DNA of 64,000 nt from Nitrospira sp. (GCA_005116955.1 SWDI01000002.1:483151-547150), one strand, 5' to 3'; counted from the first letter of the stretch, positions 1 through 64,000 are shown. Translations and numbers: made by a program. Notes: generated from the sequence alone by a model not told the origin.

Positions 1-18
1 AGCTGGACGAGTGCGCAT
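1..18 (-). CDS. 5' end of an unidentified gene, cut by window edge
   Basis: Only six codons (MRTRPA) are inside the window, so the product cannot be named. The start is supported by a consensus Shine-Dalgarno AGGAGG five bases upstream of the ATG at 18-16. The gene lies about 200 bp downstream of fliW in the same direction, the place where a flagellin or other late flagellar gene often sits, but the visible residues do not resemble a flagellin N-terminus. No sigma28 or sigma54 promoter matching the others of this window was seen in 19-222. Confidence 0.5.
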
Positions 19-222
19 GCCAACCTCCTGGGTTGCCAAGAGAATCTGGCCGCCGATTCTACCTCAATTCCAAATCAACTGCGGAATCCGGGATAAAAGC
101 TTCCCTATTTTTCGAGGATCGCTCAGGTCTGCGGCAGGCAGGCTACGTCAGGTCGAACGGTCGATGTCACAAGGTCAGCAAACCATCAGACAGAGTACCA
201 GAACAGTCACAACATGTATTGG

Positions 223-705
223 CTAGATTTGACATTCTACAGAATGAGAAGCCTGCGCTGGTGATGGCGATGGGGACTCGGAGACGGGAAACAACGGGTG
301 CCTGGTAGGAAAATCCTCGGGAAGGACCATCTGCTTGCCCAGTTTGGTCTGGTGGCTGATCACCAGCGGTCCTCGCAAATTGGCGGTGATCCGGCCAGGA
401 TCATCCGATGGGATGGTCAAAATCACAACCAGTGCCAGCTCTTCTCTCTCCTCTGCTCGAATTTCTGCCAAGGCATCGGCTGGAACATCGATCTGATAGT
501 CAGGATGGATCATGGCTGGATCCAAAATGACAAATGCCAGGGACGGTTCTTCGACGGATTGCAGCCACTTGAAAGGAGCCTCGGTGTCATGATCCAGGAT
601 GACATACCGCTGGTGCTCAGGGAAACCAAGTAACCCAGAAGGGAATGTCAGGATGCTTTCGTCGTGGACTTCGAATGATCCAAACCGGGTCGATAGACTC
701 TTCAC
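223..705 (-). CDS. fliW: FliW, flagellar assembly factor and CsrA antagonist
   Basis: Cytoplasmic protein that binds flagellin and, when flagellin is exported, is freed to sequester CsrA, coupling flagellin translation to export (known for the family). The family signature of an N-terminal TRFG segment followed by FPSGLLGF and the core VILTIPSD are present; the 160 residues are usual for FliW. I chose the GTG at 705 because GAGGG lies seven bases upstream; the TTG at 726 would overlap csrA by 11 bp and has no ribosome site. The C-terminal 20 residues are Ser/Pro-rich and look disordered. It is co-transcribed with csrA, whose stop is 10 bp upstream. Confidence 0.93.
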   Translation of the reverse strand: MKSLSTRFGSFEVHDESILTFPSGLLGFPEHQRYVILDHDTEAPFKWLQSVEEPSLAFVILDPAMIHPDYQIDVPADALAEIRAEEREELALVVILTIPSDDPGRITANLRGPLVISHQTKLGKQMVLPEDFPTRHPLFPVSESPSPSPAQASHSVECQI

Positions 706-715
706 GATTGTACCC

Positions 716-961
716 TCACGAAGCAATCTGAGGTTTCGCGGCGATCAAGCGACGCAATGCGTCTATAGGGACCACGTGCGTTTTCGCAGCCAACCGGTTC
801 TCCTCTTGAATCCTCACATAGACTTCTTCCCGATGGACCGCAACCACTGGCGGTGCTTCGATTCCCAGCCGAACTTGACCACTTTTTATCCCAAGCACGA
901 CCACCCGGATATCCGGACCGATCGTGACACTTTCTCCACATCGACGGCTGAGAACTAGCAT
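716..961 (-). CDS. csrA: CsrA, translational regulator
   Basis: RNA-binding dimer that blocks ribosome access at GGA motifs in mRNA leaders; in flagellated bacteria with FliW it represses flagellin translation. The protein (81 aa) begins [11 protein letters not shown] and contains the [14 protein letters not shown] core and the [10 protein letters not shown] helix. The ATG at 961 is preceded by AAGGAAGG at normal spacing; an upstream in-frame TTG at 979 lacks one. The C-terminal tail (about 20 residues beyond the core) is slightly longer than in the shortest CsrA proteins. A sigma28-type promoter lies directly upstream (999-1026), which makes this a late flagellar gene. Confidence 0.95.
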
Positions 962-998
962 ACCGGCCTTCCTTGACAAGAGGCAGGAGTCTCACCCC

Positions 999-1026
999 TT
1001 TTCGGCCTACTCGGCCAGAAACTTTA
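999..1026 (-). promoter_or_regulatory. sigma28 (FliA) promoter of csrA-fliW
   Basis: On the minus strand, -35 TAAAGTTT (1026-1019) is followed after 12 bases by -10 GCCGAAAA (1006-999). The known FliA consensus is TAAAGTTT, 11 bases, GCCGATAA, so the -35 is perfect and the -10 has one mismatch. The expected start is about 990, leaving a leader of about 30 bases before the csrA ATG. Spacing equals that of the flgM promoter in this window, which supports both. Confidence 0.8.
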
Positions 1027-1100
1027 CACCGCAATCGGGCTGACTCTATCAACCGGAGCAACTAGACACACGCGATGCATCACCGATGCCCCGCCCATTC

Positions 1101-2864
1101 TTATATGTAATTCAGTAGCGAGTTTTCAAACACCTTGGTCAACGTCCTGCTTGCCGCTTCGATCGCATATTGCTGCAAGGTCAGATCGGAGATCGCTTTG
1201 GCTAAATCGACGTCCTCCGTTTCTGAGAGTGTCTTGAGGAAAAAGCCCTTTGCCTCTTCGAGCTGCGCCGCGCTCGTTGTCAGGCGATTCGATGTCGCGC
1301 CTACCTCTCCTTGAATGGCTGCAATCTGCGACACTCCCTGATTCAGTTGTCCCAGCGCATCGCTGATGCCGAGTCGATAATTCCCACGCAGTGCGGAAAC
1401 CAGTTGTTTGACCTCAGTAAAGATATCGATTCCGCCTTCGATGAAAGCCCGGCTCCCAGCAACGTTGGTCGGCACAGTCTGGTCTGTCCCCACTTCGATG
1501 GCATGAACGCCCGCATCTCCCTGGTACTGTAGACCTGAAACGACAGAAAAGAGATCGCCGTTCGCCGGCGCGCTGGTTCCGTTGGCCAACATCATCCGAA
1601 GCCCCTCGAAGCTGATCTCACTCCCCGACACATAGGTCTGGTTGATGAGCACATTCCTGGGCGACAGACTGACGGAGAAGGTGTCTCCAGTCTGCGGCCC
1701 TCCCTGTTGACCGTTCGCCAACACCACACGCAAGCCCGCGAACGTAATTGCCTCGCCCGTCAGGTAGGTGTTGCCTGACGACAGCGTGGTGCTGGTCGTC
1801 TGGTCCACCACCGAATACTGTGTCGGAGAGGTAAACTGGATTTGATAGTTGTGTAGCGTGAGCTGCGCCGCGTTCACCATGCCGGCATCTCTCACAGCTA
1901 CGCCCCCGGTATTGGATCCTCCACGGGCCGTCGTGACGGGAGCCGTTACGTTGAGCACATCGTAGGAGGTGGGGGAAGTAAAGCGGATCACATAGTCGTC
2001 CAATGTCGCTGCGTTGTCGTCGACGACTCGACCCTGTCCGGCCAGCGCGCCTCCGGTGTTGCCGACCGCTGAAGCCACCGTCGCGGTAAGCGCAAATGGC
2101 GCGCCACCCGTCGTCTCGCTACCGCCCGCGAATCCGACTCCCGTGCGGGCTAGACCTCCAGTGACGCGCACGGTCGACTGCGAGCCGTTCAAATCAGACG
2201 TGATAGATAACCGATCCTCTTCAAATGTGACCGTCACACTCTTTCCGGCATTGCTCAGCGCCGTATCGGCGTTGATACGGCTTTGGAGGCGTGCCGCCAG
2301 CTGAGCGCCGGTCAAGGACTCTGTCCCGGCTGTTAAATCGATCGTACCTGATGTAGTTCCATCGACCACCACGGTGAGGGTATCATTGCTGCCGTTTGTC
2401 AATGTCAACGGTGTCGTGATCACAAGTCCTGTGGCCCGTCCATGCGTGCTGGTGCCGGTGAAGATGGGCTGATTGCTCAGCTCCGTATTGGCCAATTGTT
2501 GGAGCTGCGCGAACAGTTGTCGTACTTCCTTCGCCCCGATCGCCCGATCCGCCGCGCTGTTCGTGTCGTTACGAAACTGTACGGCGAGCTGTTGCACGCG
2601 GGACAACGACGTCATCGCGTGGCTCAACGCCGTATCCGAAAGATCCAGCCTTGTCTGCCCGAACACAATATTGCGCTTCCGTTGCTCAATCGCGGCAAGC
2701 GAGGCTTTGTCCAATGCAATATGGTTGAACGCGCTGGGATCGTCGGACGGCTGACGCACTAACTTGCCGGTCGACACCTGTTGCTGGAATTCCAAACCGC
2801 GCGCGCGCGCACGGGCCAGGTTATTCGTCAGCACACCGAAGGTCTGTAACTCTGTCACCCGCAT
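1101..2864 (-). CDS. flgL: FlgL, hook-filament junction protein (HAP3), enlarged
   Basis: Second hook-associated protein, exported through the flagellar type III system to form the adaptor between FlgK and filament. The conserved flagellin-like N-terminal helix (about residues 1-140, with QQQVSTGKLVRQPSDDP) and C-terminal helix (last 100, ending in LTKVFENSLLNYI) are intact. At 587 residues it is nearly twice the usual 300; the extra length is a central insert of about residues 150-470 containing flagellin-insertion-type beta modules that resemble an insert in FlgK next door. GAGG lies five bases before the ATG. Last gene of the flgM-flgN-flgK-flgL unit; the stop is followed by about 75 bp without gene before the csrA promoter. 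Confidence 0.93.
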   Translation of the reverse strand: MRVTELQTFGVLTNNLARARARGLEFQQQVSTGKLVRQPSDDPSAFNHIALDKASLAAIEQRKRNIVFGQTRLDLSDTALSHAMTSLSRVQQLAVQFRNDTNSAADRAIGAKEVRQLFAQLQQLANTELSNQPIFTGTSTHGRATGLVITTPLTLTNGSNDTLTVVVDGTTSGTIDLTAGTESLTGAQLAARLQSRINADTALSNAGKSVTVTFEEDRLSITSDLNGSQSTVRVTGGLARTGVGFAGGSETTGGAPFALTATVASAVGNTGGALAGQGRVVDDNAATLDDYVIRFTSPTSYDVLNVTAPVTTARGGSNTGGVAVRDAGMVNAAQLTLHNYQIQFTSPTQYSVVDQTTSTTLSSGNTYLTGEAITFAGLRVVLANGQQGGPQTGDTFSVSLSPRNVLINQTYVSGSEISFEGLRMMLANGTSAPANGDLFSVVSGLQYQGDAGVHAIEVGTDQTVPTNVAGSRAFIEGGIDIFTEVKQLVSALRGNYRLGISDALGQLNQGVSQIAAIQGEVGATSNRLTTSAAQLEEAKGFFLKTLSETEDVDLAKAISDLTLQQYAIEAASRTLTKVFENSLLNYI

Positions 2865-2877
2865 AGCAGCCTCGACG

Positions 2878-4905
2878 CTAAGGTTTGATCGACAACAGCG
2901 TTTGGAACATTTCGTCGGTGAGACGAACCAGCCGCGAGGCGGCTTCGAATCCCCGTTGGAACTTAATCAGATTCACCAACTCCTCATCCATCGAGACGCC
3001 GGACACTTGAGCACGCAACGTCTCGATCTGGTCCTTTAAAATCTCCTTCGCTTCTTTTTCACGGTCAGCCGTCTGCGCCGCGACGCCAAGCTCTGCCGCG
3101 ACAGATCGATAGGCATCCTGCAAGGTTCCGTTTTCCAGACTCGCGAATCGCCGGTGCTGGAGTGCAACCAACGAGAGCAGGTTGGTATTGTTGCCGGGAG
3201 TCCCGGTTCGTGAGGATGAGGCCGCAACGGACGACGGATTCGTGAGTGCGACCGCCAAATCACGCGCAGCATGGCTATACGAATCCACTTCGAAGACGTC
3301 TCCGGCCACCGCCGCACCGGTCAACGTCACACTGAGACCGTCAAATGTCAGCGTCGTCGGGCCTGTGTACGTGCCTGAGGCGGCCGTACTGAGACCGGCG
3401 CTCAGGCCAAGTGATGTCCGAGCGGTCCCTCCGGTAATGTCGACTGCCGATGCCGCAGTCGTATCATTCGATGTCATGACTAACCGGTTGGTTGTGACGT
3501 CATAGGTGACCGCCACTGTTTTACCAGCCGCTTGTAGCGCTCCATCGGCATTGATTTTTGCTTGCACTTCCTGCGCAATGGCCGAGCCAGAGGCATACGA
3601 CAAGCCTGGACTCACAGCGCCTGCGAGTGTGATGGTACCCGAGGCCACACCATCGACGGTCACCGTGAGCGTGTCATTCACACCCGTTACAATGGACAAG
3701 GGTGCGTCGACGGACGGTGCCGTGATCGCCGTGCCGGTATAGTTCCCGCGAATTGTCGCGCCCGTCGTGGCATCCACGATGGAATAGGCCGTTGCGGAGG
3801 AAAAGCGGAGCTCGTAGTCGTGAAAGGTCAGCAGACTGTTCGCGGCAACCACACCGCCATTGATCGCGGCAACCCCCTGGTTGGTAGTCACGGCCCGCGT
3901 AGACACCGCTACGGGACTAAACAAGTCGAGCCCGGTCGATCCATCGAGCCCATACCCTTGTCGATGAATCATATTCACGGCGTTCGCTAGCGTCGCCGAG
4001 AGCCGGTCGAAGGAAGCCTCCAAATGGCGAACGGTGCTATCACGGACATCCAAGAGGCTGCGTAAGCGGCCGTTCGAGATCAGGGCGTCGATGCTTAAGG
4101 GACGCGTGCCTCCGGTCAAATACCCGACCGAAAACAGCCCGCCGTTGTCCGTATCCTCAATGGCGTTCAACTGCCGGATCGTGGGTCCCTCCACCAACAC
4201 CTGTCCGCGTGCCGCAAAGACCGTCAGCCCGCCCGTGCCAGACTCGACGGTTGTGATATCGATCCGTACTGCCAATTCATTCAGTGCAAGCTCACGTTGA
4301 TCCCGGAGGTCATTGGCGTTCTGACCCGTCACCTCGGCCGTAACAATCTGGCTATTCAGCTCAGCGATTTGTTTCGACAGACTGTTGATTTCCGTTACCG
4401 TCTGCTTGACTTGAAAGTTCAATGATTGTCGCGCGACGACCAGATCGGAAGACACCTGATTCACACTCGAGGCCAACTGTCTTGCGTTGGCCAATAGCAC
4501 GGAACGAGCCGCCAACCCGCCTGGATTGGTCGACACATCTTGCAACCCACGAAAATAATCGTTCATTCGCGCGGCGATGCCTTGATTATTACTGTCTCCA
4601 AACACGTTTTGGAGCCGGAACAACTCTTCTCGCGACACCGATAGTCGTCCGAGATTCTGCTGTACCGTCGTCAGCTGCCGGTTAATGAATTGGTCTGTAT
4701 AGCGCCTGATGGACGTGGCCTGCACGCCGGTCCCCGCCATTCCAGGTTGGCCGTTCAGCGGCGGACGTTCGGTCAGCACGGCTTCCTGCCGGGAATAGCC
4801 GGGCGTATTCACGTTGGCAACATTATGTCCGGTAACGGTGAGAGCTTGTTGGGATGTGACCAGTGCACTTCTGGCAATGTCAAAGAGAGACGAAAGACCA
4901 ATCAT
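2878..4905 (-). CDS. flgK: FlgK, first hook-filament junction protein (HAP1)
   Basis: Exported adaptor subunit on top of the hook. The N-terminal signature (LVTSQQALTVTGHNVANVNTPGYSRQ, quoted here as its parts LTVTGHNVAN and TPGYSRQ) and the C-terminal segment with VNLIKFQRGFEAASRLV are both present. It is 675 aa, longer than the common 450-560; the additional residues (about 330-530) carry modules similar to those in FlgL, for example the paired motif NDTLTV-VDG-SGTI followed by INADGAL-AAGKTV. AAGG lies six bases before the ATG. Lies 2 bp downstream of flgN, its export chaperone gene, and 13 bp upstream of flgL. Confidence 0.94.
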   Translation of the reverse strand: MIGLSSLFDIARSALVTSQQALTVTGHNVANVNTPGYSRQEAVLTERPPLNGQPGMAGTGVQATSIRRYTDQFINRQLTTVQQNLGRLSVSREELFRLQNVFGDSNNQGIAARMNDYFRGLQDVSTNPGGLAARSVLLANARQLASSVNQVSSDLVVARQSLNFQVKQTVTEINSLSKQIAELNSQIVTAEVTGQNANDLRDQRELALNELAVRIDITTVESGTGGLTVFAARGQVLVEGPTIRQLNAIEDTDNGGLFSVGYLTGGTRPLSIDALISNGRLRSLLDVRDSTVRHLEASFDRLSATLANAVNMIHRQGYGLDGSTGLDLFSPVAVSTRAVTTNQGVAAINGGVVAANSLLTFHDYELRFSSATAYSIVDATTGATIRGNYTGTAITAPSVDAPLSIVTGVNDTLTVTVDGVASGTITLAGAVSPGLSYASGSAIAQEVQAKINADGALQAAGKTVAVTYDVTTNRLVMTSNDTTAASAVDITGGTARTSLGLSAGLSTAASGTYTGPTTLTFDGLSVTLTGAAVAGDVFEVDSYSHAARDLAVALTNPSSVAASSSRTGTPGNNTNLLSLVALQHRRFASLENGTLQDAYRSVAAELGVAAQTADREKEAKEILKDQIETLRAQVSGVSMDEELVNLIKFQRGFEAASRLVRLTDEMFQTLLSIKP

Positions 4906-4907
4906 GC

Positions 4908-5417
4908 TTAGCCTTGCTGATGAATGAGCACGTTGACACGGCCTGTGCCGATCGCTTGTCCATCGGCTGCATACAGATCCTTGACTGGGGACAGAGGAGT
5001 ACCAGTCGACAGCGCTTGATCCACCACGCCGCGAATCCCCTCGATGAGCACCACGTTCTGCCCGATCTCGTCGCGGACGGTCTTGGCCACCGTCATGTAA
5101 CTTCGGTAGACGGCTCGTAAGTCGTCTGATGAGGAGTCTTGGACATGGTCAATCAGTTCCTGGATCGAGCCTGTTCCCGGCCGCAGACCGCAGTGCCTCG
5201 CCAGGTCTTGAACAAGCTGCTGTCGTTCATTGGCAAGAGATTGCAACGATTCTAGAATCAACAGTCGACGGCAATTGATGGCATGAAAATCCGTAATCGC
5301 AAGCGCTCGAATAGCAGCTCGTTCTGTATGGACCGTTTCAAGTAGCTGATGGCACGTTGCATCCTCTTGACGCAACAAGTGGCACAGTTGGGTGATCGCT
5401 GGCGGGAACGTGGACAT
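4908..5417 (-). CDS. flgN: FlgN-like export chaperone
   Basis: Small, mostly helical cytoplasmic protein (169 aa) in the position of FlgN, the chaperone that delivers FlgK and FlgL to the export gate. Similarity is weak, as is normal for FlgN; the call rests on helical composition, length and location immediately upstream of flgK. The start at 5417 (MSTFPPAI) is favoured by AAGGAG five bases upstream; an alternative upstream start would add 14 residues without a ribosome site. It is separated from flgM by 131 bp. Confidence 0.8.
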   Translation of the reverse strand: MSTFPPAITQLCHLLRQEDATCHQLLETVHTERAAIRALAITDFHAINCRRLLILESLQSLANERQQLVQDLARHCGLRPGTGSIQELIDHVQDSSSDDLRAVYRSYMTVAKTVRDEIGQNVVLIEGIRGVVDQALSTGTPLSPVKDLYAADGQAIGTGRVNVLIHQQG

Positions 5418-5548
5418 ACAGACTCCTTCTGACCTTACACATGCGCTGCATTCCGCCATCCATCCCCTCTTCCTGCCCTCCTTCCCGAAGAGACAAGGAC
5501 GAAAGGGACCACGGCGAGTGAATATTCAGGAGCCTGGGAAGGCGGATC

Positions 5549-5854
5549 TTACAGTACGGCGTCGGTTAGAACCTGCTTCACGATGGCATCGCCAACCGCG
5601 CGGCCACTGATATCATATGTGCCGCTGTCAAGCGCGCGCCTGATGCGCTCCACCTGTTCAGCCCGTTCAGGGTCAGGCTGATTTGCAAGCTCCCGAATCC
5701 GTTGAAGTTCCTTCGCTTGGGCCGAGATCTGAACCTCATCTTTACCCACCTGGGTGCGGGCAGCCGCTTGCCGATTACCTGTCCCCTCGGTGTCCTGAAC
5801 CCCAAGTAACAGTTTGGCAAGGTGATCTACCTTCCCATGACCTGAAATCTGCAT
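5549..5854 (-). CDS. flgM: FlgM, anti-sigma28 factor
   Basis: Binds and inactivates FliA until it is exported through the completed hook-basal body. The 101-residue protein has the usual disordered N-terminal half and the conserved C-terminal FliA-binding helices (RIRELANQPDPERAEQVERI, then LDSGTYDISGRAVGDAIV). AAGGAG lies seven bases before the ATG. A sigma28 promoter directly upstream (5932-5959) means FliA drives the gene for its own inhibitor, the usual feedback loop. Confidence 0.93.
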   Translation of the reverse strand: MQISGHGKVDHLAKLLLGVQDTEGTGNRQAAARTQVGKDEVQISAQAKELQRIRELANQPDPERAEQVERIRRALDSGTYDISGRAVGDAIVKQVLTDAVL

Positions 5855-5931
5855 GTTACCGCTCCTTCCCCGGCTCTCGCCTCTCAGCTCTCAGTCCGAG
5901 AGAATTATTGATTTTACCCCGGTCGAGCTAC

Positions 5932-5959
5932 TTATCGGTTGCTACCCGGAAGAACTTGA
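5932..5959 (-). promoter_or_regulatory. sigma28 (FliA) promoter of flgM
   Basis: Minus strand: -35 TCAAGTTC (5959-5952), 12 bases, -10 ACCGATAA (5939-5932). Two mismatches in the -35 and one in the -10 against TAAAGTTT/GCCGATAA. It overlaps the last codons of flgJ and gives a leader of about 70 bases before flgM. Same 12-base spacer as the csrA promoter. Confidence 0.78.
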
Positions 5960-6331
5960 GCGTTCCGGAGGGGATGACGAAAAATATTGCTGTGCATACT
6001 CCTGAACCATCTTGGCAATGCCTATCCCCCCAGACTCGGCTGCCCGTTTCCCAATTTCCTCGTCATAAAATGAGTAAAAATACGCCCCTTGCTTGTTGGC
6101 AATGCCTCCCTCAGGAACCGTTTCTCTCATAACCTTCAGTAAATATGAGACAAAATAGGCTTCGAACTGCTGGCCAGCTTGGACCATTTGTTGACGTGCC
6201 GCAACAGGGTCCTGCGATGTCGAGGCATTCATCTGAGACACAAGATGACTCGCGCGTCCGGTCAATCCAGGATCCACGTATGCTGGTGAAGAGAGCCCGG
6301 AATGGATTCCGTATTGTTCTAGAGTGTTCAT
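5942..6331 (-). CDS. flgJ: FlgJ rod-binding protein, single domain
   Basis: Rod-capping scaffold for assembly of the proximal/distal rod in the periplasm. Only the N-terminal rod-binding domain is present (129 aa; motif QFEAYFVSYLLKVMRETVP, then YDEEIGKRAAESGGIGIAKMV); the muramidase domain of enterobacterial FlgJ is absent, as in many non-enterobacterial species, so another wall hydrolase must open the peptidoglycan. Start at 6331 (MNTLEQ) preferred; a GTG three codons earlier (6340) is an alternative. Follows flgI by 17 bp in the flgF-to-flgJ unit. Confidence 0.88.
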   Translation of the reverse strand: MNTLEQYGIHSGLSSPAYVDPGLTGRASHLVSQMNASTSQDPVAARQQMVQAGQQFEAYFVSYLLKVMRETVPEGGIANKQGAYFYSFYDEEIGKRAAESGGIGIAKMVQEYAQQYFSSSPPERSSSSG

Positions 6332-6348
6332 ATGTAGCACTCGTCCAT

Positions 6349-7488
6349 CTATATAATTTCAAGGTTCGCTTGCAGCGCTCCCGCCGACCTCAGAGCCGAG
6401 AGTATTGCGACAAGGTCACGCGGCGTCACTCCTACTGCATTGAGAGCCCGTACGACATCCCCCAATGTTACCGTCTCATCCACTACCAGGAGCCTCGACT
6501 CCTGCTCCTTGATCTCTGTCTGCACATCCGGTGTGACAGTCGTCTGTCCTGCGGACGAACCAATGAGTGGCGCCGTCGGCTGTGACACGTTCAACGTGTT
6601 CTTGACCGAGATCGTGAGATTGCCGTGAGAAATCGCACATGTAGAAATCCGTACATGTTCTCCCAATACCACCGTGCCAGTCCGTTCATTCACCACGACT
6701 TTGGCGATAGAATCGACGGTCACATCAAGTCCCTCGATCGATGCGATATATTCGACGACGCGCCCCTGAAACACTTGAGGGATTGTCGCCTTCACAGATC
6801 CAGCATTCGTGGCTGATGCACTGCCTTTTCCAAAGGCACCCTCGATGGCCTCGGCAGTCCTGATGGCAGTCGTAAAATCGGGTTGGCGGAGAAGCACAGA
6901 AACGGTTGCCCATGAGTCAATGTCGACAGGGAGCTCCTTCTCGATAATGGCACCACCGGGAACCACACCAGCCGCCTGATGATTCTTCGTCACTGTCGCA
7001 CCGCCAGCCCCTCCCGTCCCGCCGAGAAAACCACCGATTGAGACTGGTCCCTGCGCGACGGCAAATACTTGCTGATTGGCTCCTTTTAACGGCGTGAGCA
7101 AGAGCGTCCCGCCTTGCAGGCTTTTGGCATTCGCCATCGACGACACCAAGGCATCCAGTGTCATCCCTGGTTTCGAGAAGGGAGGAAGCTTGGCGGTCAC
7201 CATCACTGAGGCGATGTTTCTCGTTAATAACTGGATGGGATCGATCACCAGGTTGATGCCCATCTTGTTCAACATGGACATCATCGCCTGAATCGTGAAC
7301 TGTCCGCCGATGACTCGGTCGCCGGTACCGTCCAGACCAACCACCAAACCATAACCAAGCAACTGGTTTTCACGGACTCCTTCAATCATGCCAATATCCT
7401 TGATCCTCACCGCATCGGCGCCAGGGGGTGTCAACACACCACTGGTCAGGACCAGCACACTGACTAGAGCGATACACCGTATGAACAT
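6349..7488 (-). CDS. flgI: FlgI, flagellar P-ring protein
   Basis: Periplasmic protein forming the peptidoglycan-level bushing around the rod. The preprotein (379 aa) has a Sec signal peptide of about 26 residues ending before VRIKDIG, then the family core GMIEGVRENQLLGYGLVVGL and the C-terminal LGDVVRALNAVGVTPRDLV. I chose ATG 7488 because it places the signal peptide at the N-terminus; upstream in-frame ATGs (7512, 7569) would bury it. The GAGAGGATAGG in front overlaps the end of the preceding small reading frame. Confidence 0.95.
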   Translation of the reverse strand: MFIRCIALVSVLVLTSGVLTPPGADAVRIKDIGMIEGVRENQLLGYGLVVGLDGTGDRVIGGQFTIQAMMSMLNKMGINLVIDPIQLLTRNIASVMVTAKLPPFSKPGMTLDALVSSMANAKSLQGGTLLLTPLKGANQQVFAVAQGPVSIGGFLGGTGGAGGATVTKNHQAAGVVPGGAIIEKELPVDIDSWATVSVLLRQPDFTTAIRTAEAIEGAFGKGSASATNAGSVKATIPQVFQGRVVEYIASIEGLDVTVDSIAKVVVNERTGTVVLGEHVRISTCAISHGNLTISVKNTLNVSQPTAPLIGSSAGQTTVTPDVQTEIKEQESRLLVVDETVTLGDVVRALNAVGVTPRDLVAILSALRSAGALQANLEII

Positions 7489-7499
7489 GTGTGAGGCAC

Positions 7500-7775
7500 C
7501 TATCCTCTCCATGAACGTTTGGAAACAGAGACCTGTAAGCGAGGACCAAGTATGATGCGCGACAGCCATCCTTGCTCAAAAGCCAACTCTTTCCCTGAGG
7601 CGTGATCAGCATCATCAAGCACATGAAATCGCGTTCTGCTCCCAAACGTGGGAGGATCAAAATCAGCCCGTCGGACAACCCCACTCCGCACCATCATCTG
7701 GAGCGTGCGGAGATTTAAAGGACGCCGCTGGAGCATGCTTCTCGGAGTCGATTTGCGTCTCGGCGGAACCGTCAT
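7500..7775 (-). CDS. possible small basic protein between flgH and flgI
   Basis: Unrecognised 91-residue frame, rich in Arg and Ser, with no signal peptide or membrane segment. It is listed because it fills exactly the gap between two genes that are usually adjacent: ATG 7775 follows the flgH stop by 14 bp, is preceded by GAGGGG at short spacing, and its stop lies 11 bp before the flgI ATG. No homologous family was recognised. It could equally be a chance frame in a spacer of about 300 bp; another frame (7382-7684) is also open here. Confidence 0.45.
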   Translation of the reverse strand: MTVPPRRKSTPRSMLQRRPLNLRTLQMMVRSGVVRRADFDPPTFGSRTRFHVLDDADHASGKELAFEQGWLSRIILGPRLQVSVSKRSWRG

Positions 7776-7789
7776 AGCCCCTCTTCTCC

Positions 7790-8491
7790 TCAGAACGGAT
7801 AGACCCAATTGAGAATACGGATCAACCACCCGGGTCGCTGTACATCGTCCAGCACACCTAGGCCTGAGTATTCAATTTTAGCGTCCGCAATGGCACTTGA
7901 GGCCACTGTATTCTTGGTATCCACATCGACACGCCGGACAATCCCACCAATCGTCATCAGCTGTTTTTCACTGTTGACGCTGACCTCACGCCGTCCCTCG
8001 ATCCGAAGATCCCCGTTGGGAAGCACCTCTGTCACGATCGCGGAGATGGTCCCTGTCAATGTGCCTTCACGATTGGTGGAACCTTTCCCATCGAACTTGT
8101 TATTGGCGTTCGCATTGATTCCGAATCCACGCTTTGTTTCATCGCTGAAGCGGATCCCTGGAAGCCCGATATATCCCATACCACTACCGACCATGCCGTT
8201 CTTAATCGTCGAATCCCGTTGAACCGCCGTATCCGCTGACTTTGACCCCTTATGAACTTCAGAGATTTTCACAGTCAGAATATCCCCGATTCGCATGGCA
8301 CGCATATCTTCATAGAGATAGGCCCGTCCGTTCTCTTCCTGCCAAAGCGAGCCAAGCGTCTTTGGAGGAGGGAGCAGCGGCACAGTCACCTTGCTAGACG
8401 GACTCGGCGGGCTTGAACATCCTTGCAGGGCGATGGTGATGACCAGGCTACGTACAGCCATATGAAAAGACAGGTTACAGTGAAAGTGCAT
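7790..8491 (-). CDS. flgH: FlgH, flagellar L-ring lipoprotein
   Basis: Outer-membrane lipoprotein forming the L-ring; its presence with FlgI shows a diderm envelope. The lipobox LQGC follows a short hydrophobic segment, then the family features SLWQEENGRAYLYEDMRAMRIGD (read as SLW near residue 45 and RIGDILTV), the Thr/Asn-rich middle and the end GWLIRILNWVYPF. The start is uncertain: ATG 8491 is used, with GTG 8506 and ATG 8461 as alternatives and no clear Shine-Dalgarno for any. It lies 22 bp downstream of flgA. Confidence 0.92.
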   Translation of the reverse strand: MHFHCNLSFHMAVRSLVITIALQGCSSPPSPSSKVTVPLLPPPKTLGSLWQEENGRAYLYEDMRAMRIGDILTVKISEVHKGSKSADTAVQRDSTIKNGMVGSGMGYIGLPGIRFSDETKRGFGINANANNKFDGKGSTNREGTLTGTISAIVTEVLPNGDLRIEGRREVSVNSEKQLMTIGGIVRRVDVDTKNTVASSAIADAKIEYSGLGVLDDVQRPGWLIRILNWVYPF

Positions 8492-8513
8492 GATGTTCTC
8501 TGGCACGATTCAG

Positions 8514-9314
8514 CTAGAAATCGACCTCAACAAGATTTGGAGCCACCACTTTGGCTCGTAGGTCCCTGCCGGAATCCAGATTGGTGACCATGACGGTCTG
8601 TCCGACTTGTCCGTTTGCTTTCGTGACGCCATTGGCTCGAATCGACAGGCCTCCACGCCGCGCCTCGATGAGGACTCGATCACCCTTCTTCATGACCAAC
8701 GGAGGCTTCACAAAGGCTGGGCGTAGCGGTGTCTCGGGCGGAAGAGGCCGTGATGCGCTCTTTCCGATGACCTCTCCTTGATCGGTCATGAAGGGATGGT
8801 TCACCTGATGAACCCGCAATCCAACCGTCTTGAGATCGCTCATATCAATCAGTTCATCGGTTTTCAGAAAGCGGGTGACAACAACCGCGTCGATCATCGC
8901 CGCAATATCAGCGACGACCTGGATCGTTTTCCGAGATTTCCCGTTTGCCATCGCCTCCACATGAAACATCCGCCGTCCTAGACCTTCTTCCTGAGAGTTG
9001 GGAGCAACTTGCAACTCCACCGTCCCGCCGGGGATCATTACCGAATCCGCGGGGTCCAACACCGTCACATGTACCGTCTTCACCTTGTGCCCCCATTCGC
9101 TCTCCAGATGTTTCTGAATGGCCTTCCGAATGAGATCAGGACTGACCTCACTGACAGCCGGTCGGTCCACAACGGTGTCGGTCGCCCGATGAATCGGACC
9201 TCGAGACTCAGATGGGATGGGCCGAGACCCACCACTAGGTCCTGCACGTGATGTCGTCACGTCGAAGACTACAGATGAAAGGAGCATGATCATCGTCAGC
9301 CAAATCCTAGACAT
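8514..9314 (-). CDS. flgA: FlgA, P-ring assembly chaperone
   Basis: Periplasmic chaperone needed for FlgI polymerisation. The 266-residue preprotein has a signal peptide (RIWLTMIMLLSSVVF), a divergent N-terminal half and the C-terminal SAF-like domain with GKSASRPLPPETPLRPAFV and the ending NLVEVDF. ATG 9314 has AAGGAG six bases upstream. It starts 10 bp downstream of flgG. Confidence 0.92.
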   Translation of the reverse strand: MSRIWLTMIMLLSSVVFDVTTSRAGPSGGSRPIPSESRGPIHRATDTVVDRPAVSEVSPDLIRKAIQKHLESEWGHKVKTVHVTVLDPADSVMIPGGTVELQVAPNSQEEGLGRRMFHVEAMANGKSRKTIQVVADIAAMIDAVVVTRFLKTDELIDMSDLKTVGLRVHQVNHPFMTDQGEVIGKSASRPLPPETPLRPAFVKPPLVMKKGDRVLIEARRGGLSIRANGVTKANGQVGQTVMVTNLDSGRDLRAKVVAPNLVEVDF

Positions 9315-9324
9315 GAGCCGCTCC

Positions 9325-10116
9325 TTATCGTCTGAGATTGTTCGCAATGGCCATCATTTCGTCGGACGCCTGAATCGTCTTGGAATTAATCTCGTAACTT
9401 CGCTGCGCAATGATCATATTGACCATTTCTTCGGCGAGATTGACATTCGAACTCTCCAAGAATCCTTGCTGGATCGTCCCGAATCCGGTGGTGAAGCCGC
9501 CGGTCCCCTGCGTGGGAGGGCCAGAAGCAAAGCTATCAATAAAGAGATTGCTCCCCATAGCGACCAGCCCAGAAGGATTGTCGAACCGTGTTAGCTGTAT
9601 TTGCCCGACTTGTGAGGACTGCGTCACACCTGGCAGCAAAACCGAGACCGTACCGTCCTGCCCGATATCCACCTTGAGCGCGCCGGAAGGGATTGTAATC
9701 ACGGGATTGAGGAGATCGCCGTCGCCGGTCACGAGATTGCCCACATTGTCACGCTTAAACGATCCATTTCGGGTATACATGATCGTCCCATCAGGACGGG
9801 AGACTTGAAAAAACCCTGCTCCATCGATCGCCAAATCCGTCTCGTTGTTCGTTTGGCGCATATTCCCCTGAATCCATTCTTTCGCAACAGTCGTTGGGCG
9901 CACCCCTGCACCGACCTGAATGCCAACTGGAAAGACCCCGACATTGGAGGCGCTGGTACCGGGGAGTCGTTGAATCTGATACAGCAGATCCGCAAACTCA
10001 GCTCGGCTGCGTTTAAAGGAGTTGGTGTTGACGTTGGCAAGGTTATGGGCGACCGTGTCGACGTTGATCTGCTGAGCCGTCATTCCGGTCGCTGCGGTCC
10101 ACATGGCACGAATCAT
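9325..10116 (-). CDS. flgG: FlgG, distal rod protein
   Basis: Subunit of the distal rod, exported by the flagellar type III apparatus. Complete rod/hook signature at the N-terminus (VDTVAHNLANVNTNSFKRS) and the C-terminus (VNLAEEMVNMIIAQRSYEIN); 263 residues, close to the usual 260. AGGAGG lies five bases before the ATG. It follows flgF after 84 bp. Confidence 0.96.
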   Translation of the reverse strand: MIRAMWTAATGMTAQQINVDTVAHNLANVNTNSFKRSRAEFADLLYQIQRLPGTSASNVGVFPVGIQVGAGVRPTTVAKEWIQGNMRQTNNETDLAIDGAGFFQVSRPDGTIMYTRNGSFKRDNVGNLVTGDGDLLNPVITIPSGALKVDIGQDGTVSVLLPGVTQSSQVGQIQLTRFDNPSGLVAMGSNLFIDSFASGPPTQGTGGFTTGFGTIQQGFLESSNVNLAEEMVNMIIAQRSYEINSKTIQASDEMMAIANNLRR

Positions 10117-10200
10117 GGAATCCTCCTACGTATCTTGCCGTTCGTAAAACGTGAAATACACTAGCTGATATTTACGAACGACCAACGACGCTTTACAGTC

Positions 10201-10971
10201 TTAGAGCACTCGTCCTACATCTTGAATCGTAACCTCAGTCATACGATCAAGCGATTGAATCAGCTTTTGCGTTGATTCATAGTTGCGCATACCCTGAAGC
10301 ATCTTCACCATCTCGCCGATGGAATTGACGTTGGACTCTTCGATGTGCCCAACCTGAATCTGCGGATTCTTGCTCACCGTGCCTTTCTCCGAGAAGAACA
10401 GCCCGTCCGACGACTTCTGCGGCATGTCTTCATCCGCAAATTCCATGACTTTGATTGTGGCGACAGGCTTGTCATCGACTTTGATGTCTCCCTGTGACGT
10501 AATCTCCAATTTTCCTGGAGGAATCTTGATCTCACCCCTTGTCCCCATCACGGGATAGCCAAGTCCTGTCACCAGCCGTCGCTGATTATCCAGTGACAGC
10601 ATGCCATTGCGAGTGTATCGAGACCCTTGTGGCGTCTGTACCTCAAAAAACCCTTGCCCTTGAATGGCAACGTCCAGCGGATTGCCGGTCAATCGGATGC
10701 GGCCTGGCTCAAATGTGGTCTTGATCTGATGTGGTGCGACAAACGCACGCTCAGATGGTCCAAATGGTCTGGCCGTGATCTGTTGGGCCAATCCCACAGT
10801 TCGGCCTCCAGTGGGAGCGACCGAATGGTACCGTGGGAATATGGCTTTGAAGGCCTGCTCATCCTGCTTGAACCCAGCGGTATTCACATTGGCCATATTG
10901 TTCGCAAACACTTGCATGCGCCGTTCATGGGCGAGTGCTCCAGACAAAACGGAATAGATACCTCGATTCAT
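10201..10971 (-). CDS. flgF: FlgF, proximal rod protein
   Basis: Rod subunit of 256 residues with the N-terminal FANNMANVNTAGFKQDE and C-terminal GEMVKMLQGMRNYESTQKLI signatures. First gene of the flgF-flgG-flgA-flgH-(small ORF)-flgI-flgJ unit. AAGGAG precedes the ATG at 10971, and a near-consensus sigma54 promoter lies 30 bp upstream, so this operon is expected to depend on the NtrC-type activators encoded at 34.9-41.4 kb. Confidence 0.94.
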   Translation of the reverse strand: MNRGIYSVLSGALAHERRMQVFANNMANVNTAGFKQDEQAFKAIFPRYHSVAPTGGRTVGLAQQITARPFGPSERAFVAPHQIKTTFEPGRIRLTGNPLDVAIQGQGFFEVQTPQGSRYTRNGMLSLDNQRRLVTGLGYPVMGTRGEIKIPPGKLEITSQGDIKVDDKPVATIKVMEFADEDMPQKSSDGLFFSEKGTVSKNPQIQVGHIEESNVNSIGEMVKMLQGMRNYESTQKLIQSLDRMTEVTIQDVGRVL

Positions 10972-11000
10972 ATTGCCGACTCCTTTTCCCTTCGAGGGAC

Positions 11001-11016
11001 AGCAACCCTTATGCCA
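11001..11016 (-). promoter_or_regulatory. sigma54 promoter of the flgF operon
   Basis: Minus strand TGGCATAAGGGTTGCT: GG and GC dinucleotides ten bases apart as required, with only one mismatch to the -24/-12 consensus TGGCAC, five bases, TTGCW. Predicted start near 10990, about 20 bases before the flgF ATG. Confidence 0.85.
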
Positions 11017-11592
11017 GATTCGTTCCGAGCAGAGATTACTGTATATCGAACACGAACTCAGCCAAATGCAGGCATGAACTGACTTCCGCTGTGGAACAAC
11101 AGGCTGGTATCGGATCCCCCTGCCATACTGCGAGGGTGGATTCTACCCACTAAGGTGAAAATTATTCCTAGCGGTGACTGGTGAGGGACGACTCATGCCG
11201 ACCCGAAATTGTAGAGAAGGGACATACGGCAGGTCGTGTCAACCATAGCCATGGAGCAGCCACGATGAGCCTGTTCCCCTCTTCGTTTAATCGACCATTC
11301 ACTAGGAAGTCGGCCTGGATTCCAGAATCGGCGGATGTCGTCCTCATCCACCCCATGTTTCTGCCACACACCGTTGCTGAGACAGACCACCATGCAAGAG
11401 ATCGTTGCTCCGATCGTGGCAGAGTATGATGTGAGACCTTCATGTGCATGATCTTGATTGCTGATTGAGGACCTAGCTATGCCATGTACTAGTCGAAATC
11501 TCGTCTAGAGTGGTACGGGTTTCCTAGATTCGGAACTGAAGCCGAGCCACGTTGATAATCAAGCACCCAGCCGAGTCGGTCGGCAAATAGAA
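11017..11592. other. intergenic region between fliA and flgF
   Basis: About 575 bp with no convincing gene; short frames on both strands lack ribosome sites and family resemblance. It separates the export-gate/fliA unit from the flgF unit. A weak hairpin (CCGAGT...ACTCGG) overlaps the fliA stop but lacks a T-tract. It should contain the binding sites for the activator of the flgF sigma54 promoter, but I could not define them. Confidence 0.6.
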
Positions 11593-12342
11593 TCAACTCG
11601 GTTTATGTAAGTGTGCCTTGAGCTGGATGATAGCCTTAGTATGGATTTGGCAAACCCGTGATTCAGTGACCTTTAGCAACTCTCCGATTTCTTTCATCGT
11701 AAGCTCCTCGTAGTAATACAAGGTCAGAACGAGGCGCTCTTTTTCCGGCAACTTGTGGATAGCGTCGGCGACCACTTCACGTTCACGCTCGTTGACCAAT
11801 GAGGACAAGGGATCCGGCGTGTGCGTATCGGCCAACATCTTGACCACTTTATGCCCGTCTGGTTCATAAAGGCCTAAATCGTCCACACTAATCATTACCG
11901 CCCCTCTGGCCCTCGTAATGAAATCATCCAGCTCTTCCAGGGACATCTTCAGTTCTGTTGCCACTTCTTCATCCTGGGGCGGCCGACCCAATCGGCTCAT
12001 CAGCATCGTGTGCGTCTTTTGGAGCAAGCCGATACGTTCATGAACCGATCTCGGGATCCAATCCATCGATCGAATCTCATCGAGCATAGCGCCACGAATT
12101 CTGAACTCCGCATAAGTCTTAAACTTCGCCTCTCGTGTGGGATCATACTTATCCATGGCATCCATGAGTCCAATGGTGCCAACCGAAATCAGATCCTCCG
12201 CGTCGAGGTATGCCGGGAGGCGGAAGGCCAACCGATGGGCCATCGCGCGAATAACATGGGCAAACTCCTTGATCAGCTCTTCGCGTCTGGCTCCCTGGGC
12301 CGCAAATGATTTTCGCTCGTGTGGTAAAGCAGTCTTGCTCAT
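11593..12342 (-). CDS. fliA: FliA, flagellar sigma28 factor
   Basis: RNA polymerase sigma factor for late flagellar genes. Region 2 (DAEDLISVGTIGLMDAMDKY), region 3 and the region 4 helix-turn-helix (LTMKEIGELLKVTESRVCQI) are all present in 249 residues, the usual size. It is the last gene of the fliL-to-fliA unit, 24 bp after flhG. Its products of regulation in this window are the csrA and flgM promoters; FlgM is its antagonist. Confidence 0.95.
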   Translation of the reverse strand: MSKTALPHERKSFAAQGARREELIKEFAHVIRAMAHRLAFRLPAYLDAEDLISVGTIGLMDAMDKYDPTREAKFKTYAEFRIRGAMLDEIRSMDWIPRSVHERIGLLQKTHTMLMSRLGRPPQDEEVATELKMSLEELDDFITRARGAVMISVDDLGLYEPDGHKVVKMLADTHTPDPLSSLVNEREREVVADAIHKLPEKERLVLTLYYYEELTMKEIGELLKVTESRVCQIHTKAIIQLKAHLHKPS

Positions 12343-12366
12343 GATCTTCCCATGTCCGATCGTTGG

Positions 12367-13236
12367 TCAGTTACTGGCCGGCGTCACCGCCCGTTGCCAA
12401 ACAAGCTGTACGGAACTTTTGGGGAGACCAGGTCTCGGCCACTGAATGACCTGATGTGCCAACCTCCTAAATGCTTGGGCTGCTGGTGCATCTGGGAATA
12501 ACTCACAGAGCGCCTTCTGCTGCATGACGGCCAAATGCACATAGTCGTCATAAGGGATCACCCCGACTAATTCGACGGCCACATGAAGAAAATGATCCAC
12601 CGCCACATCCAACTTCCCGAACACTTCAGCCGCTTCACGGGGGCTCTTAGCCTGATTCACCAGTACTTTGAAACGGCGTTCTCGATACTGGCGGGTCAAG
12701 ACTTTGATCAGCGCATAGGCATCCGTGAGCGATGTCGGCTCCGGCGAGACGACGATGATCGTCTCATCTGCCGCAGAGGCAAAAAAGGTGACATTTGGCG
12801 AGATGCCCGCCCCGGTATCGATCAAGAGCACATCCATCTCTGACGTGAGCTGGGCCAGCTGTTCCTGAATCATCACCTGTTGGGCTTCTGTTAGCGCCGT
12901 CAGACGGGCAACACCGGAACTGGCCGGAAGCACATGGACGCCCGCTGGGCCGCTGAGCACGATCTCATCGAGCGTATGTGTGCCTCTCAATACGTCTTCG
13001 ATCGTATGATGCGGAACTAGCCCCAGGAGGACATCAAGATTGCCTAAACCAAGGTCGGCATCCAAAATCAGCACCCGCTTCCCAACCCTCGTGAGTGCAA
13101 CCGCAAGGTTTGCAACCACATTAGACTTTCCGACTCCTCCCTTGCCGCTGGACACCGCGATGACGCGAGTGGATGAACCATCTCCACGACTCAGATCCTC
13201 CGACATAAGGACAGACCTTCTTGTTCCAAACGGCAT
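12367..13236 (-). CDS. flhG: FlhG (FleN/YlxH), MinD-like ATPase controlling flagellar number
   Basis: ParA/MinD-family ATPase that limits flagellar number, in polar flagellates together with FlhF. Deviant Walker A SSGKGGVGKSNVV near residue 30, then DADLGLGNLDVLLG and the switch motif LLIDTGAG. The ATG at 13236 has GGAGG seven bases upstream; ATG 13206 is an alternative. In several species FlhG also restrains the FleQ/FlrA class of sigma54 activators, and such an activator is encoded at 39935-41398, so feedback from here is plausible but inferred. Confidence 0.93.
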   Translation of the reverse strand: MPFGTRRSVLMSEDLSRGDGSSTRVIAVSSGKGGVGKSNVVANLAVALTRVGKRVLILDADLGLGNLDVLLGLVPHHTIEDVLRGTHTLDEIVLSGPAGVHVLPASSGVARLTALTEAQQVMIQEQLAQLTSEMDVLLIDTGAGISPNVTFFASAADETIIVVSPEPTSLTDAYALIKVLTRQYRERRFKVLVNQAKSPREAAEVFGKLDVAVDHFLHVAVELVGVIPYDDYVHLAVMQQKALCELFPDAPAAQAFRRLAHQVIQWPRPGLPKSSVQLVWQRAVTPASN

Positions 13237-13255
13237 AGCGAGACCTCCAACCAGA

Positions 13256-14587
13256 TTATCCGTGATGAATTGCCGCTTCTAATGCAGGAATTGCGCCTGA
13301 CGATTGACCTACCCGATTGACAAGCACCTGAGAATTGGTCGAGCGTTCCGCAGTCAACAACGCCGCCAAACGTTCCGATGAGGCAACCTCGATATCGCCG
13401 GGAACTCGTCGTCCAATGCTCCAATAGGAAAGCGGCACCCCGGTTTGATGCGCAACTTCAAAGATGGTGCCAAACGATTCCGTCTCGTCGAGCTTCGTGA
13501 ACAGAAGACGTAGTTGGGGTAGATCACTGAGGCGTCTCGTGATCCGACAGAGCTCCTGCTCCCTGGTGGAAGCCGGAAGGACCAGATGAGTTGTGACGGC
13601 CCCCTGTGGAAGCAGCTGTCGCAGTTCTTTCGCCAATGCCAGGTCACCTGGTCCGATCCCAGGCATGTCGATCAGCACAAGATCTACTCGCGTATGACGA
13701 CGGAGCCCTTGATGGACCTGTCGAGCCGACACGGCGCAAGCAAATGGCACCCCCACGACCTTGGCATACCGACGCAGCTGCTCCACCGCAGTTTCCCGAT
13801 TCGTATCAAAGGTAATGAGGGCGACCGATCTCCGCTGCTCGAGACGATAATAGGCAGCTAGCTTGGCCACAGCTGCGGTCTTCCCAGCTCCACTGGGTCC
13901 GATCAGAAGACCGATTGAGGGAGATCCCTCTCCGTTATGGAGCGGCTCACTCGTACGCACACGAGTGGCGATCTCATGCTGTAGCGCACGCCGAATCGAT
14001 TCATCGTCGTATGGATCGGACACTTGTTCCGTCTTGCACGCCTCGCTTATCAGCAACTCCACGGTGGAAGCATTCATCCCCTGCTCGATCAGCGAGCAGC
14101 GCAGCCAGGCCAGCATCGGCACCGGTTGACTTCCGATTGACCGGACATTTTCCCGAGACAAGTCCTCCAATAGGCGACCCAATTCATTCACGACGGTGCG
14201 GAAATGTCGACGACGATTCGGTTTCACGTGCACTCGAGATGGCTTCGACGAGGCGGACCGACCGACGGGTGGTGTCGTCGCCTCACTATTCGGCTTCAGC
14301 ATCCCGTGCAGAGTCTGTTGAAAAGTCGGCGTGGCCGCGGACTCTTCATTAGACGGTCTCCCAGGCGCTGCACCATGTGACACTTTGTCTGCCGCCTGAG
14401 GGGACCGTTGGACGTCTTGATCAGAAGCGGCCATCACTTCCAGGACCGGTCGATTGAATGCCTGTACGACTCGCCCTCCCTCACGCACCTCTTTTGCAGA
14501 CAAGATGATGGCATCCGGCCCTAGTTCTTCCTTGATGGCGCGCATGGCATCCTGCATGGTGAGCGCGTGAAATGTTTTGACCTTCAT
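13256..14587 (-). CDS. flhF: FlhF, SRP-type GTPase for flagellar placement
   Basis: GTPase that marks the site of flagellar assembly, usually the cell pole. The N-terminal B domain (KTFHALTMQDAMRAIKEELG), a variable linker, and the NG domain with P-loop GPSGAGKTAAVAKLA near residue 230 and the TKLDE base-specificity motif are present; 443 residues. AAGG lies before the ATG. It sits between flhA and flhG, the common order in polar flagellates. Confidence 0.94.
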   Translation of the reverse strand: MKVKTFHALTMQDAMRAIKEELGPDAIILSAKEVREGGRVVQAFNRPVLEVMAASDQDVQRSPQAADKVSHGAAPGRPSNEESAATPTFQQTLHGMLKPNSEATTPPVGRSASSKPSRVHVKPNRRRHFRTVVNELGRLLEDLSRENVRSIGSQPVPMLAWLRCSLIEQGMNASTVELLISEACKTEQVSDPYDDESIRRALQHEIATRVRTSEPLHNGEGSPSIGLLIGPSGAGKTAAVAKLAAYYRLEQRRSVALITFDTNRETAVEQLRRYAKVVGVPFACAVSARQVHQGLRRHTRVDLVLIDMPGIGPGDLALAKELRQLLPQGAVTTHLVLPASTREQELCRITRRLSDLPQLRLLFTKLDETESFGTIFEVAHQTGVPLSYWSIGRRVPGDIEVASSERLAALLTAERSTNSQVLVNRVGQSSGAIPALEAAIHHG

Positions 14588-14595
14588 GGCTTACC

Positions 14596-16692
14596 TTATG
14601 ATAGCTGCGCAAATTCGAAGTCGATGCGGACCGTATCTAACGACTGCAGGCGGACAAACGAGTCCACTTCATTGAGTCCCATGACGGGAACGGCATGCAA
14701 CTGACGATCGCTGTGTCGACGAAGATGGCGGCGAACAACCTGCGAACAGAGTACGATCGGTTGCTGCCCGCGAGCCGCAACCCGTTCGGCGGCCTGCTTG
14801 AGCCCAGTTAACAGCTTATGAGAAAGCGTGGGGTCAAGGTTCAACATGGCCCCAGGCGGCAATGCCGCGGCTTGTTCGGCCAACGACCGGTCTAGCCGGG
14901 GATCCAGAGTAATGACCTGCAGACTACCGTCAGGGGCAAGATACTGCTTGGTGATTGTCCGAGCCAGCGCCTGCCGTGCATACTCTGTGAGGACTTCTGC
15001 ATCCTTGGTGGTGGTGGCATGATCAGAAATTGCCTCGAGAATCGACCGGAGATCTCGAATCGGAATGCCCTCCTTGAGCAAGTTTCCGAGAACCTTGACG
15101 ACTGTTCCGAGCGGCACCAGCGTGGGAATGAGCTCCTCCACCAACTTCGGATGCGATTTTCCCACTTCATCCAAAAGCGTTTGCACCTCCTGCCTTCCCA
15201 ACAGTTCAGAGCCATGGCGCTTGATCAACTCGGATAGATGTGTCGCGATTGCCGAGCCCGCATCCACCACGGTATACCCCGCCATTTGCGCCTGCTCCCT
15301 GGCCTCTTCAGGCACCCAGAGCGCAGGCAACCCAAATGCAGGCTCCTTGGTTGCAATGCCCTGCACCAAGCCTCGTTGACCAGTTCCTGGATCGATCGCT
15401 AACAAATGTCCAGGCAAGACGTCAGCCTTGGCCACCTCCACTCCCTTCAACATGATGGCGTATTCGTTCGGACGCAGCTGGAGATTGTCACGTATATGAA
15501 TGGGAGGGACGACAAAGCCCATCGATTCCGCAAATTGCCGCCGGAGCGCTTTAATCCGATCGAGCAAGGCGGTGCCCTGCGTTCCCTCGACAAGACCTAT
15601 CAAGCCGTATCCCACCTGCACTTCCATAAGATCGAGCGGGATCACTCGGGTCTGACCTTCCTCGGTCTTGGGCATGCTGGGAGTCGGTGTGGGAACTGCT
15701 TGAACCTGCTCGCGCAGATGGAGGTGATAGGCGACCCACGCAAGAGCACTCCCTAATGCCAAGAACGCCACATGGGGAAGCCCAGGTACCAATCCAAGCG
15801 CAAGAAGAATACCCGCAGCCATGCCCACGGGTTTGGGGGAGGTCAATAGTTGCCGAGTCATCTCCCCGCCCAAATCCGTGTCCGAGGCGGCGCGAGTCAC
15901 CACGATACCGGCGGCAGTCGACACGATCAGAGCAGGGATCTGCGCGACCAATCCCTCACCAACCGTCAGCACGGTATAGGTTTGAGCCGCCAGTCCAGGA
16001 CTCATGCCCTGTTGCAGAATCCCAATCGCCAATCCGCCGATGATGTTGACAAAGACGATAATGACGGCTGCAATGGCATCGCCACGAACAAACTTGCTGG
16101 CTCCGTCCATCGATCCGTAAAAGTCCGCTTCTTCTGCTATTTCTCGGCGGCGGCGGCGGGCGTCTGCCTCATTGATCACACCAGCATTCAGATCCGCATC
16201 AATACTCATCTGCTTTCCGGGCATGGCATCCAAGGTGAAGCGAGCGGCAACCTCGGCAACCCGTCCAGCGCCCTTCGTCACCACGACGAAATTGATGATG
16301 ACGAGAATCGCAAACACGACCAGACCGACCGTGTAATTACCCCCGACGATGAAGTTTCCGAACGCCCGAATCACCTCGCCGGCAGCTCCTGCCCCTTCGT
16401 TGCCATGCAGCAAGATCAGTCGCGTGGACGCAATGTTGAGGGACAACCGGAATAACGTGATCACTAGCAGAATCGACGGAAAGACCGAGAACTCAATCGG
16501 GCGCCGCACTTGAAGTCCGACGAGCAAGATAATCACCGACAGCGTGATATCGAAACTTAACAACAGATCGAGGACAAACCGCGGCAATGGCAACAGCATC
16601 ACCATGAGAATAGCCACCACCCCGAGGGAGATCACGATGTCCGGATGCTTGACGAACTGGGGTTGTTCTATCGGTTCAATTGCCGTTGCCAT
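14596..16692 (-). CDS. flhA: FlhA, flagellar export gate component
   Basis: Integral membrane core of the flagellar type III export apparatus, receiving substrate-chaperone complexes and coupling export to proton flow. The N-terminal half has about eight membrane segments and the FHIPEP-family cytoplasmic loop (RFTLDAMPGKQMSIDADLNA region); the C-terminal half is the cytosolic docking domain. 698 residues, typical. It is separated from flhB by 208 bp occupied mostly by a palindromic repeat; a poor sigma54-like match at 16727-16742 (two mismatches, one in the invariant GG) is probably not functional. Confidence 0.96.
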   Translation of the reverse strand: MATAIEPIEQPQFVKHPDIVISLGVVAILMVMLLPLPRFVLDLLLSFDITLSVIILLVGLQVRRPIEFSVFPSILLVITLFRLSLNIASTRLILLHGNEGAGAAGEVIRAFGNFIVGGNYTVGLVVFAILVIINFVVVTKGAGRVAEVAARFTLDAMPGKQMSIDADLNAGVINEADARRRRREIAEEADFYGSMDGASKFVRGDAIAAVIIVFVNIIGGLAIGILQQGMSPGLAAQTYTVLTVGEGLVAQIPALIVSTAAGIVVTRAASDTDLGGEMTRQLLTSPKPVGMAAGILLALGLVPGLPHVAFLALGSALAWVAYHLHLREQVQAVPTPTPSMPKTEEGQTRVIPLDLMEVQVGYGLIGLVEGTQGTALLDRIKALRRQFAESMGFVVPPIHIRDNLQLRPNEYAIMLKGVEVAKADVLPGHLLAIDPGTGQRGLVQGIATKEPAFGLPALWVPEEAREQAQMAGYTVVDAGSAIATHLSELIKRHGSELLGRQEVQTLLDEVGKSHPKLVEELIPTLVPLGTVVKVLGNLLKEGIPIRDLRSILEAISDHATTTKDAEVLTEYARQALARTITKQYLAPDGSLQVITLDPRLDRSLAEQAAALPPGAMLNLDPTLSHKLLTGLKQAAERVAARGQQPIVLCSQVVRRHLRRHSDRQLHAVPVMGLNEVDSFVRLQSLDTVRIDFEFAQLS

Positions 16693-16776
16693 AATCTCCT
16701 AGGAATCTATGAACACATTCGGTTGATGCAAACAGCATGGCGGAACGTTTCCGTACCTACTGACGCCCGAATAACT

Positions 16777-16900
16777 TCAGGATGCTCAAAAAGGCCGTCC
16801 AGCAAGGCCGTAGCGAGCGAAGAGGCGAGGCGTACGCTTCGGTACGTTGAGCCTCTGAGCGACACGAGAACGCCGCTGGCGGACTTTTTCAGCATCCTGA
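16777..16900 (-). repeat. palindromic dispersed repeat, copy 1
   Basis: Terminal inverted repeats of about 26 bp: the left end begins TCAGGATGCTCAAAAAGGCC and the right end is its near-complement, closing with AGCATCCTGA. Inside is a second hairpin built on GAGGC...GCCTC around a GTAC/GTAC pair. The right end abuts the flhB stop codon (TGA at 16903-16901). A diverged second copy is at 62712-62824. It resembles a REP/MITE-like family that I associate with Nitrospira, from memory. Confidence 0.8.
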
Positions 16901-17977
16901 TCATGGCGTCACACCTCTGGCGCGATACACAAACGCGAGAATCTCCGCAACCGCACGATACAGCTCGTTTGGAATCTCCTTGCCAATCTCGACGAGTTTG
17001 AAGAGTGTTCTAGCCACGAACTTCTGTTCGACAACCGGCACCCCGTGATGTCGAGCCAACTCACGAATACGCTCAGCGACAAAGCCTGCTCCTTTAGCAA
17101 CCACCATAGGGGCTCCCATCGTGGTGGTGTCATACTTCAGCGCAACAGCCAGATGTGTCGGATTGGTAACCACCACGTCCGCCGTTTTCACGGCGGCCAT
17201 CATACGTTTCTTGGTCAGCTCTCGCTGGAGGGTCCGCACACGACCCTTGATGAGCGGATCGCCTTCTGCGGACTTGTGTTCCTCCTTGACCTCTTCCTTC
17301 GACATACGCAGACTGCGTTCCCACTCATAGCGTTGGTAGAAATAGTCAAACCCGGCCAGGACCGCGATCGCCCCCGCGACGGCCAATCCGACCTTCAAGG
17401 CAAGCCGTCCAGTAACACCCAGGACGGTACCCATATCAAACCCAATTAACCCCGGAATCTGGAGTACGTCATACCGCGCAACCCACAGACCGACACCCGT
17501 CACGATCGCAATCTTGAGGAGCCCCTTCACGAGCTCGATCACAGATCGCAATGAGAACAATCGGGATAATCCTTTGATCGGACTGATGCGTTGAGCATCC
17601 AGTTGAATCGCATCGGCACGCCATAACAACCCTGATTGCAGCAACGACGCACCGCTCCCCATTACCAAAATGCCCAGCACGACCGGAAGACTCAGCATCA
17701 CCACGGTGAAGCCAGCGTGGATGACAACCTCGTACACCTGTTCGATTGACATCTCTTTGTAGAACGCTAAGGGAAAGGAGAGGGTAAGCCCTTGACGAGT
17801 CATCTCCGTCATTTTCTGAAGACCAACCGGCAACATGGCCGCCAGCAGCCCGATGCCGCTCAAGAGGATGACTGCGGTGGACAGGTCGCGACTGATCGCG
17901 ATCTGTCCTTTCTTGCGCGCATCCTCTTTCCGTTTCGGCGTCGCGGGTTCTGTCTTATTACTTCGATCCTCAGCCAT
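16901..17977 (-). CDS. flhB: FlhB, export gate and substrate-specificity switch
   Basis: Membrane protein of the export gate; autocleavage between Asn and Pro in the NPTH loop switches export from rod/hook to filament substrates. Four hydrophobic segments in the first 210 residues, then the cytosolic domain with the intact NPTH motif (VVTNPTHLAVALKY). 358 residues. The ATG overlaps the fliR stop by 8 bp, so the two are translationally coupled. The stop codon is followed immediately by the palindromic repeat. Confidence 0.95.
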   Translation of the reverse strand: MAEDRSNKTEPATPKRKEDARKKGQIAISRDLSTAVILLSGIGLLAAMLPVGLQKMTEMTRQGLTLSFPLAFYKEMSIEQVYEVVIHAGFTVVMLSLPVVLGILVMGSGASLLQSGLLWRADAIQLDAQRISPIKGLSRLFSLRSVIELVKGLLKIAIVTGVGLWVARYDVLQIPGLIGFDMGTVLGVTGRLALKVGLAVAGAIAVLAGFDYFYQRYEWERSLRMSKEEVKEEHKSAEGDPLIKGRVRTLQRELTKKRMMAAVKTADVVVTNPTHLAVALKYDTTTMGAPMVVAKGAGFVAERIRELARHHGVPVVEQKFVARTLFKLVEIGKEIPNELYRAVAEILAFVYRARGVTP

Positions 17978-18758
17978 GTCCCAACGCCCTCAGAAGCTCA
18001 TCAATCGTGAATTGCAGTCGCTCAATTTCTCGGACTAACAGTTCCGTCACAAACGGCGCGGACAGCGACATCACCGCCAACCCGCCGGCGATCGTGACAG
18101 GGAAACTCAAAACAAACACGTTAATCTGACTGACCGCCCGTCCCAACAACGCAAGAAGAATATTGATTAGTAAAATGATGACGAGGACGGGTGCCGCTAA
18201 CTTCAATCCCAGGAGGAACATGTTCTGAGAGAGGCGGAGAATAGCCTCACCCATTTCACCAGGGACGGACGCACCGAATGCCGGAATGGACTCATAGCTC
18301 GAGATAATGGTCGCCACCAGCAACAGATGTCCGTTCAGCGAGAGAAAGAGGAGGGTCGCCAGGAGAGTGAAGTATTGGCCGATGATAGGGGTGTGCTCGG
18401 CCGTCGCAGGATCGAACAGTTGGACCACGCCGAACCCCATCTGCACGCCGATCAGCTCTCCGGCCAGTTCGAGCGCACCGAAAAATAATCGTACGGCCAG
18501 CCCGATCGCTAAACCAATGACCATTTCACTGACAAGCCCGGAGGCCAAGACGATAGGATCATAGGGCACGACGGGAAGTTGGACTAAAGGAGCCAACAGC
18601 ACTCCCAACGCCAGGACGAGGGCCAGTTTGACTTTCGCCGGAACGGCTCGCCCGCTCAACACCGGCAACGCAGCCAACAGCCCACCGATACGGGAAATAA
18701 GGACCAAGAATCCTTGGAATTCCGGAAGGAGAATCTGGATGGTCTGCGTCAGCGCCAT
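17970..18758 (-). CDS. fliR: FliR, export gate membrane protein
   Basis: Polytopic component of the FliPQR channel, 262 residues with six hydrophobic segments and the motif GVQMGFGVVQLFDP. The ATG at 18758 has AGAGGG just upstream; an in-frame start 15 codons earlier is less likely. The 215-bp spacer to fliQ is unusual for this tightly packed operon and contains an open frame (18766-18984) that I do not believe is a gene. Confidence 0.93.
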   Translation of the reverse strand: MALTQTIQILLPEFQGFLVLISRIGGLLAALPVLSGRAVPAKVKLALVLALGVLLAPLVQLPVVPYDPIVLASGLVSEMVIGLAIGLAVRLFFGALELAGELIGVQMGFGVVQLFDPATAEHTPIIGQYFTLLATLLFLSLNGHLLLVATIISSYESIPAFGASVPGEMGEAILRLSQNMFLLGLKLAAPVLVIILLINILLALLGRAVSQINVFVLSFPVTIAGGLAVMSLSAPFVTELLVREIERLQFTIDELLRALGHG

Positions 18759-18973
18759 GTCCCTCTTAAGGCTTCGCCAAGTTTTTAACGGGAATAGCGG
18801 CATAAGGGATGTTCACAATGGCCGCTGTTCTCACGCGCACAACCCCGACGCATCGACTCCTGCTACTCCTCAAGCGAAACCGCAGCAAACGAGGGACCGC
18901 AGCATACCGGCTGGGGTACTTTGAGGGCCGATGCGTTGCGAGAACACAGCTGGCAGCCATTTTCAACATCCCG

Positions 18974-19243
18974 CTAATGCACATAGTTGGGAATATTCAT
19001 CAAGAGATCAGCCATGTAGGTGGTCATGGTGTTCAACATCCAGGGGAGAAAGAACAGCAACGCCACAAACAAGACCACCACTTTCGGAACAAACGTGAGC
19101 GTGGCTTCGTTCAGTTGCGTCATGGCCTGGAGCGCACTAATAGCCAGGCCGATGAACAAACTAAGCCCCAGAATCGGTGCCGACACCAACAACGTCGTTT
19201 CCAACGCTTGCCTGGCCAATTCCGTTACCATTTCTGGTGTCAC
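18974..19243 (-). CDS. fliQ: FliQ, export gate membrane protein
   Basis: Two-helix membrane protein of the FliPQR channel, 89 residues, exactly the family length if the GTG at 19243 (VTPEMVTELARQALE) is the start; AGAGGG lies eight bases upstream. The core ETTLLVSAPILGLSLFIGL and the LNEATLTFVPK motif are conserved. 62 bp downstream of fliP. Confidence 0.93.
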   Translation of the reverse strand: MTPEMVTELARQALETTLLVSAPILGLSLFIGLAISALQAMTQLNEATLTFVPKVVVLFVALLFFLPWMLNTMTTYMADLLMNIPNYVH

Positions 19244-19305
19244 GTGATCATCCCTCTTCTCGACACTTGACCATCCGGTGTCGTCTATCGACAAACCGCT
19301 CAGCC

Positions 19306-20073
19306 TTAGTGAAAACTTCTCACCATGGACCCCACGACCAAGTACCAACCATCGGCCAAGACGAACAAGATCAACTTGAACGGCAGCGAAATCACGACAG
19401 GCGGAAGCAGCATCATGCCCATCGACATGAGAATACTGGCCACAACCATATCGACAATGAGAAAAGGGATATAGATTAAGAATCCAATTTGAAAGGCAAT
19501 CCGCAGCTCGCTCAGAATGAAAGCCGGGATGATCGCCTGGGTTGGCACGTCCTCAACCCGATCTGGTTTTGGCACGTGACTCAGCTTGATGAACAGTTCG
19601 AGATCCTTTTCCCTTACCTGACGCAGCATAAAGCCTCGCACCGGCTCGATGCCCTTCTTCCACGCCTCTTCATAAGAGATCTGCTCAGCCATCAATGGTT
19701 GGAGCGCATTGTTGTAGACGGCCTGCCCCACCGGAGCCATGATGAACATCGTCAGAAACAACGCCAAGGACAGCAACACTTGATTGGGAGGAACGGACTG
19801 CGTTCCGAGCGCTTGTCGGAGAAAGGCCAACACAATAACGATCCTGGTAAAGGACGTCACCATGATGAACAAGGCCGGTGCCAAGGAGAGCACCGTGAGC
19901 AGAATGAGGATCTGGATCACCACCGCGGTTTGTTTCGGGCCATCTGCGCCAAAGTCGATGCTCACCGATGGGCCCGCGGCTACCGCTTCTGAGAGCGGCA
20001 TCACAAGCAGCATGATCCATCCGAGGAGACCCCCCCAGAATATGTGCGCGTGCGACTCGTGCTTATCGGCCAT
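19306..20073 (-). CDS. fliP: FliP, export gate membrane protein
   Basis: Main pore subunit of the flagellar export gate. N-terminal signal-like segment (WGGLLGWIMLLVMPLSEAVAAG), the family core LAPALFIMVTSFTRIVIVLAFLRQALGTQ and four membrane segments; 255 residues. ATG 20073 is preceded by AAGGG five bases upstream; the open frame continues upstream but only through fliO. Overlaps fliO by 11 bp. Confidence 0.95.
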   Translation of the reverse strand: MADKHESHAHIFWGGLLGWIMLLVMPLSEAVAAGPSVSIDFGADGPKQTAVVIQILILLTVLSLAPALFIMVTSFTRIVIVLAFLRQALGTQSVPPNQVLLSLALFLTMFIMAPVGQAVYNNALQPLMAEQISYEEAWKKGIEPVRGFMLRQVREKDLELFIKLSHVPKPDRVEDVPTQAIIPAFILSELRIAFQIGFLIYIPFLIVDMVVASILMSMGMMLLPPVVISLPFKLILFVLADGWYLVVGSMVRSFH

Positions 20074-20470
20074 GAAGTCCCTTGTTATGATGCAATGCAC
20101 CGAACGGGAGACGCCGCACCCAAGACGCAAACTTTTCCTGAGAGGCCGGCGCCGCTTCGGTGGAGGCGTTCTCGCTGTTGAGAGAGAGTAATGCCCGCAA
20201 TTCGGCTGAATCGCTGATGCGTCCGAGCGGAACAAGATCGGTCGCGGTCGTCCCCACAATCAAATATTCTCCCGCAACCGACACGACGGAAATGGTCTTG
20301 CGCGGAGCGATATAGCCACTCGCCAAGACTTGTACGAGCGGACGCCCGCCGGCCACTCCCAGTCGTTGCCCCATCACTCGCCGGACCGCCACCGCGACAA
20401 CCCCCATCAACACCAGCACGATGGCCAGGGCTGAGACGGTGCGGAACAGGCTCTCCCATAGATCAATCAC
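20063..20470 (-). CDS. fliO: FliO, export gate assembly factor
   Basis: Bitopic membrane protein that helps assemble FliP. One N-terminal hydrophobic segment (VSALAIVLVLMGVVAVAV) and a cytosolic domain with LGVAGGRPLVQVLASGYIAPRK and VAGEYLIVGTT; 135 residues. Assignment is from these motifs and from its place between fliN and fliP. Confidence 0.88.
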   Translation of the reverse strand: MIDLWESLFRTVSALAIVLVLMGVVAVAVRRVMGQRLGVAGGRPLVQVLASGYIAPRKTISVVSVAGEYLIVGTTATDLVPLGRISDSAELRALLSLNSENASTEAAPASQEKFASWVRRLPFGALHHNKGLHGR

Positions 20471-20489
20471 GGCCTCTCCCTCGGATCAT

Positions 20490-20864
20490 TCAGCGCAGGT
20501 GTTGCACGCGTTCCGCCGCACTCACCACATCCGTCAAGCGAATACCAAATTTCTCGTTGACGACCACGACTTCACCACGCGCCACCAACTTGTTGTTCAC
20601 CATCACTTCCATCGGCTCGCCTGCGAGTTTATCCAGCTCAATGACGGAGCCTTGCGCGAGTTGCAACAGATCCCGAATGGCCATCTTAGTGGATCCGACA
20701 TACACGGCGACGCTCATGGGAATATCCAAAATGAAATCGATATTCTTGGGAGTTCCGCCCGTCTCTGCGTTTTGGACAGACGGAAACGAAGCCGGCTGCG
20801 GGGACGGGCTCCCGGTCGTCTGAGAATCGAAATGCGTTGCGGAGTCTGATTCAGCCATAGTCAC
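20490..20864 (-). CDS. fliN: FliN, C-ring switch protein
   Basis: Switch-complex subunit that forms the lower C-ring with FliM. The SpoA domain occupies the C-terminal 80 residues (VAVYVGSTKMAIRDLLQLAQ start, GEVVVVNEKFGIRLTDVV end), with a Ser/Pro-rich N-terminal extension of about 40 residues. GAGAG precedes the ATG. Located 13 bp downstream of fliM. Confidence 0.93.
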   Translation of the reverse strand: MTMAESDSATHFDSQTTGSPSPQPASFPSVQNAETGGTPKNIDFILDIPMSVAVYVGSTKMAIRDLLQLAQGSVIELDKLAGEPMEVMVNNKLVARGEVVVVNEKFGIRLTDVVSAAERVQHLR

Positions 20865-20877
20865 TCTCTCGATGATG

Positions 20878-21858
20878 TCACGACTCGTTCAAGACTTTGG
20901 TCACGCGGCATGCGTGATTGCCCTTGTAAATTCCAGGACTGCCCTGAAATTTGTGATGTCCCTCGATATAGCAGTCGAGTGGATCTCCTGGATGTTGATC
21001 GAGTAAGATCACGTCGCCCGGTGAAAAATTCAGCACGTCTTTCACCGTGACCGTGGCGGTCCCCAGTCGTACCGCAACCGGAAGTGGACACTCGTGCAAT
21101 CGCTCTTGGAATCGCTGACCCCACTCGCCGCTTTGATCGAGTTGATCGGAGACGAGACCAGAATAGAGCTTCTCTTTGATCGGCTCGAGCATGCTGTAGG
21201 GATACACAATGTACAGCTCCCTGGCCGTTTCTCCCATGATGACCTGTAATGTGACGACGACGGTGATTTCAGATGCGGTCACCACCATCGCGAACTGAGG
21301 GTTGCTCTCAGACCGCACATACTCCACCTTGATCGGCGCGACGGCATGCCACGCCTTTTCCAGGTCGATAAGCGATTGGAGCAACAACTTTCTAATGATC
21401 CGCAGTTGGACGGGCGTGAAGTCTCGCCCCTCAGGCTTCACGTGGGTCTGCCCTTTGCCCCCAAAGAAGTAGTCCACAATCAGGTACACAAGGAACGCGT
21501 CCATTACGAAGAGTGCGCTACCCCGTAATGGCGCCATATGAAACACGTTCAACGATGAAGGCATCGGAACCTTTTTCAAGAACTCACCGAATTTGATCAC
21601 CTGTGTCCCGACGACAGCAAAATCAACAGCCTCCCGAAACATACTGGTCCAGACAACCGATTGGCGACGAATGAATCGGTCGTTGATCATTTCCATGGTC
21701 GGCATCCGCCCACGGATGATTCGCTCCTGATTGAACAGATCGTATCCCTTGACGCCCGTGGTTTCCTGGGCAGTGTCCTTCGGAGTCGTATCCACATCAC
21801 CGGAGACGACGCCCTTTAATAGCGCGTCAATTTCGTCCTGCGAGAGAATTTTTTCCAT
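20878..21858 (-). CDS. fliM: FliM, C-ring switch protein
   Basis: Middle C-ring subunit and receptor of CheY-P. The N-terminus EKILSQDEIDALLKGV is the canonical CheY-binding/EIDALL motif; the middle domain contains GSALFVMDAFLVYLIVDYFFGG and the C-terminus is a SpoA domain. 326 residues, typical. 11 bp downstream of fliL. Confidence 0.96.
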   Translation of the reverse strand: MEKILSQDEIDALLKGVVSGDVDTTPKDTAQETTGVKGYDLFNQERIIRGRMPTMEMINDRFIRRQSVVWTSMFREAVDFAVVGTQVIKFGEFLKKVPMPSSLNVFHMAPLRGSALFVMDAFLVYLIVDYFFGGKGQTHVKPEGRDFTPVQLRIIRKLLLQSLIDLEKAWHAVAPIKVEYVRSESNPQFAMVVTASEITVVVTLQVIMGETARELYIVYPYSMLEPIKEKLYSGLVSDQLDQSGEWGQRFQERLHECPLPVAVRLGTATVTVKDVLNFSPGDVILLDQHPGDPLDCYIEGHHKFQGSPGIYKGNHACRVTKVLNES

Positions 21859-21869
21859 AGTGCCCGCTG

Positions 21870-22421
21870 TTACTGAACGACAAATTCCGTAAAGTAGGCC
21901 GATCGGACTCCCGGCTTCTTCAGGAGCCCGTTGACGCGCTGTGTAATTTCATCACGTAGCTGGAATTTCCCCTGCGTCGTTCTGACTGCATTGACGTCCT
22001 TGCTGCTGAGCAAGACCAGGACCGCATCCCGTATCTGAGGGATGCGCGCGGACAGTTCAGTAGAGACCGCTTCGCTGTCCGCCTCGAGTTTGAGGGTTAA
22101 TTTCAAATACCGCACGTCCGGAGTGTCCGCGAGATTGACAATGAAGGGATCCAAATCAAACATGACGCCAGACGAAGCGGCCTGACCATGCTTGCCACCA
22201 GCCTCGCTCTTAGACTCGACCTTTTCCTCGGCATCACCTTTATGGTCCTCTGAAGTTTCAGCCCCTTTACTGGCCCCCCCAAGGAATTTGACTACTACGA
22301 ATGCCCCACCGATCCCGAATACCAAGGCAATGACTGAGACAATAATGAGCAGTTTGATGGGGAACGCCGGAGCGGGGGCCGCTACGGGAGCTTTTTCGTC
22401 ACCTGCGGCTGCATCTGCCAT
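21870..22421 (-). CDS. fliL: FliL, basal-body-associated membrane protein
   Basis: Single-pass inner-membrane protein that surrounds and stabilises the stator. Hydrophobic segment IKLLIIVSVIALVFGIGGAF near residues 22-42, an acidic/Gly linker, then the periplasmic domain with DPFIVNLADTPDVRYLKLTL and the C-terminal ending YFTEFVVQ. GGAGGAG precedes the ATG. It opens the fliLMNOPQR-flhBA-flhFG-fliA unit, with a sigma54 promoter 40 bp upstream. Confidence 0.94.
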   Translation of the reverse strand: MADAAAGDEKAPVAAPAPAFPIKLLIIVSVIALVFGIGGAFVVVKFLGGASKGAETSEDHKGDAEEKVESKSEAGGKHGQAASSGVMFDLDPFIVNLADTPDVRYLKLTLKLEADSEAVSTELSARIPQIRDAVLVLLSSKDVNAVRTTQGKFQLRDEITQRVNGLLKKPGVRSAYFTEFVVQ

Positions 22422-22460
22422 AACTCCTCCTCGATTAACTCGCTGGCCCGGTGCGGAGAC

Positions 22461-22476
22461 TGCAATGCATATGCCA
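22461..22476 (-). promoter_or_regulatory. sigma54 promoter of the fliL-to-fliA unit
   Basis: Minus strand TGGCATATGCATTGCA, correctly spaced GG/GC, one mismatch to the -24/-12 consensus. Predicted start near 22450, about 30 bases before the fliL ATG. Same GGCAT variant as at flgF, flgB and the TPR gene. Confidence 0.86.
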
Positions 22477-22575
22477 CTACACTTGGCGACTCATCGGCAG
22501 CAAGAATCATGAATCACCATATCTGACGCATGCTCCCATACGACATACATCACGCACGACAGGGCACAGTAGCTT

Positions 22576-22616
22576 CCTGTCAAGCAACCTCTTGACACCG
22601 TCAAGAAGCTGACAGG
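22576..22616 (-). promoter_or_regulatory. nested inverted repeats, candidate activator site
   Basis: Inner palindrome CTTGAC-ACC-GTCAAG (22591-22605) inside an outer CCTGTCA/TGACAGG pair (22576-22616). It lies about 130-165 bp upstream of the predicted fliL start, the usual distance for an enhancer bound by an NtrC-type activator. Eleven bases of it (CTTGACGGTGT, other strand) recur at 27140 upstream of fliK. Alternatively it forms a hairpin in the flgE mRNA trailer. Confidence 0.4.
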
Positions 22617-22676
22617 GCATACGTTGACGGTCAGAGTAGAGACTGACACCTGAAGAGAGCGCAGTGAAGGACGGGA

Positions 22677-22705
22677 GGGCTGGGAACGACGATCGCTCCC
22701 AGCCC
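22677..22705 (-). terminator. hairpin downstream of flgE
   Basis: Perfect 9-bp stem (GGGCTGGGA with TCCCAGCCC) whose loop can form three more pairs (CGA/TCG). It begins 18 bp after the flgE stop. There is no strong T-tract, so it may be an mRNA-stabilising or partial terminator between flgE and fliL. Confidence 0.6.
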
Positions 22706-22723
22706 CACCAAGAAAGAATGGAT

Positions 22724-24460
22724 CTACCGTTTCAGATTAACCAATTCCTGTAGGATTTCGTCGGACGTGGTAATCACGCGCGAGTTCGCCTGAAACCCGC
22801 GCTGTGCCTGGATCATATCGATAAAACTTTCTCCGAGGTCGACATTCGACAATTCCAACGAATTGGATAAAACCCGTCCAAGCCCCGCACTGTCCGGGGT
22901 TCCCGTGACCGGCTGGCCGGAATTCCCGGACTGCGCAAAGGTGTTTTTCCCAGTCCTCGTCAACCCAATGGGATCTGGGAAGCGTGCGAGCACCACCTGC
23001 GCCAACGCGCGCAGCTGACCGTTCGAAAAACGGCCATTGATGATGCCGTTCCCATCCACGGAGAAGGCCTGGAGCGAGCCGGCGGCAAACCCATCCTGCG
23101 TTTGCTGCACGAGCGCCGAGGTCGACCCGAACTGTGTCGTTCCATCGAGTCCGCTCCCGCCCTCGGTCGTCACGCTGGTCCCGAAATTCATGGCAAGCAG
23201 CTGGTCTGGCGTCGCACCGTTAAAGTCGATCTGTAACTCTCCCGGCACCGTGCCGGACGTCCCCGCTGCAGTCCCATCATCGTACCGAATCACCGTGCTC
23301 TCTCGATCCAACGTCCCATCCGTCCCGAACGTTAACGTGCCGGACCCAACCCGAACAATGCCCAAGCTAGCCTCGATATTGCTCGAATGATAGTTTGCCG
23401 TGACGACGTCAGACGCGGCTGTCACCGTGTTGTAGTTCCAGCTGTTGTCACCGATCTTTGTGAAATACGTCGTCAGCAGATGACTATTACCCAGAGTATC
23501 AAACACCGTCATCGAGGTCGAAAAGTTCGAGCTGGCGGGTGGATCCGTGAGTTGAAAGTCCGTGCCGGTGGTCGACGTCGGCGCCAGCATGTTGAGATTG
23601 GCCCCCAGCGTGTCGCCGCCGTTTGCCGTCACCACCACCGTTCCGGTACCGGTCGTGGAATTGTTCGTCGTCCCCGTCATGCCGGACGCAAAGGTGAAAA
23701 TATTGGATGCATTGACTGACGCCGTAAATCCCGCATAGGCAGCGGCTTTGAACGGATCGTTAGGGACCAACGCGCGCACGGCATTTTGAACCGCCGTGGC
23801 CAGCGCCGAGCCGGTCAACCCGTTCGCCACGGTTATCGTCCGAACCCCGTCCCCATTCAGATTGATATTGAATGAAGTGTTCCCGGCTGCGGTGGTGGTC
23901 ACCGACGCCGCGGACCCCACGATGTTGCCGCGCACACCCGTCCTCGGTGTGGCTGAATTCAAGTTGGCAGCAACAAAGGCCGTGGTCGTGGCCCGCGGCG
24001 ATGCGGTGGTGGAAGGCAGCGACACATCCCCGATCGTGCCGGTGATGGTGCCGGCGGTATCGGCCAGAAAACCCTGCAATTTGAATCCTGTCGGATCGAC
24101 CACATTGTTGTCCTTATCGAGCCGAAACAGACCGGCACGGGAATAGAAGGTGGCATTCTGCGAATCTCTCACGATGAAAAATCCATTGCCGTCTATGGCC
24201 AGGTCCAGCACATTGGACGAGGTCGCGAGCGACCCTTGAGAGAAGCTCCCCTGCACCGACGTCAGCGCCACGCCAATCCCGGTCTGCACCGACCCTGACC
24301 CTCCTGAAATCGAGGAACTGATCAAGTCCGCAAAGGTCGCCTTGCTCCCCTTGAAGCCGACGGTACTGAGATTGGCAATGTTGTTGCCGATGACGGAGAG
24401 CGCCGTGCCATTGGCGTTGAGTCCGCTGACTCCTGAAAACAATGACGACAGAATTCCCAT
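22724..24460 (-). CDS. flgE: FlgE, flagellar hook protein
   Basis: Structural subunit of the hook. N-terminal ALSVIGNNIANLSTVGFKGS and C-terminal VDLGESFIDMIQAQRGFQAN signatures flank a large surface region; at 578 residues it is longer than the enterobacterial protein (about 400) but within the range of other phyla. AAGGAGG lies nine bases before the ATG. Downstream of flgD, the hook cap gene. Confidence 0.94.
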   Translation of the reverse strand: MGILSSLFSGVSGLNANGTALSVIGNNIANLSTVGFKGSKATFADLISSSISGGSGSVQTGIGVALTSVQGSFSQGSLATSSNVLDLAIDGNGFFIVRDSQNATFYSRAGLFRLDKDNNVVDPTGFKLQGFLADTAGTITGTIGDVSLPSTTASPRATTTAFVAANLNSATPRTGVRGNIVGSAASVTTTAAGNTSFNINLNGDGVRTITVANGLTGSALATAVQNAVRALVPNDPFKAAAYAGFTASVNASNIFTFASGMTGTTNNSTTGTGTVVVTANGGDTLGANLNMLAPTSTTGTDFQLTDPPASSNFSTSMTVFDTLGNSHLLTTYFTKIGDNSWNYNTVTAASDVVTANYHSSNIEASLGIVRVGSGTLTFGTDGTLDRESTVIRYDDGTAAGTSGTVPGELQIDFNGATPDQLLAMNFGTSVTTEGGSGLDGTTQFGSTSALVQQTQDGFAAGSLQAFSVDGNGIINGRFSNGQLRALAQVVLARFPDPIGLTRTGKNTFAQSGNSGQPVTGTPDSAGLGRVLSNSLELSNVDLGESFIDMIQAQRGFQANSRVITTSDEILQELVNLKR

Positions 24461-24502
24461 GGGTGCAGACCTCCTTCTTCAACCGGTTCGGATAAGTCTC
24501 GC

Positions 24503-25162
24503 CTATTGCACTTCCTCAATATCAGACGGATCCACGGATAACGCTCCGACAGCCAGCTTTGCTTGTCCCTCCTCCATACGCACACCCGTCACCGTCAGCT
24601 GCGCATGGCCCTTGGCAAGAACCGATGCACCCTGGCGATCGACAGCAGCGATGACATACTCATACACACCGGCCGCCATCGCGACACCTTTTTGATTCTT
24701 CCCGTCCCATTCCACCTTGTTCAGCCCCGCTTCAAGTCCCTTGGAGTCCAACGTTCGCACGACCTGACGATTTTCATCTAAAATCGTAATCTGGACGCGA
24801 GCCGCACTCTTTTCGAGAGCATAGGTCAGCGAGGCCTTATCCTTACCCTGCTCCAACTGCGTGAGCGTCTGATCAATGCTAATGCGGCGACCGACCATGG
24901 GCAGCAGCGTGAACTGCAAGGAGGCGTTTTGCGCATCAAGACTCTTCTGAAGGAGTTGTGACTGCTTTGCCGTCTGTTCCAACTGACTGAATTGAGTAAG
25001 TTGTGAGACAAATTCGGCATTGTCGGTTGGTTTTAAAGGGTCCTGGTTTTTTAATTGCGTGACGAGCAATTTCAAAAAATCATCCTGTCCTAGTTGTTGA
25101 GGTCCGGTTTTGCGCGCGGTCGCTGGAGTTCCCGACGAGTTGAGTGGCGATACATCGATCAT
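24503..25162 (-). CDS. flgD: FlgD, hook cap protein
   Basis: Scaffold for hook assembly. The conserved N-terminal GQDDFLKLLVTQLKNQDPLKP is followed by a beta-rich domain with QITILDENRQVVRTL-type sequence and a FlgD Ig-like segment (WDGKNQKGVAMAAGVYEY). 219 residues, typical. Between fliK and flgE. Confidence 0.95.
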   Translation of the reverse strand: MIDVSPLNSSGTPATARKTGPQQLGQDDFLKLLVTQLKNQDPLKPTDNAEFVSQLTQFSQLEQTAKQSQLLQKSLDAQNASLQFTLLPMVGRRISIDQTLTQLEQGKDKASLTYALEKSAARVQITILDENRQVVRTLDSKGLEAGLNKVEWDGKNQKGVAMAAGVYEYVIAAVDRQGASVLAKGHAQLTVTGVRMEEGQAKLAVGALSVDPSDIEEVQ

Positions 25163-25183
25163 GTCTGGTCTCTCCCTTCTGAT

Positions 25184-27034
25184 CTACGCCACGACATTCA
25201 AGAGGCCATGGCGAGATGTGCGTGAGGCATCTGGTCGGTCTGAACTCTGCCCCCAGGGTGTTCCCGTCGATCCCTGATGCCGACTGTGCCCCTGTTCCGG
25301 AGACGAGTCCTGTTGGAACGAACGACCGGCACTCTGACGATCGATGTCCACACGGAATTGTCCCATGTCCAACCCGTTCGCTTGCAACGCGGCTTGCAGA
25401 CGATCCTGTCCGTTGACGAGCACCTGACCCACCTCAAGTCTGTCGGCTGAGAAATGGGCATGCACCATATCGTTCGTCATGGCCACGCGAATATTCACAT
25501 GGCCCAGGTCGGGCTGTGCCACATCAAACACCACCGATCGCGTCATGAACCGCACCGACGACTCAGCCGTCTCCTGGGAAGGTATGGCTGGTTGCGCCGG
25601 AGTCATCACAGTGGGAGTGGGAGAAGGGAGTGGACTGGAGACGACACGCCCATGAGCGCCGGCCATCATCGACTCTGTTGCCGGTCCGCCAGAAACTGGA
25701 CGGTCAATGACCGTTGCCTGCGGTAGTTTCGTTTCAGCCTGATCGCGTTGAGCGTTGAGTTGCTCACCCCAGAGCTCGCTGAAATGCTCGGCCCCACCGG
25801 AATCCACGCGCTGTCCCTGTTGCCCCCCCCATGGCGCCCGCACTCCGCTATCCTGCATGTCACGAAGGGATTGCACATACCCGTTCATCTGCGCTGGCGT
25901 TGCGCGATCTGCCGATCCCTCATTGCGTATCACAGAGTCCGTCTTCGGAAGGTCCGGCTTGCCATCCGGTCCCCCCACCCCCAGAGCGACAGAAGAGACC
26001 CGGCGCACAATGGTCTCGGGCTGCAGAAGAACCGAACCGGATGGCGACTCCAGCGGTCCTGGACGAGACTCGACACGATGCGTCATCTCTGGATCGGCAT
26101 CATCGGCACTCATATGGGAGCCCGCCTTGACGACTTGAGCCTTGTGCGAATCACCGCCGGTGCCAATCACCGGCACGTCTGATCCATGGACAGGCAAATT
26201 CGACGTTGCATTCCGTTCATGACCAGCAAGAGAGTGGCCTTCCGTCGGATGGGATGCCGTCAGGGAAGCATTCATCGCCTTAGGCACCATCAACGGAGAC
26301 CTTGAAGAACCGCCGTCCGACTCAGCTTGCTGCTCAGAGACGGACTCCTTATCAGAAGAGTTCTCTTCTCCCTCCGTGGGAACATTTGTCCGGTCATCCA
26401 CGTGGGCCAGTCCCTGAGATGGAACCAGGGAGACGAACGGCATCGGGGCTTGCCCTTGAGAGTCAAAACCTGTCTGACTCGGTTGAGCCGTAGCTTCCAA
26501 AACGTTTCTAGAATCTTCAGCGCCCCTCGTTACATCGTCGCTGGATCTGTTTCCATCTTGGATTGTTTCCTCTGACGGTGATGCACTTGCGCGTTCAGCC
26601 TGAGTGGCAGAAGCATTCTGGGCTTGTGTTTCCCTCGATTGGGCCCCACGTTCAGACTTGTTCGTTGATCGCGCCTCAGCACGCTCGGCCGGAGTTGCAG
26701 AAGCATTCTGGGCTTGTGTTTCCTTCGATTGGGCCCCACGATCAGACTTATTCGTTGATCTCACCTCAGCACGCTCAGCCTGAGATGATGCAGCATTCTG
26801 ATCTTTTACTTCCCTCAATCGAGCCTGACGCTCGGCCATGCTCGCTGATCGCGCCTCTGCTGCTTCACGAGCCTCCATCCTCCGCTCGTCCGCACGAGCC
26901 CCTTGGAGCACAGCAGGAAAGCTTTTCCGGCTACCGCTGGAACTGGAAGCGGTCGAGGCCCGAGACGGTCTGACTCCCATATCGACAGGGGAACCGGATG
27001 AATGAGGAACTATGTCAGTAAGAGTAAAGTCCAC
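25184..27034 (-). CDS. fliK: FliK, hook-length control protein
   Basis: Secreted ruler that measures the hook and triggers the FlhB switch. The long, charged N-terminal two-thirds is low-complexity with a 30-residue tandem repeat; the C-terminal domain contains the FliK core LGHVNIRVAMTNDMVHAHFSADR region followed by the Gln/His/Ser-rich tail. Start uncertain: GTG 27034 is used (GAGG about ten bases upstream) because the frame-opening TTG at 27076 lies inside a sigma54 -12 element and would not be transcribed; ATG 26980 is another option. About 616 residues. Confidence 0.85.
   Translation of the reverse strand: MDFTLTDIVPHSSGSPVDMGVRPSRASTASSSSGSRKSFPAVLQGARADERRMEAREAAEARSASMAERQARLREVKDQNAASSQAERAEVRSTNKSDRGAQSKETQAQNASATPAERAEARSTNKSERGAQSRETQAQNASATQAERASASPSEETIQDGNRSSDDVTRGAEDSRNVLEATAQPSQTGFDSQGQAPMPFVSLVPSQGLAHVDDRTNVPTEGEENSSDKESVSEQQAESDGGSSRSPLMVPKAMNASLTASHPTEGHSLAGHERNATSNLPVHGSDVPVIGTGGDSHKAQVVKAGSHMSADDADPEMTHRVESRPGPLESPSGSVLLQPETIVRRVSSVALGVGGPDGKPDLPKTDSVIRNEGSADRATPAQMNGYVQSLRDMQDSGVRAPWGGQQGQRVDSGGAEHFSELWGEQLNAQRDQAETKLPQATVIDRPVSGGPATESMMAGAHGRVVSSPLPSPTPTVMTPAQPAIPSQETAESSVRFMTRSVVFDVAQPDLGHVNIRVAMTNDMVHAHFSADRLEVGQVLVNGQDRLQAALQANGLDMGQFRVDIDRQSAGRSFQQDSSPEQGHSRHQGSTGTPWGQSSDRPDASRTSRHGLLNVVA
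26591..26860 (-). repeat. 90-bp tandem repeat inside fliK
   Basis: Three consecutive units of 90 bp (30 codons) at about 26611, 26701 and 26791; the first two are nearly identical, the third diverged. Each encodes an ERAEARSTNKSERGAQS-type segment. In-frame repeats of this kind lengthen the FliK ruler without disturbing its ends. Confidence 0.8.
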
Positions 27035-27071
27035 GTACGCCAGTCCTCGTGTGATTCGAGCAAAGAGGGAA

Positions 27072-27087
27072 TACAAGCCTCATGCCA
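27072..27087 (-). promoter_or_regulatory. sigma54-like promoter of fliK-flgD-flgE
   Basis: Minus strand TGGCATGAGGCTTGTA. The -24 half is as good as in the other flagellar sigma54 promoters; the -12 half has T instead of C in the GC dinucleotide (TTGTA for TTGCA). Predicted start near 27061, leaving about 27 bases to the GTG at 27034. Confidence 0.6.
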
Positions 27088-27411
27088 GGTGAGCCGCGTG
27101 CAACATCGCGGATAATCAGGCTAGTTTTTATGAGCGCCTTGACGGTGTTGTCCGGAGAGAGGAAAACTTTACAGCGTGCTCGGCAAAACTGGCCGAGTCA
27201 AATACATGAATGGCTATTTTTGAAGGACAAGGATCTTTCCAATGGTGGGTAACATTTCGAGCATAGTCTTCGCGCACTTACTCCAACCATGCTAATGGCA
27301 AGAGCATATTCCAGCGAGGCGTGAGTGCTAGGCCGAGGACAGGATGGTCGCAAGATGACAGGCACACAGACTGTATGGCAAACAAGAATTTCTGAGGGCA
27401 CCGGAGAAGCT
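27088..27411. other. intergenic region between the MotE-like gene and fliK
   Basis: No gene seen. It contains TAAAGTTT on the minus strand near 27173, but no GCCGATAA at the right distance, so a sigma28 promoter is not claimed. A small hairpin CTCGGC/GCCGAG is at about 27179-27197. CTTGACGGTGT at 27139-27149 (plus strand) matches part of the candidate activator site upstream of fliL. Confidence 0.5.
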
Positions 27412-28161
27412 CTACGGCGTGTGCGTCAACAACTGCTCCGTGAGTTTCGCAGCCCGGTCAGCTTTGACTTGCGCAAGGATTGCGCCGGCGGTCTTTGCTT
27501 TCACCAGCTTAAGGATTTCAATCGCTTTCCGATCTGGCATATGTTCAAGACGCAAGGCGGCGTCCTCAGACGGCATGGATTCGTAAATCTTCGCGAGCTG
27601 TGTCCGTTGGTCCTGTACCGCCCCCTTCTTTTCCACAGGGGTTTTGGCTTGTGATGCTGAAGCTTTGGCTTGCGCGCTCTGGATCTTCTTTTCCAAGGCT
27701 TCGTTCTGGTCCAGGAGCTCCTCGATCTGGCTTCGCACCATCATGAGGCGTTCTTCGTTCTGGCGAAGCGATTGCTCTCGCCGGTCAAGATCTCGTTTTC
27801 TCTGATCCAGCATGTCAATCAATTCACGAGGAACATCGATCGCCGGCCCCTGGACCACTGGTGGAGCCAACAGCTTGGCACCGTCATCAGACTCCGCTCC
27901 TGAACTCTCTGCCTCCTGTACTTGCGATGGCATACCCCGCGTCGGCCCACTCGTCGTCGTCACCTGCATTTTGGATTTCTGTTCGGAGGAGGCTTGTCCC
28001 AGTTGCACCATGACCCAGAAGAGAACGGTCGAGCCGACGATGCCACCAACCATCGTCAAAAACTGGGAGTGCCGGTATTTTCTCGACTCCATTTTCGCGA
28101 TACGCCCAAGGCTGTCGAAACCGAAACGATCTACCCAACCTCTCATGGATCCTGTCCTCAT
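27412..28161 (-). CDS. MotE-like membrane protein with coiled coil
   Basis: 249 residues: a cytosolic start, one membrane segment (FLTMVGGIVGSTVLFWVMV, about residues 34-54), a long coiled coil (about 115-170) and a C-terminal helical domain related to the N-terminal domain of MgtE and to FliG (YESMPSEDAALRLEHMPDRK). Proteins of this layout, such as MotE/YlxF, are encoded next to fliJ and in some species act as chaperones for stator assembly. The ATG at 28161 overlaps the fliJ stop (ATGA). Symbol withheld because the exact role here is unknown. Confidence 0.8.
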   Translation of the reverse strand: MRTGSMRGWVDRFGFDSLGRIAKMESRKYRHSQFLTMVGGIVGSTVLFWVMVQLGQASSEQKSKMQVTTTSGPTRGMPSQVQEAESSGAESDDGAKLLAPPVVQGPAIDVPRELIDMLDQRKRDLDRREQSLRQNEERLMMVRSQIEELLDQNEALEKKIQSAQAKASASQAKTPVEKKGAVQDQRTQLAKIYESMPSEDAALRLEHMPDRKAIEILKLVKAKTAGAILAQVKADRAAKLTEQLLTHTP

Positions 28162-28598
28162 GAGTGACTCTCTCGCCGAGTGGAATGCCTGCGGCTCGCA
28201 GCCTCATCCATGGTCCGCTGCTCCTGGCGGGCCTCGTCGGCACGTTGCGCGGCGCGGCGTCTATCGGCGACAAGGTCAAGCAGCTTGCGCTCCAGGCTGG
28301 CTTCAACGAGACGCGCCTTGGTATGCTGCCATGCCTCGACGGCTTGATTGATCTCTCGACGCACTCGGCACAACGCGGCCTGTTGCGAATCTATACGCCC
28401 CTGCCGTTCCAACCACGCTTCGATGGTAAGCCCTTGCGCAGATTGTCGATCGTAGGTAGCGACCTCCTCCTGAATTGTAGATTCAAGGTCCTGATACCGT
28501 TCCTCGCTCTGAGCCAGCGTGCGGACGATCTGTGCCAACTCCATCATCAACGCCTCTACGGTCTGAGCACGCAGCTTCCGCAAGGACTCGAGGCTCAT
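28158..28598 (-). CDS. fliJ: FliJ, export ATPase stalk protein
   Basis: Coiled-coil protein (146 aa) that inserts in the FliI hexamer like the gamma subunit of F1-ATPase and links it to FlhA. Almost wholly alpha-helical heptad sequence, no Pro-rich breaks. The start overlaps the fliI stop (ATGA) and its own stop overlaps the next start, so fliI-fliJ-MotE-like are translationally coupled. Confidence 0.88.
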   Translation of the reverse strand: MSLESLRKLRAQTVEALMMELAQIVRTLAQSEERYQDLESTIQEEVATYDRQSAQGLTIEAWLERQGRIDSQQAALCRVRREINQAVEAWQHTKARLVEASLERKLLDLVADRRRAAQRADEARQEQRTMDEAASRRHSTRRESHS

Positions 28599-29902
28599 GC
28601 TGCCTGCTGGGCCAGGGTCTCAAGTTGCTGCACCGACGACGGCAGCCCTGCCGGCTGGTCAATGTCTTGTCGCAAATAACCATTGATCGCGTCCTGCGCT
28701 TGAACGGCACGGTCGAGCGCCACGTTCATTCCTGGTTTATAGGCTCCCAGCACAACAAGGTCCTCGGATTGGCGATATCGTGCCACCAACTCAAGGACCT
28801 TTCTGGCGGCATCGTAATGTGGTCGCCCGACGATATCCCGCATCACACGGCTTGTACTCTGGAGGAGATCAATCGCAGGAAAGTGATTGCGAGCGGCCAA
28901 TGTGCGAGACAAGACGATATGGCCATCCAGGATCGAGCGCACCGTATCGGCGATGGGATCACTGAGATCATCGCCATCGACCAGCACGGTATACAATCCG
29001 GTAATGGTTCCTGGACCCGGTCCAGTCCCAACACGTTCCAGCAACTTCGGCAAAAGCGTAAATACGGAGGGGGTATAGCCTTTGGTCGTCGGAGGCTCTC
29101 CGATCGCCAACCCTACCTCCCTCTGGCTATAGGCCAATCGCGTCAGTGAATCCATTAACAGCAACACCTGTTTACCCGCGTCACGGAAGTATTCAGCAAT
29201 GGTTGTCGCGACCAACGCCGCGCGCAGCCGTATGAGCGGGGCTTGGTCGGACGTCGCCACCACCACCACCGAGCGTCCGAGTGCCTCTGCACCCAGATCG
29301 CGTTCCAGGAATTCGTTCACCTCACGGCCTCGCTCTCCGATGAGGGCGATGACATTGACATCCGCTTTCGTGTATCGGCTGATCATCCCCAACAGCACAC
29401 TCTTGCCAACCCCGGAACCAGAAAAGATGCCCATCTTCTGTCCACGTCCACAGGTCAAAAACCCGTTGATGGCACGAACGCCGAGATCAAGTGGGACGCG
29501 TAGACGAGCTCGTTGTAGCGGGTTCGGTGCGCCAGCATAGAGTGGATACCGCTCCGTAGCCGCCAGCGGCCCTTTGCCATCCATTGGATTACCACAGCCG
29601 TCGAGCACCCTTCCCAATAAGCCTGGCCCGACAGCAAGATTGGCCACTTGGCCGGACATGGTAATTCGACTACCCGGCCCGATCCCGTGCATATCGCCCA
29701 GCGGCATCAGGAGAACACGATCCCCCCGAAATCCCACGACCTCCGCAGCGATCGGCCCTCCAGCCACCTCCCGCGTGATGCGGCAGAGCTCTCCGACCGT
29801 CGTCATCGGCCCATACCCTTCCACGACGATCCCAACTGCTTGCGCCACCCTTCCGGAGACTTCGATGGGATCGACGCGCTCGATCAGCTGGCTAAGACTC
29901 AT
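28595..29902 (-). CDS. fliI: FliI, flagellar export ATPase
   Basis: F1-beta-like ATPase at the base of the export apparatus. Walker A SGSGVGKS at residues 161-168, catalytic GERGREV, Walker B LLLMDSLTR and the C-terminal signature SILDGHIVLSR. 435 residues, typical. Overlaps the fliH stop by 11 bp. Confidence 0.96.
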   Translation of the reverse strand: MSLSQLIERVDPIEVSGRVAQAVGIVVEGYGPMTTVGELCRITREVAGGPIAAEVVGFRGDRVLLMPLGDMHGIGPGSRITMSGQVANLAVGPGLLGRVLDGCGNPMDGKGPLAATERYPLYAGAPNPLQRARLRVPLDLGVRAINGFLTCGRGQKMGIFSGSGVGKSVLLGMISRYTKADVNVIALIGERGREVNEFLERDLGAEALGRSVVVVATSDQAPLIRLRAALVATTIAEYFRDAGKQVLLLMDSLTRLAYSQREVGLAIGEPPTTKGYTPSVFTLLPKLLERVGTGPGPGTITGLYTVLVDGDDLSDPIADTVRSILDGHIVLSRTLAARNHFPAIDLLQSTSRVMRDIVGRPHYDAARKVLELVARYRQSEDLVVLGAYKPGMNVALDRAVQAQDAINGYLRQDIDQPAGLPSSVQQLETLAQQAA

Positions 29903-30917
29903 GATGAGCCCTGTTCCTCAGGGCATCGCCCAAGCGGAGTAATTGTGTATCGAGGGAGGCATCGACCAATCGTGTGGCAGTATGCAAAAGACAGCTTCCT
30001 CGTTGAAGGGAAGCCACCGGCTCGATGGTGAGTGTCAGTGCGACCTGTTGCCGTCCTGTCAGTTCGGCCCGAACGGCTTCAAGGACGGCCGCGTCAGCTG
30101 GATGCACTTGTATCACCACGCCATCTGACTCTTGAACAGCTCCGAGTGCTGCCTTGACCTGCATGACGATCTGTTCACGTCGGGACTCGGCCGATTCATG
30201 CAGGATCTTAGACACGATCTGCAGCGCGAGCGCGATGACTTCATCGTCGATCGTCTGCTGAAGCGCGGAACGAGCGGCATCAAATCTTCCGACAGCCTCG
30301 GTCAAGACCGCAAGATCTTGTTGACGCTGCGTGTCCGAATATCGCCGGCCTTCTTCCAGACCTCGCTCATATTCCGTCGGCCCATCAACTCCTTTACGCT
30401 CGCTCCCATCCCCAAATGTTTGAAAAGGCACACTTTGCATTTGTACCGCGCCGGACCGCACAGCAGCATGTTTCAAGACCGTCTGGTCGGTGCGCAACCG
30501 ATGGAGTTCCAGTAGCCGGCGAACCGTGGCGAGAACAATGTCCGGTTGAAATGGTTTCGTCAATAAATCGCTGGAGCCGGCTCTCATCGCACGGGCGGCA
30601 ATTTCAACCGAGGCGGCCCCAGTCATCACAACTCCAATCATGCGACTGTCGATCCGCTGTGCATCTTCCAGAACCGCGATACCATCTCGATCTGGCAAGG
30701 AGGCGTCAACGATCAGTAGTGCAGGAGCCTTCTGCTTGACCATCGCAAGCGCCTCCTGTCCTGAGCCCGAGAATCGAATCGACACTCGTTCCGGCTGAAG
30801 GAGTTCGTGGAATACGTTTCGGATCCCTTCGTCGGCATCAACAATCAGGACTGTCCCTTGAAGGCGCGACATGCTTCGCTCGGAACTGACCACTGCCGGG
30901 ATAGTTCCTCCCGCCAC
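29892..30917 (-). CDS. response-regulator receiver fused to FliH
   Basis: 341 residues. Residues 20-135 form a complete CheY-like receiver: VDADE pocket (D27), phospho-acceptor D71 in IVDASLPDRDG, T99 in VMTG, K121 in LLTKPF. Residues about 195-341 are FliH-like: a Glu/Gln-rich helix, then IALALQIVSKILHESAESRRE and the FliH/V-ATPase E-like C-terminus. FliH normally inhibits and localises FliI and has no receiver. The GTG start (30917) overlaps the fliG stop by one base and has GGAGAGG five bases upstream, so the receiver is genuinely in the same frame and translated. No frameshift or internal stop. It occupies the fliH position between fliG and fliI. Confidence 0.9.
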   Translation of the reverse strand: MAGGTIPAVVSSERSMSRLQGTVLIVDADEGIRNVFHELLQPERVSIRFSGSGQEALAMVKQKAPALLIVDASLPDRDGIAVLEDAQRIDSRMIGVVMTGAASVEIAARAMRAGSSDLLTKPFQPDIVLATVRRLLELHRLRTDQTVLKHAAVRSGAVQMQSVPFQTFGDGSERKGVDGPTEYERGLEEGRRYSDTQRQQDLAVLTEAVGRFDAARSALQQTIDDEVIALALQIVSKILHESAESRREQIVMQVKAALGAVQESDGVVIQVHPADAAVLEAVRAELTGRQQVALTLTIEPVASLQRGSCLLHTATRLVDASLDTQLLRLGDALRNRAHHES

Positions 30918-31909
30918 TACAGCCTCTCCTCCCCTGCCCCCGCGATGACGATACGACCTTCTTCCTCAAGCTTGCGGCAGACTTTCAAAATATTCTGCTG
31001 GGCTCTCTCGACATCAGACACCTTCACCGGCCCTTTTGATTCCATATCTTCCTTCAACATTTCCGCGGCACGACTCGACATATTCTTAAAGAATTTCTCC
31101 TTCACCTCGGGATTGGCACCGCGAAGCGCCAACGGGAGGTCGTCCTTGCTGATCTCTTTCATCAATTCCTGCAAGCCACGATCGTCGATCTTCACCAGGT
31201 CGTCGAAGACAAACATGAGCGCCCGAATCGCGTCCGCCAACGGCTGGCTCTTCTCCGCGATCTTGCCCATAATGCCCCCCTCATTGGTCTTATCCATGCG
31301 CGTCAAGATGTTGGCCATCACCTCAGGCCCACCGAGGCTCTGCGACCCCAGTCCCGTACTGGCCAATAGTGTCTCTTGTATGCTTTGGCTCAGCTCTTCC
31401 AAGACATCCGGCTGCACATCTTCCATGGTGGCCAGCCGAAGCGCCACGTCTCCACGCATCGCCTCAGGAAGTCCTGCAAGCACTTGCCCGGCTTGATCGC
31501 TTTCAAGATGCGCCAGCACGACCGCCACGGTTTGCGCATGCTCAATCTTCAACATTTGGACAAGCGTTTTCACATCGACCCACTTCATTGCGTCCAGCCC
31601 AGGATAGCTTTTCCGAGTCATCGATTCGATGATCCGCGCCGCCTTTTCTGGACCCAGCGCCTTGATGAGGACGGTCCTGATGAACTCTTTTCCTTGAAAC
31701 TGAACCTCGCCGGACGCGCTGGCAGTCTGAAAGTCCAACATGACCGCATCTTCCTCGTCTCGCGAAATCTGAGCCGTACCGTTCATGAAGGTTCCCAGCC
31801 GCTTAATTTCTTTGGGGTCGAGTTGTTTCATGACCTGGGCGGCTGATTCTTCTCCGATGGCACGAAGGAGAATAGCTGCCTTTTGTTCGCCCGTCAGAGT
31901 CTTTGACAT
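30917..31909 (-). CDS. fliG: FliG, motor switch protein
   Basis: C-ring component that contacts the stator; torque-generating charged residues are in its C-terminal domain (RMDKTNEGGIMGKIAEKSQPLADAIRALMFVFDDLVK region). N, middle (EHAQTVAVVLAHL) and C domains all present, 330 residues. ATG 31909 used; a GTG two codons upstream is possible. Ten bp after fliF. Confidence 0.95.
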   Translation of the reverse strand: MSKTLTGEQKAAILLRAIGEESAAQVMKQLDPKEIKRLGTFMNGTAQISRDEEDAVMLDFQTASASGEVQFQGKEFIRTVLIKALGPEKAARIIESMTRKSYPGLDAMKWVDVKTLVQMLKIEHAQTVAVVLAHLESDQAGQVLAGLPEAMRGDVALRLATMEDVQPDVLEELSQSIQETLLASTGLGSQSLGGPEVMANILTRMDKTNEGGIMGKIAEKSQPLADAIRALMFVFDDLVKIDDRGLQELMKEISKDDLPLALRGANPEVKEKFFKNMSSRAAEMLKEDMESKGPVKVSDVERAQQNILKVCRKLEEEGRIVIAGAGEERL

Positions 31910-31918
31910 GGTCACACG

Positions 31919-33484
31919 CTATGTAGGATTCTTGAGCCACTGTTTCACGACAACCGCAGCTGTGTCAGGATTCTTTCTGGCCATGTCGATGATTTGAGCT
32001 CGATCCGGTGCATTCGTCAATGAGGCTTGCGCCATTGCGTGAGCCCCAGGTAACGCCGAGACCGTCGCGTCGGTCTGCATCTGCTCCGTCGTTGAACCCA
32101 ACATGGCCAATAGCGGACGGACCACGAACAAGAGAATCACCGCAAACAATAGGATGCCGACACCATAACGAAGATACGGCAACCATGGCTTTGGCCCTTC
32201 GGCCACGGCTTCTGCCGTCGCACTTTGCAGCTCTTCCGGTTCCGCGCCGAATTGCACGTTCACGACCTGAACCTGATCCTGCCGCTCGGGCGAAAAGCCC
32301 ATCGCTTTCTTGACGATGTCCTCAATCCGCTTGAGGTCTTCTTCTGAACGTGGGACGTATTTCCGTGCGGCAGCCGGCGTCTCCGTCGACTGCCCATCTC
32401 CGGTTTTGGCTGTCTCATAGATCCCATCAACTAGCACGGCTACGGACAATTGTTTGATGACACCGACGGGCTCGACGATTTTTGACACGGTTCGACTGAT
32501 CTCGTAGTTGACCGTTTCATTTTTCGTCTGACTGTTGTTCGAACTGGTTTGAGGAAGCTCCTGATCTGTTCCAGGCGGAACGTTCGACTGGACACCCGGT
32601 ACACCGCCGCTGATGCCGTTGGTGCCATTCGCCTTTTCTTGCCCTCGTTGTTCGCTCCTCACTACCTGGCTATTTGGATCGTAGCGTTCTTCCGTGGTTT
32701 CAACCTTGCGAAAGTCCACCACGCTGGACACACGCACGACGGCTTTGTTAGAACCGACAATCCGCTCTAGCATCGTCTGGATACGCGTTTCGACATCTTT
32801 TTCAATGCTCCGCTGATATTCGAGCTGGGTATTAGACAACCCGGCAGTCTCCTCCGTCATGGTGGACGACAACATACGGCCGTGCCCATCCACCACGGTC
32901 ACATCGCGAGCCTGCAGGCCTTCCACGCTGCTGGACACCAAATGGATGACCCCCTGAACCTGCGTCTGAGCCAGCTGTTGCCCATTGCGAAGAGAGACGA
33001 TCACGGATGCGCGTGCTTTCTCCTGTTCGTTGGCGAAGAGTCGCCGTTCAGGAAGCGCCAGATGAACCCGCGCCCGTTCGACTTCCGGCAACTGCGCGAT
33101 GGTTCTCGCCAGCTCGCCCTGTAAGGCGCGCCGATAGTTGAGCTTCTGTACGAATTCGGACATGCCGATCGACGTACGATCAAAAATCTCGAAGCCAACC
33201 CCACCTCCATGGGGAAGCCCTTGAGTCGCGAGTTGCAATCGTAGGTCGTGGACTTGGGCGCTAGGAACCAGCACCGTCGCTCCACCACCGGTTGTTTCAT
33301 ATGGCACCTTCGTCTCTTTCAACTTATCGATGATAGCAGCCGCGTCTTCGCCGCCGAGATTGGTGAACAACACCTGCATATCGGGCTGCTGCGTCCACAG
33401 TGTGAGCGCGATGAGGCCCGCCACTGATCCCGCCAGGGCAACGAGAATGATCATCCGTTGATTGATGGAAAACTTGGAAAACAT
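31919..33484 (-). CDS. fliF: FliF, MS-ring protein
   Basis: Inner-membrane ring on which the rod, C-ring and export gate assemble. Membrane segments at about residues 12-32 and near 435-455 (VGILLFAVILLFVVRPLL), ring-building motifs and the C-terminal FliG-binding tail. 521 residues. ATG 33484 chosen with AAGGAG ten bases upstream; GTG 33493 is too close to that site. Confidence 0.95.
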   Translation of the reverse strand: MFSKFSINQRMIILVALAGSVAGLIALTLWTQQPDMQVLFTNLGGEDAAAIIDKLKETKVPYETTGGGATVLVPSAQVHDLRLQLATQGLPHGGGVGFEIFDRTSIGMSEFVQKLNYRRALQGELARTIAQLPEVERARVHLALPERRLFANEQEKARASVIVSLRNGQQLAQTQVQGVIHLVSSSVEGLQARDVTVVDGHGRMLSSTMTEETAGLSNTQLEYQRSIEKDVETRIQTMLERIVGSNKAVVRVSSVVDFRKVETTEERYDPNSQVVRSEQRGQEKANGTNGISGGVPGVQSNVPPGTDQELPQTSSNNSQTKNETVNYEISRTVSKIVEPVGVIKQLSVAVLVDGIYETAKTGDGQSTETPAAARKYVPRSEEDLKRIEDIVKKAMGFSPERQDQVQVVNVQFGAEPEELQSATAEAVAEGPKPWLPYLRYGVGILLFAVILLFVVRPLLAMLGSTTEQMQTDATVSALPGAHAMAQASLTNAPDRAQIIDMARKNPDTAAVVVKQWLKNPT

Positions 33485-33516
33485 TCTACCCACGCTCCTT
33501 CATCGTGCCTGACCGC

Positions 33517-33819
33517 TTACACTTGCATCCGTTGAATCTCTTCATAGGCCGTGACCAGTTTGTTCCGGATTTGCATCATCAATTGGAACGACACGTCGGC
33601 TTGCTGCAACGCGACCATCGTACGGTGAAGGTCCTGCGTCTCGCCTGTCATGAGGTCACCTACCGCTCGGCCAGCCTCCACCTGTGTGTCGTTGACCTTT
33701 CCGATTGCGGATTTGAGCGAATCCATGAACCCCGAGGCACCTGACGTTCCGGCCGACCCGCCTGGGGCCACATCGGGAATCGGAGCGATACCTGATGTCG
33801 GACCGTAAATCGGATTCAT
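33517..33819 (-). CDS. fliE: FliE, MS-ring/rod junction protein
   Basis: First exported rod component, joining FliF to FlgB. Short Gly/Pro-rich N-terminus and the conserved C-terminal helices with DVSFQLMMQIRNKLVTAYEE; about 100 residues. Two consecutive ATGs (33822, 33819) follow GGGAGG; the second has the better spacing. The start region overlaps the flgC stop. Confidence 0.93.
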   Translation of the reverse strand: MNPIYGPTSGIAPIPDVAPGGSAGTSGASGFMDSLKSAIGKVNDTQVEAGRAVGDLMTGETQDLHRTMVALQQADVSFQLMMQIRNKLVTAYEEIQRMQV

Positions 33820-33821
33820 CA

Positions 33822-34271
33822 TCACCTCCCAATTTCCAGTGCCTTGTTCCACATGGCACGTGTTGCGTTGATGGCTTGAACGTTCGCTTCATACGCACGC
33901 GACGCGCCGATCATATTCACCATTTCTTCCATGACATTCACATTGGGAAGACGCACGAACCCTTTGGGATTGGCATCCGGATGATGAGGGTCATAAATGA
34001 GTTGCCCTGGCTTGGAATCTTCCACCACACGAGCGACGGAGACCCCTTCGAGCGCATGTGCCGACGGCCCAACGGCGATTTGTCGAAAAGCCCCATGAAA
34101 TGAGCTTGGAACCGCCGTTGAGCGAAAGACGACATCCCGCCGCTTGTACGGACCGCCAGTCGGTGTTTTCGTTGATTGGGCATTCGCAAGATTGCTCGCA
34201 ATGACATTGAGTCGCCGCCGCTGGGCATCCAAACCGGATACCGATACAGCCATACTGTCGGACATTTCCAT
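33822..34271 (-). CDS. flgC: FlgC, proximal rod protein
   Basis: Rod subunit of 149 residues with LNVIASNLANAQSTKTPTGG at the N-terminus and VMEEMVNMIGASRAYEANVQ at the C-terminus. GAGGAGG precedes the ATG. 63 bp downstream of flgB. Confidence 0.95.
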   Translation of the reverse strand: MEMSDSMAVSVSGLDAQRRRLNVIASNLANAQSTKTPTGGPYKRRDVVFRSTAVPSSFHGAFRQIAVGPSAHALEGVSVARVVEDSKPGQLIYDPHHPDANPKGFVRLPNVNVMEEMVNMIGASRAYEANVQAINATRAMWNKALEIGR

Positions 34272-34334
34272 GATGAACCTCCTCTCTCAACCGTCAACCG
34301 CGTGCCGATGTTGACCATCCGAGTGGGCTAGGCG

Positions 34335-34745
34335 TTATCTCCCTTCTCGTATCACATTCAACAATCCATGAAACTTCTTGGCCAGTATCGTGGCCGCTGT
34401 GTTGTATTGCATGGCGTTCTCCGACAATTTGGCCATCTCCAGCTCAAGATTGACGGAGTTGGCATCGAGCGGCAAATCGCCGGCCGGAACTTCACCGAGT
34501 TTTCCCGCCACGGCCTGTACACCCTGCGGCCCATGCATGCCGAAATGTCGAGACTGAGTCGCCGCCATGACGATCGGCAGGCGCCCCTTGTGGGCCGACT
34601 GTAATTGGTCCATAAAGGTTAATTCGGACGCGCGATACCCGGGCGTTTCTTCATTGGCTAAGTTTGAGGTGATCACACGCTGTCGTGCGCTGCGCAAATC
34701 CAAACTCCGCTGTAGCAGTCGCATGGTCTTGTCAAAGATCGTCAT
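34335..34745 (-). CDS. flgB: FlgB, proximal rod protein
   Basis: First gene of the flgBC-fliEFGHIJ unit, 136 residues with VITSNLANEETPGYRASEL and the C-terminal LEMAKLSENAMQYNTAATIL. ATG 34745 has AGAGGT and AAGGAG upstream. A sigma54 promoter lies 40-55 bp upstream. Confidence 0.94.
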   Translation of the reverse strand: MTIFDKTMRLLQRSLDLRSARQRVITSNLANEETPGYRASELTFMDQLQSAHKGRLPIVMAATQSRHFGMHGPQGVQAVAGKLGEVPAGDLPLDANSVNLELEMAKLSENAMQYNTAATILAKKFHGLLNVIREGR

Positions 34746-34783
34746 ACCTCTAGGACTCCTTTCAATCCCTCGCACGGTATCAC

Positions 34784-34799
34784 TGCAACCATAATGCCT
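34784..34799 (-). promoter_or_regulatory. sigma54 promoter of the flgB operon
   Basis: Minus strand AGGCATTATGGTTGCA: invariant GG and GC at the right distance, perfect -12 TTGCA, A for T at the first base and T for C at the sixth. Predicted start near 34773, about 28 bases before the flgB ATG. The response regulator gene ends 137 bp upstream. Confidence 0.78.
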
Positions 34800-34935
34800 G
34801 CCTGAATGCCGGAGCGATAGCCAGGAGCGCGGCCTCCTGGAACGCCCATTGATTCTCGTTCCCCTCGCCTAGAACCCTCCGTTTGACCCTTGCCGCCACC
34901 GAACACATTTGCCGGTCGGCAATTCTTGCCACTCG

Positions 34936-36351
34936 TTAAGGCCCTCCGGTAATCGAACAGGGTCGTTCACCTTCTCGATACTCTCGCAGCTTATTTCGTA
35001 ACGTACGAATGCTGATCCCCAACTCTTTTGCCGCATGCGTACGATTCTCCTTCACTCGTGCCAATGTCTTAAAAATAAGCTCTCGTTCCATCTCCCACAA
35101 CGATCCGTTGGCCGGTTGTTGTGGATGGGCAGACTGGACCCGCTGTTCTCCGTTCTGTTCAGGCGGACAGTGTTCGGGAAGGATAGGGCCAGGCCCCGCC
35201 AGCAACACCCCTCGTTCCATGACATTCTCTAATTCACGGACATTTCCCTTCCATGCCAACCGTTGTAAGTGCGCACACGCGCTATCAGACAATGTCGGTG
35301 GCGTGAGACCGTTCCTCGTGGCCGACTGGCTCACAAAATGACGCGCGAGCAATGGAATATCGATCGTGCGTTCACGCAGCGGTGGAACGGTGACAGGAAA
35401 GACGTTCAGACGATAGTAGAGATCCTCTCGAAAGCGTCCCTGCTCGACTTCCCGATAGAGCGCTCGATTGGTCGTCGCAATCACTCGTATATTGACTGAC
35501 ACAGGGTCGCGCCCTCCGATCCGATCGACTTCGCGCTCCTGTAAGACACGCAGTAACTTGGCCTGCAAACTCAGGTTCATTTCACTGATTTCGTCCAGAA
35601 GCAATGTGCCTGTATGCGCCATCTCAAACTTGCCGATTTTCTTGATTAACGCCCCAGTGAACGCACCACGCTCGTGGCCAAAGAGCTCACTCTCGAGTAG
35701 CCCATCCGGTAATGCCGCACAATTCACCGCGATGAACGGGCGATGCGCCCGTGGGCTCCGATTATGGATAAACCTCGCTAATAGCTCTTTTCCGGTGCCG
35801 CTCTCTCCTTGGATCAAGACTGTGGCCTGACTAGACGCTACCCCTTCGATCGTGCTTAAGAGCCTGATCATGCCTGGATCCTGGCTTAGCAAAGCTCGGT
35901 TTTCCGTTGGGTGAGACGGATGACCCGTGATGGTCCCTACGTCTCGTCCCGACTTGAGATTCACGATGACTCGCTCCAGCAAGTCCATGGAAAACGGTTT
36001 CAACAGATACTCGCTGGCGCCCAACTTCATGGCCTCGACTGCGGTCTCTATGGCCCCATACGCCGTCATCAGAACGATCGTCGCCTGAGGTGCGCGCGCC
36101 TTGACTTCCTTAATCAATTCGAGCCCATTCAGACGCGGCATCTTGAGATCGGTCAGCACCATCCATGGACGAAAATGGGGAATCCGTTCAATGGCATCCA
36201 TTCCATCGACTGCCCCTTGTACGGAATAGCCGAGTCGCTTGACCGTCTCCATCAGTGCTGTTCGCATCGATGGGTCGTCATCGACGATGAGAATGCGCTC
36301 GCGCTCGTCACCATTGTCAGAATGAGGGCTACTCTTCTCGCGGTCATTCAT
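34936..36351 (-). CDS. sigma54-dependent response regulator (FlrC/FleR-like)
   Basis: 471 residues: receiver (phospho-acceptor D68 in LTDLKMP, lysine in LLKPFS), AAA+ domain with Walker A GESGTGKE, the sigma54-contacting GAFTGA loop, Walker B LLLDEIS, and a Fis-type HTH at the C-terminus (HAAKELGISIRTLRNKLR). It is therefore a phosphorylation-controlled activator. It overlaps the kinase gene by 8 bp and lies directly upstream of the flgB sigma54 promoter, so it is the probable activator of the hook-basal-body operons, like FlrC of Vibrio. Confidence 0.92.
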   Translation of the reverse strand: MNDREKSSPHSDNGDERERILIVDDDPSMRTALMETVKRLGYSVQGAVDGMDAIERIPHFRPWMVLTDLKMPRLNGLELIKEVKARAPQATIVLMTAYGAIETAVEAMKLGASEYLLKPFSMDLLERVIVNLKSGRDVGTITGHPSHPTENRALLSQDPGMIRLLSTIEGVASSQATVLIQGESGTGKELLARFIHNRSPRAHRPFIAVNCAALPDGLLESELFGHERGAFTGALIKKIGKFEMAHTGTLLLDEISEMNLSLQAKLLRVLQEREVDRIGGRDPVSVNIRVIATTNRALYREVEQGRFREDLYYRLNVFPVTVPPLRERTIDIPLLARHFVSQSATRNGLTPPTLSDSACAHLQRLAWKGNVRELENVMERGVLLAGPGPILPEHCPPEQNGEQRVQSAHPQQPANGSLWEMERELIFKTLARVKENRTHAAKELGISIRTLRNKLREYREGERPCSITGGP

Positions 36352-37645
36352 GAGACCACTCCTCCACTAACGTCATCGTGTGCTCACTCGGGTAGGATTG
36401 ATTCGATTCCAGCTCGTTCCGCGCTGGAGTCTGCACCGCATGGGGATCTCCACCGATTGTTGGATGAGGCAGAATAATGGAGCATGCGGTGCCCTGCCCG
36501 ACGGTACTGTCGACATCGATCCGTCCCTGGTGCGCGTCGACTATCGAATAGACAATCGCCAGGCCAAGGCCGGTCCCCTCATCTTTCGTCGAGAAAAACG
36601 GATCGAATATGCGCGACTGATGGGCCGGAGCGATGCCGATCCCGGAGTCCTGGACAGTTAGTCGAACAGCGGGTAGACCGAGTGTCTGCGACGGTTCCTG
36701 GCAAAGACTAATCGCCAGAGCTCCTCCATTCGGCATCGCCTGAACTGCATTCACGACTAGATTCACGAGCACTTGTTTCAACTGTCCGTCGTGACACCAC
36801 ATCGAATCAATTTCTTGACTGATATCCACTCGGATTTCCACCGGCACCTTGGTAATCGCATGCGCCGCCAACTTGATCGATTCGTCGATCAACGCTTCGG
36901 CCAAGTGCCAGCCACGAGCCAAGTGAACCGGCCGCGTATACAGCAAAAGATTGGTCAGTAAGCGATCCATCGACTGGACGGCCTGCGAGATTTGTTGCGC
37001 GTAGCGTTTGGCGGACGACTGCTCGCCGAGATCTCGCTGCAGCATGGACGCGAAGAGCTCGACGCTGCCCAATGGATTTCTGATTTCGTGGGCAATCCGA
37101 CCGATCAGCTCTCCCATAGCCGCTAGTCGTTCCTTGCGCTGCAACTGTTCTTCCAGTTGATAAATGCGCGTGATGTCCTGAAACAGGATGAGGTGTCCGG
37201 AGTGCTCTCCGGAATCGTTGTGCAATGGAACCTGGCTAATGGAGACAACAGCCTGACCGATGCGTTGAGGCCGATCACACACGCCAAGACCAGCACCCGC
37301 CAATATTTCAGACGCACGACGGTTCCGCAGTTCGTCATCTGTCACGCCAAGTAGCGCCTCGGCGGCACGATTGCTGCGAGTAATCATTTCGCAGTCGTCC
37401 ATCACCAACACCCCCATGGACAAGGACTCAAGAATCCCGTCCAGATGGACACGCATGGCCTCGTTGTTACACAGCTGCCGGCGGAGCGCCTCGTTGCTCT
37501 GTGCCAACTCCAGATCCATCTGCTCCACACGTGTCGTCAGCGCACTGTATGATTGCTGCAACGTGTGAGCCGCCTCATCAAAACTTCTGAAGGCGGCTTG
37601 CAGCAGCTCCCGTTCTTCCGGATGTTTGGTCATAGCACTCGTCAT
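36344..37645 (-). CDS. soluble PAS histidine kinase (FlrB/FleS-like)
   Basis: 433 residues without membrane segments: N-terminal coiled coil (about 10-60), PAS domain (about 67-165), phospho-acceptor H186 in RIAHEIRNPLG, N-box QVLVNLVVNAVQAMPNGG, G1 DSGIGIAP and G2 GTGLGLAIV. Partner of the response regulator that it overlaps. ATG 37645 overlaps the TPR gene stop (ATGA) with GGAGGG upstream; the frame stays open upstream only as a shadow of the TPR gene. Lack of a sensor domain outside the membrane suggests an internal assembly cue. Confidence 0.92.
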   Translation of the reverse strand: MTSAMTKHPEERELLQAAFRSFDEAAHTLQQSYSALTTRVEQMDLELAQSNEALRRQLCNNEAMRVHLDGILESLSMGVLVMDDCEMITRSNRAAEALLGVTDDELRNRRASEILAGAGLGVCDRPQRIGQAVVSISQVPLHNDSGEHSGHLILFQDITRIYQLEEQLQRKERLAAMGELIGRIAHEIRNPLGSVELFASMLQRDLGEQSSAKRYAQQISQAVQSMDRLLTNLLLYTRPVHLARGWHLAEALIDESIKLAAHAITKVPVEIRVDISQEIDSMWCHDGQLKQVLVNLVVNAVQAMPNGGALAISLCQEPSQTLGLPAVRLTVQDSGIGIAPAHQSRIFDPFFSTKDEGTGLGLAIVYSIVDAHQGRIDVDSTVGQGTACSIILPHPTIGGDPHAVQTPARNELESNQSYPSEHTMTLVEEWSHE

Positions 37646-39816
37646 AGACCCTCCTGCCTCCTCGAATGGCTGACCGCTCGCAAACTTGTTTTCAGGGACA
37701 CTGAAAGGCGATTGAGGATTGGATCGTCCATGCCATCGAGCTCGGCCAGCGCCACGGTGGCGCGATCGTATTGCTTCAATGCCGCCCAATGGTTGGCTGT
37801 TTGCAGCCGCGCCCAATCGGTCTGAGACATGTTCGGTTTCTTGGCCAGCACTAATTGATAGGCTGTAATAGCCCGCTCATGTCGATTCAATCGAGATAAC
37901 GTATCGGCATAGGAGACAAGTGTATTGGTCGCTTGCACCGCGCCGGCCTTGAATGCCTCTTCGTAGGCCAGGGCAGACTCATCCAGCTTATCCAGTTCTC
38001 CCAGCGTCTTGGCTAACTCCACATACATCGCTGGTCGTTCAGGATGAACCGGGTGGCGCAACAACCACATCCGGCACAGATGGAGAAGCCCTTGCAGATC
38101 CCGCTGTTGCCTCATGGCCTCAATCAAAAGATGCAACACCTCCGCGTTGTATTTACCGATAGGGAACTGAAACCGGTATCGCTCCAGCACTTTTCTGGCA
38201 GCCTCAGGATCTCGCTGATCCAGGTAGATCCCTCCAATGCCGATCAAAGCCGTTTCGAGCAATACCGAATCGTTGTGCGATTTAAGAATCTGTTGATACA
38301 GCCGCAGGGCTTCTGGAGAAAAGCCAAGACGCCGATGGGATTCCGCGATGTTCAACAACAGAGGGGAACGCGCAAAATGCTGCTCGGCCATGGCTCCCTG
38401 CCTGTGAAAGAGACTGACGACTGTCAGATCGTCGCGCGATGCAATCGCCGCTTCAATCCAGGGTGTCAACAGAGCAGACAGGCGCTCTGCGGATTTGATG
38501 GCCCATAGGTCGTTCATATTGGGAGCTCGAAGTGTGATCTCCTTGTAGGTTCGAAGCGCGCGATGCGTATCGCCTGCGCTTTCATATCCCTTACCAAGGT
38601 AGTACAGTGCCTCTCGGCCCATTGGATTGTTCACCTCTCGAGTCGCAATACTTTCCAGCATTGATTGGTAGGAGGCATCGCTCTGGTCCGGAACCGGCAC
38701 ATTGTGGATCATGGCGCTGATCGTGAGCCCAAGCGAATTGCTTCCAGCCGGCAACAGGTTCTCTGCGCGAAGTGCAGCGAGCCGGAGTTTGGCCGTCACA
38801 TCCGACGCGCTGTCCGGATAGAGCGAAGGGATCAGAGCGTAGACAAACTCGGCAAGCGGCTGTTTAGCATCAGCTCGTAAACTCTCAGCTATGTGCAGCA
38901 GAGCTGTAGGCGCATACTCATGGCGAGGATATAGATTATAAAAGAGCAGCATGAGCTCTCGAGCGGAAGCCTCATGATGCAGTTTCACCTGTGTAACGGC
39001 ATACTGCTGAAGCGACAACGGATCACCCCTCAGGAGATGCGGCCATCGTCGATAGCTGATATCGTAGATCGGCTGCGCTTCGGAAACTCGCTGCTCTCTG
39101 AACAGCGCATGGGCCAATCCCAATGTCGCTCCTTGGAGCAACTGCTCGTCCTCACTCCGCTTTCGCACGTTGGCAAATGCATGCTCCGCATCGCTCCATT
39201 TCCCCATGGCCATGAATGTATAGCCAAGCCCCAGCAAAGCCCGATTGCCGTCGAAGGGAAGATTGACGGAATGGGCCATGGCGTTCTCGTAAGATGCTTG
39301 TGCTTCTTGAAACGCGCCTTGCTCGAAATACAAATCCGCGACCCGCCATTCTGCCCTCCGAGCGTTCAGCGACTGCGGATAATCCCGAAGCAGCGTTTTA
39401 TACTCCTGAATCGCCTCGGATAGGGTTTGCCCCGTGACCTCATTCTGCAACAAGATCTCGACCAAGAAAGCTTTCGCAGATGGGACGAGTGGACTTTCTG
39501 GGTGTTCCTTGACGATCCTCCCAAAGAACCGCTGCGCTTCCGGCCATGCGTTTTTCCGGTACGCAGACCGGCCTTCTTGCCAGGCGAGTCCATCAATTCC
39601 CGACGATTGGCCTTCCGGACGAGGCCCATCATCAGGCAACAGTCGTACGAGTCCCTCAATCGGTACTGGGTTCCGTATCGACGTTGCTCGTTCGGTGACC
39701 GCGGCGCTTGAGGGAGTCGGCTGCGAGGGAACCGCCCCGATTGCCAACGAAGAGCACGCGATCCAAGCGGCAATCGAGAAGATGAGTTGGCAATATCGTA
39801 AATAGTATCGATACAC
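37642..39816 (-). CDS. exported TPR protein in the flagellar regulator operon
   Basis: 724 residues: N-terminal signal-like segment (IFSIAAWIACSSLAIGA), then about 15 helical repeats of TPR type with recurrent A..Y/F..A spacing (for example YRKNAWPEAQRFFGRIVKEH, CYESAGDTHRAL-like units). No enzyme motif. Probably periplasmic. It is translationally coupled to the kinase and begins right behind a sigma54 promoter. The only available start is GTG 39816 without ribosome site, about 5 bases from the predicted transcription start, so the true N-terminus is uncertain. Function unknown; co-expression with the kinase suggests a role in flagellar checkpoint sensing or assembly (inference). Confidence 0.8.
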   Translation of the reverse strand: MYRYYLRYCQLIFSIAAWIACSSLAIGAVPSQPTPSSAAVTERATSIRNPVPIEGLVRLLPDDGPRPEGQSSGIDGLAWQEGRSAYRKNAWPEAQRFFGRIVKEHPESPLVPSAKAFLVEILLQNEVTGQTLSEAIQEYKTLLRDYPQSLNARRAEWRVADLYFEQGAFQEAQASYENAMAHSVNLPFDGNRALLGLGYTFMAMGKWSDAEHAFANVRKRSEDEQLLQGATLGLAHALFREQRVSEAQPIYDISYRRWPHLLRGDPLSLQQYAVTQVKLHHEASARELMLLFYNLYPRHEYAPTALLHIAESLRADAKQPLAEFVYALIPSLYPDSASDVTAKLRLAALRAENLLPAGSNSLGLTISAMIHNVPVPDQSDASYQSMLESIATREVNNPMGREALYYLGKGYESAGDTHRALRTYKEITLRAPNMNDLWAIKSAERLSALLTPWIEAAIASRDDLTVVSLFHRQGAMAEQHFARSPLLLNIAESHRRLGFSPEALRLYQQILKSHNDSVLLETALIGIGGIYLDQRDPEAARKVLERYRFQFPIGKYNAEVLHLLIEAMRQQRDLQGLLHLCRMWLLRHPVHPERPAMYVELAKTLGELDKLDESALAYEEAFKAGAVQATNTLVSYADTLSRLNRHERAITAYQLVLAKKPNMSQTDWARLQTANHWAALKQYDRATVALAELDGMDDPILNRLSVSLKTSLRAVSHSRRQEGL

Positions 39817-39830
39817 GGCGATAGGGCATC

Positions 39831-39846
39831 AGCAAAGCTCATGCCC
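39831..39846 (-). promoter_or_regulatory. sigma54 promoter of the TPR-kinase-regulator operon
   Basis: Minus strand GGGCATGAGCTTTGCT; -12 TTGCT perfect, GG/GC correctly spaced, first base G for T and sixth T for C. Predicted start near 39821. The gene upstream encodes a sigma54 activator, a natural candidate for turning it on. Confidence 0.78.
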
Positions 39847-39934
39847 TGGAGACAGGTCGAAAACTCTCAGGAAATCAGATGAGTTATCGAGGCAAATCGA
39901 GAACTTGGATAGATCGCGTCAGGATTGGCATCGG

Positions 39935-41398
39935 CTAGGTCGATAGGTCGTCAATCTTTTGACTGGAAGAGCGTGGCCAGAGTGGGAGGGTTTCCAATTG
40001 AGATCGTGGATCCACCCCCTTACGTTTCAGCTTTTCAACCAACGTTGTCCGGTTCAAGTGGAGCAACTGCGCTGCCCGCGAGGTGACGCCATTAGCTTTC
40101 CGCAGGGCTTCCATGATGAGATGTTTTTCGTACTGTTCAACCTCTCTGGAAAGATTGATGCCGTCCTCACTGAACCGGATGAACTGCTCCTTGAGCTCAG
40201 GGACCGGCGGCCTCCGACAGATTTTCTCAGGTAAATCTCCAACGGACAGGACGCCCTGCTTCTTCAGCACGACCAATCGCTCGATCATGTTCTCTAATTC
40301 CCGAATGTTGCCAGGCCAGTCGTACTCGGTCAACATGTGAAGCACATCGGGAGCAAGGCCTGACACCTGAGTGTGCTTGGTCTGATTGAAGCGAATCAGG
40401 AAATGGTCGATCAGGAGCGGAATATCGCTCCGGCGTTCTCGTAGAGGGGGAATCACGATAGGGATCACATTGAGCCGATAGAACAGGTCTTTGCGAAATC
40501 GCTTTTCTTCAACCAGCGTTTCCAAATCCTGATTCGTCGCGGCAATAATCCGCACATCCACATGAATCGTCCGATTTCCGCCGACGCGTTCAAATTCCCG
40601 TTCTTGTAACACTCGAAGAATTTTCACTTGCAAGGGCAGGCTCATTTCGCCGATTTCATCGAGGAAGATGGTCCCTCCGTTTGCCAGTTCAAACCGTCCC
40701 ATTCGTGAATGCGTAGCTCCCGTAAACGCGCCTTTTTCGTGCCCGAAGAGTTCCGACTCCAACAGATTTTCAGGGATTGCGCCACAGTTCACCGGGACCA
40801 ACGGACGATCCTTGCGAAGACTATTGAAGTGGAGCATCCGCGCCACCAACTCCTTGCCAGTACCGCTTTCGCCTTGAATCATGACCGTGCTGTCGCTGTC
40901 GGCAACTTTGTGGACAAACTCCATCACGTGTTGGATCGGCTCACTGGCACCCACCAGATGTTCAAGTCGATATTGATCGCGTACGGCCTTCCGCAAGAGA
41001 TGGTTTTCTTGCCGAAGCCGAAGGAACTCTGCCGCCTTCCGAACCACCACGGCCACGGTTTCAAGGTCAAACGGCTTGGTAATAAAGTCAAATGCGCCAG
41101 ACTTCATGGCCCGGACCGCGGTTTCAATCGTACCGAATCCGGTCATCATGATGGGAATGATCTTCGCGTCGAGCTTCGCCAGGCGATCGATGATCTCGAG
41201 TCCATCGATATCGGGCAGCTGAAAATCAGTGATCACGATGTGAATCACCGAGTCCTTCACCGCTTGGATTGCCGCCGCACCGTCCTCGGCAGTAGAGACG
41301 CTATACTCCTCCTGCCTCAGGACTTCCTGCAGAACATCCCGGACAGCAGGGTCGTCATCGACAACGAGCACGTGGGCCTGACTCATACGTGATACCAT
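39935..41398 (-). CDS. sigma54-dependent response regulator, probable flagellar master activator
   Basis: 487 residues: receiver (D58 in VITDFQLPDIDG, K in FITKPF), AAA+ domain with GESGTGKE, GAFTGA and FLDEIGEMS, Fis-type HTH at the C-terminus (TSRAAQLLHLNRTTLVEKLKRKG). The HTH resembles that of FleQ/FlrA, but unlike many FleQ proteins the receiver keeps all phosphorylation residues. Position upstream of the TPR-kinase-regulator operon makes it the likely top of the cascade. No ribosome site was seen for ATG 41398 or ATG 41386. Confidence 0.88.
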   Translation of the reverse strand: MVSRMSQAHVLVVDDDPAVRDVLQEVLRQEEYSVSTAEDGAAAIQAVKDSVIHIVITDFQLPDIDGLEIIDRLAKLDAKIIPIMMTGFGTIETAVRAMKSGAFDFITKPFDLETVAVVVRKAAEFLRLRQENHLLRKAVRDQYRLEHLVGASEPIQHVMEFVHKVADSDSTVMIQGESGTGKELVARMLHFNSLRKDRPLVPVNCGAIPENLLESELFGHEKGAFTGATHSRMGRFELANGGTIFLDEIGEMSLPLQVKILRVLQEREFERVGGNRTIHVDVRIIAATNQDLETLVEEKRFRKDLFYRLNVIPIVIPPLRERRSDIPLLIDHFLIRFNQTKHTQVSGLAPDVLHMLTEYDWPGNIRELENMIERLVVLKKQGVLSVGDLPEKICRRPPVPELKEQFIRFSEDGINLSREVEQYEKHLIMEALRKANGVTSRAAQLLHLNRTTLVEKLKRKGVDPRSQLETLPLWPRSSSQKIDDLST

Positions 41399-41425
41399 TT
41401 GGAATACGAACTGCGATGCGAGGTT

Positions 41426-41454
41426 AGAATAATGACCTGTGGTATCTAATGCAA
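41426..41454 (-). promoter_or_regulatory. possible housekeeping promoter of the master activator
   Basis: Minus strand TTGCAT (41454-41449), 17 bases, TATTCT (41431-41426), four of six matches in each box, ending 28 bp before the ATG. No sigma54 site was found here, consistent with a gene at the top of a hierarchy. Confidence 0.4.
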
Positions 41455-41500
41455 GTTATATCAGTTACTTGGCTGCGATCTGGTATGGGTGGGAGATTTC

Positions 41501-41530
41501 TTGACAGATTCTCCGGCCTGTTGGTACTGT
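41501..41530 (+). promoter_or_regulatory. promoter of tRNA-Thr
   Basis: TTGACA (41501-41506), 18 bases, TACTGT (41525-41530), followed by a GC-rich discriminator (GCGCTGCG) as is usual for stable-RNA genes under stringent control. Predicted start about 25-30 bases before the mature tRNA. Confidence 0.65.
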
Positions 41531-41563
41531 GCGCTGCGACGTGTGGACTCAACTCGCAAGCGG

Positions 41564-41639
41564 GCTGGCGTAGCTCAATCGGCAGAGCAGCGGTTTTGTA
41601 AACCGCAGGTTGGAGGTTCGATTCCTCTCGCCAGCTCCA
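41564..41639 (+). tRNA. tRNA-Thr (anticodon TGT)
   Basis: 76 nt including an encoded CCA. Acceptor stem GCTGGCG/CGCCAGC, anticodon stem GCGGT/ACCGC around loop TTTGTAA giving anticodon TGT, T-arm GGAGGTTCGATTCCTC. Its 3' half is also the probable left attachment site of the neighbouring integrase element and forms, in antisense, the last codons of the integrase gene. Confidence 0.95.
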
Positions 41640-42855
41640 CACCCTTCCACGATATATCAGGTAGTTGCAGAAGTGGTCCGGTTTGGGGATTCTGTGCATA
41701 AGCCCCGTCTGCTACCACTTTGCTACCACGTGCTACCGCCCGCTCTGATTGAGACGGTATTGCGTCGAGACGATCCAATGCACCAGGGGCTTTCTTCTTC
41801 AGCCATCGACCATAGGTGGAGACAGTCAATTCAATCGTGGCGTGGCCAAGTTGTTCCTGTACATAGACAGGGCTGACGCTATCAGCCAGGAGAATGGAGG
41901 CGTACGTATGGCGCAAACAATGAGGGGTGAAATGTGTCGGCAACTTCGCTGCCTTCAACGCATGGGTCATGCCCTTCCGCACATTCGCCGCATCGAGTGG
42001 GGTACCCACCTTGCTCACGAATAGCCACGAAGGACGATCAGTCCATCCATATTTGAGCGTGTCGTGCTTGCGTGCCCGGATATGAGATCCCAGCATCTCA
42101 GTGAGAGAGTGCGAGATATCTACCGAGCGTCCATGGCCAGACTTGGGCGTATCAAGCGCTCCATCTTCTGAAAAAGCACGGGCAATGCGGATCGTCTTGG
42201 CCTGAAGATTCACATCCTCGACTTGCAGCGCTAAGGCTTCCCCTAATCTCATACCTGTACCGGCCAGGACAAAGAACAGCGGATAGTAGCGGGGCGTGTC
42301 CTTCAAGGCCGTGGACAGGAACACGTGCCGCTGCTCCTTGGTGAAGGCTTTGATTTCTTCCTGCCTCGTCGCCTTGGATGTGGTTAACTTGAGCGTTCGG
42401 CCTAATTTTGCCGCTGGATTGGAGATGAGAAGACCATCGTCAATCGCAGCATTCAGCATGGCTCTCAACACAGCATGGATATTGCGAACGGTACGCTTCT
42501 GAAATCCCTCGTTGAGCTTGTCAGTGAGTAAGAGCTTAATAGGTCCTCGCTCCAGCTTTTGAACTGCGACCTTCTCAAAGCGCGGGAGGATATGTTGCAT
42601 GAGGATTTCACTGTATCGCGCCATGGTCCGCGACTTCAGACTATGGCCGATCAATTGTTTCCAGTGCTCCGCATAGTCCTTCAACGTGATGCTGGCGGGA
42701 ACCGTCGATGTCAAACGTTGCCGGGCTTCCGGTCCGACCTTATCACGGTGCGCATCCGCATCGGTCTTCTTGTCGAAGGTCTTCCAACGGCGCACTCCCG
42801 CTCCATCGCGCCAGTCCACCACATATTTGCCGCGCCGTTTTCGCACACACGCCAT
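41575..42855 (-). CDS. tyrosine site-specific integrase
   Basis: Phage/island-type integrase, 426 residues: N-terminal Arm-type DNA-binding region, SAM-like core-binding domain (TLKDYAEHWKQLIGHSL), catalytic domain with Arg in GTGMRLGEAL, HCLRHTYAS, LGHATIE and Tyr in STYGRW. The last codons (GIEPPTCGLQNRCSAD) are read from the antisense strand of tRNA-Thr, a pattern typical of integrases whose att site is the 3' end of the tRNA. Oriented towards the tRNA with an excisionase-like gene upstream. Confidence 0.93.
   Translation of the reverse strand: MACVRKRRGKYVVDWRDGAGVRRWKTFDKKTDADAHRDKVGPEARQRLTSTVPASITLKDYAEHWKQLIGHSLKSRTMARYSEILMQHILPRFEKVAVQKLERGPIKLLLTDKLNEGFQKRTVRNIHAVLRAMLNAAIDDGLLISNPAAKLGRTLKLTTSKATRQEEIKAFTKEQRHVFLSTALKDTPRYYPLFFVLAGTGMRLGEALALQVEDVNLQAKTIRIARAFSEDGALDTPKSGHGRSVDISHSLTEMLGSHIRARKHDTLKYGWTDRPSWLFVSKVGTPLDAANVRKGMTHALKAAKLPTHFTPHCLRHTYASILLADSVSPVYVQEQLGHATIELTVSTYGRWLKKKAPGALDRLDAIPSQSERAVARGSKVVADGAYAQNPQTGPLLQLPDISWKGVELARGIEPPTCGLQNRCSAD
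41600..41639 (+). other. probable left attachment site (attL) in tRNA-Thr
   Basis: The integrase gene abuts and overlaps this tRNA 3' end, and everything to the left is a conserved flagellar locus while everything to the right is accessory. The exact crossover is not visible. I looked for a second copy of the 3' end (GGTTCGATTCCTCTCGCCAG) to the right and found none before 64000, so attR is outside the window or lost. Confidence 0.5.
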
Positions 42856-42950
42856 ACGTCACCAGTTGTTGTGGGACTTCAGTAATCGAATCACAGGTTG
42901 CATCGGTTCTCGAAGCGCCAATTCAATGCATTTCCATCGGGCCACGAGGA

Positions 42951-42971
42951 CAGGATACGATTCGTATCCTG
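42951..42971. repeat. perfect 9-bp inverted repeat between xis-like and int genes
   Basis: CAGGATACG and CGTATCCTG separated by ATT, six bases after the excisionase-like stop codon. Could be a protein-binding site (arm site) or an mRNA hairpin; there is no T-tract. Confidence 0.6.
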
Positions 42972-42977
42972 CGAGTT

Positions 42978-43298
42978 TCAACCGCCATGTTGCGCCATAT
43001 ACGCGTGCAAATCGGACGGTTTCACCCTCACCGATTTTCCCAATCGAATGGCCTTCAGCTCTCCGTGACGGCACAACTCATAGGCGCGATATTGACTGAG
43101 CTTCAGTCTCGCTGCAACTTGCCCGATTGTGAGCAGATCCTCGTCGCCCGCGCTGTCTGCTGAGCCCATGAGGGCCCGCTGAACCAGCAAGGGCTGAAGC
43201 GACGCGAGTCCGATCAACAGTGCCTGCGCAATCTCCGGTGATAGGATAGCCGCCTTGGCGGGGTCTTGGATCAGTTGATCAAGGCTCGGTGGTGTCAT
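42978..43298 (-). CDS. excisionase-like helix-turn-helix protein
   Basis: 106 residues. The C-terminal half is a MerR/excisionase-type winged helix (LLTIGQVAARLKLSQYRAYEL, then HGELKAIRLGKSVRVKPSDL). The N-terminal half is helical and unassigned. Such proteins encoded just upstream of an integrase commonly act as recombination directionality factors; that role is inferred. ATG 43298 has AGGGGAAG upstream. The stop is 122 bp before the integrase start. Confidence 0.8.
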   Translation of the reverse strand: MTPPSLDQLIQDPAKAAILSPEIAQALLIGLASLQPLLVQRALMGSADSAGDEDLLTIGQVAARLKLSQYRAYELCRHGELKAIRLGKSVRVKPSDLHAYMAQHGG

Positions 43299-43399
43299 GA
43301 TCTCGCTTCCCCTTTACTTTAGTAGCGTGGCAATGCCCGACAGTTCAGTTTGATGATTGTCAGGCAGTCAGCCGACTTCACGACGTGCGAGTCCTACAG

Positions 43400-43468
43400 C
43401 TAACGGTCGAACTCTTCTCGCTTCACCAGGATCTTCCCTTCGATCCGGTAGTGTGGCACGGTGGAACT
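43400..43468 (-). pseudogene. remnant of a second HTH_17/excisionase-like gene
   Basis: A short frame reading TVPHYRIEGKILVKREEFDR then TAG matches the C-terminal wing of MerR/excisionase-type DNA-binding domains (pattern IPHYRIGGKILF). No N-terminal helix-turn-helix is present upstream, so it is a fragment. The rest of 43299-43520 holds no gene that I can support. Confidence 0.45.
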
Positions 43469-43520
43469 TATGAGAGGGTTCAGAATTTTTGACCATACCG
43501 AAAAGGTAGGGGGAAGACAG

Positions 43521-43549
43521 TTGACAGTTCTCCATAAGACATGTAACAT
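43521..43549 (+). promoter_or_regulatory. promoter of the repressor-imuB-dnaE2 operon
   Basis: TTGACA (43521-43526), exactly 17 bases, TAACAT (43544-43549). The -10 box lies inside the operator palindrome. Predicted start at about 43556-43558, coinciding with the start codon of the repressor. Confidence 0.78.
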
Positions 43550-43560
43550 TTTGTTACATG
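43540..43560. promoter_or_regulatory. palindromic operator over -10 box and start codon
   Basis: CATGTAAC (43540-43547) and GTTACATG (43553-43560) are perfect inverted repeats with ATTTT between them. The right arm ends with the repressor ATG. Size and position fit a dimeric HTH repressor acting on its own promoter. No other full copy was noticed in the window. Confidence 0.75.
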
Positions 43561-44100
43561 CAGCCTCATGAACTCAAGCAGATGCGAACCTCCCTCGGGT
43601 TGACCCAAGACACCCTTGCACAGACCCTCAATGTGACGCGGCAGACTATTAATCGGTACGAGCAGAAGATCATGCCGATCCCCACCACCGTTGAACTGGC
43701 CCTGATGCAACTCAGCTCCTCGCAGATTCAGCTGGCTGGGGTTGTCGCGGCAGGGGCGCCGATTGAACCGATTCCTCAGATGGAACGCGTCGAGGTGCCG
43801 AAGAGCATGGTCGGTCGTGGAGAGACCTTCGCCCTTCGGGTGAAGGGCATGTCCATGCAGGACGAAGGAATCTTCTCCGGCGATGTGGTCGTGGTTCAGA
43901 AACAAGCCACCGTCCGCAATGGTCAAACGGTCATCGCCTTGGTGAATGGCGAGGCCACAATCAAGACGTATTACCGCAAGGCCGGCACGGTGGAACTCCA
44001 TCCCGCCAATGACGCCATGCAGCCCATCATTATCAAGCCGTCGGACAGCTTCCAGATCGAAGGCATTGTCGTCGGCGTCATCCGTCATCTCCGAAAGTGA
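43558..44100 (+). CDS. LexA/CI-like self-cleaving repressor
   Basis: 180 residues: XRE-type HTH (about 4-45, LTQDTLAQTLNVTRQTINRY) and an S24 peptidase domain. Expected autocleavage at A65-G66 in VVAAGAP, nucleophile S99 in VKGMSMQDEGI and general base K136 in GEATIKTYY, all matching LexA/UmuD/CI. It should cleave itself on RecA activation and release the downstream mutagenesis genes. The ATG has no Shine-Dalgarno and coincides with the predicted transcription start, so translation is probably leaderless; the next ATG (43582) would truncate the first helix. Followed after 19 bp by the imuB-like gene. Confidence 0.92.
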   Translation: MQPHELKQMRTSLGLTQDTLAQTLNVTRQTINRYEQKIMPIPTTVELALMQLSSSQIQLAGVVAAGAPIEPIPQMERVEVPKSMVGRGETFALRVKGMSMQDEGIFSGDVVVVQKQATVRNGQTVIALVNGEATIKTYYRKAGTVELHPANDAMQPIIIKPSDSFQIEGIVVGVIRHLRK

Positions 44101-44119
44101 GGCCTCGGCTGTTGGCACC

Positions 44120-45304
44120 ATGGACCGCCAAATTGTCTGCTTTGGTATTCCTGCTTTTGAAGTCGCCGTCGCGCGGCTGCATGATCCCAGTCTCTCGACG
44201 CGACCTGTCGCGATCGCTGCATTAAACACCTCCCGCGCGTGCCTGCGTGAAGTCTCAGCCGAATCCGAACAAGCAGGTCTAGCGGTGGGCATGTCCGTTG
44301 AACGAGCGCGACGGGTCTGTCCGTCTTTGCACGTCTCGCCCCCGAATCGCTCCCGCGTCCGCAACGCGGAGGAGTCGTTGCTTCACATCGTGAGACGCTA
44401 TGCTCCGGTCTGGGAACCGGTTCAGGCTGGCTCCTTCGTGATGGATCTGACCGGGACCGGACGGCTCTTTGGGCCTGCTTATGATGTCGCGGCGAAGGTC
44501 CAGCATGAGGTCCTCGCTCAGTATCGGCTAGACGGGGTCGCCGGTGTGGGGAGCAACAAGCTGGTGGCTCAGACTGCGGCGACGTTGATTCAACCCTCTG
44601 AACTCTACGATGTCCGGCCGGGGTCGGAGCCGATGTTCATGGCTCCACTGTCGGTACGAAGCCTGCCAGGCTTACAGCGCCCCTGCATGCGGCAGGTCCT
44701 GACCAGGCTCGATGATTTGAATCTCGACACACTCGGTGACGTGGCGGAGAGTCCCATTGATGCATTAGAAGTGGCGCTCGGGGATTATGCCGGGCAACTC
44801 TCCCGCTGGGCCCAGGGAATTGATTCATTGCCGGTGTTGCCGCCGGCGATTCAGCCCAGTCTTGAAGAGACGGTCCTCCTCGATCCAGATGCAATCGATG
44901 ATCCGGTGCTGACCGGCCAATTACTCGACGCACTGCAACGGCTCTGCCGGACGCTCCGGAGTCAGCGTCGCGTCTGTGGCCGTCTCACCCTGACGATCCG
45001 GTACAGCGATTACCTTGAAGTAACCAAACACGAGCGCGTTGCTCCCGAAACCTGCTGGGAATGTGACTTGTCTTCCGTGGTGCTGTCACTCTTTCAGAAG
45101 TCCATGCGTCGGCGGATTCGCCTGCGCGCCATGACCCTAAGCATGAGTGGCCTGACCGGCTACGCCGAGCAAGGGGTGTTGTTCGATGCTCGGCCCGTCG
45201 ATGAGCAGCGACGGCAGGACCGAGCTAAGAAGTTGGCGGTCGCCCTCGATACGCTCCATGCCCGGTTTGGTGAGCGGGTCATTCGGTATGGGAGGAGTAG
45301 TTGA
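44120..45304 (+). CDS. imuB: ImuB-like Y-family polymerase homologue, catalytically degenerate
   Basis: 394 residues with the Y-family fold (palm, fingers, little finger). The catalytic motifs are lost: where active enzymes have HxDxDAFF this protein has CFGIPAF, and where they have SIDEAFLD it has QAGSFVMD. That is the hallmark of ImuB, which serves as a scaffold between the sliding clamp and DnaE2. A clamp-binding-type motif QGVLF lies near the C-terminus. The open frame extends upstream through the repressor gene, but ATG 44120 begins the homology. Its stop is directly followed by the dnaE2 GTG. Confidence 0.87.
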   Translation: MDRQIVCFGIPAFEVAVARLHDPSLSTRPVAIAALNTSRACLREVSAESEQAGLAVGMSVERARRVCPSLHVSPPNRSRVRNAEESLLHIVRRYAPVWEPVQAGSFVMDLTGTGRLFGPAYDVAAKVQHEVLAQYRLDGVAGVGSNKLVAQTAATLIQPSELYDVRPGSEPMFMAPLSVRSLPGLQRPCMRQVLTRLDDLNLDTLGDVAESPIDALEVALGDYAGQLSRWAQGIDSLPVLPPAIQPSLEETVLLDPDAIDDPVLTGQLLDALQRLCRTLRSQRRVCGRLTLTIRYSDYLEVTKHERVAPETCWECDLSSVVLSLFQKSMRRRIRLRAMTLSMSGLTGYAEQGVLFDARPVDEQRRQDRAKKLAVALDTLHARFGERVIRYGRSS

Positions 45305-48300
45305 GTGGCCTTCGTCCACCTGCATACCCATTCATCCTCTTCGCCGATGTGGGGTGTCCCGACGATAGAGGCCCTCTGCCAGGCCGCTCAATCACAAGGA
45401 CAGGACTATCTCGCGCTCACCGACACCAATGGACTCTATGGCGCAATCCGCTTTCTGAATGTCGCGCGCGAACATGGACTCAAGCCGATCATCGGTGCAG
45501 AACTCGTCTCCGGCCTGCGCCAGGCCGTGCTGCTCGCGAAGAACTCCACGGGGTACGCCAATCTCTGCCGGATCCTGTCTGCTCGTCATTGTGATGTGTC
45601 CTTTGACTTCATCGAGATGGTCGCCCAACACCGAACAGGGTTGGTGATCCTGTCAGATGATCCTATTGCCGTGCCCGCTTGGCAGGCGGATTCGGGAGAG
45701 AATCTCTATATTGAGCTCACGCCGGGACCGGCGCTCCAAGACGCGGTCGCGTTGAGCCGCCAACTCAGGCTGCCGCCGGTGGCCACCACCCGCGCCGCGT
45801 TCCTTCGCCCAGCCGACTATCAGGCCCATCGACTGCTCCGCGCGATCGCGGAGAACACGACGCTCTCACGACTCAAGCCCGACCGCTGCGCTCTTCCCTC
45901 TCAGTGGCTCATGCCGGAACCAATGCTCACGCGACATCTGCCGCACGTTCCGGAAGCCATCGCCAACACGCGGCAGATTGCCAAACAGTGCCACACCGAT
46001 TGGGACTTTAAACAGACCATCTTTCCATCCTTCCGTCAGCTCTCCTCAGACGACGCCTTCGAGACGTTGCAGCGCAAGACCTACGACGGCGCCATCTGGC
46101 GCTATGGGTCTTTGTCGGTCCTAGTCCGAGAACGGATTGAGAAGGAACTGGTGGTGATCCGTGACAAAGGCTATGCGGATTATTTCCTGGCGGTGGATGA
46201 AATCGTCCGCCAAGCGCCACATACTTGTGGCCGTGGTTCTGCCGCCGCCTCGATTGTGTCCTACTGTCTCGGCATCACACATGTGGATCCGATCAGGCAC
46301 AACTTGCTGTTTGAACGGTTTCTGAATCCCGGCCGTCATGATCCACCCGACATCGACGTGGACTTTCCCTGGGACGAACGTCCAGCCATCCTCGACTGGG
46401 TCTTTAAACAGTACGGGCATCAGCACGCGGCGATGGTCGCCAATCAGAACACCCTCGCTACACGCGCGGCTTTGCGCGAGATTGCGAAGGTCTATGGCCT
46501 TCCCGCCGCTGAGATTGGCAAGGCGCTGAACTTTTTGCAGCGACGAGCCGACTTCGTTGACGTGCAACCCGGCATGATGGTGCAAGACTGGGCGCGAGAC
46601 GTCTGCAAGGCGTTGAACCTGAGAAACCCTTGGCCAGAGATCCTCTACTGGTCGACGCAATTGGATGGCCACTTCAGGAATTTGAGCCTCCATCCCGGCG
46701 GTGTCGTGTTAGTTCCGGATGAGATCCGACGGTATGTGCCGGTTGAAATCTCGGCTTCCGGCTTACCGGTGATTCAATGGGAGAAGGACCAGACGGAAGA
46801 GGCTGGGGTCGTGAAGATCGACCTCTTGGGCAATCGCTCACTCGCCGTCATTCGTGATGCCATCGCCGCCGTCGCCTGTAACACAGGCAGGGTCATCGAC
46901 TATGCGACGTGGGATCCGCTCACTGATCCGACCACCAACGACTTGATTCGGCGCGGCGAGACGATGGGTTGCTTCTATGTGGAATCGCCTGCGACGAGAC
47001 TGTTACTGAAGAAGCTCTGGGCCGGGATGCCGCCGACCAGAAAAGCGGCCGCCGATGTCTTCGAATATCTCGTCGTGGTGTCGTCGATCATCCGCCCTGC
47101 CGCGAACGTGTTCGCAGATGAGTTTGTGCGTCGCGCCCATGGACAACGTTATCGTTCACTGCATCCGCTCCTGGATGAGGTCCTCGCGGAGACGCACGGC
47201 ATCATGGTGTACCAAGAAGACGTGATGAAGGTCGCCGTGGCCCTTGGCGGCTTCTCCGTCAAAGATGGCGATCAGCTCAGAAAGGTCCTGAGTAAGAAGC
47301 ACAAGGCCCGGCGGCTTCGGGACTATCAGCTGCAGTTTTACAAGGGTGCCATGAGCCGTAGCGTGGAACGGTCGGTCACCGATGCCATCTGGGCCATGAT
47401 CACGAGCTTCGCGGGGTATAGCTTCTGTAAACCGCATAGTGCCAGCTATGCCCAGGTGAGTTTCAAATCGGCTTACCTCAGAGCCCACTATCCCGCCGAG
47501 TTCATCGCCGCGGTTGTGAGTAATCAAGGCGGCTACTACTCAGCCTTTGCCTATCTATCGGAGGGACGACGGATGGGCCTCACCATCCTGCCCCCGGACA
47601 TCAATGCGAGTGTTTGGGCTTATACCGGATCAGGAACCACCGTTCGAGTCGGTCTCATGCAGATCAAAGGCCTGCAAGAAGACCTGGCCAAGCTGATCAT
47701 CGCAGAGAGAAAAACGCATGGCCCGTACCGATCGCCGTCCGATTTCCTGAGTCGCGTAAAGCTGGACTACAGCCAAGCCAAATTGTTGATCAAACCTGGA
47801 TGCTTGGATTCGATTGCCGGTGAACTCACCAGACCGGCCCTGCTGTGGCGCGTCTTCGCATCGCAAGCGACGAAGCCGCCGAGCTACATCCCCATCCCCA
47901 CAGAGTATTCAGTCCAGAAGAAACTTCACCACGAGCTGGCTCTCTTCGGCTTTCCCTTACGCTGCCATCCGCTCGATCTGTTCAAGGAGGCGCTGGCTGA
48001 TACCTCGCACATTCTTGCAAAGGATTTGAATCAGTATATGGGGAAAGAAGTCACTCTTATCGGGTGGCTTCTGACAGAGAAGATTGTCTCTACCAAGAAA
48101 GGCGAACCGATGGAGTTTATGACTCTGGAGGATCAGACCGGGATGTATGACGCCACCGTGTTTCCCAATATGTACCGGGAATACTGCCATCTCCTGGCCA
48201 CGAACCAAGCCTATATCGTGACAGGCTTGGTCGAGGAGCATTTCTCCACAGTCACCGTCTCTGTCCATACTCTTAGACTGCTGACCAGCCATGCCCGCGA

Positions 48301-48349
48301 GACACCTGCCGAATTTCTAGAAGAAGTCCGCACGGAAGAGTACACCTAG
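45305..48349 (+). CDS. dnaE2: DnaE2, error-prone DNA polymerase III alpha-type
   Basis: 1014 residues: PHP domain at the N-terminus (HLHTHSSS, residues 5-12), C-family polymerase core with catalytic aspartates in PDIDVDF (about 348-354), HhH region and a C-terminal OB fold (EVTLIGWLLTEKIVSTKKGEPMEF region). Performs translesion synthesis with ImuB. Slightly shorter than typical DnaE2 (1030-1100). GTG start immediately after the imuB stop, with GGAGGAG seven bases upstream. No imuA gene is present between repressor and imuB. Confidence 0.93.
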   Translation: MAFVHLHTHSSSSPMWGVPTIEALCQAAQSQGQDYLALTDTNGLYGAIRFLNVAREHGLKPIIGAELVSGLRQAVLLAKNSTGYANLCRILSARHCDVSFDFIEMVAQHRTGLVILSDDPIAVPAWQADSGENLYIELTPGPALQDAVALSRQLRLPPVATTRAAFLRPADYQAHRLLRAIAENTTLSRLKPDRCALPSQWLMPEPMLTRHLPHVPEAIANTRQIAKQCHTDWDFKQTIFPSFRQLSSDDAFETLQRKTYDGAIWRYGSLSVLVRERIEKELVVIRDKGYADYFLAVDEIVRQAPHTCGRGSAAASIVSYCLGITHVDPIRHNLLFERFLNPGRHDPPDIDVDFPWDERPAILDWVFKQYGHQHAAMVANQNTLATRAALREIAKVYGLPAAEIGKALNFLQRRADFVDVQPGMMVQDWARDVCKALNLRNPWPEILYWSTQLDGHFRNLSLHPGGVVLVPDEIRRYVPVEISASGLPVIQWEKDQTEEAGVVKIDLLGNRSLAVIRDAIAAVACNTGRVIDYATWDPLTDPTTNDLIRRGETMGCFYVESPATRLLLKKLWAGMPPTRKAAADVFEYLVVVSSIIRPAANVFADEFVRRAHGQRYRSLHPLLDEVLAETHGIMVYQEDVMKVAVALGGFSVKDGDQLRKVLSKKHKARRLRDYQLQFYKGAMSRSVERSVTDAIWAMITSFAGYSFCKPHSASYAQVSFKSAYLRAHYPAEFIAAVVSNQGGYYSAFAYLSEGRRMGLTILPPDINASVWAYTGSGTTVRVGLMQIKGLQEDLAKLIIAERKTHGPYRSPSDFLSRVKLDYSQAKLLIKPGCLDSIAGELTRPALLWRVFASQATKPPSYIPIPTEYSVQKKLHHELALFGFPLRCHPLDLFKEALADTSHILAKDLNQYMGKEVTLIGWLLTEKIVSTKKGEPMEFMTLEDQTGMYDATVFPNMYREYCHLLATNQAYIVTGLVEEHFSTVTVSVHTLRLLTSHARETPAEFLEEVRTEEYT

Positions 48350-48426
48350 ATGACTAGCACGTCATGCAAGGTGGCCATTTGCCAGCAGGGAGACCCCTGA
48401 GAACTCAAGACGTACGGGGGGACGAG

Positions 48427-48837
48427 GTGCAGATAGAGTATGCCGAAGAGTGGTTCGGATGGGCGCAACGGTTTTACGACTTAGCCGTCGAGGATGAAAA
48501 ACAGCGATGGATGTATAGCGCCCTCTGTCAATTTTGCTGGGAGATCGCCGGCACCCCCTATGCCGAGGAGTTTCAACCCAGAGAACATCGTGTTGCGAAG
48601 TACTTAAGACCTCACTGGTGTGTACTCCTGTCAAAACGCGATGGGAGTGCTCCGAAGAAATGGGTGCAGGTATCCACGGGGGATAATGGTGACCGTCCGT
48701 GGCTCGCTTATTCCGAGTTCCATCCGGAGCATCTGTGCGCATGCGAGTTCATGCTTGTTGATCCCGCCAATATGGTGCCACGATTCACAAAATTTCTGTC
48801 GCTGGTAGACTGGTCGGGCTTCGCCTGGGAGAAATGA
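48427..48837 (+). CDS. hypothetical protein downstream of dnaE2
   Basis: 136 residues, not recognised; rich in Trp and aromatic residues (EYAEEWFGWAQRFYDLAVED, WCVLLSKRDG, CEFMLVDPANMVPRF), no signal peptide or membrane segment, apparently a compact cytosolic protein. GTG 48427 is preceded by GGGGGG five bases upstream; ATG 48364 would add 21 residues. Same direction as dnaE2 and about 80 bp behind it, so it may be part of the SOS operon. Confidence 0.6.
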   Translation: MQIEYAEEWFGWAQRFYDLAVEDEKQRWMYSALCQFCWEIAGTPYAEEFQPREHRVAKYLRPHWCVLLSKRDGSAPKKWVQVSTGDNGDRPWLAYSEFHPEHLCACEFMLVDPANMVPRFTKFLSLVDWSGFAWEK

Positions 48838-48895
48838 TTCAGCCTGAGGCGTGCCCCCCAATTGAGTGCGGAAGCCAGGGCGATCCATGGCCTCC

Positions 48896-49741
48896 CTACC
48901 ACGCATCGTACCGTACCCATTCGAAGAATCGCCTCACCTTGATTGGCAGATTCGATCCTAGGGATTGATCGTCAAGCATGTTGGGCTGACCGTTTAGTGA
49001 AAGGGACAGTTCGGCGCGGTATAGATCTGCTTTGTATTGAATAATCGCCTCTCCGATCCAGTCGTGCTCCTTCTTCGTCATGGTCACAGGACGAATCGCC
49101 TGTTCCAGGTGGGCATGGGCGGCACGATCTTCGTCCGTTTTCCAGTCGAGACTCTGAGCCTCTTCGAGCACACGGAAGTTGCCGTCGCCTGGATCCATCG
49201 TCCCGATCACGAACTTCAGATAGGTCACCGCTTGCTCTGGTGTGGTCAGCTGAGGACGATTCCACTTATTGAGCTGACGAATCTGCTCTACCCCTCGCTG
49301 ACCGTTCAGGAGCGTAATGCCGCGATCATGAGAGAGGAAGGTCAGGACTCCCGATTGTACCCCGGGTATCTCCAATTCCCCTTCGATCAAAGCTACATTG
49401 TCGTAACAAGCAAGGGGCAGCCTCCGCAGCCGCGAGGGCTCAACCGGTACCGACCACTCGTTCCTTCTGATCAGATACCGACTGGGCGCAGCCCGATGAT
49501 GCCGAATTTTCTGCATGACCTCAGCAAATTCTTCCGGCGGAAGATCTTGCCAATTCCCCTCCATCAGGGGCCTGGCCGGCCATGGCGGAGTCGTCTCAGG
49601 TGTTGAGGCGAATACCTCTGAAGCCTCGCTACCCGCTCTCTCTTCTGCGATTGACGGCAAGAGCTCGCCGGCCATTGCCGCCTGCAGACAAAGCAGACTC
49701 AGCACGCTAGCTAAGACAATCGGCATCTTGTGATGATTCAT
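48896..49741 (-). CDS. exported protein of unknown function
   Basis: 281 residues with a Sec signal peptide (MPIVLASVLSLLCLQAAMA) and a periplasmic domain without recognised motif (VALIEGELEIPGVQSGVLTF, EWVRYDAW end). GGAGG lies ten bases before ATG 49741. Convergent with the dnaE2 operon; it follows the large Ig-like lipoprotein gene after 168 bp. Confidence 0.75.
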   Translation of the reverse strand: MNHHKMPIVLASVLSLLCLQAAMAGELLPSIAEERAGSEASEVFASTPETTPPWPARPLMEGNWQDLPPEEFAEVMQKIRHHRAAPSRYLIRRNEWSVPVEPSRLRRLPLACYDNVALIEGELEIPGVQSGVLTFLSHDRGITLLNGQRGVEQIRQLNKWNRPQLTTPEQAVTYLKFVIGTMDPGDGNFRVLEEAQSLDWKTDEDRAAHAHLEQAIRPVTMTKKEHDWIGEAIIQYKADLYRAELSLSLNGQPNMLDDQSLGSNLPIKVRRFFEWVRYDAW

Positions 49742-49909
49742 GTGTGAATGTCCTCCGCATTGCCTCACGTAGGAGTCAGGCGATGTTGTTCTCCTGGGAC
49801 CCCTCGTGATTCAGCAAAACCAAATCAGCTACCCTTGCCCGTTTCATACTCGCCGGGTGAGACGACGGAATTACCGCCGCCTCACCCAGAGAACTCACCT
49901 CACTGCACG

Positions 49910-52021
49910 TTAGAACGGCGAGAAGGTCACCGTGCCGTTCAAGGTAATCGACGGGATATTCCCAAATGGGGTTGTTAAAACCGTATTCAAGAACGTCACC
50001 GTCCCCGCCGATCGATTCACCGTCACACCACTGCAGGCTGTTCCTGGAATAAGAGGAGCTTGAGAAAAACAGGTCCAAAGACCCTCATCTCCAGTCACAT
50101 CATCATCCAAACCAAAACCAACGAAGGATACCTGACCAGTGGACGCCTCTACAGACACGTTCAGAGGTTCTCCATGCCGAGGGAAATCAACTTCCAATGC
50201 GTAGAGCAAGATGGAATTCCCCCTGACCCGGATGTCGTTAAATGTCGGATCTGGCACGAACGTCCCTCCCACGCTGGCTGGCGCGTTCGACACCGTCAGC
50301 TGACCTCCGCCGGTTCCGCCTCCCCCGCCTCCACTTGGGAGAATGACGATGGTAAACTGCCGTTCAGCTGATTGTTGAGGCGTCCCACTATCCTGTACCC
50401 GTAGAGTGAATGGGAACGTCCCAGCCGTTGTCGGCGCACCGGTGATGGTCCCAGTGGCAGTATCCAACGACAAGCCTACCGGTAAGGTCCCAGCACTGAT
50501 ACTCCAAGTCTTGTCGCCGGTTCCCCCTGTCGCCCCCAATATGTCATTGTAGGCCGTACCGACCATACCGCTCGACAGTGTGTTGGTTATAATCAAGAGG
50601 GGTTGCACGTTCGGCGCAGTAATCGCGACCGTAAATTCCTTCCTCGTCGTCCCCCCCGCTGAATCAGTCACCTTCACGGTGATTGTCGTCGTGGCAGCCG
50701 CAGTCGGTGTCCCTGAGATCACACCAGCGGGATTCAGGGATACGCCATCCGGTAAGGAATTCGACCCGGTAGTGAGGCTCCAGACATAGCCAGGCACTCC
50801 ACCGGCAGCGACCAAGGTCTGGTTGTAGGCCACCCCAATGGTCCCGTTCGGAAGTGCCGTCGTCGTGATCGCCAGCTGACCCGGCTGCTTCACCAGGCAG
50901 TTGGGGAGTGTGATATCCGTCGCCGAGGGCCCGACGTTCACCGTATTCGAGACCGGGACCAGATTGAAGGTCTGTGCATCGAATTCAAAGAGCCCGAGTT
51001 TCGCCCGACTGCTCTTGCGCATGGCCACCGAGAAGGTCCCATCCGCTGCCGTCGCATCCATAGCCATCCCGGTGTAACCAATGCCCTCTGTCTGCACGAG
51101 AGCATTGGCCACTGGTTGCCCATTCGCGTCCTTGACGCACCCGTTCACCACGATGCTGTCGAGCACCAGATCGGCATTCCAATAGGTGACACGGGTCACA
51201 GGTCCTTCATAGTATCGATTTGCGCCAGTCCCTTGCAGTGTGGCCGTACCGTCCTCACGCCAGACCCCGGCGGTGTCGTCAAAGAACCACAAGGGCATCG
51301 TGGCCGGTGGATTGGCAGACTGGGTCCTGAGCGGAATACGAATGGTCGCCGTGGTGCCTGGCGCCAGTGTGTAGCGAGCGCCGGCACTGTCGCGAACATC
51401 GATCTGCATGGCGCCGCCACTTTCCAGCGGTTGCACCGAGCCGCCGCCGGCCGCAATGCCATTGAATCCTCCCGGCATCACCCGGGGCTCCTCAGCCGGG
51501 TTGATTGGCGTCAAGGATACATTCACCGACCCAGCCGGCGTGCCTCCAGCGACCGGCACCAAGCCATTGGCCGGAATCGTCACACGAGCCGGTGAATTCG
51601 GCACGGACACCGTCCCACCTGATGTCACGGAGACCGTCTCGGTGACTCCAATCGGCACAAGCTTGACCCCGAGGTTGGTGGTTTGCCCAGCTGTGACGCG
51701 AGCAATTGGAAAGGCCTCGGCAAATCCGCTGGCTTCCACACGCACAACGGTACGATCTCCGACAGGAGCCGAGATGGTAAACTTCCCGTCCGCCGCCGTC
51801 GTCGTGGTCCCCGTCTCCGTCTTCACGGCAGCCCCGCTCACCGGCGCATCGTTGGCCAATGAGACGACTTGCCCAGTCACCGTACCCACCGATTGTACTA
51901 TCGGTGCACTCCCATTCTCAGTGCCGCCACAAGCGGCCAGCTGCAGACAGAGAAGCCCCGCTAGAGCGACGCGTCCCCATCGTGATCGATGCTTCCATAC
52001 CCTCTCACTGCACACGTTCAT
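49910..52021 (-). CDS. large lipoprotein with carboxypeptidase-regulatory and Ig-like repeats
   Basis: 703 residues. Lipoprotein signal ending LAAC, then a CarboxypepD-regulatory-like beta domain (VSGAAVKTETGTTTTAADGKF), a central region with a second such domain (VNGCVKDANGQPVANALVQT), and two putative Ig modules of the He_PIG type (GVISGTPTAAATTTITVKVTD and GTITGAPTTAGTFPFTLRVQD). Cell-surface adhesion or scaffold role is likely from architecture only. AGGAGG five bases before ATG 52021. Confidence 0.82.
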   Translation of the reverse strand: MNVCSERVWKHRSRWGRVALAGLLCLQLAACGGTENGSAPIVQSVGTVTGQVVSLANDAPVSGAAVKTETGTTTTAADGKFTISAPVGDRTVVRVEASGFAEAFPIARVTAGQTTNLGVKLVPIGVTETVSVTSGGTVSVPNSPARVTIPANGLVPVAGGTPAGSVNVSLTPINPAEEPRVMPGGFNGIAAGGGSVQPLESGGAMQIDVRDSAGARYTLAPGTTATIRIPLRTQSANPPATMPLWFFDDTAGVWREDGTATLQGTGANRYYEGPVTRVTYWNADLVLDSIVVNGCVKDANGQPVANALVQTEGIGYTGMAMDATAADGTFSVAMRKSSRAKLGLFEFDAQTFNLVPVSNTVNVGPSATDITLPNCLVKQPGQLAITTTALPNGTIGVAYNQTLVAAGGVPGYVWSLTTGSNSLPDGVSLNPAGVISGTPTAAATTTITVKVTDSAGGTTRKEFTVAITAPNVQPLLIITNTLSSGMVGTAYNDILGATGGTGDKTWSISAGTLPVGLSLDTATGTITGAPTTAGTFPFTLRVQDSGTPQQSAERQFTIVILPSGGGGGGTGGGQLTVSNAPASVGGTFVPDPTFNDIRVRGNSILLYALEVDFPRHGEPLNVSVEASTGQVSFVGFGLDDDVTGDEGLWTCFSQAPLIPGTACSGVTVNRSAGTVTFLNTVLTTPFGNIPSITLNGTVTFSPF

Positions 52022-52171
52022 GTCATCCTCCTGGTTAAGACTCACACACCTTGCTTCGACTCACCGTCACCATCCCGCCTCTTCATCCACATCCACGCCG
52101 GCTCACCCAGACAGGACACGGCTCCGCCCGCTGGTGTGGTGAGCCGTCCCTGTCTGAGTACCTGTTTAGGC

Positions 52172-52522
52172 CTACGGGGATGCAGAGACCCTTGACTGCA
52201 CATTCGACACGTTGACCGTCGGTTCATGAAAGAACCACCGCAACTCCTTGCGTTCCCCGGCACGAAACACCACGTTCTGCTCGCGGTCCCATTCGCCCTC
52301 CGAGGTGGAGAGATGCACCTTCACGCGAATCGTCCCCTGTTGGCCGACATTGGTAATCGTCCCTTTCACCACCACCCCAGCATCCGGCTCACCATTGACC
52401 ACGCCGAAATCGTAGTCGGAGTGGACCTGATCGACGCGTGCGCTCGCGTCGGATTGGTCATGACTTCCCACATACGCCAGCACGCCGAACGTCAGAATGA
52501 TTCCCCAAATAAAGTTCCCCAT
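52172..52522 (-). CDS. small membrane-anchored beta-domain protein
   Basis: 116 residues: N-terminal membrane segment (FIWGIILTFGVLAYVG) followed by a beta-sandwich-like domain (DAGVVVKGTITNVGQQGTIRVKV) resembling FxLYD-type exported domains. GGGAGG seven bases before ATG 52522. It lies 150 bp upstream of the Ig-like lipoprotein on the same strand. Confidence 0.72.
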   Translation of the reverse strand: MGNFIWGIILTFGVLAYVGSHDQSDASARVDQVHSDYDFGVVNGEPDAGVVVKGTITNVGQQGTIRVKVHLSTSEGEWDREQNVVFRAGERKELRWFFHEPTVNVSNVQSRVSASP

Positions 52523-52549
52523 CACCGCACCTCCCTTTCGATTGCTCAT

Positions 52550-53320
52550 TCAACGAGATTGGTGAGACTCAGCAGCCCACGAAATCTCTTGTTCATGACT
52601 CTCAGTCGTGGCATGGCCCTCGGAGTTAAGCTCGCTAAAGCAAAAAACTCCCTGAACAATGACAATCGCGGGTAAAGAGCGTCAGGATGGCGACTTTAAG
52701 AGCCTTTGGAGAAGGGAGCAGATTGATGCAGCGATCAAGGTTTGCTGAAGGCGAGATGGTCTATGACTTCCGGCAGCAGTGGCGAGAGCCCCGATAGGTG
52801 ATCTCTGGTGGCAATACAGCAACGCTGAACAAACGTTCTATGTATCGCGAAAGAAGGCGGTCTATCTGGGAATCATCAAACTGAGCCGGTTGCGGACAGA
52901 GGAAGAGGGAAATGGGTGGTTAAAGCGGGTAATCATTGTTTCAATCACGGGCGATTTAAGATGGGTCTTATCCGCTGAATGTTCATCCCGACTGTCTTCA
53001 GCCAGGAAACCTGTGAAGGCTACGTTCATTGAACTGGGAGGGATGTGAGCGATTGGTGGATCGTGCCTCAGTTCGCACCAATGTCTGAGATGGGTAGACC
53101 ACAATATCCGTCGTCCCTACGGCTCGCTCGGCCACCTGATTCAGCGTGAGTTCATCGGATAACCACTGAGAAAATCGATCGTCGAGTGAACCACCTGGAA
53201 TAAGCTTGAGCCGTCTCGTTATGGGGCCGAATCATGCGAATCATGAGACGGCACTGCGATTACAAGGTCAGGCCTGCCCGTCCCATACGTCCTCGCGGCG
53301 ATCGCGAAAGCAAGAAGTTC
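52550..53320. other. gene-poor stretch with decayed coding sequence
   Basis: Contains one doubtful plus-strand frame (52779-53048, listed separately) and, on the minus strand, a start-less frame (52998-53236) reading protein-like sequence (RLKLIPGGSLDDRFSQWL, then LNQVAERAVGTTDIVVYP). The two overlap near 53000. An inverted repeat GCCGTCTC/GAGACGGC (53210-53217, 53245-53252) encloses a tandem CGAATCATG duplication. The impression is of an eroded insertion site. Confidence 0.45.
52779..53048 (+). CDS. doubtful hypothetical protein
   Basis: 89 residues from a GTG without a ribosome site; reads WWQYSNAEQTFYVSRKKAVY and later VIIVSITGDLRWVLSAECSS. Unrecognised. Possibly the remnant of a larger frame. 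Confidence 0.3.
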   Translation: MARAPIGDLWWQYSNAEQTFYVSRKKAVYLGIIKLSRLRTEEEGNGWLKRVIIVSITGDLRWVLSAECSSRLSSARKPVKATFIELGGM

Positions 53321-54208
53321 CTACTCAGTTACCACGGATAGCGCCCGCAGTGTCTGTGGAGACATTTTGTCAACCGTGTTAATTGTTGGCTCAAACATGT
53401 GATCTAGAAAGTCAAGAGAAACTCCCTGCTTAAGCAAAAATTTGACGTAGTCCACGACTATCTTAGCCCCACTTCTCTCTATCTCAGTGCTCTCCTCACT
53501 TCGCATCTCAGCCAGTGTCATAACAAGATCGGACATCTCCGGAGTATTCATAGCGTCGACATACCGGTTAATTGACTCAACCTGCACTGACCTCGGCCAT
53601 CCCCGGGAAATTGTATCTCCTTTAATTTCGAATTGAAACGGCACAAGGCTGGCCTTCATAACATTGAGAACAACAGAGTTCTGCATCGCGCCCATCATCG
53701 CATGAATAGTTTTAAGAGATAACAACAGACTCATGTTAAATGGGGTGAAACCATTTCGTGCATTGGCGGAATAGGTAGAGTCTTCACCAGCCCTATTATA
53801 TTGATGAGAAGAAAACCCATGCACTTCGTAGCTTCCGTTTGGATCAATTGTTCTTCTGATTCCACCCAAAAAAGCCAATGTGCAGGCACTAATACAGTAA
53901 CTTCCAGCGGATACGTGTGTCCGGAAACCGTGCTTAGCAATTTCTTCTGCAATGCCGAAGGCTGCCTTGACGTTTCCACCACCCGACTTGAATTCAATTC
54001 TGTCGATGGCTTTATATCTTTCTCGACAGGACCGTAGCGCCTGTTTAAACAGCCCATCATCGCCGAATTTGAACTCTCCCGTAACAGCAAGAATAGCTCC
54101 TACAGTTTCCGAAGGATTGCACGGAAAGGTAAGTCCGTGTGCATCAGTGATTGACAAATGAAAATTAATCGTAAATAGGCAAAGTAAAAACGTTACGACA
54201 CGGCTCAT
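53321..54208 (-). CDS. periplasmic ClpP/crotonase-fold protein
   Basis: 295 residues with a signal peptide (VVTFLLCLFTINFHLSITDA) and a ClpP-like core: GGGNVKAAFGIAEEIAKHG strand-helix, the SYCISACTLAFLGG nucleophile-elbow region with Ser and Cys, and GSYEVHGFS. This matches the predicted periplasmic proteins of the COG3904 type, whose function is unknown; whether it is an active serine protease cannot be told. Last of a four-gene unit of exported proteins. AAGGA seven bases before the ATG. Confidence 0.75.
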   Translation of the reverse strand: MSRVVTFLLCLFTINFHLSITDAHGLTFPCNPSETVGAILAVTGEFKFGDDGLFKQALRSCRERYKAIDRIEFKSGGGNVKAAFGIAEEIAKHGFRTHVSAGSYCISACTLAFLGGIRRTIDPNGSYEVHGFSSHQYNRAGEDSTYSANARNGFTPFNMSLLLSLKTIHAMMGAMQNSVVLNVMKASLVPFQFEIKGDTISRGWPRSVQVESINRYVDAMNTPEMSDLVMTLAEMRSEESTEIERSGAKIVVDYVKFLLKQGVSLDFLDHMFEPTINTVDKMSPQTLRALSVVTE

Positions 54209-54235
54209 GGTGGGTTCCTTACAAAGCTGCGGTTC

Positions 54236-54964
54236 TTATGTGCGCGAGAGTTCCATTCTTGTATAGTGGCCATCGGCGCTACGGCAGGCGTCAGACTCTT
54301 GCTGTCTCTGTTCGCCATTCTTCCAAACCATCTCTCTGATCTTGACACAATCTTTTCCGTCCTTTGTCCTCACAATTTCCCCCGTCTTGGGAGAGGTCGA
54401 TGTCCCAATGTAGGTGGCTTCACCTCTTGTACCGTCTTCCGTATAAGTCTGGGGGCTGCCTTGCTTCGCTTGTGCGGTCTGAATCTCACGTTGTTTCGCT
54501 TGCTCACGTGCCACTCTATCTGAGTCTGTCGCAGGGGGTGGCATGGTTCGATAGCGTTCTTCGATTTGGAGACGGTCTCGTTCAGCTTGCTCAGCGCCAG
54601 CTTGAGCAGCCTTTTGAAATACCTCATCCTGCCGTTGTTGTTCTCGGTCAGTCAGGATTTGACCAATAGCCGTATAAGCCAGTCCAACAGCACACCCGGC
54701 GCCTGCCCCAATCGCAACGCTCGGTATCGCGGACTTATAGTCAATTTTCCCTTGCTTAAGATTACTTGCTTGCTTGATAGCCTCAAACCCTATAGCTCCT
54801 ATTACACCGATGCCGACACCTTTGGCGCAATTACTAGCGTAGTCACCAGCGGTCGTTTGTCCCTGCATGCCTTGACAGCTGACCAGTAATAACGAAAGAG
54901 AAACAGTTAATGCCATGATACGTCGGCTTGGATTGCTAAACTTAGAATGAAAGTCGGCAGACAT
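54236..54964 (-). CDS. lipoprotein with glycine-rich membrane-like region
   Basis: 242 residues. Lipobox LVSC after a hydrophobic signal, a glycine-zipper-like stretch (GVGIGVIGAIGFEAI and SVAIGAGAGCAVGLAYTAIG), a coiled coil (about 110-170) and a C-terminal beta part with DGKDCVKIREMVWKNGEQRQ, resembling surface-antigen/17-kDa-type lipoproteins. AAGGAGG precedes the ATG. Third gene of the exported-protein unit; 25 bp downstream of its neighbour. Confidence 0.75.
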   Translation of the reverse strand: MSADFHSKFSNPSRRIMALTVSLSLLLVSCQGMQGQTTAGDYASNCAKGVGIGVIGAIGFEAIKQASNLKQGKIDYKSAIPSVAIGAGAGCAVGLAYTAIGQILTDREQQRQDEVFQKAAQAGAEQAERDRLQIEERYRTMPPPATDSDRVAREQAKQREIQTAQAKQGSPQTYTEDGTRGEATYIGTSTSPKTGEIVRTKDGKDCVKIREMVWKNGEQRQQESDACRSADGHYTRMELSRT

Positions 54965-54989
54965 AGAACCTCCTTAAGTACTAAAACAA

Positions 54990-56093
54990 TTACCGATCGG
55001 TGCAAGTAAAAGAGAGCAATGATCTTGCCGTTCCACTACTCAAAGGTGGTTCACGAAGACGAGCCAGCTCCTGCTCAGCCTGAGTAAGCTTGGATTCCAC
55101 GTTCGAGAGGTCAAGACTTAGCTGTTGATGGGTTTGTGCAGTTTGTTGGCATTGCTGTAGTAGCCGCTGTGGAGTCGCCGCCACGTATGCTACACGGTCT
55201 TCCCACTGCCTCGCGCCCTCATGAAGCAGCTCTACGGCCTTTTGCTCACATTCTGATGTGAGGGATTTAAAGAACGCAAGAGCTTCCTGGTACTGCGTAA
55301 ATCGTTCTCCCTGAGCTGCGGCAAGCTCCAACCCCTGAATTTTGTCCTCGTCTGGCGTCGTCATGAAAACCTTCAGTTTACGTTGTATCTCTACTCCTTG
55401 TGCCCGACGATCCCATATGGCTTGCCTCTTCGCCATCACATATAACTTACCCGCCATCTCTTGTAGAGTGTCCTCCCATGCAACCGCACATACTTGCGAT
55501 GCCGTTGCAGGACGATCCTCTGATGGAACTACGGTGACGGGTTTCTGAGGAGACGGAGGCGGTGCCCCCTCCCTACAGTCAGCCCATGAATGAGCTCCAT
55601 ATCCTTCAAGCTCTCGAAACACCACATTGACACGGGTCTTGATCGACTCAGCTTCGACATGGAGAGCAGCCACCGATTGCCCGGCCTGCTTGCGGGCATT
55701 GATCCTGGAAAACTCTTCCTCCCAGAATGGATTTCTGAATGTGTATTTCTCAGAATGATTGTGACGAACGGAAACCTGTCCACCTGATCCAACTATCATA
55801 AGGCACAATGGTGAACTTAATTGAGCGGTCTCTGCAGACAATGTGAAACGGAGGGTCCCATTTTTAGGGTCAGCAGTGGCCTGGCTTAACGCTCTACTTC
55901 GCGATGCGTAACCATTCCAATCACTTGCCCTAATCAGCGAGTAGGTTCCCTGAAGACGAGAATGAGGAGTCGATTCAGGCCGATAGACAATCGTATGCCT
56001 TGTTCCGGAGAGCTCGGAAGAAGCACAGCCTGTTCCTGAGAGAAATAGCAGGATCAAAATGAACATATATCGAGGTAACATGACAGCCCTCAT
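54990..56093 (-). CDS. lipoprotein with C-terminal coiled coil, unknown function
   Basis: 367 residues: lipobox GTGC after MFILILLFLS, a beta-rich N-terminal half, and a long helical C-terminal half (about 200-350). ATG 56093 overlaps the upstream gene stop (ATGA), showing translational coupling. No family recognised. Confidence 0.72.
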   Translation of the reverse strand: MRAVMLPRYMFILILLFLSGTGCASSELSGTRHTIVYRPESTPHSRLQGTYSLIRASDWNGYASRSRALSQATADPKNGTLRFTLSAETAQLSSPLCLMIVGSGGQVSVRHNHSEKYTFRNPFWEEEFSRINARKQAGQSVAALHVEAESIKTRVNVVFRELEGYGAHSWADCREGAPPPSPQKPVTVVPSEDRPATASQVCAVAWEDTLQEMAGKLYVMAKRQAIWDRRAQGVEIQRKLKVFMTTPDEDKIQGLELAAAQGERFTQYQEALAFFKSLTSECEQKAVELLHEGARQWEDRVAYVAATPQRLLQQCQQTAQTHQQLSLDLSNVESKLTQAEQELARLREPPLSSGTARSLLSFTCTDR

Positions 56094-57583
56094 TGTCGAG
56101 TGAGCGTCTCCAATATTGGCATAAGATGGTTGCAGGCTTTCCACCCTGGATCTAGCACGCTGGATACGGCAGGCGCAGAAAGATTTTCATTGGCAGTTGA
56201 GGCTTTCGGCCGATCCTGAAATTGTTTTGCACAAGCTGCTGCCCAGAATCTGATCTGGACATCTTCTAGAAAGACACCTCGCTCGGACGTTCGCGCTGAT
56301 GACAAGTTCGTTCTTTCGAACTCTATGACGGAGGATGCACGTGTGAAGAGTTCCATTGAAGCCCGATCATAGTACGACTTGCTCATAAGCTTTTGAGACA
56401 GAAATGAACCAAATAAGTAAAATAAGTAATGTGGAGACGTAGCGGAAAACTCTCGGGCTTTGGCCTTTCCACTCTGACTCGTTTCACCACCATCAATTAC
56501 AGTAACTACCCTTGAAGGGATATCCTGCTGCAGGGCGAGTGCTTGCCCCACCGCCCCTACAAGAGTAAATAGAATCGCATCCTGCTTGGATTCTGGCGTA
56601 AACGGCTTCAATGCGTCTAATCCAAAAGGCGCTAAATACTTCCCCCTGAAATGCGCAAGGCTCGTCGTGCTTTTTCTTTCATTTTCCGGAATCAATTTCT
56701 GAATAAAATTGGCCTCCAATTCCTCTTGAAATTGATCATGGATCAAGCTAAGGAAATCTTCACACACAACTACGAGCCTGGAGGAAGGTGCACCCTGGTT
56801 CTTTAGTGGGACGCGGGTTACCCAATTAATACATGTGATGAAGTCCACCGTTATAGAATGAGAAAGCAGGTATTCTGACGCCAAATCATTCAAGAAACTA
56901 CGCATGGTAGGCTCTGCAGCCTTAGTTGTTACATACCCAAGATGCATGAGGTAGGCCCGGTCCTGTCCTTTCAGTGCCGCAGGTGGCTGCTCTATGCGTA
57001 GTTCGAATGGAGCCCCGCGCGGCGTTCTATCGGAGTTTCTTACTTGATCGATTTGGATATTCAAATCATCAAATTGTTCTTCAGTAATACTCCAGGGTGC
57101 GTGCGCTTGGAGGCCTCCTCTAGAAAACCCACGACGCGTCACTTGATACCTGTCACCAAGAAAACTAATTTCATCGTAGTCGCCATTCTTGGCCATCAAA
57201 TATAGCGACCGTAAGCCTTCCTTGTTCGGTACAGGGCCAAGATAGATGGGATGACCGTCAGGCATAAAAACAGAGACTGCCTGAAAGCCTTTCTGGTTTG
57301 CGCGCATAACGAGACCCATACACCTCTTAATCACCGCACACGAACTTGCATTGGGTTTTACGATGACAAGGGCATCAACCATATTGCCTGGATCTAGATT
57401 CAGCCAATGCACGTATACTTGATGAGCAGTACGATCTGGCGTATTTATCTTTAATTCCTCAGCAATGGCCGTAGCCAGTTGCTCATGTCTGGCAGCCGGA
57501 TTAACCTTATCCTTACCCCATGCGGATTGGGTAGAATCCAGAAGCAACACCAGCAATAGAAGTACTGCCACATCGAGTCGCAT
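56090..57583 (-). CDS. exported protein of unknown function
   Basis: 497 residues with a signal peptide (VAVLLLLVLLLDSTQSAWG). Contains four to six cysteines in the mature part and no enzyme motif that I can identify. First gene of the unit 57583-53321 (four exported proteins with gaps of -4, 25 and 27 bp), so the products probably act together in the envelope. Confidence 0.7.
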   Translation of the reverse strand: MRLDVAVLLLLVLLLDSTQSAWGKDKVNPAARHEQLATAIAEELKINTPDRTAHQVYVHWLNLDPGNMVDALVIVKPNASSCAVIKRCMGLVMRANQKGFQAVSVFMPDGHPIYLGPVPNKEGLRSLYLMAKNGDYDEISFLGDRYQVTRRGFSRGGLQAHAPWSITEEQFDDLNIQIDQVRNSDRTPRGAPFELRIEQPPAALKGQDRAYLMHLGYVTTKAAEPTMRSFLNDLASEYLLSHSITVDFITCINWVTRVPLKNQGAPSSRLVVVCEDFLSLIHDQFQEELEANFIQKLIPENERKSTTSLAHFRGKYLAPFGLDALKPFTPESKQDAILFTLVGAVGQALALQQDIPSRVVTVIDGGETSQSGKAKAREFSATSPHYLFYLFGSFLSQKLMSKSYYDRASMELFTRASSVIEFERTNLSSARTSERGVFLEDVQIRFWAAACAKQFQDRPKASTANENLSAPAVSSVLDPGWKACNHLMPILETLTRQ

Positions 57584-57916
57584 TACTCAGAGATCCGATC
57601 AACTACCAGTAATCATTCAGCATTGCTGGCGAAGAAACCTGGAAAATGGAGGTGAATTATACTCCAGCTCGACAGAGATCGTAAAGATTGAAGCACTGCC
57701 GTTATCGAGTCTCAGGCCGGCACCATCTATCTCGGTGATCCAGGGGATCTACCGGCTTCTTCGACTCAGCATTCGCGACAGCCGTAAACTAGCCTGTTTC
57801 TCGGTCTTTCAGACTGCCTAAGCACGAAGTGGAGTTCATCGAGAACGTGCCATCGCAGCTCCACAATAGAGAACCCGCCTATAGGGGCAGGGGCCTTCAT
57901 TTTAGACCTCGGTCTC
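57584..57916. other. intergenic region, no gene seen
   Basis: 333 bp separating two minus-strand exported-protein genes; must hold the promoter of the four-gene unit. GTGGAG/CTCCAC inverted repeat near 57830-57864. Short frames here lack support. Confidence 0.45.
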
Positions 57917-58891
57917 TTAATAACAGTGGTAGGGCTTAACAACTTCAGCACAGGGGTTACCTGTGGCGTTTAGAAGAAGCAGGATACCAAATATAGCGCC
58001 GCCAAACTCCGCCTGCCGTAACCGTTCGCTCGCTGCTTTCTTCGCAGCCAGGATCTCCGCTTCTATACCTTTTTGCCGAGCTGTGGCCAGCGCAAGGAGG
58101 GATCTGGCCCTTTCGGAATCATTATGAACAATTTTGATCGGAGTCGTGTGTGGATAGTACGTGCCTCTGTAAATCTCCTGTGACGTATAGGTGTTGAGCA
58201 GGTCAGCCCCCCTCCGTCCAACCTTCCATCGAGGCATTTCTGTAAATCGACCGGAGATTCCGATTTCGTGTGGGACTGCCCCACATTGCTTCGCAATGAC
58301 TTCCTTCAGCAGAAGCAGGTTCTTCTCAATTGCGTTCGGAGTCGTGATCCATGAGGCATTGTGGGACCCGATGTAAAACGAGAAAGTCGGGTCAGTATGC
58401 TCTTCGTGGATTTGGGTGGAAGTTGGCTTGAAGTTACCCTCGGGCAAGAGCCAATCACCTCTATACCGGTGGATATTGATCGTCGGACGTGCGCTACACA
58501 CATTGTCTGAAGTGGTCATAAACGCCGCATTACCAGTCGTGGTCAGGGCATACTCCCCTGTTATCACGTTATGCCACAGCTTATTTATATATTCGCATGT
58601 TGAGTAGGCCGGTGAGTCGCTGCTTGGGAATATTCCATTTAAACTCTGCAAATTACTTCTGGGCTCACTTTTTATTAAGAATTCATTGGCTCGAAAGGTC
58701 CAGCCATTTGCGCCTGGCAACATTTCAGAACACATACCGGTTGATTTACCAGATAAACTCTCAACTCCATCATTTAAGGACCTGATGGACGTGCATGATG
58801 CGGACATGGTGATCACCAAAAGACATAACCCTGCCCTCAGAAGATTGCCGTTCCATGAGACACGATGCCAATGAACATGACTTCCTGCCAT
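57917..58891 (-). CDS. lipoprotein of unknown function
   Basis: 324 residues from ATG 58891 (GGGGG eight bases upstream). Signal with lipobox SASC (LLRAGLCLLVITMSASC), extracytoplasmic domain with several Cys, a helical segment, and a C-terminal hydrophobic patch (GGAIFGILLLLNATG). No family recognised. Confidence 0.7.
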   Translation of the reverse strand: MAGSHVHWHRVSWNGNLLRAGLCLLVITMSASCTSIRSLNDGVESLSGKSTGMCSEMLPGANGWTFRANEFLIKSEPRSNLQSLNGIFPSSDSPAYSTCEYINKLWHNVITGEYALTTTGNAAFMTTSDNVCSARPTINIHRYRGDWLLPEGNFKPTSTQIHEEHTDPTFSFYIGSHNASWITTPNAIEKNLLLLKEVIAKQCGAVPHEIGISGRFTEMPRWKVGRRGADLLNTYTSQEIYRGTYYPHTTPIKIVHNDSERARSLLALATARQKGIEAEILAAKKAASERLRQAEFGGAIFGILLLLNATGNPCAEVVKPYHCY

Positions 58892-58918
58892 ATCAAACGC
58901 CCCCTTATATAGGACTCG

Positions 58919-59086
58919 ATGAATCAAGAACGGGAAGCCTACGAGTTCCCAAGATTCCCTGTCAACGGGTTAAGATCTGGGTCTTGCCTTCAAACCATCG
59001 ATTATGGGTACGCCACCATCGAGGTCAGCATCAAACCCACCGACGAAGCCGCTCGGAACACTCACACAACACTGTTTGCCCCATGA
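58919..59086 (+). CDS. possible small protein, divergent from the lipoprotein gene
   Basis: 55 residues, reads MNQEREAYEFPRF and later YATIEVSIKPTDEAARNTHT; AGGA four bases before the ATG and a TATATA-like box upstream. Composition looks like a real protein, but no family was recognised. The following 59087-59338 contains no gene I can support. Confidence 0.35.
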   Translation: MNQEREAYEFPRFPVNGLRSGSCLQTIDYGYATIEVSIKPTDEAARNTHTTLFAP

Positions 59087-59338
59087 GGTTTTCTCAATCG
59101 TCAGATGGGTGTTCAAAGTGCCCCTTAAAACTATAGTGGCACGCACCATCAGACAAGATCAGGCGCAATAGACCAGCAAGCAGCCTCCTACTCCGGTTAA
59201 GAAATAGGCGACATAGCACCCTGAACGACCTTAACTTCTCCTTCCCTGCAACGACAGAGAGTCATGAATGATGAATGTGGCGAGCTGATGAAGCAGCTCA
59301 ATCCTGTTGAATTCATGGGACTTCATGGAGGCGACGCG

Positions 59339-59992
59339 ATGGAACATTTCACGTTAGAGGCAATCACGGCCAAGAGCCTGCGGTGGGCCAACTACACGAA
59401 CACGTTCATCCTTGTGCTGTTGTGTCTGCTGACACTGACCGCCTGCTCAGACCCGAAGGAGGCACGAAAGCAGCAGCTGTTGTCGGAGCTGCATCAAGTC
59501 GACAACGACTACACACGACAGAGTCAAACAGTTTCCAATCGAAAGAATACGGTTGGCTATCTGGAGCAGCAGATCCTTACACATCGATCCGATCTCTCGG
59601 ATTACAAAGGGCGTATCGACGCTTATATGATGAATCACAAAATGGCGCTAACGGCCATCGCCCTGGGGCTCGGGGGCACCGCCGTGGCTCTTGACTCGAC
59701 CAGTACGTTCTCAAGTGACGAAAAGACAGTGGGGGGTCTCATGGCAGCCGGCGCCGCATTATGGGCGCTCAATAACACGGAAGAACTGGCTGAGGTCGCG
59801 GACACGATGAATCAGGCCGACAGCCATGTGAAATCACTTGAGCACCAAATCGGACAGCTCTCATCCCAGCTTGCGTCGGAATCGCAACAGCTGTCACAGG
59901 AAGAACAGATGCTCCGTACGCTGCAGGTCAACGCGGAGCAGCTTCGAGCCAAGCTCCACGCGCTAGGCTGCGGGAAAGAATGCAGAACGTAA
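59339..59992 (+). CDS. coiled-coil lipoprotein
   Basis: 217 residues from ATG 59339 (GGAGG seven bases upstream; an in-frame ATG at 59264 would place 25 residues before the signal). Lipobox LTAC, coiled coil (about 40-85), a Gly/Ala hydrophobic middle (ALTAIALGLGGTAVAL; GGLMAAGAALWAL), second coiled coil (about 155-210). Architecture suggests an envelope protein; function unknown. Confidence 0.72.
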   Translation: MEHFTLEAITAKSLRWANYTNTFILVLLCLLTLTACSDPKEARKQQLLSELHQVDNDYTRQSQTVSNRKNTVGYLEQQILTHRSDLSDYKGRIDAYMMNHKMALTAIALGLGGTAVALDSTSTFSSDEKTVGGLMAAGAALWALNNTEELAEVADTMNQADSHVKSLEHQIGQLSSQLASESQQLSQEEQMLRTLQVNAEQLRAKLHALGCGKECRT

Positions 59993-60047
59993 CATGCAGA
60001 TGCATGTGGGACGTTGTACCTGTTTGTCATCATCACGGAGCAAGACC

Positions 60048-60971
60048 ATGTTCGACTCTGACAAGAGAGATACCGCTCACAACGTGAGCCATGAGGATAC
60101 GATCACGATACGCATGGGTCCACGGGAGGCCCAAGATTTGCGTGATATCTTGACGCACCTGGATGAGCACTATTCCACACTCGACCACACCGTGTTGGGA
60201 TTCTCACGAAGCGAGCTCGACAGCCTTCTTGACGAATTCCAGGCTGCCAGCACGCGGGATGGGAATCTGGTGTTAAAGATTGCCAAGAAGGATCAATTGA
60301 CTCTGAAAGCCATCCTTGCTTACACGTGGACTTCACTGATACTCGATGAACAGCAAAAAACACGGCTGGCAGGTTTCGCCACGGTTCTCGCACTGGCCAT
60401 GAAGGACATAGATCTCGATGGGCTACGAAAGCTACTGCAGGTGTCGGATCAGCATCCCATTGATACCGAGGACAGTGGGGGCTCTGAAAATGCGGATACG
60501 ATCGGACGTGGGAGTCTGGCGTCACCAACACCACCGGAGGGTGGCAACACAAATAGACAAGGCGATGCAGCGCACGAGACGGAGGGGCCGACCGATCAGC
60601 GTAGCAACGAGAACACGATGACCCTGACCCTGGGTCCTAAAACATTCCGCGATGTATTGGAGTCCGCTACGTGTCTTGATGAACATTATTATCATAGAAC
60701 AGTTGATCGACTATAGCTTCTTACGACCCAAAATGAAATACGCGGACTCCTTAAAACATTGAAGTCAGCCGCAGACATAGATGGCAACAAAGTCTTTGCA
60801 ATTACCGAGGATGAGCATCTGACTATCCGTTTTACTTATACGTATTATGCAGAGAGATTCTTGACTTTTGATGAACAGCGAGAAGCACGGCGAGGGGCAC
60901 TGACTGCTGTCAAGTTCCACGCATCGACTCATCAGCATGTTGCTGACGAGGAGCCCCGCGCTGAAGAATGA
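60048..60971 (+). pseudogene. tandem-domain protein gene split by an in-frame amber codon
   Basis: The frame from ATG 60048 (CGGAG upstream) runs to TAG at 60714-60716 and then stays open in the same frame to 60971. The product has two homologous domains: residues about 18-125 (ITIRMGPREAQDLRDIL, HLDEHYSTLDHT, LILDEQQKTRLAGFAT) and about 190-307 (MTLTLGPKTFRDVLES, CLDEHYYHRTVD, FLTFDEQREARRGALT). The TAG falls right after the LDEHY motif of the second domain. Either a nonsense mutation or, less likely, readthrough. The 222-residue first part could still be functional. Family not recognised. Confidence 0.7.
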
Positions 60972-61099
60972 GCGCAGGGAGCAGGCTGTACCAGACACGC
61001 GCGTTGTGATGCGCATGGAAGAGCAGAATGTGGCGCGGCCGCTCTCGGTGCCCTTGGGATAGTATGGTAGCACTGAGGATGAAGGGAACGCGTAGTCCG

Positions 61100-61879
61100 A
61101 TGAACATTGAAAAGGATTCATCTACAACCAGTCCTGGTTCCACCGTCACGCTCAACCACACGTGGGAAAGCCTGTCTGGGTATTTAGGTGGTGATCAGCC
61201 TCACACCAAGATTGCACAGTTACGGGCAACCGGCGCATTACACGCACTGTTGCCCGAAGTGGATGCCTTATTCGGCATTCCCCAAACACCGGAATACCAC
61301 CCGGAAATCGACACGGGCATTCATACGATGCTGACCTTGAAAAGAGCGGCGGAATTAACCGAGGATATAGCCGTTCGGTATGCTGCATTGGTCCATGATG
61401 TGGGGAAAAGCCTTACGCCTCCAGACCACTGGCCCGCCCATCATCAGCATGAAGAATTCGGCGTGGCTCCCATACGTGCGATAAGACAACGCTTGGGGGT
61501 GCCGGAACATATTTCTGCCCTTGCGGAACATGTCGCCCGGTATCACCTTCATGCGCACCGGTCATTAGAATTAAGACCCGGAACGCTGCTGAAAGTGCTG
61601 GAACACACGAACGCGCTTGAAACGCCCTCGGTGTTTGAACAGTTCATTCTCGCCGCCCAGGCCGATGCACAGGGACGACAGGGATTGGAAGATCGTCCCT
61701 ACCCTCAAGCACGGTTACTGCGCTTGGCACTTCAGGCCGCACACGCGGTGGCAACACACGATGCCAATGGGCAAGAATTGACGGCCGCACTCATCAGACA
61801 ACGACGTGTGGAAGCCATACAACGGGTACACGATGACGTGCGGATGTCTATGGAACGTGACCGAGCTATTTGCTCTTGA
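61100..61879 (+). CDS. free-standing HD domain related to tRNA CCA-adding enzyme
   Basis: 259 residues. LRATGALHALLPEVDALFGI, HPEIDTGIHTMLTL, AALVHDVGKSLTPP and LEDRPYPQARLL match the C-terminal half of gamma-proteobacterial-type Cca (the multifunctional class with an HD phosphohydrolase). The N-terminal nucleotidyltransferase head that adds CCA is missing and not found upstream. HD metal ligands (HD in LVHDVGK, H in WPAHHQHEE) are kept, so 2',3'-cyclic phosphodiesterase/phosphatase activity is conceivable. Start uncertain (61028-61100), no clear ribosome site. Confidence 0.78.
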   Translation: MNIEKDSSTTSPGSTVTLNHTWESLSGYLGGDQPHTKIAQLRATGALHALLPEVDALFGIPQTPEYHPEIDTGIHTMLTLKRAAELTEDIAVRYAALVHDVGKSLTPPDHWPAHHQHEEFGVAPIRAIRQRLGVPEHISALAEHVARYHLHAHRSLELRPGTLLKVLEHTNALETPSVFEQFILAAQADAQGRQGLEDRPYPQARLLRLALQAAHAVATHDANGQELTAALIRQRRVEAIQRVHDDVRMSMERDRAICS

Positions 61880-61939
61880 TGACGCACCATACCATTGTTT
61901 AGAGTTAACCGGTCATGAAGTTGAAAGGAGCAATGACAC

Positions 61940-62296
61940 ATGAATTATAGAAAGATCAGTACGACGGTTATCCTCGGTCTCTTTTCCGCCATGGTGGGTT
62001 GGCAGACGGTCTATGCACAGTCTGGTTCAGGAGCGGATTGGTTCGCGCGCGACGCGATGCGTAAAGCGGGTAAAGCTGGTAGCGCGCAGGCACGGGCAGC
62101 TCGAGAAGAATGGGAACGGGACCGAGCTCGGCAACTCAAAGAGGTCGATGAGGCCTATCAGAAGATGTTGAACCAGCGTGAAGGCCTCAGTACTCAAATG
62201 ACGGAACGCTCCAGTGGACAGAATAGTGGCACAAGCGTATCTGCTGAAAAACAAGCGTCCATTCGCGCACAGTTACGCACCTTGGGATTGGAATGA
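61940..62296 (+). CDS. small exported helical protein
   Basis: 118 residues: signal peptide (TTVILGLFSAMVGWQTVYAQ) and a charged helical mature part with AREEWERDRARQLKEVDEAY, ending with a Ser/Gln-rich tail. AAAGGAG nine bases before the ATG. Unrecognised. Confidence 0.65.
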   Translation: MNYRKISTTVILGLFSAMVGWQTVYAQSGSGADWFARDAMRKAGKAGSAQARAAREEWERDRARQLKEVDEAYQKMLNQREGLSTQMTERSSGQNSGTSVSAEKQASIRAQLRTLGLE

Positions 62297-62711
62297 GGAG
62301 AGGGCCATGTGAGAGTACCAGGATGGAATGGGTGAGAAGCCAGGTTAACCTCCGGACATGTCCGGACTCCCTCGTGATGTACCGGTAGAACTCAAGACTC
62401 GCTCTGTCAGATCGCTGTCACGTTTAGTCAGAAGTTGCCACCTCGAAATCGATCACCCCACCTTGCGCCTTTTTGCAGCGGCCCACTTTATTCCGGCTTA
62501 GACCATGGGAGCTGTCGCCCCTGTAGTCCCACAGCTGACCAGAGACAACGCTGAACGTGAAACAGTCGGAATCACTTGCAAACAGACACAGTCTGAGAGA
62601 TACCGCTCTTGCTTGTACAATGCATCCTGTCATTAGCAATGTATTGCCACGCCCTGCACCGTTTTCAAACTGGATCAGTGCGCATGGTGACCAACCGGAT
62701 CGAGGTGCCTC
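62297..62711. other. mostly non-coding stretch
   Basis: No plus-strand gene. Holds one possible minus-strand small gene (62424-62639, listed separately). Nothing else supported. Confidence 0.4.
62424..62639 (-). CDS. possible small protein or gene fragment
   Basis: 71 residues reading CFTFSVVSGQLWDYRGDSSH and NKVGRCKKAQGGVIDFEVAT, which looks like real protein; the frame is open a further 19 codons upstream without a better start, so it may be the 3' part of a decayed gene. No ribosome site. Unrecognised. Confidence 0.4.
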   Translation of the reverse strand: MLMTGCIVQARAVSLRLCLFASDSDCFTFSVVSGQLWDYRGDSSHGLSRNKVGRCKKAQGGVIDFEVATSD

Positions 62712-62824
62712 GCAGGCTGTTCAGAAAGGCCGCAGCGAGCGAAGAGGCGAGTCGTATGCTGTCCCGTACGTCGAGCCTCTGAGCGAGGCGAGAACACTGC
62801 TGGTGGCCTTTGTCAATCAGCCCG
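62712..62824 (-). repeat. palindromic dispersed repeat, copy 2
   Basis: Shares with the copy at 16777-16900 the core GGCCG(C/T)AGCGAGCGAAGA, GGTACG/CGTACGT centre and GAGCCTCTGAGCGA, with terminal inverted repeats GCAGGCTG...CAGCCCGC. Diverged (about a quarter of bases differ). The right end again abuts the stop codon of a minus-strand gene (TAG at 62827-62825). Confidence 0.75.
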
Positions 62825-64000
62825 CTAGGGAAGCTTGACCTGTCGCAGGTACTCCCTGCTCCGTTCAGCGAATGTAGCTACGGCTTTCCCTTCACACTTC
62901 TCACGGGTAACCATGGTGCGGCCGTCAGCTGCTCCACCTTCCATCATCTGCCGCAGGGTTGAAATGTCCCGAGGGGTATAGCGTGTTTTCTGGCCGGCTG
63001 CAGCAATCCCCTTCAGAACCTCGCCGGCAAAATTTGTGATGTCAACCAAAGTGCGTGGATCTTTGCCTTTGGCATGCCGCTCACGCAGCGCCGTATAGTC
63101 GTCCTGCATACTCAGGAACTGTTTTGGGCACACAGCCAGAATGGTATCCACCATATGGATAATGTAGGCTGAGTCGTAATGGTTGTTAAACGACTCCTGG
63201 AATAGTGCTGGACTCAAGTCGTAGACGTATCGAATGAGTCGTGAGTTACGATACCCTGACAGATCAGGAAGTGTGTCCTTCTCACGTTGGGTGGTCGAGC
63301 CAGGATCGTATCCATTGTCCTTGGCACTTGCAGACAGCCGATTGGCACGGTCCACGTTCTTTCCCACACCGATGCCTGACTCAAACAACCGAGCAAGATA
63401 CGCCTGTGCCCCACCGTAGCCCGATTCGGCAAGTGGCGTGAGAATTTTCACAGCGTTAGTAGGAAGCCCACCTAAGAGAAGCGCACGCCCTAACTGAAAT
63501 TTGAACCGCCGATTTTTCGGATCAGCCTTGACGGCAGCCAAACATGCCTCGATGGCCTTCTCGGGCATGACATCGGCATCCGCCACTCCTGGCAATAATC
63601 TTGGCTTTTCTGAATCAGCCGGGTCGGCCGCCTGAAGATCACACGGAGCTGCCTGCTTACGGGCGATGGATCTGGCCTCTGCAAGCGAGTTGGCAGGAGG
63701 ATTCCCGTCAATCCCCCGTAGAACAAAGGAGTGACCCGCTGCTGAAAAGACGTACTGATTGATTGGGCCTGGACGTTCCTTCAGGTAATTGGTGACCGTT
63801 ATTTTCTTTGCGGATGGACAGTGCTCCCGAACTAACGGGAACACTTCTCCCATCAAGAACCGCTGTGCGGCACCGTCGAGGAAGAATTTTGTATTCTCAT
63901 CAAACCACCCAGGATCGGCATGAACATGATCGACAAACGCCTCTTGTGTACACCATTGCTTCATATTCGTCCGTGCCAACGACCAGGAACGACTTGAAAA
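62825..64000 (-). CDS. Sel1/TPR-like repeat protein, 5' end outside window
   Basis: At least 391 codons, open to the window edge with no stop, so the N-terminus is probably missing. Central part has TPR/Sel1-type helical repeats (KAIEACLAAVKADPKNRRFK, GAQAYLARLFESGIGVGKNVDRA), followed by an unassigned C-terminal region with PALFQESFNNHYDSAY. The TTG at 63979 or ATG 63964 could serve as starts but have no ribosome site. The gene ends directly against repeat copy 2. Confidence 0.72.
   Translation of the reverse strand, partial: FSSRSWSLARTNMKQWCTQEAFVDHVHADPGWFDENTKFFLDGAAQRFLMGEVFPLVREHCPSAKKITVTNYLKERPGPINQYVFSAAGHSFVLRGIDGNPPANSLAEARSIARKQAAPCDLQAADPADSEKPRLLPGVADADVMPEKAIEACLAAVKADPKNRRFKFQLGRALLLGGLPTNAVKILTPLAESGYGGAQAYLARLFESGIGVGKNVDRANRLSASAKDNGYDPGSTTQREKDTLPDLSGYRNSRLIRYVYDLSPALFQESFNNHYDSAYIIHMVDTILAVCPKQFLSMQDDYTALRERHAKGKDPRTLVDITNFAGEVLKGIAAAGQKTRYTPRDISTLRQMMEGGAADGRTMVTREKCEGKAVATFAERSREYLRQVKLP

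Follow-up and report, generated by a model that had tools for sequence, protein, structure and literature searches.

Chromosomal mutagenesis cassettes usually take the form lexA2-imuA-imuB-dnaE2 or imuA-imuB-dnaE2; Caulobacter has imuA, and the ImuB-C domain is thought to bind DnaE2. Cassettes that lack imuA are already known, from Deinococcus and Kyrpidia, as is the carriage of imuABC on mobile elements. In Deinococcus, a LexA-family gene shares an operon with an inactive Y-family protein and DnaE2, a standalone ImuB-C is present, and some species have two cassettes; SOS-induced mutagenesis has been demonstrated there, and Deinococcus deserti deprived of ImuY or DnaE2 no longer showed UV mutagenesis, its radiation resistance being unchanged under the tested conditions (PMC8072749). 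The available portion of the article by Timinskas and Venclovas (PMC6511836) describes variants in Kyrpidia and S. coelicolor (DinB2-like) that have an inactive, RecA-NT-tailed Y-family protein and DnaE2 but no imuA, in operons that often include lexA; that portion does not mention Nitrospira and describes neither mobility nor swappable operator specificity. Plasmid pRalta, whose imuABC sped adaptation after transfer (PMC4151985), and ICEPni2 (PMC7466150) are transferable elements with mutasome genes as cargo, and both carry imuA. The mobilizable plasmid Do28_1 of Desulfosarcina ovata bears the genes lexA - DUF72 - PolY-like - dnaE.

The locus described here lies in Nitrospira sp., within a 64-kb stretch of DNA, the whole of which we call the window. 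Our reading, to which we give a probability of roughly 80%, is that a tRNA-integrating element carries, as its first cargo, a DnaE2 mutasome operon that lacks imuA and has a LexA-like switch of its own. Three adjoining plus-strand genes fill positions 43558-48349 and encode a repressor, a Y-family protein, and DnaE2, with 19 bp between the first two genes and 0 bp between the second and third. Gene calls and domains confirm the original prediction that a repressor, imuB, and dnaE2 form one operon beside integrase and excisionase genes at a tRNA. The 180-aa repressor (43558..44100, + strand) has an N-terminal HTH_3 domain and a C-terminal Peptidase_S24 domain, and the domain search found no LexA wing-helix DNA-binding domain in it; its score exceeds the NCBIfam LexA cut-off, though its DNA-binding domain is not of the LexA type. 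The AAG, GMSM, and ATIK motifs of solved LexA all align; by this alignment, cleavage maps to GVVAAGAP (A65-G66), the serine to S99 in GMSM, and the lysine to K136 in ATIK, so that both the Ala-Gly site and the Ser-Lys dyad of an S24 autoprotease are present.

The second gene (44120..45304, + strand) encodes a 394-aa ImuB-like protein that is predicted to be catalytically dead as a polymerase: all Y-family catalytic carboxylates are lost, with D9, D105, and E106 of solved Pol IV aligning to G9, G104, and S105. Its QxxLF clamp motif (here QGVLF) is invariant, and its C-terminus, RAKKLAVALDTLHARFGERVIRYG, is similar to the start of the host RecA, KKRALDLALSQIEKQYGKGAIMKLG, with 12 of 5000 shuffles reaching an equal score. 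The chain stops at this RecA-NT-like motif with no ImuB-C domain fused to it, and no standalone ImuB-C lies between imuB and dnaE2. The third gene (45305..48349, + strand), assigned by domain and family scores and by alignment, encodes a 1014-aa DnaE2-type DNA polymerase III alpha subunit, which is linked to the Y-family protein and is the genome's second DnaE. Its catalytic aspartates are intact, PDIDVDF and VKIDLLG aligning to solved alpha subunits, and it is predicted to perform error-prone, damage-induced synthesis.

Like the Deinococcus cassette, this operon includes a LexA-family gene, an inactive Y-family protein, and DnaE2, and has no imuA; unlike it, the operon lacks the standalone ImuB-C between imuB and dnaE2, has an HTH_3 rather than a LexA wing-helix repressor, and resides on integrative elements. 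It shares with the imuA-containing chromosomal cassettes, both with and without lexA2, an inactive ImuB and DnaE2 under a LexA-like repressor, but has neither imuA nor the ImuB-C extension and has a putative private operator. A RecA-NT-like Y-family protein, a dnaE2 operon, and no imuA as judged by an insensitive model place it close to the Timinskas and Venclovas variants, as far as the available portion of their article characterizes these. Where pRalta and ICEPni2 carry imuA, the Nitrospira cassette instead carries a repressor with a matched candidate operator, and unlike them it recurs across several tRNA islands. Do28_1 brings the same four gene kinds together on a mobile replicon, but there DUF72 is upstream, the PolY is 29% identical, and the repressor is annotated as LexA. 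The novelty lies in combining the absence of imuA and ImuB-C with a seemingly private operator that can be swapped and with repeated occurrence on tRNA islands.

The proposal that the repressor might replace both ImuA and chromosomal LexA control found no support. An imuA gene is absent from the operon itself by gene calls, and neither this genome nor any of 117 Nitrospirales genomes gave a match to the ImuA model that passed its cut-off, the weak matches in the latter being RecA or RadA; however, the Caulobacter control likewise scored below the cut-off, which makes the test insensitive. The repressor as an ImuA substitute is unsupported and was rejected in favour of RecA, which appears likelier to fill this role because ImuB ends in a stretch similar to the RecA N-terminus and because imuA-less cassettes are known. 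As for LexA, the genome contains no canonical LexA to replace. It encodes three S24 proteins: the cassette repressor, a UmuD-type protein in an SRAP-UmuD-UmuC cluster (L034:757-3153; G000:C1 near 371,000, G000 being the source genome), and a resident HTH_3-S24 paralogue (L036:1324-1869; G000:C2 near 342,500), which is probably the host SOS repressor in place of LexA. A box common to host and cassette was considered and rejected, since that of the resident paralogue, TGTTACCAATGGCTACA, differs; searching the genome with it returned its own site, one weak site, and no other.

A sigma-70-like promoter (TTGACA-17-TAACAT; 43521..43549, + strand) is recognizable from sequence ahead of the repressor gene, and position 43521, given in the original prediction as the start of the cassette, is the first base of its TTGACA -35 box. 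The putative operator is a 17-bp palindrome, TGTAACATTTTGTTACA (43542..43558), that overlaps the -10 box and the start codon; as it covers the -10 box and ends at the A of the repressor ATG, it suggests a leaderless transcript. This is the sole such site genome-wide at two or fewer mismatches. The distance to TTGACA is nearly constant in 30 of 31 cassettes, and a palindrome occupies the operator position in 29 of 31, with the -35 box 14–16 bp upstream. The idea of a self-regulated module thereby gains a private, genome-unique candidate operator: the cassette is probably controlled by its own repressor, and the uniqueness of the site makes regulation apart from the host likely.

Based on established LexA and mutasome biology and on the motifs above, the likely working of the cassette would be as follows. 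Bound at the palindrome, which overlies its own and possibly leaderless promoter, the repressor would keep the operon silent until DNA damage leads to RecA filaments, upon which it would cleave itself at A65-G66 and allow ImuB and DnaE2 to be produced. ImuB would dock on the clamp via QxxLF and on RecA via its C-terminal RecA-like motif, which would do the job of ImuA, and would recruit DnaE2 for lesion bypass with errors. The operon would need only RecA, the clamp, and RNA polymerase from its host, and could therefore work wherever the island lands. We infer SOS induction and mutagenesis by the cassette from its sequence, and a raised mutation rate upon damage is plausible. A possible but rather doubtful alternative is that the cassette is kept for host survival of damage through lesion tolerance, mutagenesis being a by-product and not the purpose of an adaptive mutator module. 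DnaE2 systems do act in translesion synthesis, and resident copies have been retained at stable positions in the chromosome. However, the unchanged radiation resistance of D. deserti strains that had lost UV mutagenesis along with ImuY or DnaE2 (PMC8072749) and the faster adaptation after transfer of plasmid imuABC (PMC4151985), neither of them observed in Nitrospira, argue for mutagenesis as more than a by-product.

The operon resides on a genuine integrative element, as had been proposed. ARAGORN places a tRNA-Thr(TGT) gene, the attachment gene, at 41564..41639 (+ strand), and its 3' part forms attL (41595..41639), which is repeated perfectly over 45 bp in direct orientation at attR (window coordinates 90855-90899; G000:C2:574005-574049). 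The latter is not inside the 64-kb window, lying 26.9 kb past its end, and the att-bounded element measures 49.3 kb. A 426-aa tyrosine integrase (41575..42855, - strand; Pfam Phage_integrase 1.8e-25, PHROG integrase), whose gene overlaps the tRNA-Thr at its 3' end, is accompanied by an excisionase-family HTH_17 protein identified by domain searches (42978..43298, - strand). In one relative (G063), 96% identical at the locus, the tRNA runs directly into sequence found here beyond 90,930, and this empty site completes the features of a tRNA-integrating island, which are all present: integrase, tRNA site, and att direct repeats are the others. Another relative (G019) shares the integrase and excisionase (97% and 95% identical DNA) and continues with other DNA instead of the cassette, and an att repeat belonging to its element lies at about 7.9 kb. 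Comparison of the tRNA-Thr locus among relatives, as originally suggested, found that presence of the cassette varies: the six genomes closest at this locus comprise five without the cassette and G007. The far att site was located for the window element and the smaller G019 element only, the sequence examined for the G018, G006, G012, G024, and G007 elements ending before it.

Further cargo extends from 48896 to 64000 and on to 90899 and consists mostly of predicted exported proteins and lipoproteins, along with HD, MORN, TPR-CHAT, and trypsin-like proteins. Many of the exported or lipoprotein-like proteins have no known family and several are mutually similar; sigma-70 region 4 proteins are also encoded, and beyond the window the element carries a 1251-aa TPR-CHAT protein. 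Neither conjugation nor virion (phage structural) genes were found among the cargo proteins scanned, and a prophage was rejected for the lack of the latter in this set and because the ImuB-like protein has no relative in 2.9 million viral contigs.

Across the sister cassettes, the operator covaries with the repressor HTH in 29 of 31 loci. Ten distinct operators occur, with palindromy kept through paired changes; RQTINRYEQK pairs with TGTAACA, RRSIIRYEDG with TGTGAC, RL(A/T)(I/V)TRYE with TGTATC, and RMTITRYECG with TGTAACC. Residues 1-47 of type A and type B repressors are 57–64% identical, while the remainder is 92–98% identical, and the two types are interleaved on a quick tree of ImuB (seven changes, against a shuffled mean of 6.7) that includes a fully supported A+B pair. 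Taken together, the HTH-operator pairing, this pattern of divergence, and the interleaving indicate that cassettes nearly identical elsewhere have traded operator and DNA-binding domain together, as one unit. Cassettes that coexist in one genome differ in operator type in all six such genomes, a count that is not significant alone. Such swapping of the HTH specificity region, as in a phage immunity region, and the position of the repressor gene next to divergent xis-int could suggest a repressor that acts chiefly as a CI-like master switch for excision and cargo of the element, with ImuB-DnaE2 as co-regulated cargo. We consider this unlikely, because the genome has a single copy of the operator, which is not at the int/xis promoter, the repressor travels with imuB-dnaE2 at integrase-free sites, and integrase modules exist without the repressor.

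We searched the 117 Nitrospirales genomes and the genome_contigs collection, in which matches of at least 63% identity are nearly all Nitrospira contigs, and distinguish three groups of loci. Group 1 consists of repressor-imuB-dnaE2, in most cases with a DUF72 gene behind it. Group 2 comprises loci from other Nitrospirales at which imuB-dnaE2 accompanies a closer relative of the resident repressor. In group 3, of which N. moscoviensis is an example, imuB-dnaE2 forms a syntenic chromosomal pair, at about 44% identity, with no repressor beside it. In gene maps, from which integrase adjacency was judged, an integrase is present at 12 of the 23 group-1 loci whose upstream sequence extends 6 kb or more, and a clear one at none of the 10 group-2/3 loci, a contrast of small numbers in which the integrase profile was defined from group 1. 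Each of the 10 type-A cassettes has an integrase no more than 9 kb away and adjoins tRNA-Thr, tRNA-Arg(tct), or tRNA-Phe(gaa); identity between the integrases of different tRNA sites is only about 22%. Occurrence on islands at three tRNAs with different integrases indicates that the cassette is mobile across Nitrospira. Divergence is discordant between integrase, flank, and cassette genes: relative to G056, the window integrase is 95% and the flanking ntrC 79% identical, and relative to G007 these values are 97.5% and 93%, with imuB and dnaE2 at 82%. In G039, the integrase module abuts the 3' portion of a DUF72 gene, a junction that we interpret as the scar of a lost cassette. Type-B cassettes are mostly near a common chromosomal gene (c5), read from its sequence as a seryl-tRNA synthetase, and mostly lack an integrase; that the cassette is an old chromosomal trait beside an incidental integrase holds for these copies and draws on the synteny of the distant group-3 pair in several Nitrospira, but for the window copy, which the att repeats enclose and which is missing from the empty G063 site, the G019 integrase element, and five close relatives, it is refuted, and its overall probability is very low.

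A conserved 52-bp sequence (43461..43512), which we call the hinge, forms the boundary between integrase module and cargo. A search with its 36-bp core found 56 places in 26 of 115 relatives, and a reversed-pattern control found 0; 27 of 30 loci agree in the side on which the integrase lies. After a sharp right edge at GGTAGGGG the cargo varies, comprising intact cassettes, cassette remnants, or unrelated DNA. The remnants are DUF72 3' parts (L251, L258, L262, L268, and L269) and, more weakly, dnaE2 tails (L250 and L254). The hinge thus behaves like a site where integrase modules and cargo recombine. It marks this boundary in many Nitrospira islands with different integrases, and comparison with known repeats gave no match to a plasmid repeat. 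The source genome has a second hinge core (G000:C2:205884-205919), presumably of another island, and in two islands (L071:3360-8786 and L081) a 1.8-kaa TPR-rich protein with a CHAT-like start, as judged by eye, is encoded between hinge and cassette.

A DUF72 (YecE-like) gene directly follows dnaE2 at L068:13617-14516 and in 18 other cassettes, and a link between DUF72 and translesion synthesis appears to be undescribed in the literature, in which a single paper contains both terms. In its place, 15 bp past dnaE2, the window has a 157-aa ORF with no assigned family (48364..48837, + strand), and the window's element contains no DUF72 remnant. The window cassette may be impaired if the DUF72 gene matters.

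A broader and distinctly speculative reading, which we hold to be improbable, is that genus-wide islands carry mutasomes with exchangeable repressor-operator "immunity" types that coexist without cross-repression. An established cassette would be silent, and upon entry into a cell without its own repressor type it would be transiently derepressed, this zygotic induction giving a self-closing burst of mutation on arrival. On the favored reading of a mutasome operon with its own switch as island cargo, an inducible mutagenesis machine and its own damage sensor would travel together on tRNA islands of nitrite-oxidising bacteria. The sister cassettes provide a natural set of matched repressor-operator pairs, and two questions become open to test: is mutability exported by mobile elements, and do repressor specificity groups act as gates to it in the manner of phage immunity?
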